Positions 1-64,000 of a stretch of DNA of 64,000 nucleotides are shown one piece after another (position 1 is the first letter of the stretch; each line of letters begins with the position of its first letter). The position numbers and the translations under genes are program-made. Source of the DNA: Polytrichum commune (lineage: Eukaryota > Streptophyta > Polytrichopsida > Polytrichales > Polytrichaceae); contig OX485806.1 in NCBI GenBank assembly GCA_950295325.1, positions 28,768,001-28,832,000 of the forward strand, given 5' to 3'. Under the pieces are notes generated by a model. That model was not told the DNA's origin. It saw nothing but the letters and a program-made list of their open reading frames with translations, and made no database searches.

Positions 1-79
1 TTAGAATTCGCTCCCTTGGTTTCAGGATCAGCGATTTTGCGACTGTATGTCCGTTGTTAAAATGTATGTAGATTTGCTG

Positions 80-345
80 TACCTTCATGACTTCATGGTT
101 TATTCACAAGTTGGAGATTTGCTGACCTCTCATTTTAAACTTCATGAAGATATTCTAGGGATAAAAATCCTACTGTTTCCAAGTTCAAACAGTTACATGT
201 TGTGTGATCTTGTGTGATCTTCTAAAATGATCGATAATTTTCCTGAAGTTATGAAGGTAAACAGGTCATTTGTCAAACTCAACTGTTTCGACTGTAAGTA
301 GCGATCGGTTCTCTCCGTTCAATGGCATAATTAAGTCACCTTGGC
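80..345 (+). repeat. Decayed copy of the AACCGGTT hAT-type MITE
   Basis: The stretch from about 190 to 335 follows the order of motifs of the 257-bp unit at 41763-43547: CAGTTACATGTTG, TTCTAAAATGATCG, AATTTTCCTGAAG, CAAACTCAACTG and CGGTTCTCTCCGTTCAATG. Many AACCGGTT sites have become AACAGGT or AACTGTT. The left terminal repeat is not recognisable, so the left boundary is approximate. This is similarity seen by eye; an alignment is needed for the exact limits. Confidence 0.45.
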
Positions 346-1350
346 CAACTATGTTTTTCTCAGTCCTAAGCACTCCAGAGGGATTCCATAAGTACCGAGA
401 ATTTTACATTCTAAATCAAGATATTCTAGTTTTCAACTGTTAAAGCTATGGCTTTTCCCGAGAGAGTCTAACCCTCCCAGATATATATTACAAATGTAAT
501 ACTATGGTCAATATGGTCAATTTTGAAGATTCATCTTTCTGCACTTATAACCCAGCTTTGCTTGTTCTTGAGAACTGTGTCCTCCAATCTATACTCGATT
601 GTGATCATTCACCTTGTTCTCTTGAAAATGTGGATAATCTGTCACTGACGAAACAAAGAATGGTACACAGCCACTCAGATTTTTACTCGAGATGATTATT
701 TTTCACTACTTTCTGAGCTGGGTTAATGGGGCTTGGATTATTTGTTGCAGCTCAACCCAGAAGAGCTGGGTAAAACGGATACACACGATTGTGAATCTCA
801 GAAACTGGTGCAATTTTGCTGGAGGTTCTCAACAACTTGGGTAGTGCTTGTCAAGAACATTTCAGCTCTCACGCCTGCCCAAAATCCATTCATTGATTAG
901 TCACATAGATTTCTTCGTACCAGAAACCCAACAAATTGAACAATAACAAAGAACAGCCTCAAATCTGATGGCAAAGCACACATTTGGATAAAATTTGCCT
1001 TCTTTACCATTAAAGTTTTATACTGCAAAACAGGTGAGTCCTCTATTTTAGAGCACCCATGCTTCACCATGCTTAACACTCTCATACTCTTTACTCATTG
1101 CCCAAACTTTATGGTGATTGGCCATGCCTGGATAGATTTCTACCCTCTCATTGTTTAAAAGCATGGACACTATTGGTCATACACATTTCAGTGCATCAAG
1201 CCATCCACCTTATAGCATACATCATACTTCATACAACTCATCTGAGAACAGGGCATTGCAATGATGGTGTTGTCACTCTCCAAAAGATGGTTGTTCTAAC
1301 TAGGATGGAATAACAGAATGATAAAATATTTACATACTTAAATGGCCATT
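346..1350. other. No gene seen; region 3' of the kinase gene
   Basis: Only short open frames without recognisable motifs are present. The right part should hold the 3' untranslated region and polyadenylation site of the minus-strand kinase gene, but I cannot place them. Confidence 0.4.
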
Positions 1351-4300
1351 TCAGGCCATTTCAGCCAGACTGTCAGCAGGTGAGGTTGTATTACTCACCC
1401 ACACATCTTGCACAGATGTGGGGGATGCTGGAGGCCACAGTGAGTCTGTCTTTAGCGGCTTCATGTCACTGCTATCAAGTGAATCCAGCTTCTCCAACTT
1501 TCTTTTTGAAGGCAATTCTCCAAAGCCCGCGCGTTGGATCCGTTGAAGCTCTGCAAGGACCTCTCTCATTGTTGGTCGGTCGTCTTTTTCAGACGCGAGA
1601 CATCGAAAAGAAAGTTCAGCGACTTGGTTCACCATCATGTGCATCATGGGCTCCGCGGGAAAGTAGATCTTCAAGTCAGGGTCAATGATTTCGTTCAGAC
1701 ACCCAGACTGTATTTTCGCGACTGCGAGTGAGGCTAGATTGATTTCTTTCCGCTCTCGCGCCATGTCAACAGCTTTCTTCGCAGTCACAAGCTCCATCAA
1801 CACGACGCCGAAGCTGTACACGTCGCTCTTATCTGACAAATGATACGACTCGTGGTAATCAGGGTCCAAATAGCCTGGTGTACCTTGCGGCGCAGTTGAG
1901 ATGTGCGTCATCTCTAAATTCGGCACCAATCGTGAGAGACCAAAATCCGCCATTTTCACCCGAAATTCGTCGTCGAGGAGGATGTTTGTCGTCTTCACAT
2001 CCCGATGAAATATTGGAGGGTCCACCACAAAATGAAGGTACGCAAGTGCTTCTGCGGTTTGTATCGCAACGTCCAACCTCGTCTTCCACGTTAACGGTTT
2101 CTTGTGCTCTCCGTGAAGGTGCATTGCAATCGACCCATTGCGTGCATACTCGTAGACGAGAAGTGTTTTCTCCATGCAACAACCAAGTAGCCGAACCAAA
2201 TGTGGGTGCTCGACACTTGAGAGAACCTCAACTTCATTCAAAAATTGTTGGTGACCTTGGCTCCCACCTTGATTTAGCTTCTTCACCGCAACAAGTTGCC
2301 CGTTGGCAAGCTTCCCACGATACACAGTCCCAAACCCACCACCCCCAAGCTCGTGTTTTGTGCTAAAACCTTCAGTCGCGTGCTCCAGTTCCTTGTACGT
2401 GAAGAGTTTTGGGCGGTGGCCGGAGCCCGTGGAGCGAATCTTTGCCATTGCCTTCTTGTCCCCTTCATACCTTGCGTCATTGCCTGACTTCAATCTCGAC
2501 CACCGGCACCAACATAATAAGATTGTTAAGATGATAAGGGCAGCCAAAATCCCCAACACAACACCTGGCACCATTTCAAGTGGTTGATTAGCCATGAAAC
2601 AAAGATAGATGTCATTCATGTCTGCTCATGTTAACTAATATCATCATATGACTAGAATGTATACGTTACTTACACAGGAGGGCTTGCCAACTTGAAATGG
2701 CGACCAGCCTGTAAATAGTGTTTGACTCATCTTATTTTTGGCGATGGTCATCATTTCAAGTTGGTTGCTGTATATTAAGCTTCTTCAAATTTCAGGGTTT
2801 CCAATTTTGAGGTGACCAACGTGCTATGGCCAACATTGGCCAACAAAATCAGGTTTTTCAAATATGGCTAGTTTTAAAAGCATATAGCATCTGTGGTAAT
2901 TTACAAAAGCGCTTTGAAGACTCCGAGTGGTGGCTGGCTGTGCATCAAAACCCTTTGAGAAATCATGCGAAAAAAACATGGCCTCAATCTCGGCCTATTA
3001 CTGTGACTGGGTTTGTGTCCACCAATTAGGTCTTTCTGCAGGCAGATACTATCAAACATTATGATGCTGACCAACAAGTGGCACAACATTTGGTGACATT
3101 GCAGGAATTTACTTACATATGATAATAACAGTGCGATTAGTATGTGCTTTAACTGGTTGCGGTGACGGTGGTGGCGGCGGCGGTGAAGTTAAGGTCACAT
3201 CTGCAGACCCACAAGAGACAGATAAGTGATCTAGAAGTCGTAGTTAGGATACTTAAGCGCCACATACAAAGAGTTGGAAAACCAAATGGGAGCCAGGATC
3301 ACAATGCTGAAGCTCCAGTGCTTCTGGAATCTTCACCTCTTTAGGCCCCTTTATACTAGGAGGCTGAGTTTCACATTGAGCACTTTTTAGTGGGCTTATA
3401 ATGCTTAGAGGCGCCTTGACGGATCCCATGTAGATCGACAAGGACAAGATCTTGGTCAAAATCCTAAGCTACCTCATGGAGGCTGCTTAAAGAATGTTGA
3501 GAGTCTGAGTTTTCATGTTGTGGGCGCCAAGTCAATGGGCTTTCAAGCAAGCATTCTTTGGCTTATCATGGAAGTCTCCTTTCGTTTGTATCATTCCCCC
3601 TTGATATCTCGCTTTGGGCATGGCTTGCGCCACTCTACACTTGTTCAAACTGTTGAAAACTCTAGGATTGCTCAAGCTGTCAATAGTTTGAGCTTGGGTT
3701 GAAAGGTTATCAAACTCCTCAAAATTGCACATTCACAGAATTACCATCCACATTATAACAAACCAAGAAACTGCAATACCAGGAAACCATTCTGCAACGA
3801 CATTCTCGGTGCACAACAACCTCATACACATTGATTACACCACTAGAGTGCTAATTGTGACCTGGCCCATAAAGTTTATTTTACAAACTAAAGAACGATG
3901 AAGAGTATGATAACCACCCCCATAACCACCTCCTTATGACAATCAAGAATCAGACAGATGCCCTTTGCCAGGTTCGGTTGAGCACAACATAGTGCAGTAC
4001 AGACAAATAAAAATCAAAACCCGAACCAAAAAGAACAAAAAGAACAGATGATATGATAGATGAGGTTCTGGAACATACTTGAAGAACTCCCCTGCCATGC
4101 AAGGTGTATAGTGGTGTTCTCTTGAGACAGGTTGCAACTGTGATTTCCGTACTGTCCTGGTTGGAAAGGGCAACTATACCTGCCATAGGGGTTGGGGCAC
4201 CTTGAGCTTAAAGGGAAACTAGTGTTTGGAGAGCATTTCGCGGATATGCTCGTATTGCACTCCAAGAGCAAGCTCGATTTTCCAGATATGTTGGTCACGT

Positions 4301-4673
4301 TGAGGCCGCCGAATTCATTTGGGTTGAACGATTGGCACAAGGAGTTCCCCACGGGCACGACAGCCAGGGTTTGACTTGTGTAGTTGATATTCAGGACTAG
4401 GTACGAGGAGTCAGAAGATGATGTTGTGATGTTGAGATACAATGTTGCGTTGAGGCAAACAAACAGGAGCTCGGTGAAATTTGTGTAGCACCCATTGTTG
4501 GTGTTGGCGGCATCTCCCACGAGACGGAATGGGTATTTGATCAACGTAGCGTTACTGGGACCGCAACCTGTGCCTGGGCAGTAGCCACTCGCTTCTGATG
4601 CATGGCATGCTTCTGTGATGGCTGCCACCACAAACACTCCGCACCATAACCTTATCATAGAGAAATTACCCAT
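1351..4673 (-). CDS. LRK10L/WAK-like receptor-like protein kinase (two-exon model)
   Basis: Predicted plasma-membrane Ser/Thr receptor kinase. Exon 1 (4673-4079, 198 codons plus 1 base) starts with a hydrophobic signal peptide (RLWCGVFVVAA) and encodes a Cys-rich GUB_WAK_bind ectodomain with the YPF motif and many N-glycosylation sites. The last exon (about 2621-1351) encodes a transmembrane helix (VVLGILAALIILTILLCW), then a kinase domain with Gly loop GGGGFGTVY, VAVKK lysine, catalytic HRDVKTTNILL, DFG and GTPGYLDPDYHE. All catalytic residues are present. The kinase part (AVDMARE, EINLASLAV) resembles the Arabidopsis LRK10L-1 group. Exon 1 has donor GTATGT after 4079. Acceptor AG before 2621, or a second before 2564 with a CTAAT-like branch site, both join in phase; total is about 600-621 residues. 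The Cys-rich WAK_assoc domain usual in this family is not seen. The kinase call is firm, the exon model moderate. Confidence 0.85.
2622..4078 (-). other. Putative intron of the receptor kinase gene, with a possible micro-exon
   Basis: About 1.46 kb between a canonical donor (GTATGT) and an in-phase acceptor. A candidate short exon lies at 2708 to 2674/2676 on the minus strand: acceptor TTTACAG|G, then 33-35 bases, then GTGTAAGT. Used as 33 bases it would keep the frame and add 11 residues before the membrane helix. Nothing else recognisable was seen. Transcript data would decide. Confidence 0.45.
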
Positions 4674-4767
4674 GAGGGCTTAAGCGGCAGATTTATACCA
4701 ATATGATGCCAGAAACCAGAAACCAGAAACTGTAAACTATAAACTAGAATTTGGGATAACTTGAAGG

Positions 4768-5240
4768 CAATTCAGTGTCCGAAGGTTACTCCTCCAAGAT
4801 GATGCGCCACATGGACATTACCCATCTGAGGTTTTGAGAAATGTGGTAAGGTTGAAAGAAATGGAAGCTAGCTCTGGGTCAATATGGCTTGTGACTCTCT
4901 AAGTTTAGTCCCAAAGGATGTGCACACATAAAGCTAATCTCGGTTGCAGATTCTGCACCAATTGCTAGAAAGAAAGTTGAGGGTTCTGTCACCGATCCAG
5001 GATTATCTTCATAGCAATTCAGTGAACGAAGGTTACATCTCGAAGATGGTGCCCCACATGGACATTACCCATCTGAAGTTTTGAAAAATGTGGTAAGGTT
5101 AAGAGAAATGGGAGCTAGCTCTTGGTCAATATGGCTTGTGACTCCCTAAGTTTAGTCCCAAAGGATGTGCATGCATGTATGCGTACACATAAGCACCAAA
5201 TGCTAGAAAGAAAGAAAGTTGAGCGTTGTGTCACCGATCG
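4768..5240. repeat. Direct tandem duplication, about 247 bp x 2, upstream of the kinase gene
   Basis: The sequence starting CAATTCAGTG at 4768 recurs at 5015 with the same internal order (GGACATTACCCATCTGA, GGAAGCTAGCTCT or GGGAGCTAGCTCT, CAATATGGCTTGTGACTC, AGTCCCAAAGGATGTGCA, GTCACCGATC). The copies differ by scattered substitutions and a short TGCATG-type insertion. The pair lies about 100 bp upstream of the kinase start codon, so it probably sits in or next to that promoter. Confidence 0.85.
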
Positions 5241-7317
5241 AAGGTTACTTTAGATCCTTCCCCCTTTAGTTTTTATAATAGGTTAGGGGATAGTGAAAGC
5301 TCAACCAGGTTGCAATCTTATCACCAGACTGCTCCGGAGCACTTGACCTACAAAGTAACCCTTCCAAAGTAACCCTTGCAAACAAACCTTTCAAACCCCC
5401 GTTTCAAACCTTCAAATCTGCAATTCCTTTTCTGATGCCAGAGCGAGGCGCTATGAAGAGGTCATCTCATCTCATCTCCGAACAGCAAATTCTTAAACCT
5501 AACTCACCGCAACCGCAACCGCAACCTGCAGCCGTGGTCAACGCACCCAATGCTTGTTTGCTTGTTTGATTGTTTGCTAATTTCTTGCCACAAAAGTATA
5601 CCACACCGGCTCCCTCAAATTCCCATTTCGTAGACTGCCCTAGAGATGATGATGATGATAGTAGCATGCATGTGCCTTATCCTAGCACATCTTGGCGCCA
5701 GTTCCTCCGAGGTTGGACTTTCTGCTCACACCAACGGAAACCTGCAAATACCCCCAAACAAACTACCACACCATCATTTCCACTCCCACAAACAAACAAT
5801 TCCTTGTCACCCTAACACATGATCAAAGAAGGCATATACACACCATGATTTAAGTAACTACAACACTCCCTGCTCAACACACCTCACCTCAACCTAATTA
5901 ACCCACCACACCAAAACACTTAACCTACAGCCCAGAAATCGTTACCACGCCAAATCCACTAGAATTCCAATTGCTCAACACCCTAAAACACCCTAACCCT
6001 CAAAAGCACATCCCTCAAAAAAGCAAACCCACCTCCCCTACTTAGTTTCTGCAACCCAACCCACCACATCAACACAGTACTCCCCTTCCTCCCTCCTTCC
6101 TTCCCTCCCTCCCTTCAAGTCATCAGCACCTTATAAGCCCACTACTAAGAAAATCGTATGGAGTCGCACATCATCACCCATCATGCCGCCCATGAATCTG
6201 CCATGCATCATCATCAGCACGCACCAAACTACTATCCCCACACATGATGATCATCACCTTCACTCTCAAACCTCAAACCTCAAACCTCAAAACCCAAAAC
6301 TCATCCAAACCCCTTTCCCTTCTGGAAGGGCAGGAAAGGAAGGGGCCTGCAAGTGCAGGCCATGGACAGTGGGCCTGGACACCAAAGTCAAAGCAGGAAT
6401 CGGGTGGCATTTACTGAAAGTGAGGGAGGGAGACTCCAGACTCCAGACCCCAGACCCAGGAATTGAAGGGACTGGATCATCAGATCATTACAAGATCATT
6501 AGACCACCATCGGCACTAATAAGTTTATTCAATTAAGTAAAGTACAGTAGTACTCACCTTAATTACATTGTATCATAAGGAGGTAGGTCTCCTATTGCCT
6601 GCTGGAGTCTGCCATCACTGATGAATCTGTCTCTCTGTGACCTACCTGCCTGCCTGTCTGTCTGTCTGTCCGTCCGAGTTATGATCATTTTTTATGGTAA
6701 GTCTTTACGGTGTCTCATGTGCACAGGTGAGAGGAAGGCTCCGACCTGCCTTTGCCTTTTGCCTTTGACGATGATCATCGATCGGTGGCCTGTTTTCCTG
6801 ATTGAATTGCGAATATGAGACCAGTCCAGTCCAGTCCAACCCCTAAAAGTCTACTCAGTAGGTAGCTAAGTTGGAGAGGGGACTGTATTGGGAGGCTTTG
6901 TCTGTTTGCGCAACCTGGGCTTTGTTGGTGGGAAGGATTCTTCTTGCCGAATAATTGAATTGGGGGGGGGGGGGGGGGTCCCTTCATTTGGGGGCGATAA
7001 TTCTACGGGTTGCCGAATTTGGTATAGTGTGAATGAGGAGCCTATGGATGTTGGACAGAAAGAGAAAGAGATAGAGAGAGACTTTGCGTGCACAAGGCTT
7101 AACCCTTTATTTGCCTAAGCCTATTTCTACATGGTCAACTTTAATTTGCAACCAACATTTCACTATTCTTTTATGGTTTAATGTTTTTTTTTTTTTTTCT
7201 ATAGAGTTATATTCAGCATATAATCGTTGAGTTGTGTGTTTGTGCACTAAAGTTATCCTTAACGTCTTGAGGTGTCGGGTTGTACTGCGGGTCCCACCCT
7301 GGGTTTAGGAGCCCGTG
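5241..7317. other. Low-complexity region without a supported gene
   Basis: Contains C/A-rich stretches, a polypyrimidine run near 6081-6115 (CCTTCC/CCTCC units), a short GAT run near 5646, CTGT/CTGC units near 6650 and a run of 17 G at 6962-6978. The open frames here have repetitive composition and no domain. The region could be the promoter or 5' region of a gene, but no exon can be supported. Confidence 0.45.
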
Positions 7318-7320
7318 TTA

Positions 7321-7587
7321 GGGCATCGCCAGTGGATCTAGGTAAAGCTCACTGCAAACCAAAACCTATCTTTTGACTGACCTAAAATTAGAAACTGAAA
7401 TTACCATCATTAGAAGCACACCTAAATAAACGTGAGATATTTCTCAAGAAAAAAGAATTGCAAAAATTTGACGTAGGTGAAATCCCTCATTGAAAACACC
7501 ACATTTTCAAAATTTAGAGGGAGTGCACCAAATCTTGCTTAAAAATGGAAAGATCCTCCCACACTCCCTCCAAATTTGGCGATGCCC
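7321..7587. mobile_element. Tourist-type (PIF/Harbinger) MITE, monomer
   Basis: A 267-bp element with terminal inverted repeats GGGCATCGCCA and TGGCGATGCCC, flanked by the 3-bp duplication TTA (7318-7320 and 7588-7590), the hallmark of PIF/Harbinger insertion. It has no coding capacity. Its interior is nearly identical, inverted, to the right arm of the larger element at 32691-33085. Confidence 0.82.
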
Positions 7588-7844
7588 TTATATTTGACAC
7601 CAGTTGGGTATTGTCCAAATACCCGAAACGTAATCGAGGGGTTGAAGTCCGGGTGGCCCGAGTTTAGGACCATTGAGTGGTTTAGGCACATCTTTAGGGG
7701 TCAAGTGTCGACATAACTCATTCTCCTCGAGAGTCGCTAGATTGTTTATGCATGTGAATCCTCGATGACGCATGGAGAACAAGGAGTTGTGGAGTGGAGA
7801 TTCTGCCAAATTCCATTGAAATACTAAATTGATTCCCATTTTTG

Positions 7845-8090
7845 TAACCACATTAGGTTGTGTTCAAGCCTCGCCATGAAGGGTTGCCCCGTTTTTCTAG
7901 CCATATTAGGCTATGTTCAAGCCTCACCCCGGAGGGCCACCCGTTAGGCTTTGTTCAACACTCTTCCTGAAGGTTTGCCCATTCTTCTAGCCACATTAAG
8001 CTATGTTCAAGCCTCACCCCAAAGGGCCGTAGCCATAGTATGTTGTGTTTGAGCTTAACCCCGAAGGCATGTCCATTTATGTAGCCAAAC
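7845..8090. repeat. Short imperfect tandem repeat, about 45-60 bp x 5
   Basis: Repeats the pattern AGCCACATTAGGCTATG, TTCAAGCCTCACCCC, GAAGGGCCGCCC. Copies begin near 7845, 7898, 7945, 7990 and 8030; the last is partial. Unit length varies. Origin unknown. Confidence 0.6.
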
Positions 8091-8610
8091 TAGTGGTTGT
8101 AGGTTGAATTATGATGATCCCCAATGTTCATACATGCTTATGGTACCCATGCATATGAGTCCAATATGAAGTCTCTAGGTTTGGTGGAGCACTGATATTG
8201 CGTTTCTAAATCACATCCATCTCCAAGTTTGATATGCTATATGACTGTGTTGTGCATGTATTGGAGGCGGCAAGGCCCTCAAGCGTTTTTCAAATTTAGG
8301 GCCCACTTCATCAAAGCTATTGGTTATAGGTCATTTAGGGTTAGCGAAGAGGAAGGTTTTTAGTGCGGACCAAAGAGTTCCATGTACTAAGCTCCTTGTG
8401 AAGTTCTTCATCAAAGAAACCAATACCGAGTGTTTTGGTAGTTCCAATATGACTACATGGATGTACCCGTTGGTGTGAATTGATTATATGAATTTTGATT
8501 GCAATTGGGATTTAATCACACACATACATTATATGTTTTGACACAACCCTAGTAGAGAGGGGAAATGGATGGTTGGGAATTGTTGATTTGCTTTAGCACC
8601 ATGGTTTACT
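8091..8610. other. No recognisable feature
   Basis: AT-rich sequence between the tandem repeat and the copia remnant. It may be further decayed copia sequence, but no domain can be read. Confidence 0.35.
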
Positions 8611-10455
8611 TTGGTAGTGCTTCATGAAATTGATCAGAGAGTTGGGCTTCCTAACCCTCAACCATTGTCTCAACCACTTCTTGATGCAATCTTCTGAACT
8701 ACTATCATGGCTATGGAGAAACATGCGCATGGCTAGATATTTGTCTCCTACTTCTTCAACTTCATTTTCTTCTACCCACTGCTCATGTCTTGTGGGACAG
8801 AGGTATTAAAAAACAACATTTGTTTATTTTTCTTCTTCCTGAAATGCAACTACGTCATCTTCCACTTGCTATCCACACTCTTCACTATCTTTACCAAGAT
8901 CAAACGAAGGTGATTTGGAATAGTTGTCCACCCAACCACCATAGAAGCCTCATTTCTTCCACTTGTACTATCATCCATGTACACAATATCTTGCATGTGG
9001 CCAAACACGTCCGAATGTGCTATCTCTAAAGGTCTATTTGCTCATCTTTCCTCATCGTTCGAAAATTGTTGCCCCTCAATGCATGCTTCAAGAATCAACG
9101 AACGTGCGGGACAACAAAATTTGCTAAGGTTTATGCTATTCACCATGCTTTAAAGGGTATGAACAATTTTCACATTCAAATGTCCAAGCTGACGATCATG
9201 AAGCTCAAATGCACCGTTTTTTTCTTCTTCTGATGATTGTTCTAAATTGACCGTATCAGCTCTATGCACCTTGGTAAGGTTTATTTTGTACAAATATCAT
9301 TCATGTAGTCCCATTAAAATTACCTCACCATCCGGATCTTTCACAATACATTCATTTAGGTTGAATTGCATCTTCAATTCATTCAACAAAAGTTTGTTTA
9401 TCAAGAGCAAATGTGCTTGCAATTTGGACACATAAAGGTCATCAATACAAACTTTCTTTAAATTTTCACTCACGAATACTTCAACAATAACATAGCCCAT
9501 TCAAACTACTTCCACAACACTATCGTTACCCAAATAGGTATACATTGACCAATTATCTTGTATGTGCCAAATGTTACCTTCTCGGAAATCATGTGTTTTG
9601 TTGCTCCCAAATTCATGATCCACTTACACATGGTTTCGAATGCGTTCTATGTTGCGTTGCAAATGCGTAGTCATCGTCATTTTTGGGTGTTGTTTACATT
9701 ATATCTCTCGTTGTTTTTTTGTCTTGTAACAAAAAAATGCAATATGGCCCGATTTGCCATAACTATAACAAGTCTTGACGTTTTTGCATGAAGATGGATT
9801 TCCCCCTTTGTCTTGATGCAACACCATTACAACATTATTACCCTTGGGTTCCTTCTTCTTTTTCTTCGACATCTTGTACATCATACGTGCCGTCACGTGA
9901 GTCAATTCTTAGTCAATTCATAGTCAATTCTTTCATTGGCATTGTGTCTAAGGCGATGATCAAATGTTCATATGATGGTGATAAGCTCTTGAGCAAAGTC
10001 ATGACAACATCTTTGTTTTATACGAGCATCTCCAAGCAAGCGAGATGATCCGCAAGTGCCTTGACCTTGTTGATGTGGTCCAATAAGTCATCACCTTCTT
10101 GTATATTATACCTAAAGAATTTGAGGCAAACAAAGTGAATGTTCGACAAGCTCCTTGTTTCGTGGATGTTGCAAAGGGCCTTCCACAACTCCGTTGGTCC
10201 TTTGTAAATCCTTATGTGCGTAAGTTGGTTGCCAGCCAAGTTTAATACAATGTGGGACATTATAGTCTTATCATGTCTTTGGTATTTTTTATTTACTTTG
10301 AGATCAATGTTAGGTGGAGTTTCCTCAAATTCGTTCATAATGCCCCAAAGGTCCACGGAAGCCAACCCTATTTCCAATTTGAATTTCCAAAGGTTGAAGT
10401 TCTCTCCATTGAACTTGTTCATGACTCTAGCACCCTCACTCCCAAGTAATGCCAT
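8611..10455 (-). pseudogene. Decayed Ty1/copia retrotransposon, gag to integrase
   Basis: Minus-strand fragments occur in the copia order. At 10455-10018 is a UBN2-type gag (FNGENFNLWKFKLEIGL, LLDHINKVKALADHL). At 9905-9699 is a basic region with a zinc knuckle, CYSYGKSGHIAFFC, whose second Cys has become Tyr. At 9500-9297 is the end of protease and the gag_pre-integrase region (YVSKLQ, LLINKLLLNELKMQF, VKDPDGEVI). Near 9190 is the LGHLN motif that precedes the integrase zinc finger. Integrase-like fragments with stops follow down to about 8611. Reverse transcriptase is not recognised and no LTR pair was found, so both ends are open. Stops, frameshifts and the lost zinc ligand show it is dead. 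Confidence 0.75.
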
Positions 10456-13400
10456 CTTACACTAAACGATTGGGGAAATTCTCTCTTACCACTCAAACCA
10501 TTATTTTAAACGATTATATGCACTCAAAAACTTGACAAACCTCAATCAAATTCTCTTAAATTAAATGAGCCCCTCTTGGACTTAAATGTGCCCTCACACC
10601 TCAATCCACTCAAATCATGCATTTAACTCTAAAACGTGCCCTTGTTCTTAACGTATTTGGTACCCAATGGCTTCCAACTTGTGTACACTTTGCTGCCCAA
10701 ATTGCATTATGTGTTGTAGTTGGCGATTATCAAAATGCCTCCCACATAGCTTGCATATCTTGCTCACCATTCAATGAATTGACTTATGTATTATTGATAG
10801 ACATTTCATTTGTTCTCAAATATATGGGTGATGAACTACGTGGGTCGTTCCTTTGCAATAAGCTAAGAAGACTCGCAATCGAACACCATGCTCATTTATG
10901 ATTGCTAGAGAATAACCATGTCTCATTAACATGCTTAGTTAAGTCCTTTAATAAAGTGTTAACTTCCTTTCTTCTTCCAATATAGATATGATTGCTTTGA
11001 AGCTATGAGATTTCATTCTCAATCATTTTCACTCTCAATGTAAGGCTCATTGATTGTGAGAACAAACAAGATATACAAAACTCTTGGAGGTTATCAATAT
11101 CCTAAAATTCCATCCATATCATATTTAGCTAATTGACATTAACCATTATTATTTATTATTGATGGAAAAAGAACTATTTGAGGTCTTAACTAAGTCTCCA
11201 TAAGAAGGTCAAGCTCATAATTCACTTTGTGATTTCTGTAATAATATAAGCGTCAAATCATTGATGTAGATATTTGTTTGAATTTTCATAATCAACTTCG
11301 GACATTCTTATAAGAGTATGTTAGCTTGCGTAATGCCAAATCACTTTCTTTATAAGTTATAATAATAGTGCACATTGAATGTTAATGTCTTAATTGGTAA
11401 AATAAGCATGTTCTTGTATCTTTCTTCTTTTAGCTCACATGTTATCACTTAGTATATAAGTATGATACTATTATATGTAAAATAACAATGTTTATGATCA
11501 GTTAAATTAGATTGATATAATTATTATTATAATACTCCACATGCTTAATTACATACTACCATAATATTATCATTCAAGTCATAACTTCATAATGATTTTG
11601 TAAAGACATTTGTTTGTGTGCCACATACCTTTTGATTACAATAATGAATGAATGAGTAAGATTTTCATTATCCTTTCAAGTAATCTTAGTTCCGCAAGTG
11701 TTACAACTTAAAGTGAGTATATCATTGATTTTATAATGAAATATATCCACTTGTTGGTATTCTCTTTAAGGAGTTCAACACAAAAGAAAAGAAGAATAGA
11801 CTTGATCATTTGATCTTTCAAACTTCAATATATATTAAGGACAAGTCAATCATCATATATAAAAAAAAAATCTTCAAAGTTACAATCATACTCCAAGACT
11901 TTGAGCGCTTGAATCTCACCCTCACATTACTCTCTTGAGTGTTTGCTCAATTAAGATTATTTTCCTATCATATGATAATTCACTCAAATACCTCAACATC
12001 CAACAACTTTCAAAATAATTGAGAGAGAAGAAAAGATCACACTCTTGATTACAAAGTAATTGTAAGTATATTTCAATAGAGTGCCTCAAGAAGAGAGATA
12101 CAAGGTAAGCTCAAGTGTTGTTCACACTCAATCTTAAGATAACTTCGTTGTTGTGAAAAGATGTCCTTCTTCCAAAAACATCTCCCTGTATATAGTCTTC
12201 TACTCTAAACTCAAATCTATATCTCATGTGGCAACTATCTTTTATATATTAACCTATCTATGACATTTGTAGATGCAAGCATTCTCATGCGGCTATAACC
12301 GTCAAGCTCCTCATATGTTCATATGGATACATTTGCATATAAGTGAAAACATTATTTTGAGAATTTTCCTAATCTTCAAGGCATAGATGAGGTGGCTTCA
12401 AATTGATCTGAGTTGGGAAAAATTCCCTTGCATGATAAACACTAGTCCTATATTCTTATACCCTATGTTATCCTCATAATTTGTTCTTCAAAATGATGGC
12501 ATTAATGTTTCATAATCTCTTTTGTACATTAAGATTTTCCACATTAGTGTCCGCTACCTACCCTTTCATTGTAGGTTGTTCATCCTATTACAATGCGTCT
12601 TCCTTGTAATTCCATTATTGAGTACCTAATTTTGTGGCAACGTTCCCCTTGCTTCCTCCCTCCACTGTGCTCGGCTACCCCGTTTGGTTCTCTCCTTCAT
12701 TGCCCTTGGCTATGGCTTGCCACTACCTAGAAGTCTGGAACTTGTTGGATTCAATGGTTGCTTGTGGTTCTTTCTCCTTACTTCTGGTGTGCATACTCAC
12801 CTTTGAATCTAATTTTTGCCTCCTCAATGGGCTATGATACAATACCAAGGTTGGCATGTCTGCACAAGTGGGTTTATTTCACCCTCCCACATGAATGTTG
12901 AGTATGTCTTTGGTATGTGGTATTGGCTACATGATGTGAATTCCCCATACCATGGCACAAACATACTCCTGAGATTCTAAATCTCATGACAAAGCAAGGT
13001 GCATGCCGCACTAGAATGTGTTACAGAAGTGATCCAAAATAGTATTGGTATGTTGTGATTGTCAAGTATTCCCATGAATTCATTATCAATAAATTGGACT
13101 AGCAATGGAAAAAAATAAAATTAATACGTTAGTCATGTATTGTGTAATGTGGTGTTCCTTAAAGCATATGATGTACACTCCCCCCATTTCTCTAGCTTGT
13201 TGTAAAATTTGTTGTAGACTGCCCACATGCTCTCTAACCTTACATGGACATTGTCCATCACCATGGGAAGGGATGCCATGATGGTATGCTACCCATCATA
13301 CCATACCCACACCCCATCATACCATGCCCTTGGTACCCTACCCTCATGGAACATTCTAATTCAATGTTCTACCGTTTACTATTTGCCCACGAAGTTGCCC

Positions 13401-14828
13401 AAACGCCCTACCATACATTTGGCAAACATGCCCTCATGAAGGCCCAAGGCCATGTGTGGACAACCTCAAGATTTGACTTGCTTTGATAACTCCTTGGTAA
13501 AAATATGATAGGACAAGCTTCCTTGGCATCCCCCCCCCCCCCCCCTCCAAACCTCTTGATACTTGGTTAATTAGCTACCCTTGGCATTATCGAGCCCAAC
13601 TTTTGAAACGAAGGCATTGAGCCATATATTGCATCTTGGATGACCATGATCAACATAAGGTGAATGGGCTCACAATGATATTGGTACTAGAGCACCAAGA
13701 ATTTATTTTTCTCTTTCATTCGTTTCTTTTGTTTGCGCACACGAGCAAGGTGTTTGTCTTTAAAAGGGGGGCAGTATTCTGGAGGCCCTTTCAAAAAATT
13801 TAATGTTTGTATTTTGGCTAGTGTGACGGGCCGGGTGTCTTCCTAGCCCGATACACCCAAAATCACATGTATCCCCACCTCCTCACCGTTCCGTAATGGT
13901 TGGGAATTGCAGGGCAATAGCGTCACCATCAACACATTGTCCATTATATATAAGATAACATTTACCATTAGGCCAAACTCAGATTAGTACAAGGCAACTA
14001 GTCAAATGTAAATCAAGTTCTTTACCAAAAAAACATTAGTGATTTTGGAAGCTTGTACTCGCATATCTTACTCATTGTCAAATTGAAGATTCTCTTTCTT
14101 CTTGAATGATCATATAAGTCTGTCCTAATTATGTTGAATGTTGAACCTAGATAGTTCACACATAGTCCAATCTCTTTTGACCACAACAATTCTGGTGTGT
14201 GTGTACTTAGAAAGTCCACACCGAACACACACACCACTCTAATACACATGTGTCCGACTAAGATAAGTAATTGGATTAGTCCCGTTCACCTTAGAGAAGC
14301 TAAACTAGTCGTGTGAATGTCATCCTAAAGTTGGTTGGTCAACATTCAAGGACTTGCAAAGTACCTACCGTTGAATACCACCCGATTGCCAACTAGACGC
14401 TTGGAATTAGTGTGGCCCACATCGATGACCAAATGCATTGGTGTCCACGGTCTAATAGTCAATAAGTCGGTGTATTTGAGGTTCGAAAAGAGTTCATCAA
14501 CTTGCCTCCTCATGTTCATCATTGCGTAGTCCTAGTACTTCATCCATGCATTTTCCGTCGTCCACACAACATGACATGTTCCAAAAACATGTTTGAAGTA
14601 AGTACTTACATAGAGGACTCCCAATGTTTCATCCCCGGATGAAACTTTGACCACAATTTTGCCTTCTTCTCTTGTGGGCTATTTAACTTATCCCCAACAC
14701 CTCCGGTCAACTTATGAGCCGCTTTAGAGAACCGGCTGGATGTAATCTAAGTGACTCACGAACGGTGAGTTGTTCATTGCTTTGTACTACAATTTGTTAT
14801 TGAAGTCCATGCTTCTTAATGGATACTA
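10456..14828. other. AT-rich region, no supported gene
   Basis: About 4.4 kb. The part 10900-12500 is strongly AT-rich with no protein motif. A run of 16 C lies at 13530-13545. Open frames at 12634 and 13227 are short and show no domain. The region may be old retrotransposon sequence. Confidence 0.4.
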
Positions 14829-15319
14829 AGGGCCACTTCACACACGAGCCAAGAGCCGTGACCATGACATTGTGAGAGCCCAAAAAAAAGTGTCCAAATG
14901 CCGTCCCAACACACCTCCGAAATCATGTAGTGTGGTCACGGACCCTCAAGTGTAGTGTGAAGTCATATGTCACCGGGCTCTCAACCACATGCTATTTCAA
15001 TGAATTTCTATTTACACCGGCTGTCACATGTGATAAAATAGAAGAAATCAACGGTTGTAAGCATTCGGAGTGCCATGGTCTCCTGGTTTTGTGTTAGGCC
15101 TACTTCCAAGAGGTGGTTTTTGAAAATAATCCAAGTGACCATGAAACATGATCCATGCAATGGCATATAGGAATCCATGTAGACTTTACATCCATCTTGC
15201 ATTCACATATTCCGTTGGTCCCTCAAGTGTAGTGTGAAGCGAACTTGGACCGGCTCCACCTTTTCCACCAATGAGAGTGTAAGGGTCACATGCATTCAAT
15301 CTCATGTGTGAAGGGGCTC
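14829..15319. mobile_element. 500-bp dispersed repeat with inverted ends, copy 1
   Basis: About 491 bp. It begins AGGGCCACTTCACACACGAG and ends with a related inverted sequence (CTCATGTGTGAAGGGGCT). Two further near full-length copies are at 30831-31326 (inverted) and 32083-32581. Shared internal blocks include CATGTAGTGTGGTCA, TTTCAATGAATTTCT, CCATGGTCTCC, GTCCCTCAAGTGTAGTGTG and GGACCGGCTCC. Non-autonomous DNA transposon is the likeliest class; a clear target duplication was not found. Confidence 0.65.
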
Positions 15320-15379
15320 TAACTTCCATTTGGCCCACTTCTCCCATGACATTGAACATGTAGTTAGTACAAGATGACT

Positions 15380-15570
15380 ACACTAATTATCCCAATTAGT
15401 GCATGTTACTATTTGGAGTTACGCTGTGCTATAACTAGTTGGCGAGAATGTAATATTTTGCAAGCAAATTTATTTACATCTTCTAATGTCTGAAAAACCT
15501 ATTGAACTTTGTTCATAACATTAAATTCGTGAGTAAGACGTTATCGCTATGTGTGACTATTTTGGAAGGC
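15380..15570 (+). mobile_element. TA-MITE family, copy 1
   Basis: Shares ATTATCCCAATTAGTG, TTACTATTTGGAGTTAC, GAGAATGTAATATTTT and CTATTGAACTTTGTT with the element at 35545-35763, which is inverted relative to this one. The arms are imperfect inverted repeats. Limits are approximate. Confidence 0.5.
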
Positions 15571-15604
15571 TACGTGGTCAGGTGTGGCTCCAGGGACAAA
15601 TTCC

Positions 15605-16013
15605 ACGGGGAGGTCACTTCATTGTCAAGTTGACACCACATGCGGACAAAGTTTGCTACCCCTATATTACATGCCATATATAATTTTAAAATTTATGATA
15701 TTTTTTCTACATATACATAACCATTGATAGTATATTTTGTATATATTTTTTGAAAGTTTTAGTCATCTTTATTTTTTTTAATAAATGTTTTAGTTCAATT
15801 CTGTGTCATTCTAGTTAGAAACGGTATGTTTTATGGAAAAAACAAATCATCAAATTTAGTTACCACTTTTACCTATGTCATAGGTACTGTGTATATCTAC
15901 TCATGAAAAAAATTTGATAAAGTTTTGACCCATTTTGGTGGTGCAACTTACCAAAAGAAATTTTTTTTGGTCGCACGTGGTGTTCAACTTGACAATGGAG
16001 TGATCTTACCCGT
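15605..16013. mobile_element. Mutator-like MITE with 10-bp target duplication
   Basis: A 409-bp AT-rich element with terminal inverted repeats of about 45 bp. The left end reads ACGGGGAGGTCACTTC, the right end inverted reads ACGGGTAAGATCACTCC, and both continue into CATTGTCAAGTTG, CACCAC and TGCG. It is flanked by an exact direct repeat GACAAATTCC (15595-15604 and 16014-16023). Long inverted ends with a 9-11 bp duplication are typical of Mutator-like elements. No coding capacity. Confidence 0.68.
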
Positions 16014-16023
16014 GACAAATTCC

Positions 16024-17740
16024 AAAAATACATGTGTTTAAAAAAGGCTAGATTACATGCTCAAAATATGATAACCATTCTAAACTCAACAGTCAACACA
16101 ATTGTTTGTGTATGTATAGGGGAGGGGGGAATACATATATGACCATTTGATGAGCGCAGGAATCTTGACGTTGATACTGAATAAGATGTTCATACGATCT
16201 TTAAAAATTAAGAGGGAAGTGGATATGACCTCGATTTGGATTTGCTAACCGTAAAGTACTAATGACGCGTTTCATATCATGGGAGAAGTGGGCTAGTCAG
16301 AAAAAAGTAGCCATTTAAGACCCATCTACCTTAAAGCATGATGGATATAGGTTAATCTTTGCACCCTTAGCCCTTCACCCTTCACCCTTCACCCTCTAGT
16401 GTGAGGTGAACTTGACATTCTCGGCCTTATTGACCAATGAGAGATCTTAATATGCAATGGTCACAAGCCTCTAGTCTTGTGTGTGAAGTGGCCATGAATG
16501 TAATATCCTTTTGTACAAGATATAATATCAGATATTGGCAAGGTGGGACGGTGGTTTTTCCATGTTATTGGTATGTAATAATCAATGAGGCCTACATTTA
16601 TTGAAGTTAATTAAACTTGATAAAATTGGCTAGACCTTTTTTTGTTTATAAGGTAGAATAACTGAAAATGGTGAATGACCACTATTGGTGCACTAGATTA
16701 GGGGTAGACCAATTAATGTGTGGACTCAAAACGGTTATTTGTAAATGTGGTGGCCTGAAAAGGATGCAGTGATAGGTGGGATACATTGATTGACTAGATG
16801 AATGTTGTTTCACACCACTTGCAATCACTTTTGGGTGCCATTAAGCTAACCGTTTTGTGTGCATTCATATGCAAAGTATAATATTTTGATGCTCTTATTA
16901 GAGAAACTTTAGTGTAAAAATAAAGAATTTGACTTACTTGCATCTTTGGGAAAGTATAACTAATTATCTACATGGAATAAATTTTTGAAATTGCTTGCAT
17001 TCCTCATCATTTCCTCTACTCCATCTCTGAAAAATATTGCCAAATTTCAAGCCGCTCATTCTTGGCCGAATGAAATTATTTTTGCCGTTTTCTGTATATC
17101 TACCTCATGTACATACATCATATTGAAATCTCGTATCAGTGTAGATCATGATTAGAATGAGAATGTTAGACTATCTTTTGTATAATGTTATGAATCATCA
17201 TAGAAGGTAGGTGGGGCTTATGTAGCTTTCTTCATAATTGGACACATAATTTTGCATGGGAAGGTGAATATCTAGATAAGAACATACACAAAAAAGAAGA
17301 CACATGTTATGATGAGATTGCACTATGTGTTCGACATGTACACAACATTCGAGATGTACAGTCAATTGGAAGAGCATGTGTGATTGTTGTAAAACGACTT
17401 AAATTCTCATTTTGATCTCTTATGATTTTTACATCTCAACTTTCTTCCTAAAACTTGAAATGATAATCTTCGGGATTCAAAAGACCTGATTCCAATCCCA
17501 TGTGATCTGATGATCAAAGTTCTCCATAATCTTGGAAGTGCCCACAATAGAGCCATATACCTTTAGCACCCCCACCTTATATGTTGACTATTGAGCTTAC
17601 GTTATTTAACAAAGCTTGGGCACATAATCATATCTCTTCAAAGCATGTAACTTTTTGGTGTTGTTTCTTAGATTTGTGACACCTAACCACACCCCACTCA
17701 TAACATGCGTGTTTGACCATGATAGGTATTTGAATGCATA
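16024..17740. other. No gene; partial end of the 500-bp repeat inside
   Basis: Near 16395-16495 a short piece resembles the end of the 500-bp repeat (GTGAGGTGAACTTGAC, ACCAATGAGAG, TGGTCACAAGCC, TGTGTGAAGTGGCC). The triplicated word CCCTTCA lies just before it, around 16370. The rest shows nothing recognisable. Confidence 0.4.
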
Positions 17741-17745
17741 CCACC

Positions 17746-18111
17746 TATACGACGTACCTTTATTTAAGCACGTTAAATTATTCACAATTACCAATTCAAA
17801 GCCTCGCCTCTCAACTTGAAGATACACACAGAACATAACACACGTGCTCTCCTTTCACTGAGCCCTACCCCTATCTATACATAAGTATCTAAGAGATACT
17901 TTTAGAAGTCTTACTATATGTACAGTGAAGTCACCTTATCTATATACATTGATCATTTCACTTTATGATCCTATCTCTCTCGTCTATATAGATAATAGCT
18001 ATCCAACTTCTTGTTCATTGACTTGTTTTCATCCACGCTCCATACCCTTGGACACCCATCGCTACAATTTCCAATAACCTAAATATTTCATCTCCCAATT
18101 AGTCCAATATA
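17746..18111 (-). repeat. 3' LTR of the chromovirus
   Basis: Aligns with 21771-22112 through GCACGTTAAATT, TTTTAGAAGTCTTACTA, CTATATACAT, TATATAGATAATAGCTATC and ACCCTTGGACA. On the minus strand it follows the purine tract at 18112-18125. Confidence 0.75.
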
Positions 18112-21100
18112 CTCTTCCCCTCTCCAATTAATTCAGTGTCCGCAATGCCAAGTTTCAAGTAAGTTCCTTTGAGCTCATTTTCTAATTCCCATGATAATCC
18201 TTCCACATCCACATGATAATCCTTCCACTTAATAAGAAATCTCATGAAGGACCTATCCATGAGGTGTTGCGCATTTACCTTCAAAATTCTTTCAAGTTCA
18301 ACCAACATCTCACCTTCAAGAGCTACATGAAGTAATTATGGCAGTACATGATTGGGATTGAACACGTATCTTCTCAACAAACTTGCATGAAAAACTTTAT
18401 GAATTTTGTAGTCCTTAGGCAAGTCTAATGCAAATGTTAATTAACCAATTCTCTCAAGAATTTGAACCGCAAATTCTAGGAGATCATTTTCCAGAATGTC
18501 CATGTCTTGATCCCGAGCGTTTAGGTGCTACTTTCAAAAATACCTTTTGGCCAACCTCAAAATATCTCAAACTCCTTTTTCTGATTGCGTAAAATTTGGA
18601 TCTCTCTTGTGCACCTTGTATACAATGCTTAGTACATTCCACTACAACATGCATTTCTTGAATCATTTGATTCACACTCTCAATTTTAAAGCTAGAAGTT
18701 GTTAGAGATATAAGAGTTTGACATTCTTGACCACATAGAACATAAAATGAACTCATCCCTACACTACTACAATCTTGTTGTTTATAAGCAAAATGTATCA
18801 ATTACAACCACTCGTCCCAAGACTATTGCCTTTTCCCAATGTACATTCTAAGCATATTTTTCAAGACTTCTATTGGTTCCCTAAGTTTCTCTATCCATAT
18901 CCAGATGACATGCATAATTCATACTATTTTTTGTACTGCACAATTTGAACAAAGATTTCCAGAATTCATGAGTAAATTTTCTATCTACGTCACAAATACC
19001 TCTTTAACAAACAACTCAACTACTCCCAAAGTTGTCACAATTGCTATTGTAGGTATAAATTGAGCCACCTTAGTCAATCTATCAACAACCGCAAAAATGT
19101 AATAAAAGCCTTTTTGGGTCCTAGTAAGATGCTCAAGGAGGTTCATAGAAATACACTCCCATTTCCTACTAGGTAATGGCAATGGTTGGAGCAACTCTAA
19201 ATGTTTTCACTTATTTGAGTTTGTGCCTTTGACATAACAAACATCTTTTGACATAATTGCTCGAATCTCTTCTCGACCTTGACCACAAATATTATTTCTT
19301 AATTGCTACAATGATAATATAAACGCTAGCTACAAGGTGGAACAAGCATAAGTGAAGAGGCTCTGCGCCCTTAGACTACTTCCCCCTTTTGGAAGTGGGC
19401 TCTATGTGTAGTATCTAAACAGTTGTTGCCATTAAGTTAGGGAATGTATTTTAAAGGCCATGATCATGTGGATTTGGTTCATTACTACATATGTTTACGA
19501 GACTCTAGATGACTTGACATCAGAATATCGCAACAATCATAGAGGAAGTTTTTTTTATAATCCCCTATATTTGGACCACAAATTGTAGAGTTATAATTAA
19601 AATTTCCGCATCCAAAACATAGGTCGAAGATTTGTCAATTTCCTCTATATTGTGCCATATAGTGGTCTTGGATTTTTTTTGACAAAATCTCAAAAAGAAC
19701 ATTATACTATAAAACTCCTTCATGTTTTCAAGCATAGTATCTTTTATTTATTATATTGTATTTATAAATGGTCTTTGTGACAAATAATCGACCACAACAT
19801 TTTCTTTTCCCTTAACATATTGGATCTCAAAAATTTATTCTTGCATCAATTTCATCCAACGATTTTGCCTTAATTTTGGGTTAGTTTGATTGGTTAAATA
19901 CCATAACAACTGATGATCGGTTTTGATCTTAAATTAACTACCTAATAGATAGTGACATCAAGCTTTCAATGTATGAATTATCACTAACAATTCTTTCTCA
20001 TAAACTTGACATATCAACTTTACAGTGTTTAATCGAATAAATTCATTAAAAACCACCATGCCTTCTTGCATCGTGATAGCACCAATAGCCATATCATTGG
20101 CTTCCATGCACAAGACCAACTTGCATTGCAAGGGATCCATAATCCTCAAGATTGGGACTTCTGTTAGAGTTTTCTTCAAACCTAGCATGACAATCACTAG
20201 TCAAAGTCATCCTTTCAAATTTTTCCTTTCGCAAATGTATCATAGGGGTTGTAATTTTGGTAAAATCAATTACATACTTCCTCGTGTAAGTAGCTAAACC
20301 CCAAAAATGTTTGGGCTCGTTCCTATTGTGTAGCATGGGCCACCTAACCACACTCTTGATATTTTAAGGATCAATTGAGATTCCTTCATCAGACTACATA
20401 TGTCCAAGGTGATCAATCTAGGTTTAGAAAAAATTGAGATTTGCTTCTCTTAGCATGCAATTTATGTCTCTCAAAACCCTTAAAAAACCTTCTCAAGATG
20501 TCCCTTATGTTGTTCCTCATTTTTGGAAAATACCAATATGTCATCCATGAAAAAAAGGTGACGATTCCGAGCCATATGCTCTTTGAATGTAGTATACATG
20601 ATATTCATAGATGTGGTAGGCACATTGATGATTCTAAAAGGCATTACCAAATATTATAATGACCAAAATGACTACAATATACCGTTTTCTCAATGTCACA
20701 CTTTTTTTTTCTAATTTGATTATATACAATCCTCGAATCAAAATTTGAAATTTGTATATTTGCAATGAGTTGATCAACAAGTTCATCAAATATAAGAAAT
20801 AGATATTCGTTCTTGATGGTAGACTTGTTTAGACCTTTGTATTCCACAAAAGTCTCAAACTACCATCTAGATTCTAAAGAAATAACATAGGAGCACCCTA
20901 AGGACATTTGCTAGGTGTAATGCACCCTAAATCAATCAATATAGAAATTGATCAATCACCAATGGCCCCTTTAACCTAAATCATTGTAGGTTCAGTCACT
21001 ACCTGCTCCTCACAAATTGCTGCAAACAAAAGAGCCACCTCATTGCCCTTGGACATAATTGTTTAGGACGTCTACTGGAGAATTACAAACAATCCTTAGC

Positions 21101-21501
21101 AAGATCACGTGGCAAACAACTATTCTAGAACAATTCTTTAAACTTAGAGCACTTGTCCACTCGACCTTCTCTTTGTTTGTCTTAAAACGAGTCCACCAAA
21201 GATAGTCTCATTTTTTCAACATAGAAGAAATTGCCTTCGTTTTTTCTTTTTTTTGAAAGCTCTCCATCGAACAAGTTTTCCATTGTTCCTAAAAATGATA
21301 GAACCGTCTCAAGCTTAAGATTAACTCCACCATAGAAATGCCCGCTCTTACGGATGTCATGCAAGAAACTTTTGTTATCCTTGTTCTCCTCCGTTTCTTT
21401 GATTTCTTCCTTCTCTTCAATCCTCTTCTCTCTTTGTCGTTTTCATGTTCTATGGCTTTCTTATTTGTCTTTGATTTGTCTTTCCCTATCTTTGGTTTCA
21501 T
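18099..21501 (-). pseudogene. Chromovirus pol remnant: RT, RNase H, integrase, chromodomain
   Basis: Read leftward in several broken frames. A Lys-rich stretch lies at 21501-21289. RT is at 20847-20530 (TIKNEYLFLIFDELVDQL, YNQI, then an FMDD active-site motif near 20555-20533). The RT/RNase H connection is at 20351-19958 (KHFWGLATYTRKYV, KKTLTEVPILRIMDPL, YEKELLVIIHTLK). Integrase core is at 19194-18985 (LLQPLPLPSRKWECISM, KGFYYIFAVVDRLTK). The integrase C-terminal part is at 18801-18484 (FEVGQKVFLKVAPKRSG). A chromodomain is at 18308-18099 (ERILKVNAQHLMDRSF, FLIKWKDY, LSWELENELKG). Stops and frame changes separate these blocks. Upstream gag and protease are mostly missing. Confidence 0.82.
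18112..18125 (-). other. Polypurine tract of the chromovirus
   Basis: The plus strand reads CTCTTCCCCTCTCC, a 14-base purine run on the coding strand immediately before the 3' LTR. This is the expected plus-strand primer position. Confidence 0.6.
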
Positions 21502-21752
21502 CCCTCAGTTCTCTTCCCGTCTAAAATGTTTTTTGCAAATGTCATAAGGATGTGATGCGTGGGTTGAGGAAGGAGGAAGAAGTATGAGATGAAGGAGAAC
21601 TAGCTTTCCTTTCATTTTAAAATAATTTTACGACTGTATGCATATTTCTCCATAGCCATGACAACGGCTTGGGAGATTGCATCAAAAATTGGTTGAGACA
21701 ACAACTTAGGTTTGGGCACCCAATGCAACACAGTGCAAGTCAACAAAACAAA

Positions 21753-21766
21753 ATGCTATGACGCCA
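21753..21766 (-). other. Primer binding site of the chromovirus
   Basis: The minus strand reads TGGCGTCATAGCAT directly after the 5' LTR. It resembles TGGTATCAGAGCAT, the initiator-Met tRNA complement used by many plant chromoviruses, with three changes. Confidence 0.6.
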
Positions 21767-21770
21767 AAAT

Positions 21771-22112
21771 TGTAATGTACCTCTATTCATGCACGTTAAA
21801 TTGTTCACAACTACTCCCTCCGTCCCAAAATGATTGTCCTACCGCCCGGAGTTTTATATCCCAAAATGTTTGTCCGACATAGTACTGAAGAAGTACTTCT
21901 AGAAGTCTTACTACATGTAGATTGACATGTCCTTATCTATATACATAGATCATTTCACTTTAGGATCCTCTATTTCACTTTCTCCTATATAGATAATAGC
22001 TATCTGACTTCTCATTCATTGACTTTTATTTCAATCCACGCTCCTCACCCTTGGACATCCATCATTGGAGTTTCCAACATCCTCAATATTCCATTTCCCA
22101 ATCAGTCCATTA
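21771..22112 (-). repeat. 5' LTR of the chromovirus, with a Stowaway-like end inside
   Basis: Partner of 17746-18111. Between 21814 and about 21880 it holds CTCCCTCCGTCCCAAAATG, the typical Stowaway MITE terminus, which is absent from the other LTR. That suggests a later insertion or replacement of which only part remains. Confidence 0.75.
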
Positions 22113-22117
22113 CCACC

Positions 22118-25100
22118 TACCTTAGATGACTCAACACGACAAGTATTCATTCATTAGCTTTAGGTTTGCCTATAATAGGTGTGGATTACCATTTGGAGTT
22201 GTGCGGTGAAATCATCACGTTGTCCTCTTTTTGTTTACAACCATCTTTATTTATCTTACATTTTCTATGACGCATTGTACTTCATTGTGTTGCATTTTTC
22301 GGGGAATTGTATTATATTTCAAATCTAAAGAGAAACTTATAGCATTATACGACATGACTTTCAACGGCCATCTACCCTAGTTACACATGTTGGTGTATTT
22401 AAGCTTTGTGACGATGAGGTCAACTCATCTATTTGAAAGGTGAAAATTCACCGAACTATTCTATATTCTCTTCAAAAGTTAAGTAAACATTGACTTTATG
22501 AATGATATCAAAGACCATGCACTGATCTATGGGGCCCATTCAAAATACATCCGCTAGGGGCTTGTATATCTGAAGCCCCTTTATCCGTGTTCACACATGA
22601 GCCTATAAGTTTAGGGACATAATAAACTGGATATTATTTCATATGATGGATGAAATATAATGTATATTGATGGAGAGGAGAATACAAGGTGGTCCATTGA
22701 TAGATGAATTTATGCTAAGCACAACCGGTCGGTGGTGGTACACCAATACCGAGATAAACATTTGTAGGTGATAAGCATGTTGAACACAAATTAAGTTGAA
22801 ATTTGAGCAAAATGCCACATGTCACTGTACTATTAGATGGAACGTCTACACAATCCCATATGTCACCTCAAAAACAAATTAGCATTTTGACATCAAAGTG
22901 TTGAGCTTGCTTATCACTAACAGTGCGTTCCCTACTGTGTTTCAAGTCATGTACATGTGAGCCTCTTCATTCGGAAGGCAAAAACATATGGAATCATTTT
23001 CCAACAGGGCAATCCTTTTCAAAGCCAATTTGACCTTGGAAAGCATGATTGGAATCCCCACGAATCGGTCTTGCGAGACCCAAATTCCCGTATTGACTAC
23101 AAACCTACAGAACATCATTCAACAAAGCGAGGGGTCTTTCCACGTCATCAGACTAACATTGTAGCACGGAGTGCAAAAATTTGCAAGATGTTGTGATAAC
23201 ACTCCTAGGATACCGTGGCCCGCCCAATTGAAGGCATATGCTGACTAATGTCACGTAATATGAGACGATTTTTTACACATTTATTTACTAGGGCGCCAAT
23301 GTTAATCCACCATGTACTCACTTACATGCATGGCACGGTTCCATCCCCACTCTCTCCCCCTGTTCATGGCCAGAGGAAATTTGTAACACACAATTGATCT
23401 CTCATCCATTCAACACTCGATTTCTTGACCCCTATGTGTTTGTGGCTGATTCATATCAAACGACTTGGACTGGAATAATTTGGAGTATTTAAAAGCAATC
23501 GAACTTGCAAGAAGTAACTAACGGACTACATTTTATGTCAAGGATTCTACGTTGGATGAATGAGAGGTACTTGTTACATTGGTACATAGTTCCCTCTCGC
23601 CCTCTTGGGCAATGCCATGTAGTTCCACGACTTTCCAATTCTTTCCATGCAAAGATGCTTATGGAGTTTCGTCCCAAAGTATGACCCCGAGAATATGAGG
23701 ACTTCGATCCCTTCCTTGGAAGCTCCTTCCGGACCTTGAGAGTTGCAGCAAGGAGCTAGGTGCCTCTTCTATCCAATCCAACACTAAAAAAACATCTAAA
23801 AATAGCATGTAAGTTTGCCCGCTAGTTTTATTTTATTTTAAAGACAAGCCGTCACCGGAATGACTTGGGAGGATCTTCAAAGACCGTGAATTAAGGTAAT
23901 CGCACATATTATTTACCGACAACTTAACCCTTCAAAGCCTAACGAACGGATTCAACGTATGACCTACCTATATACACAAGTCCCTCACCAAGTATTGTTA
24001 ATATTTGATATGTATGTATGCTAGTGTTGCATTTTCTCTTCTCAAGGTGAGAGGCGGCATTAGAAACTGCATTTTCAAATGTTTTTGATGTTTCTATTCA
24101 TTGAAAATCATCGAAGACATCAATATCTGAGGTCCTTTTTGGCAAATCATTGTCGAAGACATTCCTCTCTTATAGGATCAGTTCTTGGAGTTCTTCTCCG
24201 CCCAAGTATTGATCCAAGACTATGATTGGATCGTTCTTTGACATGAAATATGTATTATGGTATTCGTCAGTTCGTGTGGCAAGGATCGAGGCTCAGGCAC
24301 TACCGTCGAGTTGAAATGTACTAATGAAATATGGTAATATAGAACAATTGGCGAAGTTGAGAGTGTCTATATTCGGCCTACTGGCATCGATTGACTGTAG
24401 TAGTGAATTTATAATAAAAACAAAAGAATGCCTCAAAATTTGTTGAATATTTAAAAACGCATTTAAAATGTGCATGCATATGCACTATGTACATACATAT
24501 ATGTGTGTATTTATGGGTTTGAAACTTTTTTTTGGATAGAATATCTTGTGTGAAGGAGAGAATAAAAACATGGTCACATGTGACATTGATGATCAATATA
24601 CTACGTAGATGTTTGCATCCAATAGCATGTATGTCTTGTATTTGAACCACAATTTTCAATAATATCAAGGCATTCAATCAATAAAATTTGGACTTGATGA
24701 ATGACTTCATTGTAGAGAGTGTCAATTTAGACAAATTCAAGTTTTGATGAAAATACAAGTTGAAATATATGTTTTGTGCATGCATATTCCCATGTTGGAC
24801 CTCTTGAAATTTGAAGATGAATGATATTTTAGTTGTTGATTAGCTTGTTGGATTAACCTTTAGGCCATTGCTCCATAATGACACCATAACGTTAACATTG
24901 TTAAGAGAATGACCACCTATCCCCACAAAATCATCCTATTTATGGACAAAAACATGGTCCACAAATTGTCCACATTTGGTAACATAGCAATTAAAACGTC
25001 AAGAGCCTTAGAGCCGCATCAAATAGCTCCCTTTTAGAAATTAAATTGAATGTTGAAAAAACCTTCATGCCCTAGTCTTGGGTGTATTATGTTAGCCAAC

Positions 25101-28100
25101 TTGCTGCATTAGCCAGCTCCCCTTATGGCTCCCGCCATGGTAACTCCCCCCTCCCCCCCTCCCTTGAGCACCAGCTGCAACAACTCCTAAGAGGACCAAA
25201 GGAAAGAATTTTGCTATAGCTAAAGACTTGTTTTGGCTCCTCAACTAACTTGCCATATCATACAACTTAAAATAGATAGTTTTTGGGTTTGGGTGGACAA
25301 ACATCTTAATAAACACGAATTTGTATTTGTTGCACAAACAATTCGAAGCCTTGAGACCAATTAATATAAATATGGTTTGTTGATTTGGTGGTGGTTGTGG
25401 AGGGTTTAGAAAAGGGGAATTGGGGCTTGTTGCTTTTCGAGTTTGCACTTGTTTATTATGATCTGTATGAGGTATCGGATTGAGATTTTTTGAGAAGATT
25501 TCCATTAGTTTGTGTATTATGTGGGGTGGAGTTTTGAGTTCTAGAAGCTTTTTTGCATGGTGTTTGTGTGAATGGAGCCTTGGATGCATGCGGTAATAAT
25601 TATTGTGGGTGGGCTATCCATTATTGTTGGGTTATAGTGGTTTTTAATGCATTGTATTTTCCTAGTTTTTTGTTATGGCTACTTGGGGGAATATGTTGTT
25701 GTAGTAGGTGAATTCTATTAGTTGTACTTTGAGATTGTTGGTGGGTTATTGTAGGTGCCAGTTGGGAGGAAGTGAAAATTTGGTGATTCATAAGGCTTGC
25801 TTAATGAGGTGGTATGTGTTTAGATGTGTTTTTTCAAATGTTTTTGTGTTTTGCGGGGGAGGAATCCTCCTTGTTTCCTTGTTTGTGGGGTTAGGTTGAG
25901 GGGGATGGGGTTGCACATGTTTGTAGGGCACAATCACTAATGGATTGTATGATGTGGTTAATTTGTTCTTGTGTTGAGAATCAATTGTTTAGTGTGACCG
26001 GGGGAGGGGGGGGGGGTTAGAAGCTCCAATAGTTGGAGGATGTCTATGTAGTTTAATTTGTTGAATTTGTGCAGTTTAATTTCTTGAATTTGGTTAAGAA
26101 TACATTTATTCTTGTCTTTGGGATGGGGTAGGCGTAGGGTGTGGGTGCGGATGGGGTGGTGGGGGTAGTGAATGAATATAACCTATGAAATAAAAACTAT
26201 GAAACAATGAAGGGAATTATGGTTGTTTAAATTGGTTTTTATTTCATAGTTCCCTTCATTGTTGTGTTAAGTAGTCAAGTGTAAAATATCAAGATAAGAT
26301 CTTCAAGACTTATCTTCAAAATTAATGCTCAAAAGCAAATGGCTAAATGCAATTTTGGACGTAAATTTCATGACCTAAACACCTTGAACTTGAAAACTTT
26401 CCATATTCCTTGAGTTCATTAGAAACTTGAGGGCACCATAAATTTTTATAGAAAATCCTCAATTTATTTACTATAGAAAATTTATTTTATAGAAAATTTA
26501 AATAATTTATATACTCACTTGTTTCAATATCACGTACTTGTATACCACTTGCATCGTCTTCTAAATTATGTAAAGAAATTTAAAGGATTTTTTGGCAACA
26601 TAAATTGATTGACTTTGTAAATCAATGTATTTTTTTCTATTTTTTTCTATTTTTTTCACGATTCAAAATTAGTATATAGTTGTGAACCACTTTCACTTAG
26701 ATTGTGCAAGGATCAAGAGGTGTCCACTTTACCATGCTTGTACCCAATGTGAAGTACAAAGAGAACATCATTCAAGAATCTTTGGGGTTACATCAACTCA
26801 AGCATCCAAAGTGTCGTGTAAATACACATCGTTACACATAACACATCGTGCAAAAAACATAACTTGAAAAACATGCAATAAAACAATAGCAAATGTACTA
26901 TTAACACACTCTCAATGAGAGGACAACAAATCCACTTCATTTTCGGGTTTCTAGCCTTTTCTTTCTTCTATTTTGGGTTTTTGTTGTATCATTTCATGTG
27001 TAAGCATGAGGAAACATTACATCACTACTTGCTTCTTGCATTCTTCATGAATCTTGAGCCAACACTCAAGATCTTAAATGCAAAACTAGTTCTTTGAAGT
27101 AGGTGTTGAATCTAAGTAGATTCAACTATTGTGGTGATTTTTGATTTTAATCACATACAATATTCGGATAGAGAACTTCAAGAAGAATTCGTAGCCGTTT
27201 GAAACACCCAAATCCGACATCATACGAATCATATATGATTTTTCAAAGTTGGATCAAAATTTTCAATTGATGGTATGAAATGTTTGTTGCTCACATAGTT
27301 GATTCTGCAATGCTATAGTATTTTGTCCACTATTTGGTACTTGTACGATTTATTAAAAGGTATGATTCCAAAATTAGCATTCATAACTAATTAAAAATAA
27401 ATGTAGGGTGCTAGAAAATACATCAAAGTAGCTTTATATCTACAAATAGGGCGGGAAGAAAATATTGAGAGGTGCATACATATCCCCCCGTTAAATACCC
27501 CAATATCGCATGTGGTTACAAAACGTAAGGGGGTGTGAACACCCGGAGAATTTGCCGATGCCATCTGGAAGCTTGAGTTGCAAGAATGGATGGGGGGGGG
27601 GGGATATATTGAGCGGTTTCTCCATGTGACCGGCGATTTCATAAAACAACCTCACTGTGTGAAGGCTAAAAAGCATGATTTTCATTTGGGCATGAATCGA
27701 GAGCAACCAACGTGTGCTGAAGTTGTTGCCTCTCTCAACAAGGTGAACGCCACTTGAATGAAAGTGCATATACCATAACATTGTGCAACCCAACTACCAT
27801 TTGGAATCACCATTGCGGCATTCGCAAACCCAAATGCCAGAGGGCTTCACACTTCGCAGCGCAATGAAGAATGAGCCAACTTGAAGAAAAGGTTCTCCGA
27901 GCAAGGTATTACAAATTGATATTGGCGTTGCATGGGACCCTCGGCCAAATTCAACTCTGCCTTTCAACAACACCACATTCCGCATGATAGTGGTGGTAGA
28001 AGAAGAAGAAAACGATGCAATGAGGGCAGAGATGAAGGTGAGGAAGATGTTAAAGTTTGGGAGTAGCCGAGGCCAAGGAATTAACATGCATAGCATAAGT

Positions 28101-30299
28101 TCGGTAGATTCCAAGCATGAAGGATGAAACGACACTTTGTGTAGAAGCAACATAGCAAGATTAGGGTTGAAATGACCAACATCAAGTTCATAAAAATAGG
28201 AGTAGCCAAATACCACATGTATTGTAAGTAGGAATTTAGGTAGGAATAGATATGACATCGATAGTTCTTTCTTCCCCTATAGACAATCATGGAATAGAAT
28301 AATAAAATAATATGGTCATAAAGTTTGGTGTGCATCCATGTTTTCATTTGTGGGCATGTTCAGAATAATGTTTTGGTGGTTCCATATTGATTGACACGTT
28401 GATTAGCACGTTGATTGATACATTGATTGACATGTTTGTTGTGGTTTCATGTTGTTTGACATGTTGATTGACAACACATGGCTTAATTTAGAGGTGAGGG
28501 TGTGTATGAATGCTTTCACTTGTGGATATGTTCAAAAAGGATTGGTTTCATGTTGATTGACAAACCATGGCTTAATTCATAGTTCTAGCTTGTAAAACAT
28601 CCAAACACTTTTGTTGATGTCATAAGAGTTTCTTGCTAGCGAAGACATGCCTAGATTAAACCTTGCCATGAGGACAATAGGCTGTGCAAATTGTTACTCA
28701 ATTTGGGCAACATGCAAACTCCAAAAATGGCTAGGATGTAGGGGAAACTTCTGCATGCTAGCACCAAATTGAATGGGCAAAAAGCCCAAACCTTGGGAGG
28801 GTAGAGAAAAAATATTATTGCAAGATGTTTGAAATGTATGGCATTATTCAAATACTACAAATTGTTAAGTGGGGCCCCTTATTAGTGGGATAATTTTTGA
28901 ATAGTGGCCACATTCAATCTTAATGTGGAATATGCTATGGTTGGCAAGGTCTGTAGTAGCTACCTAGCAGGCCATCTGAATAATGTTATGTGGTATTCAC
29001 ATGAGCAAACATGAATTTCCCCAAGGAAGTGACAAACAAACCCAAGCAACACCTAAGGTACATGTGGAAGCACGTCAAAGAACGGGTAGCCTTATATACA
29101 CACATGGGTAGCACAAAACACCTACACACAATTGAAATTGTAGCAATAATAAAACTTATTATTATTATTATTATTATAAAAACACATATGTACATAATTA
29201 TAACCTCCACACCACTTACAAAACATTACTCAACTCTTGGTTGCATTCCGTGAGATCACGCATGCATCATGCTGACACCTCTAATTCTCCTTCAATTATG
29301 GGATTCCTTTTTAATGGGAGCACTCAAGTTGTGTATTGTAGAGTTTTCAACAAGAAACTATAATTTATCAAAGCTTATTAATTGCAACCTCTTTCTCACA
29401 CGGGGGGGGGGGGGGCACACTTCCAATATGTTCCAAAAGGGAGTAGAATATAACATAGGCCGGCATTTCTTTTTCAAATTTAAATATTATAATACAATCA
29501 CAAGTAATAAAGGCATCTATAATCCTCATGTAAGAAAAAAATCTCTATACCATGAGAGTAATCTCTATTCCAACAAGTCATGCAAACTTCATTCATGAAA
29601 ATCCATACATCTTCCGTTCAAGACAACCCTAATGGGGGGGGGGGAGGAGGGGGTGCTCATTTTGATCTCCTCTCTCTCCTCTATCGTTCAGCGAACAAAG
29701 GTGTGTGGGGCCAAGCTTAGAGGGTGTATTAGCCCCATTACAAGTAATTATCTTTTGTGAAACATTGTAGCTATGAGACATGCAAGAGAGTTATTAAAGA
29801 ACTCAAGAGTCATACAACACAAGTATAGAGTGCTAGGATTCAACACAAAAAGGGGTTCAAGAACCCAAAGGTCATACAACACAAGTTATGTATGGTGGGT
29901 GTCAATATTTTGGAGGCGAGGACCTTGAAAACATCTTTTGGCAAGTCCCCAATCGGTGTTGTGGCGGTGGCAAGATAGGGGTAAATTCGTATTGAAATCT
30001 TGAAAAATGCCTTATAACTTCTATTCCTACTTTCATTTTTTTTAAATCTCTCAAGAAAAATATACATTTAAGGATATGATAGCACCAAAAATTTACAATT
30101 AAGATACCACCCCATCAAAAAACTAAAATTCCAATGTTACATAACTGAAGGGTCCTCAAAATGTAGGCTAAAAATTAATATCCACCCCCCCCCCATATGT
30201 CATATATTGCACGTATGTACAATATTTTACACATAGGTGTGCCCCCCCCCCCCCCCTTGTGTTCTTTCTTTGGAAAGAGGCCATCGTCTAGATGCTTAG
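22118..30299. other. Gene-empty AT-rich region with homopolymer runs
   Basis: About 8.2 kb with no supported coding region; its open frames are short and without motif. Visible are poly-G runs at 26006-26016, 27592-27603, 29402-29415 and 29634-29644, poly-C at 30185-30194 and 30242-30256, short GTTGATTGACA-type repeats at 28388-28470 and an ATT microsatellite at 29155-29177. Probably old transposon debris. Confidence 0.4.
29155..29177. repeat. (ATT)n microsatellite
   Basis: About seven perfect TTA/ATT units. Confidence 0.9.
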
Positions 30300-30660
30300 G
30301 CCCACTTCACACATGGCCTTTAGTTTCAACATCAATTTGAACCATGGTGTGGAAGAAAATACATAACAATTCTAAAGGCCACTTCACACACAAGCCAAGG
30401 GTTGGGACCATGTAATTATGAGGGCCCTTGATTCTCATCCAGGGCCCCTACCACTGACATGGTTTGCCGGAATTTGCATCAGGCCTACCTCTTGGAGGGG
30501 GGGGGGGAGGAGCTTGACACAATTTATGGCAGACCATGAAACATTATTCGTCATTTATCATGTAGGAATCCATGTAGACTTTTCTTCCATGATACTTTCT
30601 TTGGGCTCTTAGGTGGTCTTGACCTTGTTGACCAACGAGAGATCTTAGAGTAAATGGCAT
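30300..30660. repeat. Diverged or rearranged copy of the 500-bp repeat
   Basis: Contains CCACTTCACACACAAGCC, GCATCAGGCCTACCTCTTGG, CCATGAAACATTAT, GAATCCATGTAGACTTT and CCAACGAGAG in an order close to the full copies, but blocks are missing and a run of 11 G (30497-30507) lies in the middle. It sits next to the full copy at 30831. Confidence 0.5.
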
Positions 30661-30830
30661 AAAACATTTGTAAACCAAAGTCCAAGTTAAGCCCAAGCCA
30701 GTGAAATGGGCAGCCAGTCGCGGAGCTCCACGTGGTGGCCTATGTGTGGGTAGGTCTCAGGAATTGCTGACTAAGCTATGTCTCTGGGTAGGGGTTGACT
30801 GCAATAAACAATCAAGGGCCTTGGGAACTT

Positions 30831-31326
30831 AGGGCCACATCACACACAAGACCGAATGCCCGTGACCATTACACTTCAAGCACTCTCATTGGTGGAAAAG
30901 GCGGAGCCGGTCCAAGTTCGCTTCACACTACACTTGAGGGACCAATGGAGTATGTGAATGCAAGATGGATGTAAAGTCTACATGGATTCCTACATGGCAT
31001 CAAATGGATCATGTTTCATGGTCACTTGGACTGTTTTCAAAAACCCCCTCTTGGAGGTAGGCTTGACACAAAACCAGAGACCATGGCATTCCGAATGCTC
31101 ACCACCGTTGATTTATTCTATTTCATCATGTGTGAGGATCCGCATGAATAGAAATTCATTGAAATAGCAGATGGTTGAGGGCCCGGTCACATATGGCTTC
31201 ACACTACACTTGAGGGTCGGTGACCACACTACATGATTTTGGTGTCTTGGGACGGCCTTTGGGCACTCTCTCTTGGGCTCTCACAATTTCATGGTCACGG
31301 CTCTTGGCTCGTGTGTGATGTGGCCC
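30831..31326. mobile_element. 500-bp dispersed repeat, copy 2 (inverted)
   Basis: A 496-bp copy in the opposite orientation to 14829-15319 and 32083-32581. Its ends AGGGCCACATCACACACAAG and CTCGTGTGTGATGTGGCCCT are near-perfect inverted repeats. Together with copy 3 it forms a large inverted pair with a 756-bp spacer. Confidence 0.7.
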
Positions 31327-31465
31327 TTGGAGGGAGAGAAGGAATTATCTATCGTTTACAAGCATACAATTCACCCATCCAACATAAAACTTGGACCCAT
31401 GTAGGTTTGTTGCTGATTCCTCCCAAACAACCATGAGTAGACTAATTCCAGGTTTTTAAAGCTCC

Positions 31466-31731
31466 ACTATTTATGGTATTTAGTGTCACTTACAATGTGG
31501 ACTAATGTTGTGTTACAACTTCTTATTATGGATCTCAAATTTTACCAACAAAGGTCAAATTGGGTGTTTGGCTTAGCTCAAGGCGTAACACTGAGCCACG
31601 AGGTAAAATGTCCCACAAGGCGAGCAAACAAATATTAATATCTTTACTTGGTAAAAATTCATAGTAACAATAAAATGTTATAGCAATGTGTAACTCTAAA
31701 CAATAAGTGACACTAAATACCACAAACAATG
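31466..31731. mobile_element. TA-MITE family, copy 2
   Basis: The arms TATGGTATTTAGTGTCACTT (left) and AAGTGACACTAAATACCACA (right) are inverted repeats. The interior has TTTTACCAACAAAGGTCAAATTG and CTTGGTAAAA as in the other copies. Exact ends are uncertain. Confidence 0.55.
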
Positions 31732-32082
31732 TATTTTTGGTGTCAAATACACAAAAAAGAACCAACACCTAGAAATATTGTATAATAGGTACACATTGAA
31801 AATATAGGTGTTGGTTTTAGATCCACGTTTCATTATGGTCATATTATATGGGCGTATGTTGGTGCTTAGTATCCAAGTCATGTACACCATATCATAATAT
31901 CACTCAATGACATGGGCCTTTGACATGGGCATTCATGATATAACTATGAGATGATGGGAGCTCAATGTGAATCTAAGTCTCTCTACGCAACTTTTCAAGC
32001 ATCCGACTACTTTATACTGAAGGGCCACAAAACGAAATTTGAATGTTGAGTTACGATCCGAGGAAGGTATGGCCTTCATTTT

Positions 32083-32581
32083 AGGGTCACTTTGCACATG
32101 AGCCAAGAGCCTTGACCATGAGAATGTGAGAGCCCCAAAGAAAGTGTCCAAAGAGCATGTCAAGGCACCTCCAAAATCATGTAGTGTGGTCATGGACCCT
32201 CAAGTGTAGTGCAAAGCCATATGTAACCGGGCCCTCAACCATATGCTATTTCAATGAATTTCTGTTCATGTGGATCCTCACATATGATAAAATAAAATAA
32301 ATCAATGGTTGTGAGTGTTCGGAGTGCCATGGTCTCCCGGTTTTGTGGTAGGCCTACCTCCAAGAGGTGGTTTTGGAAAATAATCCAAGTGACCATGAAA
32401 CATGATCCATTTGATGCCATGTAAGAATCCACATACACTTTACATCCATCTTGCATTATATACTCCGTTGGTCCCTCAAGCGTAGTGTGAAGCAAACTTG
32501 GACCGGCTCCGCCTTTTCCACCAATGAGAGTGCTTGAAGCGTAATGGTCACAGGCTCTCATCCCGTGTGTGAAGTGACCCT
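32083..32581. mobile_element. 500-bp dispersed repeat, copy 3
   Basis: A 499-bp copy in the same orientation as copy 1. Its ends AGGGTCACTTTGCACATGAG and, inverted, AGGGTCACTTCACACACGGG are terminal inverted repeats that continue through AGAGCC and GACCAT. It holds the longest version of a reading frame shared by the copies (minus strand 32561-32235). Confidence 0.7.
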
Positions 32582-32690
32582 AAATGAACTTGAATGAGAA
32601 CATGGAATCGTAAGTGAGATACCACACTTACTTATAATGCCTCTATGCAAAGACTTATCATTCTAACTTGATAAAAACTTGATTAACTTA

Positions 32691-33085
32691 GAGCATCCTC
32701 AGTCGGTCTAGGTAAAGCTCACTGCAAACCAAGACCTATCTTGCTTAAAATTGCTCAAAATTTAGAGGGAGTGCACCAAATCTTGCTTAAAAATGGACAG
32801 ATCCTCCCACACTCCCTCTAAATGTCAAAAATTTGGAGGGAGTGTGGGAGGATCTTTCCATTTTAAAGCAAGATTTGGTGCACTCCCTCTAAATTTTGAA
32901 AATGTGGTGTTTTCAATGAGGGATTTCACCTACGTCAAATTTTTACAATTCTTTTTTCTTGAGAAATATCTCACGTTTATTTAGGTGTGCTTCTAATGAT
33001 AGTAATTTCAGTTTCTAATTTTAGGTCAGTCAAAAGATAGGTTTTGGTTTGCAGTGAGCTTTACCTAGACCGACTGAGGATGCTC
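32691..33085. mobile_element. Fold-back Tourist (PIF/Harbinger) MITE
   Basis: A 395-bp element with long terminal inverted repeats starting GAGCATCCTCAGTCGGTCTA and ending TAGACCGACTGAGGATGCTC, flanked by TTA on both sides (32688-32690 and 33086-33088). The two arms continue to match inward (GGTAAAGCTCACTGCAAACC; AGGGAGTGCACCAAATCTTG; GATCCTCCCACACTCCCTC). The right arm is the full monomer seen at 7321-7587 and the left arm is shortened, so this looks like an inverted dimer. Confidence 0.85.
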
Positions 33086-33088
33086 TTA

Positions 33089-34756
33089 GAAGCCTATGAT
33101 GCTTATTACAAAGATGAGATCATCTATAAGGAGTCCTCAATTTCTTCACCTTTAATTTAACTAACATTGATACCACAAATCCTTGACAACGTTCACTCCT
33201 CCATGCCGGACCCGCATTATATTTCTAAAGGTACGGTGGACTCTAATGGAGCCCATTGCAAAGTGGATATGGATGAGACCATTCCGTCGCATTACTTACA
33301 GTGAGGGGCCAGGTTTTCATTGGATGGATGAATTTATTTTCTCTGGCTGAGAATGCGGATGATTCTCTTCCAAAAGAAGGTCCTGTGTACGAATAATATT
33401 GTAGTCAAAAGTCGAATTTACGGAGAATTTGCTCCTAGACTCAGGCTTTGTAGGTTTGGATGCAATGAGGACTTCCATTGTTGGAGCTTTGTGGTGTCTA
33501 AGCTTATATTGATATGTGCAATTAGGTCAAACTATTAGGATTGTTTTGGATATTTTGACTCCAATTGGGAGGGGGAGCCGCTTCAGCTGTAAGCAATCGC
33601 TTGGGAGGTCGGGCAGCCAGTTGGGTGGCAGGTTTCTGCAGCTAAATTCATGTTGCATCCAAGTCATGCCACTGTGTTGGTTGTAAACTGCAGTAAAAAC
33701 ACAACATGTCTTTTACCCCAACGTAGTGAGCACATTGCAAGTGTTTTATTTAACAATCAAAAAATGTTTTTACTAAAACTTTTTGTTGTTGGGTTCAATT
33801 TTTACTTTTTATTGTTGCGGCCCATATCTTTCAAGGGTTGTGTTGAGGCAGAGAGAGAGTATCAACCTGGGTGTTGGCGTGAATGAGGGGGTGCTTCACC
33901 TTGGTCATAGTCGTGAGCTCGTGTGTGGACATGGAGCAAGCAAGTAAGCTGAGCAAAGTGTTGTAGGACAAAGTGTTCATGCCTTTTGTCGGAGGTGGTC
34001 CCTTTAGGTAAACCAAGTACATGTAGGGCTCAAGGTCGCCTCTATAGTTTGTTCACGTAGGTGTATGTGTTGTGTATTATGCATCTCAAAGGTGGGCATT
34101 ATTATTGGTTTGGTGGCTTTGCCAATTCCACTAGGTGTTACATTCGATTTCCAGGTTTATTTTTGGGCAGTTATATTATCCCTCAGTCCGAGCTAATGGA
34201 GTGTGGGTTCGGTTGATCTTGTTGTAAGATTCATCTTCGAGATTTTAGTTGTTGTTTGTGTGTTTTATTGGAGTGGGACAGGGAGCTGGTGATGTTCCAA
34301 TCATCTTTTGTTAAGCATGAGGAGTGTGAAAGGAGGGGGAGGGGGTAATTTTATGGCAACAAGATGTATTTATTGCATGCATGTGTGTATTGGGATGAGG
34401 GGATTTGGCATTAGATATCTCAAACTAGTTGCTTAATGGAGTCCAAATGAACTAAAAACAACTTCAAATTACAAAGTGATTTGGTTTGGTTTTGTTTTTG
34501 TTATGTTATCAAAGATTCACCTATTCAATATGTATCAAAATTGCCATTTCAATCCAATATTGATAGTTGGTAGGTACCCAATGGGTATCACAAGATGTGA
34601 GAATCATTGGGAGAATATTCACATACCCAACCATTATTTTGGGTCAACACCATTCTAATACTAGGGTAAATTGCCTAGATTTGGAGGATGATAAGTAGAC
34701 CTAAATGATATAAATAAATATATATATATATATATCAAAAGTGTATGAGCTTCATT
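33089..34756. other. No recognisable gene
   Basis: AT/GT-rich sequence with short open frames only, and an AT microsatellite at 34718-34735. Nothing else was seen. Confidence 0.4.
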
Positions 34757-34764
34757 ACATAGAG

Positions 34765-34992
34765 CAGTGCCCGGGAAGTTTTTGGGCATAGTCAGTCAAG
34801 ATCTTAGTGATTCTAAATCTAGTCGGTTACATGTTGACATCTTCTGGTTTTGCTTTATTCATTTGAGATATATTCTTCTATAGATTCTTCTTAAATGATG
34901 ATTAATTCTCTTGAAGTTTCCAACTTCGACCGGTTATTTCTTAAACTCAACCGGTTCATGTATAACGAACCGCCGGTTCTCCCCGAGCAATG
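34765..34992 (+). mobile_element. hAT-type MITE, solo 228-bp monomer
   Basis: Starts CAGTGCCCGGGAAG and ends CTCCCCGAGCAATG, imperfect terminal inverted repeats. The flanking 8-mers are ACATAGAG (34757-34764) and ATATAGAG (34993-35000), a 7/8 match as expected for an ageing hAT target duplication. The interior carries GGTTACATGTTGACATC, CGACCGGTTATTTCTTAAAC, CAACCGGTTCATG and CCGCCGGTTCTCC, the same series as each unit of the array at 41763-43547. Confidence 0.8.
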
Positions 34993-35000
34993 ATATAGAG

Positions 35001-35544
35001 CTGAGTGATATTAACAAAAGTATATATTATTAGGTCAACACTGATAAGGTAAACATGTCTAATTTAGCTACTTGACTCAATCATATATCTATATTTGAGG
35101 TTGTGTAGTTGGGTTTGGCTTTAAGAACAACTGCCAAAAAATACATCTCTTTGAAGAACACTAAAGTCTGTCTTCAAGTATGGTTAAATGGTCGAGGTTC
35201 AATAATCAACACAATTAGAGGATTGTATAGGAACATTTAGGGAGAAATATTTAGATAATGAGTGATGTGTTCATATGAGACTTGTCTATTTTCCATACCA
35301 AAATAGCTAGGCTTAAATTTCGTGGCAACCATGTATAGGGGGATAGGTAGAAATCTATACCCTAGAAGTGTATGGATGATTCATCCAAGATTCATCCCAA
35401 TTTAATCTCAATGGAATACTTTGGAGTTTCTTATGGTGATTGCATGGTCAAATCAACTATTAAAAAAAAGTCCAAACTATAAGAGGTTGCCAACGTTTTC
35501 ATCTTCAGCTTACATCAACACTTTTTTTAGTAGTTTGGTAATGT
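35001..35544. other. No recognisable feature
   Basis: AT-rich sequence between two MITEs. No motif or long frame. Confidence 0.4.
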
Positions 35545-35763
35545 TGCACTCATTATCATGTATAGTGCATGCTCCTAGTCATAGTTACGCATGGCAATAA
35601 TGTCTTACTTAAGAGTCCAATTTTTACTAACAAAAGTTCAATAAGTTGTTTGAACATTATAGAAACATAAGTGACCTTGCTTGGTAAAATATTACATTCT
35701 CGTTGATTAGTTATAACACTATGTAATTCTAAATAATAACACACACTAATTGGGATAATCAAT
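35545..35763 (-). mobile_element. TA-MITE family, copy 3
   Basis: The right arm, read inverted, gives TTATCCCAATTAGTGTGTG and AGAATTACATAGTG, matching 15380-15570. The left arm (ATTATCATGTATAGTGCATG) is its diverged inverted partner. The interior holds AGTTCAATAAG and CTTGGTAAAATATTACATTC. Confidence 0.55.
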
Positions 35764-36454
35764 GTAGTAATGATGGCTTGAGGGTGGCCTATGGCAATGG
35801 ATGGAAAAGCCATAGTGGCCATGCTGACAAGATGTATGATGATTCATGCGACGAGGGGTCCTAAATTTTACTTGCCATGTGGCAATTATTATTGTTCAAA
35901 TAGTTCATTTCACTTTGACGATTTCTCACAAGTGCACAATGTCAATTTTGACAATTGTTAACGGTTGAAACTTACATATATCGTAGTAGGTCAAACACTA
36001 GTATACTGGAATGGATATCTTTAGAGAATAGGAAAATAACCGTCTAAAGTGTCAAGCGATAAGCATGAGAGTCATGCGTGGAGAAGAACCACCAATTCTG
36101 CTGGGCAATTAAGGAAGTGATGGGGTTTTCGAGGATTGCCACTCTACCTGAGACGATATTTAAACAAAGGAATAATGTCATAAGGTGTGATCAGTTTGAG
36201 TACTATAACAGGTTGCCTCCTTGTGGAATGTATGAAACAAGGAGTTGGGTTCTACTAGGATTGAGTGTATGTATGAAGCCAATATCAAGTCTCAATGGTG
36301 AGTGTTCAATATATGTAAGAGACTATTATGTAGTGATTGAGTGGAGGAATTTTCACTAACCTCATAGGAACCTTGGACAAAACTATCGCACATACTAGAT
36401 AGAGAGAAAATATTGTTGAAGGAGATTAAAGGGTTAACAAACACACTACATGAT

Positions 36455-36476
36455 GGGGGGGGGGGGGGGGGGGGGG
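36455..36476. repeat. Poly-G run, 22 G
   Basis: The longest of about eleven poly-G/poly-C runs in the window, followed at once by further G-rich sequence (AGAAGGGGGG). Confidence 0.9.
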
Positions 36477-37064
36477 AGAAGGGGGGTCATATATAAGGGG
36501 TTGCCACCGTATAGAAAAAGGGGTAGCTTAGTAGAATCAAAGTATAGCGGTAGCTAATACTACACGTAAACGAAGGTATTAAGGACACAAGTCCTAGAGA
36601 AATGAACCTAAAGGGGGTAGCAAGTACGTCTTCCCAGTAAAAGGAGTTGGAAATGGATGGAAGTAGTGACATAAGTTCAACAAGGGTAATAGAAGTCATA
36701 CAATGAGCGTGCGGTAACTCATATGGTAGTGGATGAGTCATGTACTATTAAAATGGGTAATGGATGGTCGGGTACGCATGACTAGCTTTACCGTGGTAGA
36801 AAAAAATGTTTACTTAGCAACAATACTCCATAATGAACTTAGAGTGAGGCGATTGTAGACTACACTTATTGTCATGTTTACGAACAATGGGCTAATAGTG
36901 TGAGTGGGAAATTAATGAAGGTGATACTAAATTTATGTACGCTATGAATTATGTGTCACCAAAACATTTAGGGTTTTGGGAGCTCAAAGTGCCGGAAACT
37001 CTGAGTGCAAGCTCTCTTCAATTGCTTTATGTTAGGAGTTGCCTCAAGATTGAAATGCACCGAC

Positions 37065-37065
<1 letters not shown>

Positions 37066-37095
<30 letters not shown>

Positions 37096-37097
37096 AA
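37066..37097. repeat. (AAG)n microsatellite
   Basis: About ten perfect AAG units. Confidence 0.9.
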
Positions 37098-40000
37098 ACC
37101 TCTTTGAACTCGCCAAAATTTAAATCATGCACTCTACCCACACATGAGAGCACTTTTTTTTTTGAAGTGTATGGTAAATCAACATGTATTCATAAATAAA
37201 AATTAATTCTACATGATGCTTTTGCATAGCCTACTTTATATATAAAATAGATTATGTACCATTTCATGGATCCTACAAATTATGTAAAATATCTCTACCA
37301 TTTAAATTAAATGGACCTTGTATTATAAGCTAGTTAGTTTTCTTAAATATCGACAATGTTCTCCCCAGGAGCCCAAGGCAAATCTTCCAACCCTTCCAAT
37401 CTTCAAATTTCTTCCACTAGGAGGTCTTTAAAGCTTAGTGTTTTTGAGCATCCATTCGCATGATGTCAAGGTCAAGATGGGTGGTCAAGCAGTTCCAAGT
37501 TTAGATTTGAGAAGTTGAGGGTGTTGAAATTTCTTTCATCCTCTATATTAGATAACTATACATGCGTCACAACCACTTTGGCTAATACCAAGTACTTTCA
37601 AAAGTATGTTTGCCAACAATCGATAATTTGAATTTCGCACCACAACCTTGAGGGTTGGGTTATTGGTTATGGGTGTGGTTGTGACCCACCATGCATTAAA
37701 AAGCATGGTTAGGTTAAAGTAGTGGGTCTAGGCATCAAGATATTGGACCTTGATAAGTAGATGCCTCCCTTTCATGGAGAGCACTTTCTTTGGTTTTCCA
37801 TATCACTATTTCATAACATTGAAATACTTTGTGAAGTTCTCTTCAACTTTCCTTTTTAGCCAAAAATGAGGGTAGCATACACCCAAAGCACTTGTCAACT
37901 CATGAGAGGGATATTAGTGTTCTTGTTCCACAAACGATGTTGTTGGCCATCTATGTGCATTGCATTATGAATAACAACTTGCACATGCTAAGGGCCTACA
38001 TGTTCGTATTTGTTGTTGACAACATGCGAGGCGTGCACCATGTGGCTCTTGCCTCCAATACTAAAGGTTGTGAACTCCTCTGCATAATTCAGGTGGTCCT
38101 GGGGGATACACCTAGTTCATTGTCCTTAAGCCATAGTGTGCCCATTTCTCCATCAAAGCATGCATGCAATATACCTTAGAGCACTCTTGCACAATTTCTT
38201 TTAATTGTATAAAACGAGCCTTCTAATTCAGAAAAATGAATACACATAAAGCTCCTAGAATTTGTTGCATCATTTTCGAGGGTATTGAAAGAAAGTCATG
38301 GAAATGGGTGGGAAGGATCAATGAGCGTTGGGAACAAGTAAGAATGAGGATAACACATGCCTCTCAAGGCTCAAATGTTTTTAATGGATATGACATACAA
38401 AAGATCAAGGATAAGTTAAATACTATTGTACCACATGTGCTTTGAGGTATTTATATGTGAATGATCAAGAGTGGTATATTACGAAGGCCATTTTCAAGAA
38501 CCTTATTGTGTATATATACATTAATGAAAAATTAGGGTTAACATGTGGACATGGTGCTTATTCATTACTGTGAACGCACATGATATGAATAATTTAGAAA
38601 GAGTGCATCTCTTGGGAGGTTGGTCCTCCAAACATTATCAACATGTCTAGAGACATTGTCGGGCATGGCATGGAACTCCGCACTTTGCACTATGTGAATA
38701 CCTCAATTGAGAAAGTATTTTGTGTGTCATTGTACATTATGTACATATTTGTCTCGCAAAGCTTCACATATGTCACAAAATTCACAATAAAGTAGTCTTC
38801 CTTTTGGGCAAAACTGATGAAATGGGATCAAAGGGTGCACAAAATTTAACATGGTAGGGATACATGCAAGCCCTATCATGAGCTCTATGTCCACAAGTTG
38901 ATTGCATACATTATCAAAAGGTGCACATGTAGTAGCATCCAAGTAACATCAATGGATGTACTCCAAAACTAGGTTTATGATCTCATCTAAGGTTTCCATT
39001 GCTAGGCTGAGCATGATGTCCCATCTAGTTATGATATTTTATTTCCATTGGTTCCTAAAGTTTCAGCTAATTTATGGAACTCCAATGCATGCTTGGGGGA
39101 GCCTAAGATAAAGAAGTACATGGACTACAACATGCTCTTTATTTTAATAATCATATGGGACATAGATATGGTTCAATCCTCCAAGTCTGTTCCATGTGCA
39201 ATAATGCATCCCAACATCTATGGTGTGAACATCTCAAATAGTTGGGTTGTTACACCAACTATGCACATGCCAACTAAAGTCTCTATAGTCAACCCTCCCC
39301 AAACCCATGGCAACCCCAACAATGACACTCATGGGGTTGTTCGCTCCACCACCATCCACAACATGCTGCATGGTTAGTAATGAAGGTACTTGCACCCAAT
39401 CGTATGCATAACTATTCATCCAACAATGGTTATCTACAAATGTAGCTTTATTACAAAAGACAATGTTGAAAAAACTAAACTTGGACATTGATGCAAGGAT
39501 GGCCTTCATCACTGCTCAATTTAGCGCCTCATCCATGACCCATGTGCTTGGATATGACAAGTGTATGTTGTTCTTTAGTATCAGGAAGGAGAACAATTAT
39601 ATTAATAGGCTAGAGGTTGCCCCTCATGCAAAATGTGAGGTTGGCAAAACAAACCACTTCCTTTCCCTAATTGGTGCAAGCAAGGTTCACTACTTGATGG
39701 CACAATCCTCTTGGGTTTCTCATTTTTAAGTGCCTACAATTATGATCTTTGTAGGTTCTACATATAGGTATGCCATGTCATGCAATTTTGGATGTTTTAC
39801 TTTCATAACATTTTCACATGATATCAATCTTGGCATACATATTGTGATCTTTTCCCACAATTTTATGAATAGGTTGTGCACTTCAATGCATAAACCTCGT
39901 CATACACCACAAACAACATGAGCCCAAATATTCTATGGTTCCACATTTGGGAGGACATGCCTCACATTTGGATTGGTCGCTAGGATTACTTAGGATCTTT

Positions 40001-40647
40001 TGGACTTGACAACATTTACCCTTCGTTGAAACAACAAGAGAGCCATACAAAACCGGACATGAACTAGAACTTGCACCATGACATCCCCCCCCTTTAAAGC
40101 AACAATAAAAAAGAAAATATTAGTAATTGAAGTTTGGTGTTGGTTGTAAGACCACTCTAACTGTGATAGAAATCACAACTACCATCAACACCTCTACCGA
40201 TGCAAGAACTAGAGAAATCATGACACATCAACCTCAAAGCATGTAAAATAAACCCTAGATAAAATGGATAGTTAAGGTCCCCCACCGTCCCCTTCACCCT
40301 TTCACCAAGCACTCTACAATCCAAGATCCATGCTAAATTTCCATTGAAAAGAAGGACCTCCGAACCAAAACCCCATCTATATTCAATCACGAACAAAATT
40401 CCAAGAGTAGACAAAAAAAATTGAAAATTGGATGCCAACCCTAAAAGATTAGTTGTTGCACTTGCGTAAATTAACATGGGTGGTGATTAGGAGCAAGGAG
40501 GAGCATTGGCCATGAATCATGGTAAGTAATCAACCTCCATCGACACATGCAATGAGCAAGTAAATGGAGAGGCGATCGGACTCGTGAGCGAGACCTCTAG
40601 TGCCATAACCAAAGATTTGAGGTGGTGAAGTGGCCAAATTGGAGGTA

Positions 40648-40864
40648 CCCTAAATATGATATTTAATGTGACTTACTATTTAGAATTACACAATGCTATA
40701 TCTATTTACTGTACATCTCATATTTTACCAACAAATGTTCAATTGGTACTTTGGACATTACAGAATATTGACACCTTTGCTTGGTAAAACATTATTCCAA
40801 TAGTAAAAAGATGTAGCACCGTGTGAATCCAAATAGCAAGTCACACTTAATATCATATTTGGTG
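40648..40864. mobile_element. TA-MITE family, copy 4 (best preserved)
   Basis: A 217-bp element flanked by TA on both sides (40646-40647 and 40865-40866). Terminal inverted repeats are CCCTAAATATGATATT and, inverted, CACCAAATATGATATT; the arms match for about 55 bp (GTGACTT, CTATTT, ACAC, TGCTA). The interior has TTTTACCAACAAATGTTCAATTG and CTTGGTAAAAC. TA duplication suggests the Tc1/mariner (Stowaway-like) superfamily, although the ends are not the usual Stowaway sequence. Confidence 0.65.
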
Positions 40865-41030
40865 TAGTCGAAGAGTGGACACCCGAGCGTTCCCGCCATA
40901 GCTATGTGGCTAATCCAACAACCGGGTCCGGACATGGCCTCCCATGGAACAACCATTATGCCACCGTTGACAATCTACTCATTGTCACCACTTCACGTGG
41001 AGGCCAGTGCCCGGAAAGTTTCAGGGCGTA

Positions 41031-41401
41031 AGGTGGGGGTGGCAATTTCCGTCCAAATTTCAGATGTGCCTAGTTGGGATGCTGAAACTATTTTTTTTAT
41101 ATAAATTTTTAGCGCTCCGCAAAGCTGGTGCAAGAGCAACTATGAAAAAATCAAAATTTTCTAGCATGTCTATGATTTCCTACAAAATTTTAAAGGAAAC
41201 CTTGTAGAGTGACCAACACTCACACATAGGGTACGTGGTATATCCACAGGGTGGATTTCTAAAACCGACCGCTGGCAGCGCTGTGAACGGTAAAAGCACC
41301 TTGATAGGTGCTTCTGTAAACCCAAGTAAAAGCACCTAGATAGGTGCTTCCGACCATAGGGGTCGACTTTAGGACCCGCACGGAAATTGCCACCCCTACC
41401 T
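41031..41401. mobile_element. TA-flanked MITE nested in the hAT array
   Basis: A 371-bp element with terminal inverted repeats AGGTGGGGGTGGCAATTTCC and, inverted, AGGTAGGGGTGGCAATTTCC, flanked by TA (41029-41030 and 41402-41403). Removing it with one TA restores the GGGC(A/G)TATATAGT sequence of the other units, which confirms both boundaries. Inside is a repeated palindrome built on AAGCACCT and AGGTGCTT (41297-41350). No coding capacity. Confidence 0.78.
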
Positions 41402-41628
41402 TATATAGTTGGTCAAGATCCTAGTGATTCTAAATCCAACCGGTTATATGTTGACATCATCTTCCGGGTTTGCTTCATTCATTTGAGGTATATTCTTCCA
41501 TAGATTCCTCTAAAATGATCGGTAATTCTCCTGAAGTCTCGCACTTCAACCCGATTATTCCTCAAATTCAACCGGTTCATCTGTAACTAACCGCCGGTTC
41601 TCCCCGTTCAATGACCCGTATGTGAAAA

Positions 41629-41762
41629 CAATAGGAAGAGGTTGGCGGTTCGAATCCCGGCTGTGAAATCTCCTCTCTACTTGACGGAAAACTTGCTAGG
41701 TGGTCAACTGACTCCTGTGCTTTGGCGCTGGCATATCGACCTTCTCTCTCTCAAAAAAAAAG
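41629..41762 (+). mobile_element. SINE-like insertion, 5'-truncated
   Basis: Interrupts the normal GTGAAAAGCTCACAA junction between array units. It contains GGTTCGAATCC (41647-41657), a perfect RNA polymerase III B box as in tRNA-derived SINEs, and ends in CTCTCTCTC plus an A-run. No A box was found upstream and no clear target duplication could be fixed. Confidence 0.42.
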
Positions 41763-43547
41763 AAGCTCACAACAATGCCCGGGAAGTGTTTGAGCATAGA
41801 TAGTCGGTCAATATCCTCGTGATTCTAAATCCAACCGGTTACATGTTGACATCATCTTCCGGTTTTCCTTTCATTCATTTGGGTATATTCTCTTATAGAT
41901 TCCTCTAAAAGGATCCGTAATTCTCCTGAAGTCTTCAACGTCAACCAGTTATTCCTCAATCTCAACCGGTTCATCTGTAACTAACCGCCGGTCCTCCCTG
42001 TTCAATGACCCGCATGTGAAAAGCTCACAACAGTGCCCAGGAAGTTTTTGGGCATATATAGTCGGTCAAGATCCTAGTGATTCTAAATCCAACCGGCTTA
42101 CATGTTGACATCATCTCCTGGCTTTGCTTCATTCATTTGACGAATATTCCTCCATAGATTCTTCTAAAATGATCTGTAATTCTCCTGAAGTCTCGATCTT
42201 CAACCGGTTATTTCTCAAACTCAACCGGTTATTTCATCTGTAACCAACTGCCGGTTCTCCCCATTCAATGACCCATATGTGAAAAGCTCACAACAGTGCC
42301 CGGGAAGTTTTAGAGCATAGTCGGTCAAGATCCTCGTGATTCTAAATCCAACCGGTTACATGTTGACATCATCTTCCGGTTTTGCTTTCATTCATTTGGA
42401 GTATATTCTGTAGATTCTTCTAAAATGATCGGTAATTCTCCTGAAGTCTCGCACTTCAACCGGTTATTTCTCAAACTCAACCGGTTCATCTATAACTAAC
42501 CACCAGCTCTCCCCATTCAATGACCTGTATGTGAAAAGCTCACAACAGTGCCTGGGAAGTTTTAGGGCATATATAGTCAGTCAAGATCCTAGTGATTCTG
42601 AATCCAACCGGTTACATGTTGACATCATATTCCGGTTTTCCTTTCGTTCATTTTGGGTATATTCTTCTATAGATTCCTCTAAAAGGATCCGTAATTCTCC
42701 TCAAGTCTCGAACGTCAACCGGTTATTTCTCAAACTCAACCGGTTCATCAGTAACTAACCGCCAGCTCTCCCCATTCAATGACCCGAAATGTGAGAAGCT
42801 CTCAACGGCACCCGGGAAGTTTTAGGGCATATATAGTTGGTCAAGATCCTAGTGATCCTAAATCCAACCGGTTACATGTTGGCATCATCTTCCGGTTTTG
42901 CTTTCATTCATTTGGGGTATATTCTTCCATAGATTCCTCTAAAATGATGGGTAATTCTCCGGAAGTCTCGAACGTCAACCAGTTATTTCTCAAACTCAAC
43001 TAGTTCATCTGTAACTAATCACCGGTTCTCCCCGTTCAATGACCCATATGTGGAAAGCTCACAACAGTGCCTGGGAAGTTTTAGGGCATGGCATAGATAT
43101 CCTAGTGATTCTAAATCCCACCGGTTACATGTTGACATCATCTTCCGGTTTTGCTTTCATTCATTTGGGGTATATTCTTCCATAGATTCCTCTAAAATGA
43201 TGGGTAATCCTCCGGAAGTCGCGAACGTCAACCGGTCATTTCTCAAACTCAACCGGTTCATCTGTAACTAACCACCGGTTCACCCCGTTCAATGACCCGT
43301 ATGTGGAAAGCTCACAACAGTGCCTGGGAAGTTTTAGGGCATGGCATATATATCCTAGTGGTTCTAAATCCCACCGGTTACATGTTGACATCATCTTCCG
43401 GTTTCGCTTTCATTCATTTGGGGTATATTCTTCCACAGATTCCTCTAGAAGGATCCGTAATTCTCCGGAAGTCTCCGACATCAACCGGTTATTCCTCAAA
43501 CTCCACCGGTTCATCTGCAACTAACCGCCGGTTCTCCCTGGACAGTG
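41763..43547 (+). repeat. Tandem array, about 257 bp x 7
   Basis: Units begin at AAGCTCACAAC near 41763, 42021, 42284, 42536, 42796, 43054 and 43308 (spacing 252-263). Each has CAGTGCCCGGGAAG, AATCCAACCGGTTACATG, TTCCGGTTTTGC, CAACCGGTTATTTCTCAAAC, CAACCGGTTCATC and ACCGCCGGTTCTCC, so three to five AACCGGTT-like palindromes per unit. Shared reading frames of 73-75 codons in several units follow from the repetition and are not taken as genes. Confidence 0.92.
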
Positions 43548-43793
43548 GTGGAGGCTAAAACCCTAGCCGTGGGGGGGACAGGGAACATTTTGCAAGGTAC
43601 GTTTCCTTTTTTCTTTTCCTTTGCAATATTTCACTCTTGGTGGGTTTCAATGCCCCTCTTTAATACCGTACTTTGGCAATAAATAGCCAATTAAAATATT
43701 TTCTGTCCTATATAACTGCTGCGTATCGTAGGCAGGCGCAGAAGATAACTTACAAAATCACGGTTTAAAGCCACGCAAGTAAAATGCAAGAAC
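43548..43793 (+). other. Pre-insertion flank with telo-box-like motif and a splice-donor-like site
   Basis: Next to the target duplication are CTAAAACCCTAGCC (similar to the AAACCCTA telo-box of plant promoters) and, near 43590, GCAAGGTACGT followed by a pyrimidine run, which has the form of an exon end and donor. The array may therefore have landed at the 5' end of a gene, but no coding exon is visible. Confidence 0.3.
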
Positions 43794-43998
43794 CAGTGTC
43801 CAGGGAGATTTGGGGGGCATAACTGATCGAGATTTCTAGTACACCCTAACCTTGATAATATCACACTTGTTAATAGAACACCTTGATATTGTCACCTAAA
43901 AGTTTGAAACCGATTTCCATAGTGTAAAACTCCCTCGTTATTATCACTATCACCCTTGATAATGTCACATTTTTTTTTTCAAAATTTGTAGTGTAAGT
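43794..43998 (+). mobile_element. Left part of a second DNA transposon (hAT-like end, then subterminal repeats)
   Basis: Starts CAGTGTCCAGGGAGATTTG and matches the start of the 34765/41005 MITE family for about 58 bp (GGGCATA, AGAT, TAGT, CTAA). It continues into repeated ACCTTGATA(A/T)T(A/G)TCAC and CCTCGTTATTATCAC motifs of the kind seen at pogo-type ends. Its right end is not visible because the retrotransposon interrupts the following gene. Confidence 0.45.
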
Positions 43999-44580
43999 GT
44001 GATAATAACAAGTAACATGGATGAAAAAAGGCCGGATGAACAACAAATTCTATGGATGACAAATTCTACAGATGGAGTCGGAGTTGCATTGGCCATGGCA
44101 AAGATCCCATTCATATTGAAGAAATATGATCCAGAAGACATCTTCAATTTTGATGAGACAGGTTTGTATTATAGAGCCTCTCCTTATAAGACTTTGAATA
44201 TTGGGAAGGCGAAAGGAAATAAGAAAAAGAAGGACCGTGTGACATTGGGGCTTTGCACTAATATCTCAGGGAAGGAGCAATTGAAGCTTGTTTTCATTCA
44301 CAAAGCAGCGCGTCCCAGATGTTTTCCTCAGAATTTTGATCCAAATAGGACAGTACACTATTATTCTAACAATTCAGCCTGGATGAATGGTGATGTTTTT
44401 ACACATTGGGTGAAGAGTGAGAACCGAAGAATGGCATTGAAAGACAAACAAATTTGCATTATTATAGATAATGCAGGAAGCCATGATATTCATGGTGAGG
44501 TCAAGAAAGTTATAGATGGGTTTAATGCTTTTGTACTCTCCCATATCACTATATTGTTCCTTCCACCAAATGTGACTTAA
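43999..44580 (+). pseudogene. Pogo/Tigger-type (DDE_1) transposase fragment
   Basis: An open frame of 193 codons; the first ATG is at 44017. It encodes the central catalytic part of a pogo/Tigger-like transposase: FNFDETGLYY with the first Asp, KKKKDRVTLGLCTN, RPRCF, AWMNGDVFTHWV, then IIIDNAGSHD with the second Asp, and FLPPNVT. In this family (PF03184) the latter leads directly into the third Asp region. Here the frame meets TAA and 5 bp later the LTR of the Tat-like element begins, so the third catalytic residue and the C-terminus are lost. The N-terminal CENP-B-like DNA-binding domain is also absent. The stop just before the LTR suggests a small mutation in addition to the insertion. It is not functional. 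Confidence 0.78.
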
Positions 44581-45436
44581 GTTGTTGTACACCATCCCAG
44601 CCTCCAAGCAGCCAGGTAGGAGAGACGAGCACCGAGAAGAGCAGATAACGAGGGCCGCGAGGGAAGAGCACTGAGAAGAGCAGAGGACGAGGGCCGCGAG
44701 GGAAGAGCACCGAGGAGCAGGCGGCCATCAGAGCAGCAAGGCATCAGCAGCGAAGGAGGAGCCGGGTATCGGAGGAGAAGGAGAATGGCAGCGAAGGGAG
44801 CGGGTATCATGGACAGCTCGAGCGAGGAAAGGGGGACAGATGGCAGCCCAGGGTCGAAGACCGGTGAATGGCCGAGGACCGGCTTACCCGGTTATATAGG
44901 GAGCATGGGAGCGCACCAAGGCGGCCCGGGAACGCGGGGAGCGCACGGGAACGCACCGAGACGGCTCGGGAACGAAGGGAGCGCACCGGGAACGCACCGA
45001 GAGCCGGGAGGAGTGAACGACACCGGGAACGTCGTCATCAAGCCGGGAACGGACAAGCAACTAAGTAGGGTAGGATAGTTAGTTGCTAGTGAACACCTAA
45101 GCAAGGGTAGATGAAGGACATACCTAAAAGGGATGAAAGTCCTTTTTAGATGAACATAAACTATTCCCTTTAAATGAATAGTTGCATTCCGGATGAAGGA
45201 GATCCATGGATGGTAACCGTACCGAGAGGCACATCTAGGTTAAGCCAAGAAATCCAACGAATGAACTTCACAAGTACATTTTACATTCGGACATTATAAC
45301 TGCTGTAAATAGATCCGGGCAGCCTAAAATTAGACTGTAACCGGATACAGGGATAAAATTAGCCTGAAATAAACATGTGGCATTAGGGGAAGTTAGGACT
45401 AACCGCCACATCTAATTAAAGATAGATTTTGAACAC

Positions 45437-45444
45437 TATATAAG
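45437..45444 (+). promoter_or_regulatory. LTR TATA box
   Basis: TATATAAG in the 5' LTR, repeated in the 3' LTR at 63415-63422. Transcription would start near 45465-45475, which makes about 880 bp of U3 and a long R/U5. Confidence 0.55.
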
Positions 45445-45537
45445 AGGCCAAACTTAAGGCACCTAATACACTTCATTTGAACACGCAAACTCTACATGAG
45501 TGTCGGAGCCTCTAGCACTCTCTCAAGCTAGTACATT

Positions 45538-45850
45538 TAGCCGAGGTTTTCGTGCCCTAACTCGGAGGGCAATCGAGCTAGCATCGCAATTAGCCGAGGC
45601 ATTCGAGCCCTAACTCGGAGGGCATTGGAATACTAATACGATTAGCCGAGGCATTCGAGCCCTAACTCGGAGGGCATTGGAATATTAATGCGAGTAGCCG
45701 AGGCATACTGAAGCCCTAACTCGGAGGGCATTGGAGACAATCATGCACGAAGATAACTAGCCGAGGCAAATGCATACCCTAACTCGGAGGGCATTCTAAA
45801 GTGTTAAAATATTTAGCCGAGGTTCTCAAATCCTAACTCGGAGGATATTA
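45538..45850 (+). repeat. Six tandem hairpin-forming repeats in R/U5
   Basis: Units of about 50-64 bp with TAGCCGAGGCATTCGAGCCC and TAACTCGGAGGGCATTGG, starting near 45538, 45592, 45643, 45695, 45759 and 45812. In each unit CCGAG pairs with CTCGG across a loop of about 17-20 bases. They lie downstream of the TATA box, so they would be in the RNA. Confidence 0.85.
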
Positions 45851-47007
45851 GCACATGTTACTACACTAAGGCAAATTGGTCAAAGCTTCGGATTAAGTTT
45901 GCTCCGGTAACTAAGACCTTTGACGAAGGAGAATTTCGAGCCGAAGGGCCCGAAGGGAAATAATTACAGAGAGGAGGAAATCTCATTCGGCGGTACACTC
46001 GAGTTAATCCCCGACCTCAAGCCGGCCAAGTAAGATAAATTATTACAGTAAAAGCCCAAGTCACTCATATTTGAGGAAGGTAAGTTGTGGGCTTACCGGC
46101 TTACCATCACGTCATACCAGGTATGACTAGATACTAAATTATTACGCGGTGCCAAATCCAATTCAAAGGGAATTAGCCTAAGGGGATTTCAAAGCATCTA
46201 AGGGGAACACTTGGGGAAATTTAGGCCATGAGTTTAATACCTCATAAATGAGGGTGATAGTAATCAAACATCTTTAAGTGGAAATCGGTTTACCATATAC
46301 ATTAGAATCAACAAGGATTCTAATCCCTCAAATATTCTCAAGTGAATTTGGAATGTTGAAGGACCAAGGATACCATCAGAACAATATAATCAAGGTTAAA
46401 GAGGCAAGATGATTCTCAAGATTTTCATAATGTTAAAGAATATGTTTTGAACTAGAAACTCTTTATGAAGACATTCTCGGAATATTCTTGGAAAGTAATG
46501 AAGATTAGATGCATTCGAACCATGAAAGATATTGTTTGCAACATTTAGAGTTTCCCTTGAAACACTTAACCTCGACATTAGGATTTCGGGGAACATAATC
46601 TTGAAAACCTAAGGCACTTTCTCCTTGAAGATTTATAAAAAGGGATCTTCAAATACAACATTCCGGAATTGAAGAAATAAGATTATCTTGCGAGATCTTT
46701 CAAACCAGGAAAGATACAAGAGCGAATAGATGATTAAGAACTAAGGAAAGTAGTTTCTTAGAGAGCACTTTAATATTAGATTTCGGGGAACATAAACTTG
46801 TAACCTCAGGTCAACGATTCCAAGAGGATTTCAAAAGCGATAAATTAAAGATCACAAGAATTAGTCAACAAAGAGTTAACGGACACCTTCACAAGTTTTG
46901 AAAACTAAGAGAATCTAATTTTGGTGGGAGTAACTTCCATGTAAACCGGTCAGCAGCGGGTTACACCGTCTAAGTTTGCTGAGGGTTTGAAGGTGACCTC
47001 GACATTT

Positions 47008-47025
47008 TGGCGACCATGCTGGGGA
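47008..47025 (+). other. Primer binding site
   Basis: TGGCGACCATGCTGGGGA, starting with the TGG that pairs with a tRNA CCA end, three bases after the LTR. It resembles the TGGCGAC..GCTGGGGA primer sites of Ogre/Tat elements (tRNA-Arg type, from memory of the family). The tRNA was not matched here. Confidence 0.7.
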
Positions 47026-47113
47026 TTCGCCACATGGACGTTACACTTACCTAGATTAGAAGATAAAATTTACAACGTACAATATTTGGGAGTAAGTTGG
47101 ATGGCAGGGGTCA

Positions 47114-47752
47114 ATGGAGAACATGTACTACCTATATTGTGGAAGACTCCAACAGGAGATGAATGAGAAATGCAAATGGGAAGAAACATTTGGACCACGG
47201 AAGCAAGATCGTATAGAGAGAGCAGTGCAACGGAGACTCGAACAGTTTAATCTCCGAGGATTCTACGTGCAGGGAAGCGAAGGAGGAGAAGAAGAGAACT
47301 CAAAGCAACAAGAAGTCTTGGCTTTGGGTAAGTGGCCATGGGATTATCCAAAGTATGATACCAGTCGAACAACCTTGAAGAAATGGGAAGGAACCAGGAG
47401 ATTCCACGATCTCATGTGGGATATGCAGAAGATGTATGAAGACAAGGTCTGGCAATTACACCAAGAAAGAGAAATAGGATTCACGTACCGGTCACAATTT
47501 GAGAGAAACATTGCTGAGTTACCAGAGGAGCTGCAGGCAGTAATTTTCTCTAAGATATGGAATGACGGAAGAGAAGGAATTAGCGCCTATGTGTTAGGAG
47601 CAACGCGACATCGAGGTTACCATTACAAACAAGAAGGTTTGTTGTACGATTTGTATGTTAGAAAGATATTCTTACCTCTGTATGGTGGTTTGCATGGTAG
47701 TGTGGGGAACTTGAATTTGGGGCAGGAGCAGGAGCAAGAAACAAGAACTTAA
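47114..47752 (+). CDS. Extra ORF upstream of gag (ORF1), 212 residues
   Basis: A hydrophilic protein, rich in Glu, Arg and aromatic residues, beginning about 90 bp after the primer site. It is in a different frame from gag. I do not recognise a domain. Visible are a charged N-terminal half (EETFGPRKQDRIERAVQRR), Trp-containing helices (LKKWEGTRRFHDLMWDMQKM) and a C-terminal Gln/Glu run. Ogre-type elements are known to carry an ORF before gag-pro, and position is the only argument for relating them. There is no signal peptide or membrane segment. As the first ORF of the genomic RNA it could be translated directly; how gag would then be reached is not clear. Confidence 0.65.
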   Translation: MENMYYLYCGRLQQEMNEKCKWEETFGPRKQDRIERAVQRRLEQFNLRGFYVQGSEGGEEENSKQQEVLALGKWPWDYPKYDTSRTTLKKWEGTRRFHDLMWDMQKMYEDKVWQLHQEREIGFTYRSQFERNIAELPEELQAVIFSKIWNDGREGISAYVLGATRHRGYHYKQEGLLYDLYVRKIFLPLYGGLHGSVGNLNLGQEQEQETRT

Positions 47753-47867
47753 ACCAAGTGTCCAAGTAATCATCCATAGGCAAACAGGTGAAGTACGGGT
47801 GCATTGAGGCGTCAGAGCTGAGAGAGCCGGCCAAGACCATGACCCCGAAACACTCTCAGTAGCGTAC

Positions 47868-48317
47868 ATGGTTGATCATGAGGATACATCTAGTACGAGA
47901 AGTACATCACCAACTCCTAGAGAACAGGAGGCAGAGAAGAAGCATGTGGAGCGCATGCATTCCAGAGAGGACCGCATAAGGCGGATTGAACAACTCAAGA
48001 GAGAAAGAGAAGAGAGGTACGCTAGGCATACAAGACAAAGAACTACAGGAAGTGAAGAGAGCCGATACGCCTCTGAACCACCGGCAGTAGGTTCCCACAC
48101 CCCTAAGCCCAACCACCATAGAAGTCAAAGTGAAGGAGGAGGTAATGGTGAGACAAGCAAAGGACATGAAGACTTGGATGAAGAGAACTTGAATCAGGGA
48201 GAAAACGAGGAAGATGAGGACGATCTGATAATAGGTACCCCTCTTGGAACCTATGTGTTGAGAACAAAAGGTACAGGTAAAAACACGGGTACACATACCC
48301 CAGTAGATAAAGCGTAG
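47868..48317 (+). CDS. N-terminal extension of gag, ended by an in-frame TAG
   Basis: 149 codons, very charged: Arg/Glu-rich helix (DRIRRIEQLKREREERYARH), then an acidic stretch (EENEEDEDD-like). It is in the same frame as the gag-pol ORF at 48630. After the TAG at 48315-48317 the frame stays open through 48318-48629, with plausible protein (EEFDDLRRKFEEKLKQF), into the ORF that begins at 48630. So this is probably the true N-terminus of gag, separated by one stop codon. The frame is open back to 47808; ATG 47868 is the first Met. Confidence 0.6.
   Translation: MVDHEDTSSTRSTSPTPREQEAEKKHVERMHSREDRIRRIEQLKREREERYARHTRQRTTGSEESRYASEPPAVGSHTPKPNHHRSQSEGGGNGETSKGHEDLDEENLNQGENEEDEDDLIIGTPLGTYVLRTKGTGKNTGTHTPVDKA
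48315..48317 (+). other. In-frame TAG within gag
   Basis: Sequence GCG TAG GAC. It is either a point mutation or a leaky stop. With identical LTRs there has been little time for decay in place, although the element could have been copied with the defect. Confidence 0.6.
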
Positions 48318-48629
48318 GACAACACCCATCAAGGAAACACGGCCGAGGAAAATCTTTTCAACCCAAGGAGTTGGGAGAAACTGAAAAGAAATTTTGAAGA
48401 ACAATTCAGCTTTGAAGACTCCGGCTACTCTGGAGAGAGCACACAAGATAACACGGACCAAGGAGTAAAAAGACCCATCAGTCAAGAAGAGTTTGACGAC
48501 CTACGGAGGAAGTTTGAAGAGAAACTTAAGCAATTCCAAAACCTTGGAATTAACACCGGAGTCAACCCACCACCAGCCAAGAGCAACAACCCACCTGGGG
48601 TTGGAAGCAACTTACCCAACCCAGTCAAC

Positions 48630-51600
48630 ATGGCCGCACAACCCCGAAGAACGAAGGTTCCCTTACCAACCTACAAGGGTAAGACGGATCCCGATACGTA
48701 TATGCAAGAATTTAACAACGTGTGTCTCGCAAATCAAGAAGACACGGATGCGATCAAATTACAACTATTCCCTGTTACCTTAAAGAAACGAGCCTTGGAA
48801 TGGTATTCGCAATTTGGCCCAAACCATTTCCCAGATTGGCCAACATTAGGAACCGCCTTTCTTATGAGATTCAGATCAAAGAAATCGGAAGGGGAAGTCA
48901 TTGAAAGCCTAGGCTCCCTCAAACAGAAGAAAGACGAGACCGTCGAAGAGTTTTATGAAAGGGTTATGGTGGAATCATCAAAGATTCACCCTCAACCTAG
49001 TAATCAATTCAAGAAAGCATGGTTCCTTAATGGGTTGAAAAAGGAATACGCTAAGCACATTGATTTAATGCTGACCGATGACTTGGATGAAGCGAAAGCA
49101 TCGGCACGGAAGTTGGAATTGGGGCAGATGAGGAAAGGAAGATTCCTCGAGGAGAGTGATAGTGAAGAGTCAAGTGATGACTCGGAGGAAGAACGGCGAA
49201 AGAAGAAAAAAAAAACAAAGAGCAAGAAGACCAACTCAACTAAAGATGATATCAAGACTCTCCGAGAAGAGATAGAAGGATTGGCTTTGGGAAGCCGAAA
49301 ATTCAGAACGGGCATAATTTGCCGGCGATGCCGAAATGAAGGGCACTATGTGCAAGAGTGTCAGATGAAACAATGTACGAATTGTAACAGCTTAACCCAC
49401 AACACTAGCGAGTGTGTTTACGAACGGCATGAATCTCGGAGACCCCGAGATAGAAGATATGGGGTAAATCAAATACAACCCCAAACCAATCGAAGGCCAG
49501 GAGCGATCACTCCTAGGCGAGAAACGAATGACAGAAGGGTTCGGTTTGAACCAAGGATAGAATTCAGAAGAGATGAGAGATCCCCCTTTAGGGAAGGCGA
49601 TTACCGGCGGGAGGCGGGAGGCCCCTACCGGGGAAATGAATATCGCAAAGAAGAACGGCCCTACTATCGGCCCAACGACAACTACAGAGATGATTTTAGG
49701 AGGGAAGGTTATTACCCCTACAAAAGCCAAGATTACCGGAGGGAAGATGGATACCCCTACCGAGGAGGCCCTAGAGGACCTATTAACCATGACAGGTATG
49801 AGTATACCAGAAGCCTGATGGACAATAACAACACCAAGGCAGCGCCGAGAACTGGGATCACTGGCGGACCACAGCGAGATGGCAACCCCGACGAGTGTTT
49901 CTATTGTCATCAGAAGGGGCACCGGAAGCCGGATTGTCCGCACTATATTAAACATCAACATGAGTTGAATGGATTTAGAAACACAAAGCCGGCCGTGGGA
50001 GCCAACGCGGTGTCCCCCGCGGTTTGTGTAATGACGAGAGCCCAGCGGGCTGCAGCCGAGGAAGGCAAGGAAGATAGCGAAAGTGACGACAGTGATGATG
50101 ACGATGATTCGAGCAGTGGCAGCTCTGAGGAGCAGGAAGACCACCAACAAAGATATGAGAACTCTGATGAAGAGAGAGATGTTGTGCGTGAGCCGGACGC
50201 ACACCCCGATGAAGACAAAGAGGTGTTCAAGCAAGATGAACACGTTGATGATAAGGAAAAAGAAAGGCCGATAGGAGCCAACAGCGATGAATGGGAAGCT
50301 GATAGGAGAGTCCACCGGGAGGTGAGTAAAACTATCACGGAAATACAGGAGGAAGAGGGCGAAGCTCTACCCACGCCAGAAGAGTTCGCACCTTGGTACC
50401 CAGAAGAAGGAGAGGCAGGGAAGCCTAAAGAACGGAGCCCCGAGAAAGGAGGCGTCCCAAAGACTACCCAGGCAAGGGTAGATGAGATCTTAGAGAATGT
50501 GATGAAGCACACAAAAGCAAATATTTCAATAGGGCAACTACTTGAGATAGCCCCCTATTGTAGGAAACGGGTAATGGCTGCCCTTACCAGCCAAGAAGGA
50601 ACGTCTGAGAAACCGACCTCTACATACCAAGTGACAGCAAAGGCATTCGATGAGGAAATGCCTATGATATCGGTAATCATGAAGAATAAGCGAATACCGA
50701 ATGCATTGATCGATGGTGGATCAGGAGTGAACATCATCACTGACACATTAAGAAGGAAATTGGGGCTCAAGAAGATAGAGCCTGCACCATTCACTATAAA
50801 AATGGCTGACCAAAGAAAGGTCATGCCCAAGGGAATCATCCGAGACGTACGACTGGATGTCGGCGGCATCGTGATTAGAACGACACTCACCGTCATAGAC
50901 ATGGTGAGTACCGAAGACAGTTACTCCCTTTTGCTAGGGAGGCCATGGTTAAAAGAGGCCCAAGCACAACATGATTGGCCCCTCAACAAATTGACCTTAA
51001 CGCAAGGAGGAAACAAGGTAGAAATAAGCACCCAAAGAACGCCGGCCCTATCACCGGCCAAAAGACCCCTAAATTGGGAAGACTACAACTGGGAAATGGG
51101 ATTGTCCGATGAAGAAGAAGCGATAGTCTATGAAGCCTTCCCAGAACTTCTACCCATGGGGAACTTTGATTTGAAAAGCTTGAGAAAGCTAAGAGATCCA
51201 AGCTGCAACACAGTGAAGATTGATACTCACCACGAACCAGGAAAACTTGGAGCAAAAAAAAAAGAAACCGAGAAACCTCGGTCAAGAAAAGCAACGAGGA
51301 AAGAACAAGAAGCTATGGAGGAGAAACCGGTATATCCCTCCCAGTTTTACAAGGCAAAAGAAGGAGAGATAGAGATTGATCGCACCCCTGCCTCAGAAGC
51401 CGTCAAAGGGAAGAAAATAGCAGGGTGGACAGTTGAAGATGAAGACTTGGTGAAGAATTTAAACTTAGGAACTCCGGAGGAGCCTAAGTTAGTCAAAATC
51501 GCAAAAGACTTGGGAGAATACGAAGCAAAGGTGAAAGAGCTACTCCTAAAATTCAAGGATGTGTTTGCTTTCACATATAAAGACATGAAAGGCATACCCC

Positions 51601-54600
51601 CTCATGTGTGCGAGCACAAGATTGAGCTGCAGCCGGAAGCCAAGCCGGTGCGACAAATGCGTTATAGGATGAATCCTAATTACGCAGCCAAGGTGAAGGA
51701 AGAAATCGACAAGTACTTGGAAGCAGGATTCATATATCCGGTGGATAAAACAGAATGGTTATCCCCGATCGTGATTGTACCCAAGAAGAATGGGAAACTA
51801 CGCGTGTGCGTAGACTACCGGAAATTAAACGCTGTCACCAAGGTAGATCCCTTCCCTTTACCTTTTACCGAATCCATCTTGGAAGCGGTTGCAGGACACG
51901 AAATGTACACGCTAATGGACGGGTACAGCGGCTACAACCAAATCATGATCGCCTTAGAAGATCAGCTGAAGACGTCTTTCATCACCGAATACGGAGCGTT
52001 CGCGTACAGGGTGATGCCCTTTGGATTAATGTGTGCACCCGCCACCTTCCAAAGGGGCATGATGAAGATATTTGCCGACTACTTAGACAAATTCATGAAG
52101 GTGTTTTTAGATGATTTTACAGTTTATGGAACCAAGGAAGACCACATTGAGCATTTGGAAAAATGTCTCATTAAGTGCCGCGAAAATGGAGTAAGCCTGA
52201 ACCCAGAGAAGTGTTTCTTCTGCGTCAATTCAGGGAGACTCTTAGGGCACGTGGTATGCAAGGAAGGATTGTTGGTGGATCCGAAGAAGGTGGAAGTCAT
52301 AAAGGGATTACCTCCACCAACCACCGTACGAGGAATTCGGAGTTTCCTGGGACAAGCTACATACCATCGAAAATTCATATGGTTGTACGCTGAGATAACT
52401 CGGCCTTTGTACTTACTACTCAAGAAAGGAGAGAAGTACATTTGGACAAAATCTTGTCAAGAGGCCTTCAAAGAAGTGAAGAAAATGTTAACGACTACAC
52501 CCATTTTGATAACTCCCAATTGGACCATGGAGTTCCACGTGCACTGCGATGCCTCGAACATCGCGATTGGAGCCGTTTTGGCTCAGAACATACACGGAGA
52601 TAGAGATTCTCCAATTCATTACGCAAGTCGACTCTTAAACAATGCGGAGAAGAACTACAGTACGACGGAGCGTGAAGCCCTAGCGATGATCTACTCGGTA
52701 GGCAAATTCAGGCATTATCTACTAGCGAACCATTTCGGTTTCTACGTGGACCATCAAGCCCTGATATACTTGGTCAATCGACCAGTGGTGTCCGGGCGCA
52801 TTGCGAGATGGATGCTACTACTTCAAGAGTACGATTTTGAAGTAGTGTATAAGCCTGGTAGGAGCCATGTAATGGCGGACCACCTATCAAGGATAGAAAG
52901 CGGAGAAGACCCTTCAGGGGTACAAGACCAATTTCCGGACGCAAGTTTATTCATGGTTCACGTGCAACCATTCGAAGACTGGCGAGCACCTTTTATTGAG
53001 TACCTTACCCACGGAAGATTGTTGTCAGCTTTAGCTACCCCACGAGAGCAGAACAAGATCAGACAACTGAGTGAACCGTTCGTTTTGGACAACGAAAAAC
53101 TCAAGCGGGTCAGTATCTCCGGCAAAATACATGAGTGTGTTGCCGGTGACATCATCGAGGAAATTATAAGTGAAGCCCACGAACACGAGGGTACTCATTC
53201 CAATCTTAATACCACATGGCACTACGTTTTGTGCACCCCATACTGGTGGCCTACTCGTAGGAAGGATGTTTTGGCATATTGCCAAGAATGCCCAGTATGT
53301 AAAATTGCAAACACAGGAGAGATGCACGACACATTTACCCCACCCGACACCGAAGACCACGATGAATTACTACCAACTGAGTCTTTGGAAGCAGGGGAAA
53401 ATTTGACAGGAGGAACAGAACCCGATTGGACAACCCCGTATGTCCAATACCTAACCCATGGAACCAAATGGGAAAGTGACCTACCTGAGGTAGAGAAGCA
53501 ATTGATAGCTCATCGCAGTCAATTCTTTATACTAAAGGAAGGGGAATTACATCGTATTTTCCACAACAACGTCATCAAAAGATGCATGCCCGGGAAATAC
53601 GTGAGAAGTTATATAAAGGCTTTTCACATCCGAGAGAATCGGCATTACTCAGTTGATGCCACCCTGCAACTAATCTTACGAGAGCCATATTGGTGGCCCA
53701 CCATAGCAGAAGATCTCTCGTTGTTCATTACATTGTGTACAGGATGTCGTGGAAAAGGGGAAGAGTTGGCCGCAGAAGGAGGCCCCCACGAACCTAGTAC
53801 CGCAGAAAGTACGATACCTCATAATGAGACCTTCCACGACTGGAGGACACCTTTAATCGAATATCTGACTGATGGTGAGATCAAAGTAGGGACACTTACG
53901 CAAAGAGAACATGTAGAGGTTGTACGAAGGAGCAAGTTTTTCACAATGAAAGAAGGAAAACTTAAAAGATTGGAAAAGAACGGAAAGACCAGGGAGTGCA
54001 TTGCAGGAGATCAAATAAGACAATGGGTAATGGAAATGCACATGTACCAACAAACACACTTGAACGCCGATCAAACCTGGTTTCGGGTTTCGAAAGGAAA
54101 TCGGTGGTGGCCTACTATGGGAATTTGTGAAATACAAAATTTTATCAAGTATGATTGCCCAACATGTAAGGAGCAATTTCAAAATAAGCCCCGAAACATA
54201 ATGTGCGGGTCCATCGCCATACAACCACCTGACAACAAGGATTGGAGGAGGTTGTTAATAGAATACCTCACATACGGGTACCTGAAAGGACCCCACATCT
54301 CGAAGAATCAATACAAAAGGATAACTCGACAAAGCCAGAAATATTTCATTGAAGAAGGAAAACTAAAGAGGATATTCTCGGATGGAGACGTGAAAATATG
54401 TATTGCGGGACGTGAAATCAACAAATACCTGCAAGAATTACATGTTACGGAATCCGGGGAACATCTTAGCGAAGAAATAATGTGGCACCTAATCATGTTT
54501 GGGCCATACTGGTGGCCCACATGCGGAGCTGACATTAACAGCTTATGCCGTCGAAAATGTACGGTATGCAACAACCAAGCAGAATTTTCAAAGGACCAGC

Positions 54601-55994
54601 AAGCACCATCACCTCTGGACCGGAAAAACCTACTAAGAGGGATTGCTGCAGATTGGAGACGTCCTTACATGGAGTACCTAACATGCAAGGAAACCTTCGA
54701 CCAAACCTTACCACCAGAAGTAAAAAGGGCGGTAACACAAAGCCATAAATACTTTGTGTTCACCAATGGCACGTTACAACGGATACGCAAAGGAGGAAAG
54801 AGTAACCAAATATGTATACCTGAGGCTCAAGTTCCCAGGTACCTAGCCGAGACACATGGGGAAAGCGGACCCCACTTAGCCGCCATAGAAACGTGGAAGG
54901 CTGTGGCCACAGGAGCGTACTGGTGGCCAACATGGGGAAACGACGTGTGCAATCATTTAAGATACTACAAAACTTGCAGAGGAACGGAGACACCGGAGAA
55001 ATGCCCCAGGGAAAATCAAAACTCATCTTCACCAAAACCAACACCTAACCCAGATTGGAGACAACCGATTACCCAACGATTGAAGATTTTTGAGGAGTTG
55101 AACCACATTGGCACACATGAAGAGTTGGGACTACTCAGCCCCGATGCCGATACTTATTTCATAACCGAGGATGGTTTGAAATATCGGTTACCTAATGAGG
55201 AAGTAAAAATGTGCGTGACAAGAGAGGAAGCGTTGGATTGGATAAAACGGATACATGAATACCAAATGCCACATTTGACGAGAAAAGAGGTACTCACACA
55301 AATACACAAAGGCCCATATTGGTGGCCAACCATTTCTTCAGATATAAACCACTTAATTGACGAATGTAAACCATGTCAGATCACTGCAACGTCAGGCCTT
55401 AAAATCGAGAACTACGGGACTATCTTCCTCCAGAATCAGAAGACACATGATTGGAGAGAACCAATCATTCAATACCTCAAAGACCCAATGGAACTAAGCG
55501 ACTTCGCCTTTCATGAAGAGTTGGGTACCTTACGGACGGAATTACCTCATTACTTTCTAAAGAAAGGAAAGTTAAAGCGAAGTTTTGCAAATGGGCAAAC
55601 GAGACTGTGCATCTCTCAAGAAAGAGGAATCGAATGGTTGACAGCCATTCACAATCAACGGTACCCTCATCTTTCAATGGATGAAATGATTTTACAAGTC
55701 ACCCAAGGGCCTTATTGGTGGCCCACAATTCCTCCGGACATTGACCATCTATGCAAGAAGTGTAGAGTTTGTTGGCCCAATGAAACCCCGGAGCATGTTG
55801 TTGACTGCAAAACTGTCACGATCAAGGACCAAGAAGAACCGGACTGGAGAACACCTTTCATCGATTACTTAACCCACGGGAGGCTGACCACGGAAGCCTC
55901 AACCACGCAGCGACAACAAATCGCCATACGAAGTCGTCCATACATGCTAAACCACAACGGGACTCTGATAAAAGAAGGGCCCGATGGTATATGA
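48630..55994 (+). CDS. Gag-pol polyprotein: gag, protease, RT, RNase H, HHCC modules 1-8 (part)
   Basis: 2454 codons. Residues 10-170: retrotransposon gag domain (LEWYSQFGP, FLNGLKKEYAKHI). Three CCHC zinc knuckles start near 231 (CRRCRNEGHYVQEC), 249 (CTNCNSLTHNTSEC) and 423 (CFYCHQKGHRKPDC), separated by a region rich in Arg and Tyr. An acidic stretch lies near 470-560. Aspartic protease: DGGSGVNI at 695. RT: VCVDYRKLNAVTKVDPFPLP and active site FLDD at 1159-1162. RNase H: CDAS, Asp at 1307, with EREALAMIYSV and ADHLSRI. From 1450 to the stop, seven complete HHCC modules and the start of the eighth. Gag and pol are in one frame without a shift. The frame ends at TGA 55992-55994 inside module 8, and the continuation in the same frame is the integrase. 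Cleavage by its own protease is expected. Confidence 0.93.
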   Translation: MAAQPRRTKVPLPTYKGKTDPDTYMQEFNNVCLANQEDTDAIKLQLFPVTLKKRALEWYSQFGPNHFPDWPTLGTAFLMRFRSKKSEGEVIESLGSLKQKKDETVEEFYERVMVESSKIHPQPSNQFKKAWFLNGLKKEYAKHIDLMLTDDLDEAKASARKLELGQMRKGRFLEESDSEESSDDSEEERRKKKKKTKSKKTNSTKDDIKTLREEIEGLALGSRKFRTGIICRRCRNEGHYVQECQMKQCTNCNSLTHNTSECVYERHESRRPRDRRYGVNQIQPQTNRRPGAITPRRETNDRRVRFEPRIEFRRDERSPFREGDYRREAGGPYRGNEYRKEERPYYRPNDNYRDDFRREGYYPYKSQDYRREDGYPYRGGPRGPINHDRYEYTRSLMDNNNTKAAPRTGITGGPQRDGNPDECFYCHQKGHRKPDCPHYIKHQHELNGFRNTKPAVGANAVSPAVCVMTRAQRAAAEEGKEDSESDDSDDDDDSSSGSSEEQEDHQQRYENSDEERDVVREPDAHPDEDKEVFKQDEHVDDKEKERPIGANSDEWEADRRVHREVSKTITEIQEEEGEALPTPEEFAPWYPEEGEAGKPKERSPEKGGVPKTTQARVDEILENVMKHTKANISIGQLLEIAPYCRKRVMAALTSQEGTSEKPTSTYQVTAKAFDEEMPMISVIMKNKRIPNALIDGGSGVNIITDTLRRKLGLKKIEPAPFTIKMADQRKVMPKGIIRDVRLDVGGIVIRTTLTVIDMVSTEDSYSLLLGRPWLKEAQAQHDWPLNKLTLTQGGNKVEISTQRTPALSPAKRPLNWEDYNWEMGLSDEEEAIVYEAFPELLPMGNFDLKSLRKLRDPSCNTVKIDTHHEPGKLGAKKKETEKPRSRKATRKEQEAMEEKPVYPSQFYKAKEGEIEIDRTPASEAVKGKKIAGWTVEDEDLVKNLNLGTPEEPKLVKIAKDLGEYEAKVKELLLKFKDVFAFTYKDMKGIPPHVCEHKIELQPEAKPVRQMRYRMNPNYAAKVKEEIDKYLEAGFIYPVDKTEWLSPIVIVPKKNGKLRVCVDYRKLNAVTKVDPFPLPFTESILEAVAGHEMYTLMDGYSGYNQIMIALEDQLKTSFITEYGAFAYRVMPFGLMCAPATFQRGMMKIFADYLDKFMKVFLDDFTVYGTKEDHIEHLEKCLIKCRENGVSLNPEKCFFCVNSGRLLGHVVCKEGLLVDPKKVEVIKGLPPPTTVRGIRSFLGQATYHRKFIWLYAEITRPLYLLLKKGEKYIWTKSCQEAFKEVKKMLTTTPILITPNWTMEFHVHCDASNIAIGAVLAQNIHGDRDSPIHYASRLLNNAEKNYSTTEREALAMIYSVGKFRHYLLANHFGFYVDHQALIYLVNRPVVSGRIARWMLLLQEYDFEVVYKPGRSHVMADHLSRIESGEDPSGVQDQFPDASLFMVHVQPFEDWRAPFIEYLTHGRLLSALATPREQNKIRQLSEPFVLDNEKLKRVSISGKIHECVAGDIIEEIISEAHEHEGTHSNLNTTWHYVLCTPYWWPTRRKDVLAYCQECPVCKIANTGEMHDTFTPPDTEDHDELLPTESLEAGENLTGGTEPDWTTPYVQYLTHGTKWESDLPEVEKQLIAHRSQFFILKEGELHRIFHNNVIKRCMPGKYVRSYIKAFHIRENRHYSVDATLQLILREPYWWPTIAEDLSLFITLCTGCRGKGEELAAEGGPHEPSTAESTIPHNETFHDWRTPLIEYLTDGEIKVGTLTQREHVEVVRRSKFFTMKEGKLKRLEKNGKTRECIAGDQIRQWVMEMHMYQQTHLNADQTWFRVSKGNRWWPTMGICEIQNFIKYDCPTCKEQFQNKPRNIMCGSIAIQPPDNKDWRRLLIEYLTYGYLKGPHISKNQYKRITRQSQKYFIEEGKLKRIFSDGDVKICIAGREINKYLQELHVTESGEHLSEEIMWHLIMFGPYWWPTCGADINSLCRRKCTVCNNQAEFSKDQQAPSPLDRKNLLRGIAADWRRPYMEYLTCKETFDQTLPPEVKRAVTQSHKYFVFTNGTLQRIRKGGKSNQICIPEAQVPRYLAETHGESGPHLAAIETWKAVATGAYWWPTWGNDVCNHLRYYKTCRGTETPEKCPRENQNSSSPKPTPNPDWRQPITQRLKIFEELNHIGTHEELGLLSPDADTYFITEDGLKYRLPNEEVKMCVTREEALDWIKRIHEYQMPHLTRKEVLTQIHKGPYWWPTISSDINHLIDECKPCQITATSGLKIENYGTIFLQNQKTHDWREPIIQYLKDPMELSDFAFHEELGTLRTELPHYFLKKGKLKRSFANGQTRLCISQERGIEWLTAIHNQRYPHLSMDEMILQVTQGPYWWPTIPPDIDHLCKKCRVCWPNETPEHVVDCKTVTIKDQEEPDWRTPFIDYLTHGRLTTEASTTQRQQIAIRSRPYMLNHNGTLIKEGPDGI
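52977..53303 (+). other. HHCC module 1 (residues 1450-1558)
   Basis: DWRAPFIEYLTHG linker, then AHEHEGTH (H-x5-H), PYWWPT and CPVC. All four zinc ligands are present. It follows RNase H directly, the normal place of the single module in Tat-type elements. Confidence 0.88.
53424..53753 (+). other. HHCC module 2 (residues 1599-1708)
   Basis: DWTTPYVQYLTHG, FHIRENRH (H-x5-H), PYWWPT, CTGC. All ligands present. An acidic linker of about 40 residues separates it from module 1. Confidence 0.88.
53838..54173 (+). other. HHCC module 3 (residues 1737-1848)
   Basis: DWRTPLIEYLTDG, MHMYQQTH (H-x5-H), RWWPT, CPTC. All ligands present; Tyr of YWWPT is Arg. Confidence 0.88.
54240..54572 (+). other. HHCC module 4 (residues 1871-1981)
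   Basis: DWRRLLIEYLTYG, LHVTESGEH (H-x6-H), PYWWPT, CTVC. All ligands present. Confidence 0.88.
54651..54983 (+). other. HHCC module 5 (residues 2008-2118), one Cys lost
   Basis: DWRRPYMEYLTC, THGESGPH (H-x5-H), AYWWPT, but YKTC where the others have CxxC. It is the only module with a missing zinc ligand. Confidence 0.85.
55053..55382 (+). other. HHCC module 6 (residues 2142-2251)
   Basis: DWRQPITQRL, IHEYQMPH (H-x5-H), PYWWPT, CKPC. All ligands present; the YLT part of the linker has changed. Confidence 0.88.
55449..55778 (+). other. HHCC module 7 (residues 2274-2383)
   Basis: DWREPIIQYLKD, IHNQRYPH (H-x5-H), PYWWPT, CRVC. All ligands present. Confidence 0.88.
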
Positions 55995-56171
55995 AGGATA
56001 TGCGTAGTTGGACCGATAACTACAGCCATCATTGCGGAAGCTCATGAGGGGATAGCTGGAGGACACTTCTCAGCCAATATCACCTTACACAAGGTTTTAA
56101 CTGCCTTGCATTGGTGGCCCACCATGAAAAGAGATGTCCATTTATATTGCACTCAATGCGATATCTGCCAA
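55842..56171 (+). other. HHCC module 8, adjacent to the integrase core, split by TGA
   Basis: DWRTPFIDYLTHG before the stop. After the stop, in the same frame, AHEGIAGGH (H-x6-H), HWWPT and CDIC. All four ligands are present on the far side of the stop. This is the module that would belong to the integrase proper. Confidence 0.87.
55992..55994 (+). other. In-frame TGA between module 8 linker and zinc ligands
   Basis: Context ATA TGA AGG. The other modules show that a single residue is expected at about this point, so the stop replaces one codon with no length change. CGA to TGA by cytosine deamination is one simple origin; a regulated stop is another. No known readthrough signal was recognised. 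Confidence 0.65.
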
Positions 56172-57854
56172 AGGGTTGGCCCAAAAATCTCAACCAACCT
56201 CCAACCCTTACATCCCGCAATGCCCACGGAGGTATTTCAGAAATGGGGTCTGGATTTCATTGGACCGGTCAACCCGCCAGCCAAAGGCACCAAAAATCGG
56301 TACATAATCACAGCTACGGACTACACCACCAAGTGGGTGGAAGCCCGGGCTTTAAAAGATAACACGGCTAAATCTACAGCCAAGTTCCTTTTCGAAGAGA
56401 TAATTACAAAATTTGGATGCCCATTGGAATTTGTGAGCGACCAAGGCAGCCATTTTATCAACGACACTATTAAGGTGCTCACCCAAGAATTTATGATTTT
56501 ACACCGGAAGTCAACCACGTACTACCCGCAAGCCAACGGCCAAGCAGAAAGTACCAACAAGGTAATAAAGATTGCCTTAACCAAAATGGTGAACGCCAAT
56601 CGAACTGATTGGGACACCAAGTTACACGCAGCACTTTGGGCCTATAGGACAGCCTATAAGGTCACGACGAAGCACACTCCATTTTCATTAGTATTCGGGA
56701 CGGAAGCATTGTTACCTATGGCGTACCTTCATCCCGATGTTTATCAAAAGCGGAGTCAAGAAATTCATCCCATCCTAGAAAAGAGGATGGAACAACTCAA
56801 GGTGGTGGATCTCACTCGACATGAAGCTGAGGAGAACATGAAACACATGCAGATACTACGGAAGGAGAGACATGACAAGCCAAAGGTGAAGACACCATGT
56901 AAGCAGTGTGGTCACGGGATAACCAAGCTTCCACAGAAAGAGACCAAGGAACATGATACCACGCAAACGAGAGGGGCAATTCAAACCTCTTCCAAAATCA
57001 AAGAGGCGGAGCCAACCCCTACAACCAAGACCCGATTTTATCCCGGACAGCGAATTTTGTGGCATCTACGCCATAAGATACCCGGACCGGGTAAATTCAA
57101 GATCCGATGGGCAGGACCTTATCTAATTCAACAAGTCTATGATAATGGATCAGTGGATGTTACCACCCTACAAGGGGACAGTTTGGGACGAGTCAACATG
57201 AACAAACTAAAACCTTACCAAGAGCCCGAAACAACTCAGGCTTATGCCTTACAAATTCTAGCATGCCACCTTTTAGAAACGGAAATACGAGCAAAACGAA
57301 ATCCTTTATACAAAGGGACGAGTACTACATCAATTCCCATCACCCCATCTTCTCAATCAAATACGGAAATCATTTCACATACTGGTTCCACCTCTTACCA
57401 AAGTCAAGAAACCTTAGATGCTGAAGATTTGGAAATACATAGGGTCATGCTAGAAGTATACCACATACATCCCTCAAAACAAGAGAATGTTCATCCAAAA
57501 GATACCTTAAACCCCATAAGGCACGACCAAAGGAAGGAGAAAGAAACCAACCTACATACCATACAATTCCAACAAGAGAAAGATACCTTAAACCTCCTAA
57601 GGTATGACCAAAGGGATGGAAAAGAAACCAACCTACATACCATACAATCACAACAAGAGAAAGAGGCCTTAAACTTCTTAAGGCGCGACCAAAGGGATGG
57701 AAAAGAAACCAATCTACATACCATATCCCAATGGGAACCACTATCCAGTTCAAGAGAAGATTCGGGAAGCGCAACACCTATGAGGAATACAACCCATGCT
57801 TACCCCGCCTTACCTGGCTTGGAGCCAACTGGGGTGGAGCCAACTCCCATATGA
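55995..57854 (+). CDS. Integrase: rest of module 8, DDE core, GPY/F-like region, repeated tail
   Basis: Same frame as gag-pol; first Met at 56106. It inserts the DNA copy into the host genome. The core has LDFIGP (Asp at 56253), VSDQGSHF (Asp at 56439) and GQAESTNK (Glu at 56547); 35 residues lie between the second Asp and the Glu, the retroviral D,D35E spacing. Downstream are TPFSLVFGTEALLP, a Lys/Cys-rich insert (PCKQCGHG), and GKFKIRWAGPYLI, a GPY/F-type C-terminal module. There is no chromodomain. The tail holds three 27-residue repeats. If the TGA is never read through, this part has no start of its own that would include the zinc ligands of module 8. Confidence 0.9.
   Translation, partial: RICVVGPITTAIIAEAHEGIAGGHFSANITLHKVLTALHWWPTMKRDVHLYCTQCDICQRVGPKISTNLQPLHPAMPTEVFQKWGLDFIGPVNPPAKGTKNRYIITATDYTTKWVEARALKDNTAKSTAKFLFEEIITKFGCPLEFVSDQGSHFINDTIKVLTQEFMILHRKSTTYYPQANGQAESTNKVIKIALTKMVNANRTDWDTKLHAALWAYRTAYKVTTKHTPFSLVFGTEALLPMAYLHPDVYQKRSQEIHPILEKRMEQLKVVDLTRHEAEENMKHMQILRKERHDKPKVKTPCKQCGHGITKLPQKETKEHDTTQTRGAIQTSSKIKEAEPTPTTKTRFYPGQRILWHLRHKIPGPGKFKIRWAGPYLIQQVYDNGSVDVTTLQGDSLGRVNMNKLKPYQEPETTQAYALQILACHLLETEIRAKRNPLYKGTSTTSIPITPSSQSNTEIISHTGSTSYQSQETLDAEDLEIHRVMLEVYHIHPSKQENVHPKDTLNPIRHDQRKEKETNLHTIQFQQEKDTLNLLRYDQRDGKETNLHTIQSQQEKEALNFLRRDQRDGKETNLHTISQWEPLSSSREDSGSATPMRNTTHAYPALPGLEPTGVEPTPI
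57501..57727 (+). repeat. Three 81-bp coding repeats in the integrase tail
   Basis: Starts at 57501, 57582 and 57663; exact 81-bp period keeps the frame. Each encodes DQR..KETNLHTI followed by QQEK in the first two. Very similar copies indicate a recent expansion. Confidence 0.88.
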
Positions 57855-57856
57855 AA

Positions 57857-59879
57857 ATTTTGAGAGAATAAAACCTAGGTAAAGACTCACCTGGGATAAC
57901 CCACTGGCATAGTAAACCAGTTAGAGCCCTATTGCCCCACTAAAAGATGAAAGGAGTCAATAGGAAATGTATTTACCCAAGCAGGCACAAAAGGGATGTA
58001 GCCGAAATAGATTTAACCTAGGATCATTAGAAGTCAATAGCAACCAAGTAAAGAAGAGAGAAGATTCCCAAATAAATAAATGACATGGGGACGTGTCACC
58101 ACCCACCTTATCGAGTGACGACTCAACTAAGAAAAACTGTTTTTGTGAGTACATATTCCGATGGAGTGATCTTACAGAAGGAGACTAAGTCCCAACCTTG
58201 AAGAACGGAGTTGATTATAGACACGGAGCACCTTTTAATAAGAGTCAATTATCAAACAAAAATTTGCTTGGAAAGAAGAAACTTGATTGTACCAGGAAGG
58301 GTAGTACGGCATACTTAAACATATGCGGCCGGAATGTGGCAATTACTTAAAATTTTACTGGGGAAATATATAGGAACACGGGAATGGATGAACAGATAAG
58401 GAGGATTACGACGATTTCAATCACCAGAAGGAGTTTTAAAATATGGACTCAACTTAACCGAGACGGAAAATAATTGGGATATTTTTAACCTGATAAGCCA
58501 CTTGAAGAGTATGAATGTGTCATAGTGTACATAGGTATAGAATCACCTAATTTTGGGACATCTTTTGTAGCAATCACGTTGCTGTTCCCTAAAGGCAAAA
58601 TATTATTTTTCCGTTCTGATAAAGAACGAATCAACCAGACTGATGAACAAATCACGGAAGAAGGATGGATGAATAAGTTTGGAGCTACTACCAAAGAACT
58701 ATCCTTATTGGAGGACGAATAAATATGATTACTACCATATAAGAAGAAATGCTACTAAGTTTACTGACGGCCAGAAAACGAGTGAATATCAGAAAAGTTT
58801 GATCTACAGGTGTGGCAAGTTGCATGAAAACATTACCCCAATTACAATTATCATATGAGAAAAGATCAGATACTATGAGAAGAAAAGATAGTCTTGAACC
58901 TGTCAAAATTTTGGAATAAAAATTTTGGGCCGCAGATGAAGAAAGTTAAAACGCAATTACGATGACCAATTTAGAGCCTTTGAAGCGAAAGAGATGATTG
59001 TTTACTGCAAGCTCAATGTAATTGTCTCATATGACAACGGGTGAATATAAAAATGAATACCGTCTCGACGGATGACGAAAAGAAGGAATGGAATCTGGAA
59101 AGCCAAACGATGGATGAAGTTCCAGAAGAGTTAAGTTGAATGAAATTTACAGGGATGAAGAAGTTTTCAGGAGTGAATGGAGTTTGATTTGAATAAAGGT
59201 CGAACACATGCAGACCAATAAATGATCACTTCAAGATCAGCAGAGCCGTCGAATGGGAAGGTTAATTAAGTGAATTTTTTGCGTTCGTTGAATATAACTG
59301 GGCACAGCTGCGAATAACTTCCGAGGATTTCAACCAAGAACTGCAAAGCCATAATAAATATCAACAAAGACTGAATGTGTAGGAAACAAAATAACAAAGG
59401 CTAATTAAGATTATACACAACTCAGCCTAAGGAACAGGAATCAACTCCAATTTATTTTTATTGGAGGGGCCCACACAAGGTGAGCCCCAAAGAAAATGGG
59501 GATTCAACCCACCGAAGTGGGGAATCCCACGGAAGAGGAGGACTTACGGTACCTGCGAGAAACCACTCACACCCAGTTAGCAAGATAAGTAAAACAAAAC
59601 TTACAGAAGTAAAAAAAAGGTTGAAGGGTAATACCTGGAGAAAGGTCGAGATGTCCAGCGTGGTACAGAACCTACAGGCAAAGGAAGCAAGCCAGCTGGA
59701 GCTTTCAAAACCTGAACACAAGAACCCCAACTGTCAAAGTTCAGCTGAACCTAAACCGAAGGAGTTGCAGAGTGAAGCCCAGCTCTCATACCGGCGCTCA
59801 CACACGTAGCGGTTGCCACACCTGATTTCGGGAAGTTAGAGGAGTAACAGAATTGCCTTAAGCAAGGAAGAGAGTCGCA
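57857..59879 (+). other. Spacer between pol and the 3' ORF
   Basis: About 2.0 kb, purine-rich on the plus strand, without a long ORF; a 109-codon frame at 59480-59809 shows no domain. It may hold a splice acceptor or other signal for expressing the 3' ORF; none could be assigned. Confidence 0.5.
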
Positions 59880-62522
59880 ATGGAGAGCCTATATGAACTT
59901 GTGCCACAGCTGAATGAGCAGGAGACATTTTGGAAACAATTGCGAGTCACGTGTCTGAAAGGCTTCACCTCAGTGCGGTGGAGCACAAAGGAGCTGCAGT
60001 GGCATCCCCTTTTATGCAAGTTCCACACTTACCAGAACTTGTGGTGCCAAGCAGTGATCAACCTCAAGGAGTCAGATTTTGAGATGAAGAGACGACAAGG
60101 AGAAGAAGAACCTGGGAGGTACATTTTCGTGGTTGATGCAGTTCTTAGGAACCATCAGTTTACCATGGAAGAGGTTAACTTCCTGAAGCAAATCAACCTG
60201 GAGGGCTTTGTGACCAGAACCACTTGGGGAGTATTGCATGAGGATTTAGTTCGGGAGGCATTAACAAACCTCAAAGAGGACACTCTGGTTACCACGGTGC
60301 GAGGCAAGACCTTTCCAATCATCGCACCAGAATGGAGAGCGCAGATGAGGAACCTCTTCGAGCTCACCAATCGCAAGATCACATCAACCAAGCAGTGGGA
60401 ATTATCGGAGCTTTTTCCTTCACTCAAAACACTGACCGAAGGACAAGAAACAGTGAAGGTAACAAATTGTTCATACCCCGGGGCCAAGAAACCTCTCAGA
60501 CTTTTGAATTCTTTATTTTGTCTTAACAATACTGGCCAAAATCACATTTCTGTACTTTTTGCGGAGCTTGTCCTGGCAGCCCTAAATGGCCAGGCAGTAG
60601 ATTGGCCGGGAGAATTCCATCAGGAATTCAGAGAAGAAGTTTTAAAACTTCACCACAAGCATTCTCAAACCATGACGAAAGTGACGAGGACCACAATAGG
60701 CCCCCACCTCACCCTTGTTATTAAGGCAGCAGGCGCTATGAACCTAAGGCACGAAATTGAAGCGGGATTTCACATTGCCAAACCTTTCACTACAGCTGCA
60801 GATAATGACCAACCCAAAAGGAGGAAGTACACTAAGGCCTCCATACCACCACCCACTCTCCATAGCACAGTAAGGGTGGTACCACCTGGTCCGGATCGTC
60901 AAAAGGGCCCTTCCGCATCCGCACACCCATCAACCTCGGAGACACCTCGCTCTGTGATCATCGAGACTGAAGAACCATGGCAGGTTCCAGACGCTATCCC
61001 CAACATCGTCGAACAGGTAAAGCAGGTGCACAGGAGGATGGAGAACCTACTTACCACCCTCGCAAACAAAGCGCCACCCAAGTTACTGAGAGAATTGGAC
61101 TCTCAGTTTTACAAAATCCAGCGGGAGGCAGTCCTGCATGAGGACACGAAACTCCCAGGTAGCAGCCCAGAGAGGTTGCAATCAGAAATTCTTAGAACTC
61201 ACCACGTGCAAATAGAACAACTGGAGAAGAAGCTTCTCGATGCAGAGGAACTCAACAACTTGTGCATCGAAGACTCTTTCGGAGTACAAAATCAACTTTC
61301 AGAGATGCAAGAAGAGACTGAAAAGTTGAAGAAAGAGATTCAGACTCTCAACCACGAAAACCGAACTCAATTAACCACAATTCAGGACCTAGAAAACGCC
61401 AATTCACAGCAGTTCAGAACCCATGAGACAGAAATGGCAGCAATGCGTGCACAAATTCACAATCTTACCGAGACATCGGAAGCCCGCAGCCTGCATGCCA
61501 GTAAAACCGCCGAAGCACTCCGGAACCAACAACAACAGGAGAGGTCAGAGCTTACCCAGCTGCGTGCCGAAAACAGGGATCTGAAGGCGGAGTTGGCCGC
61601 CAAGAAACCAAGTTCCCCATCCAAGAGAGACTACGATTTCCGCCAGCACCCACACAGGCCCATAGATCGTACTGAGAGGCAGGCATTGGCCGAGGGAGCA
61701 GCGGAGCAAATACTTAGTGATCTGCAGCAAGAGCTACAAGCAATCAAGCAGGAAAAGGAGGAGTTGCAACACCAACTCCAGCAAGGGAACCCAGTAGGGC
61801 CAGTGGGACTACCCCAATCCTACAGTTACCCTAAATCTGAAATTTTTCAGAGGTTGCTTACCCACACCGAACCCCTCAGATCCATAATGCAAAGCTATCA
61901 TGCACACGGGGCGATCAATCTGCTTACAAGCAACTTACCCATTCTGAAACGAGGTACCTCCCTCAGCCAGGAACAATTCGGGGAACTATGGGCGCAAGCT
62001 AATTCCAGGGCTAAAGACACTTTGATGTTTATGTGGGCACTAGGCGATGTTAAATTGCCACTGGGGAGCGCGGAGGTGGTCACAGGATCCCCTCCCTTCT
62101 TTATCAGAAGATACATACTCCGCAGCATAGCCTTTTTGGGCCAGCATCAAGCTCACCAAGTAAAAGCACACAACATCAACCTTGCATTACCCTCATTGCG
62201 CCCTTACACACACAGCCAGAAGATTGCGATCGCCAAACTACAACAACAACATAAAGCAACTTTCCAACAAGCCATCAACGCGTTGAAAGGTGAAGACACG
62301 GCAGTCTGTTTCGAGGCGACGAGGCGACACCAATGGATATTGGAACATTTTCCCCACCACTCGACACACGTGACCATATTTCAGCTCAAGGAATATGTTA
62401 ATCAAACCCTGGAAGAGCAACAGATCACGATCACCACAGGGCGATTTGGCACCATCAACCAGGGCACGATACTTCGAATCGGATTACCAGATCATCCAGG
62501 GCACAACCAGCAAGCACTATAG
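59880..62522 (+). CDS. Large coiled-coil protein encoded 3' of pol, 880 residues
   Basis: A single intact ORF that ends about 25 bp before the polypurine tract. The N-terminal part (1-300) is a folded-looking region with aromatic and Leu residues (TTWGVLHEDLVREAL, VRGKTFPIIAPEW). A basic, nuclear-localisation-like PKRRKYTK lies near 312, then a Pro/Ser-rich linker. About 435-635 is a long Gln/Glu-rich coiled coil (LEKKLLDAEELNNL, LQQELQAIKQEKEELQHQL). About 650-850 is a second helical region. There is no signal peptide, transmembrane helix or zinc motif, so an envelope-like role is not supported. Its N-terminal layout recalls the 'putative plant transposon protein' type of 3' ORF, a weak impression only. 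Function unknown; an oligomeric structural or nucleic-acid-associated role is a guess from the coiled coil. Confidence 0.8.
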   Translation: MESLYELVPQLNEQETFWKQLRVTCLKGFTSVRWSTKELQWHPLLCKFHTYQNLWCQAVINLKESDFEMKRRQGEEEPGRYIFVVDAVLRNHQFTMEEVNFLKQINLEGFVTRTTWGVLHEDLVREALTNLKEDTLVTTVRGKTFPIIAPEWRAQMRNLFELTNRKITSTKQWELSELFPSLKTLTEGQETVKVTNCSYPGAKKPLRLLNSLFCLNNTGQNHISVLFAELVLAALNGQAVDWPGEFHQEFREEVLKLHHKHSQTMTKVTRTTIGPHLTLVIKAAGAMNLRHEIEAGFHIAKPFTTAADNDQPKRRKYTKASIPPPTLHSTVRVVPPGPDRQKGPSASAHPSTSETPRSVIIETEEPWQVPDAIPNIVEQVKQVHRRMENLLTTLANKAPPKLLRELDSQFYKIQREAVLHEDTKLPGSSPERLQSEILRTHHVQIEQLEKKLLDAEELNNLCIEDSFGVQNQLSEMQEETEKLKKEIQTLNHENRTQLTTIQDLENANSQQFRTHETEMAAMRAQIHNLTETSEARSLHASKTAEALRNQQQQERSELTQLRAENRDLKAELAAKKPSSPSKRDYDFRQHPHRPIDRTERQALAEGAAEQILSDLQQELQAIKQEKEELQHQLQQGNPVGPVGLPQSYSYPKSEIFQRLLTHTEPLRSIMQSYHAHGAINLLTSNLPILKRGTSLSQEQFGELWAQANSRAKDTLMFMWALGDVKLPLGSAEVVTGSPPFFIRRYILRSIAFLGQHQAHQVKAHNINLALPSLRPYTHSQKIAIAKLQQQHKATFQQAINALKGEDTAVCFEATRRHQWILEHFPHHSTHVTIFQLKEYVNQTLEEQQITITTGRFGTINQGTILRIGLPDHPGHNQQAL

Positions 62523-62547
62523 GAAGCATGGGGACATGCTTCTTTCT

Positions 62548-62563
62548 GAGAGGGGGGATAAAA
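62548..62563 (+). other. Polypurine tract
   Basis: GAGAGGGGGGATAAAA immediately before the 3' LTR, interrupted by a single T. Primer for plus-strand synthesis. Confidence 0.85.
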
Positions 62564-63444
62564 TGTACACCATCCCAGCCTCCAAGCAGCCAGGTAGGAG
62601 AGACGAGCACCGAGAAGAGCAGATAACGAGGGCCGCGAGGGAAGAGCACTGAGAAGAGCAGAGGACGAGGGCCGCGAGGGAAGAGCACCGAGGAGCAGGC
62701 GGCCATCAGAGCAGCAAGGCATCAGCAGCGAAGGAGGAGCCGGGTATCGGAGGAGAAGGAGAATGGCAGCGAAGGGAGCGGGTATCATGGACAGCTCGAG
62801 CGAGGAAAGGGGGACAGATGGCAGCCCAGGGTCGAAGACCGGTGAATGGCCGAGGACCGGCTTACCCGGTTATATAGGGAGCATGGGAGCGCACCAAGGC
62901 GGCCCGGGAACGCGGGGAGCGCACGGGAACGCACCGAGACGGCTCGGGAACGAAGGGAGCGCACCGGGAACGCACCGAGAGCCGGGAGGAGTGAACGACA
63001 CCGGGAACGTCGTCATCAAGCCGGGAACGGACAAGCAACTAAGTAGGGTAGGATAGTTAGTTGCTAGTGAACACCTAAGCAAGGGTAGATGAAGGACATA
63101 CCTAAAAGGGATGAAAGTCCTTTTTAGATGAACATAAACTATTCCCTTTAAATGAATAGTTGCATTCCGGATGAAGGAGATCCATGGATGGTAACCGTAC
63201 CGAGAGGCACATCTAGGTTAAGCCAAGAAATCCAACGAATGAACTTCACAAGTACATTTTACATTCGGACATTATAACTGCTGTAAATAGATCCGGGCAG
63301 CCTAAAATTAGACTGTAACCGGATACAGGGATAAAATTAGCCTGAAATAAACATGTGGCATTAGGGGAAGTTAGGACTAACCGCCACATCTAATTAAAGA
63401 TAGATTTTGAACACTATATAAGAGGCCAAACTTAAGGCACCTAA
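62564..63444 (+). repeat. 3' LTR, first 881 bp
   Basis: Matches 44586-45466 with no difference seen by eye, then breaks off at CACCTAA, just after the TATA box. The rest (about 1.54 kb) should lie beyond the inserted element, outside the window. Confidence 0.92.
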
Positions 63445-64000
63445 GAGCATCCGCACCCATGCTCGCTATACCCGGCCTCAATGGCTTTTGGCGGGCCCGG
63501 GTAGGAATGACCACCCCACCGCAACCCGGGCAACGGCTCTTTCAAGAGCGGGCTCGTGAAAAACTTCCCCTGTCGCGCCATTTTCCAGAGTCTTCGAGTT
63601 CTCTGCGCGCGCCCAAAAGCCGGGTGATTTAGGGAAGATTTTGTTCTAATTTTTTGTGTGCACCGCTGTTCGGAGAATTTTTGGCGGGATGGCAGGACGT
63701 GGCCGTGGGCACTCGGTGCTTCGAGGCCGTGGACGCGGTGGCTTGCAGCGAGGAGCGCCTGCGGCAACTGATTTCGGGGTTGGTGAGCGGGGATTCGACG
63801 ACGTCGAATTTGAGGGTTTGATGCGGGGGAGGCCGTCGCCGCGAGTGGGTGAAGCGAATGGTTTGCAATCTCGGCGAACTGGGCTCGATCGCAGCCAGCA
63901 TGCGGGGATTCACTTGCAGCATTCAACTGGTTTCGGCGAACACGAAGCACCGACGGCCTCGGTGCCGGATGTGACTACTGGAGCAGGCCATCAAGCCCAG
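63445..64000 (+). mobile_element. Left end of a PIF/Harbinger-like element in the 3' LTR
   Basis: LTR similarity stops after TAA (63442-63444) and is followed by GAGCATCCGCACCCATGCTC. This has the GAGCATCC start seen in the Tourist element at 32691 and common to plant PIF/Harbinger ends, with TAA as the 3-bp target. The following DNA is GC-rich, unlike its surroundings. The right end is outside the window, so the element class is inferred from one end only. Confidence 0.6.
63689..64000 (+). CDS. Arg/Gly-rich ORF, N-terminal part, runs off the window
   Basis: At least 104 codons from ATG 63689, open to the last base. It starts MAGRGRGHSVLRGRGRGG, an RGG/GRG-type basic N-terminus often linked to RNA or DNA binding, followed by a mixed charged region. 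It lies about 245 bp inside the Harbinger-like end. PIF/Harbinger elements carry a second, Myb-like DNA-binding ORF beside the transposase; this could be the start of either, or a captured host gene fragment. High GC sets it apart from the window. Confidence 0.5.
   Translation, partial: MAGRGRGHSVLRGRGRGGLQRGAPAATDFGVGERGFDDVEFEGLMRGRPSPRVGEANGLQSRRTGLDRSQHAGIHLQHSTGFGEHEAPTASVPDVTTGAGHQAQ

What the first reader, a model, noticed from the sequence alone, without database searches (positions are those of the whole stretch)
52977..56171. Eight tandem HHCC integrase zinc modules in one retrotransposon polyprotein
Seen: between RNase H and the integrase core the frame repeats DWR-P-YL ... H-x5/6-H ... 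YWWPT ... CxxC eight times, start to start 393-447 bp. Seven modules keep all four zinc ligands; module 5 lost one Cys. The copies differ at most other positions, so the duplications are old and the ligands appear to have been kept by selection. Known: Ty3/gypsy integrases normally have one such N-terminal domain. Inference: the extra modules may form a zinc-finger array for DNA, chromatin or RNA binding, or a multimerisation scaffold in the particle.
Basis: partly seen in the sequence, partly recalled or inferred. Interest (0 to 1): 0.95.

Follow-up and report, generated by a model that had tools for sequence, protein, structure and literature searches.

The report
Integrases with arrays of zinc domains
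A family of large jumping genes in one plant-like genome has multiplied one small zinc-binding domain of its integrase from one copy to five, eight or eleven in a row, and natural selection keeps the copies in shape, which suggests that the extra length does a job not yet described.

Summary
Between RNase H and the integrase core, the window's Ty3/gypsy element encodes eight consecutive integrase N-terminal domains. Each is a whole NED-NTD unit, not a bare zinc finger. A profile trained on 41 ordinary single NTDs scores modules 1-7 at 40-62 bits (best of 1400 shuffles: 9.6). In this copy an in-frame TGA cuts module 8. The copy is young: 2.4-kb LTRs with one substitution, GTTGT target duplication.

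Of 30 loci fetched from the same genome, 15 (this one included) have eight modules in one frame and 7 have eleven. A sister family has five; distant elements have one. Extra modules form one clade (100/100) beside the element's own NTD. Two-module elements, two from the fern Adiantum, look independent. Module domains evolve at dN/dS 0.09-0.29, linkers mostly faster, core and RT-RNase H 0.03-0.06. Ligands stay in 522 of 528 positions outside module 6, whose zinc site is lost in 10 of 22 copies. The array is maintained, not neutral.

Function is inferred: I favour a multivalent tail multiplying NED-NTD contacts with LTR DNA, partner integrase or a host factor. Structure prediction could not be run. 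Literature listings showed no such arrays.

The parts
44581..44585 (+). target-site duplication GTTGT, left copy (right copy lies beyond the window, in L009)
   Evidence: GTTGT on both sides of the element
44586..47004 (+). 5' LTR, about 2.4 kb
   Evidence: matches the two parts of the 3' LTR
47008..47025 (+). possible primer-binding site, chosen by its place next to the LTR end
48630..55994 (+). gag-protease-RT-RNaseH-array open frame, 2454 codons
   Evidence: Retrotrans_gag, RVT_1, RT_RNaseH_2, RT_RNaseH and Integrase_H2C2 above cut-off; protease models below cut-off
51777..52253 (+). reverse transcriptase core (RVT_1)
   Evidence: 1.7e-26
52443..52832 (+). RNase H domain (RT_RNaseH_2/RT_RNaseH)
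   Evidence: 1.5e-33 and 9.8e-33
52977..53423 (+). module 1 (NED-NTD) with linker
53424..53837 (+). module 2 with linker
53838..54239 (+). module 3 with linker
   Evidence: (weak)
54240..54650 (+). module 4 with linker
54651..55052 (+). module 5 with linker; Tyr in place of the third zinc ligand in this copy
55053..55448 (+). module 6 with linker; zinc site intact here, lost in 10 of 22 one-frame copies
55449..55841 (+). module 7 with linker
55842..56198 (+). module 8, the core-proximal, canonical NTD; interrupted by a stop in this copy
55992..55994 (+). in-frame TGA inside module 8; the 21 other one-frame copies have a sense codon there
56226..56528 (+). integrase catalytic core (rve)
   Evidence: 1e-10
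62548..62563 (+). polypurine tract before the 3' LTR
   Evidence: read directly
62564..63444 (+). 3' LTR, first part; interrupted at 63445 by a 4.8-kb insertion and continued beyond the window

Best explanation
It is a Ty3/gypsy LTR retrotransposon whose integrase N-terminal domain (NED plus HHCC zinc domain) has been duplicated in tandem into an array that selection keeps. Shown: the identity of the modules, their common descent beside the element's own NTD, forms with 5, 8 and 11 modules in one genome, and purifying selection on every module. Inferred: the array stays attached to integrase as a flexible N-terminal tail. Each module keeps its fold, and together they multiply the contacts that a single NED-NTD makes in known integrases (LTR DNA, the catalytic domain of a partner chain, or a host tethering factor), giving avidity for assembly or targeting. 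Fold and spacing matter more than an exact number of modules.
For: Modules 1-7 match single NTDs of other elements at 39.7-62.1 bits; a profile of modules 2-7 alone matches foamy virus integrase residues 29-106. Extra modules form one clade (100/100; 100/99), with the core-proximal NTD next to it. dN/dS for module domains is 0.09-0.29, linkers 0.15-1.07, core + module 8 0.033 and 0.056, RT-RNase H 0.043 and 0.044. Ligands are kept in 576 of 616 positions of modules 1-7, and in 522 of 528 without module 6; 21 of 28 ligand columns are invariant in 22 copies, against 350 of 927 other columns. Array length is 8 or 11 in the family, 5 in a sister family, 1 in others. No other domain was seen between RT-RNase H and the first module or between the last module and the core. 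[quoted passage not shown] Lentiviral intasomes can hold sixteen integrases, and NTDs contact viral DNA, partner chains and LEDGF/p75 (PMC9065133, passages). Module charge runs from -5.7 to +5.1, unlike a uniform nucleic-acid binder.
Against: There are no structure, binding or processing data. Structure prediction could not be run. Protease sites between modules are unknown, so the array may be cut off. Module 6 lost its zinc site in 10 of 22 copies yet stays. Selection against misfolding in a polyprotein would also give a low dN/dS. The extra modules are about 2-5 times less constrained than the core.
Confidence: 0.45

Rival explanations
1. Passenger array: modules accumulate by unequal recombination and are kept folded only because a misfolded domain would harm the polyprotein; there is no function beyond the core-proximal NTD.
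For: Length is variable (8 or 11, at least 4 changes on the m4-m7 tree); module 6 lost its zinc site in a whole subfamily; extra modules are about 2-5 times less constrained than the core.
Against: Block gain or loss is evidently easy, yet of the 30 fetched loci only L036 shows fewer than eight modules (seven, with 18 stops). That search used a full-length array, so short arrays are under-sampled. Of the 24 ligand columns outside module 6, 21 are invariant in 22 copies, which misfolding alone would have to explain.
Confidence: 0.22
2. Nucleic-acid-binding array: the modules together bind repeated sequence in the LTR or in the genomic RNA, for packaging, LTR synapsis or target choice.
For: The NED stabilises the interaction with the LTRs in Ty3 (PMC8632968 passage). 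The 5' LTR holds three minisatellites of 39, 40 and 52 bp.
Against: Module charges are mixed, from -5.7 to +5.1. Variable positions are spread along the whole domain (20-37% differences in every block). Repeat number and module number were not correlated here.
Confidence: 0.2
3. The array is cut from the polyprotein and acts as a separate structural protein in the particle.
For: The array is about 950-1400 residues long, and linkers are as a rule the least conserved parts (dN/dS up to 1.07).
Against: No recognisable boundary separates module 8 from the core. The simplest reading of NTDs is as part of integrase.
Confidence: 0.12
4. Assembly artefact or chance repeat.
For: None found; some neighbouring copies are near-identical and could be duplicated in the assembly, which does not touch the rest.
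Against: 22 copies with the whole array in one frame, at separate places of the genome, and ENA contigs with the same module order.
Confidence: 0.01

Closest known systems
Integrase N-terminal zinc domain with NED (Pfam PF17921; foamy virus and Ty3 integrase)
   Same: Same domain: HHCC ligands, WWP motif and preceding NED; profile match to foamy virus integrase residues 29-106 and, weakly (E 0.009), to Ty3 integrase.
   Different: Known integrases have one per chain (general knowledge; passages); here 5, 8 or 11.
Ty3/gypsy elements of bryophytes and ferns (Marchantia, Riccia, Adiantum)
   Same: RT-RNaseH 48-58% identical to the window; same domain order.
   Different: Of 59 listed relatives of any host with RT and core, 46 have one NTD.
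Two-NTD elements (P0033, P0038, P0053, P0101, P0111; P0063 without core)
   Same: Tandem NTDs between RNase H and core; P0063 and P0101 are from Adiantum nelumboides.
   Different: Their two NTDs form their own clade (100/96), so the duplication looks separate; a shared origin is not excluded.
Large non-chromovirus plant elements (Ogre, Tat, Athila)
   Same: Large size (about 20 kb here without the insertion), long LTRs, extra ORFs and tandem repeats, as described in PMC6317226 (passages).
   Different: No second RNase H found by Pfam; the passages seen mention no NTD arrays.

Membership tests
Ty3/gypsy LTR retrotransposon | gag, protease, RT, RNase H, integrase in this order | tested here: met
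   (protease by Pfam matches below cut-off only)
Ty3/gypsy LTR retrotransposon | two LTRs and a 4-5 bp target duplication | tested here: met
   2.4-kb LTRs, GTTGT
Ty3/gypsy LTR retrotransposon | one NTD in integrase (usual, not strictly defining) | tested here: not met
   eight here, 11 and 5 in relatives; this is the variant feature
Integrase_H2C2 (PF17921) | profile match above the curated cut-off, module by module | tested here: inconclusive
   4 of 8 modules over 25.5 bits, 3 at 22-24, module 3 at 12.8; 5 of 6 of modules 2-7 at E up to 0.01; all clear with the profile
Integrase_H2C2 (PF17921) | HHCC ligands | tested here: met
   31 of 32 in the window
chromovirus | chromodomain after integrase | tested here: not met
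   no chromodomain among Pfam matches
Tat/Ogre | second (archaeal-type) RNase H | tested here: not met
   not among Pfam matches
REXdb clade (Athila, Phygy, Selgy or other) | place in a tree with reference elements | not tested
   no reference set was held; the trees use database hits only

The most novel reading that the evidence does not exclude
Poly-NTD integrases are a distinct way of building an intasome or tether: one chain supplies in cis the many NED-NTD contacts for which other retroelements recruit extra integrase subunits (up to sixteen in lentiviruses), and plant elements have evolved this at least twice.
Probability: 0.15. Interest if true: 0.92.

Novelty: new variant of a known kind. 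Interest (0 to 1): 0.82.

Why it matters
Integrase architecture (NTD, core, CTD) is treated as fixed, while the number of chains in an intasome varies. A lineage that multiplies the NTD inside one chain, with forms of 1, 5, 8 and 11 modules in a single genome, is a natural series for asking what NED-NTD contacts do. It is also a clear case of modular growth of a retroelement enzyme under selection.

Tried and rejected
A protein search with the polyprotein and its array region (3606 candidates) found nothing; the array alone as query found eight relatives. Scans of viral contigs and of prokaryote genomes found no relatives. An alignment of sliding three-module windows was useless because overlapping pieces aligned to themselves. 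The idea that exactly eight modules matter (two chains giving sixteen NTDs) was dropped when 11- and 5-module forms appeared. A neutral array was rejected by dN/dS. A common origin of the two-module and many-module arrays is disfavoured but not excluded: module tree AU p 0.043, RT tree AU p 0.062, both groups named after a first tree was seen. Programmed readthrough of the TGA was rejected: none of the 21 other one-frame copies and none of the five ENA relatives that cover the site has a stop there. P0085 (Tanacetum), counted as two modules, is a rearranged copy that repeats RNase H sequence (by eye).

Rows dropped. In one search, 22 of 30 fetched loci were used; L014, L018, L029, L035, L036, L037, L038 and L039 were left out (modules in two frames, partial, or not 8/11 modules). 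One-frame does not mean stop-free: 12 of the 22 have one or two stops within the array span; stop codons were skipped. In one search, L017 and L033 were dropped for core + module 8, the RT-RNase H ratio rests on eight-module copies only, and RT-RNase H pairs with pN over 0.1 (frame-shifted flanks) were dropped; before that, pairs with L017 or L033 gave ratios up to 0.45 for core + module 8 among the rows printed. Modules 1-3 of the 12-copy group mix two block types. In one search, P0008 was left out. Of the 48 matches, 30 were cut out as loci; of the other 18, 7 are first blocks inside the eleven-module loci, 2 lie in L046, and 9 were not read. Of 6328 RT relatives only the 120 listed were examined. 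Of 2567 Integrase_H2C2 candidates in the genome 150 were scored and 8 read.

Full report
What is there. The window lies on contig C4 of a 408-Mb genome in 64 contigs, with no name given. A Ty3/gypsy element runs from 44586 to beyond the window's end. Its 5' LTR is 44586-47004. The 3' LTR starts at 62564, is interrupted at 63445 by a 4.8-kb insertion, and resumes outside the window. The LTRs are identical over the first 881 bases and show one substitution in a further 1490 aligned positions, besides 58 gap columns. GTTGT flanks both ends. So the insertion is young and properly made. Pfam finds gag, RT, RNase H and, in the downstream frame, the integrase core; protease matches stay below cut-off.

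The array. Between RNase H and core the frame holds eight units that start at DW and end at CxxC or its remnant. Each is a NED-NTD. Profiles of the modules match foamy virus integrase residues 29-106 with E 9e-8 (all eight) and 8e-6 (modules 2-7 only); Ty3 integrase matches the first of these weakly (E 0.009) and is absent from the second list. To avoid circularity I trained a profile on 41 single NTDs of other elements. It scores modules 1-7 at 39.7-62.1 bits against a best of 9.6 in 1400 shuffled modules. Of the four ligands per module, 31 of 32 are present. A further Cys before the first His is invariant in all eight. An in-frame TGA at 55992-55994 breaks module 8 in this copy only, among 22 compared.

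Age of the modules. Modules are 20-42% identical in protein. Between them, codon positions 1, 2 and 3 agree in 46, 53 and 31% of cases, and four-fold sites of shared residues agree in 68 of 253 (27%, chance 26%). Synonymous sites are saturated, so the duplications are old.

Relatives elsewhere. Seven proteins from ENA contigs of unnamed origin carry array modules in the same order, 57-78% identical over the part covered; each covers three to six modules, in whole or part. An eighth, from JGI, covers RT-RNase H and the start of module 1. Ligands of modules 1-7 are kept in 105 of 110 positions in the seven, against 1929 of 2766 (70%) for other positions; all five losses are in module 6 of two relatives. 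Identity to the window is 56-75% over modules 1-7 and, in the five relatives that reach it, 90-99% over the integrase core (33-205 residues compared). Of 120 listed RT relatives (of 6328 found), 59 have RT and core: 46 with one NTD, 6 with two (one of them, P0085, a rearrangement), 7 with none recognised.

Relatives in the same genome. A search with the array gave 48 matches, lower bounds by the tool's own account. Of 30 loci fetched, 15 have eight modules in one frame, this copy included, and 7 have eleven (L019, L020, L022, L023, L024, L025, L028); 10 of these 22 have no stop within the array. The other 8 are decayed, in two frames or partial. The longest open frame around a match is 3716 codons. 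In four eleven-module copies checked further upstream, nothing lies between the RT-RNase H segment and the first module, so eleven is the full number there. A search with RT-RNase H gave 96 matches: 39 at 88-100% identity, 20 at 70-75%, 37 at 53-59%, pieces of one copy counted apart. From the middle group I read 3 of 20: L048 has five modules in one frame before the core, L050 has five with stops, L049 has three and part of a fourth with no core in the 4.5 kb read. From the last group I read 2 of 37: one module each. The eight best Integrase_H2C2 loci of the genome also show one each within about 1.5 kb on either side.

History. In a tree of 59 modules all extra modules of the 5-, 8- and 11-module forms make one clade (100/100), apart from the core-proximal and single NTDs. 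The first modules of both families pair (98/89), and the fourth module of the five-module family joins modules 6 and 7 (99/97). So an array existed before the families split, and modules 6 and 7 appear to have arisen from one. The tree has few columns and many inner forks are weak. Modules 1-3 exist as two block types. Eleven-module copies carry both; the window copy and L011 carry only the first; the other 13 eight-module copies carry only the second. The 8/11 state needs at least four changes on the tree of modules 4-7. Gain or loss in three-module steps is therefore recurrent. The two-module elements have their own pair clade (100/96). A shared origin with the array is disfavoured (AU p 0.043; 0.062 on RT), not excluded.

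Selection. Pooled over pairs of one-frame copies (Nei-Gojobori), dN/dS is 0.09-0.18 for the seven module domains in the 12 copies that keep the module-6 zinc site, and 0.09-0.29 in the 10 that lost it, where module 6 itself is the highest. Linkers give 0.15-1.07, core plus module 8 0.033 and 0.056, RT-RNase H 0.043 and 0.044. Single pairs give the same picture: L010-L012 0.19, L019-L021 0.21, L020-L032 0.15. Pairs are not independent, distant pairs are saturated, and mutations after insertion push the ratio upward. Ligands are kept in 576 of 616 positions; 34 of the 40 losses are in module 6. At module 5's third ligand the window copy has Tyr, L022 a stop, and the other 20 copies Cys.

How it may work. 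Shown: a selected array of NED-NTD units in frame with integrase. Inferred: in Ty3 the NED steadies the LTRs and is reported to bind TFIIIC (PMC8632968, passages). In lentiviral intasomes NTDs of many chains bind viral DNA, partner chains and a host factor, with up to sixteen chains (PMC9065133, passages). Repeating this unit in one chain would give avidity for the same partners. Flexible number, mixed charge and loss of one zinc site argue against an exact register on DNA. The main rival is a passenger array kept folded to spare the polyprotein.

Known or not. Eight full-text searches on this subject and one on intasomes listed no paper that, by title and start of abstract, describes NTD arrays. 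Only the listed papers were seen: 20 of 71, 20 of 42, 2 of 2, 7 of 7, 15 of 26, 9 of 9, 2 of 2, 3 of 3, and 10 of 35. The large survey of plant LTR elements contains neither 'zinc' nor 'HHCC' in its main text (PMC6317226, term counts and passages only). Supplements could not be read, and subscription papers and preprint servers are mostly not held, so a published description cannot be ruled out.

Noticed in passing
63445 onward; L009 1445-6236: A 4.8-kb insertion with 20-bp inverted ends (GAGCATCCGC...) and TAA on both sides splits the 3' LTR; looks like a PIF/Harbinger DNA transposon (name recalled, not tested).
   Followed up: partly
43999-44580 and L009 from 7727: The element sits inside an open frame resembling a DDE/CENP-B-like transposase gene (by eye, not tested); the frame resumes at the right-hand GTTGT.
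   Followed up: partly
59880-62522: 880-codon sense ORF between pol and the 3' LTR, coiled-coil-like by eye, no Pfam match over cut-off.
   Followed up: no
47114-47752 and 47868-48317: Two ORFs of 212 and 149 codons between the LTR and gag, no Pfam match.
   Followed up: no
44620-44714, 44903-45002, 45537-45735: Three different minisatellites (39, 40 and 52 bp) inside the LTR; possible binding or recombination sites.
   Followed up: no
57498-57740: Three copies of an 81-bp in-frame repeat near the end of the integrase frame.
   Followed up: no
41763-43538: Array of about seven 253-bp tandem repeats upstream of the element.
   Followed up: no
G000:C5:27129067 and 27146287; C3:53512066 and 53539560; C5:13221848 and 13235246: Neighbouring pairs of array copies with equal or nearly equal scores, 13-28 kb apart, two in the same and one in opposite orientation.
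   Followed up: no
L048, L050: In the five-module sister family the third module seems to have lost its second His and CxxC, a second case of a zinc-less module kept in an array.
   Followed up: partly
1351-2619, minus strand: ORF of 422 codons that reads like a plant receptor kinase (by eye only), fitting a plant host.
   Followed up: no
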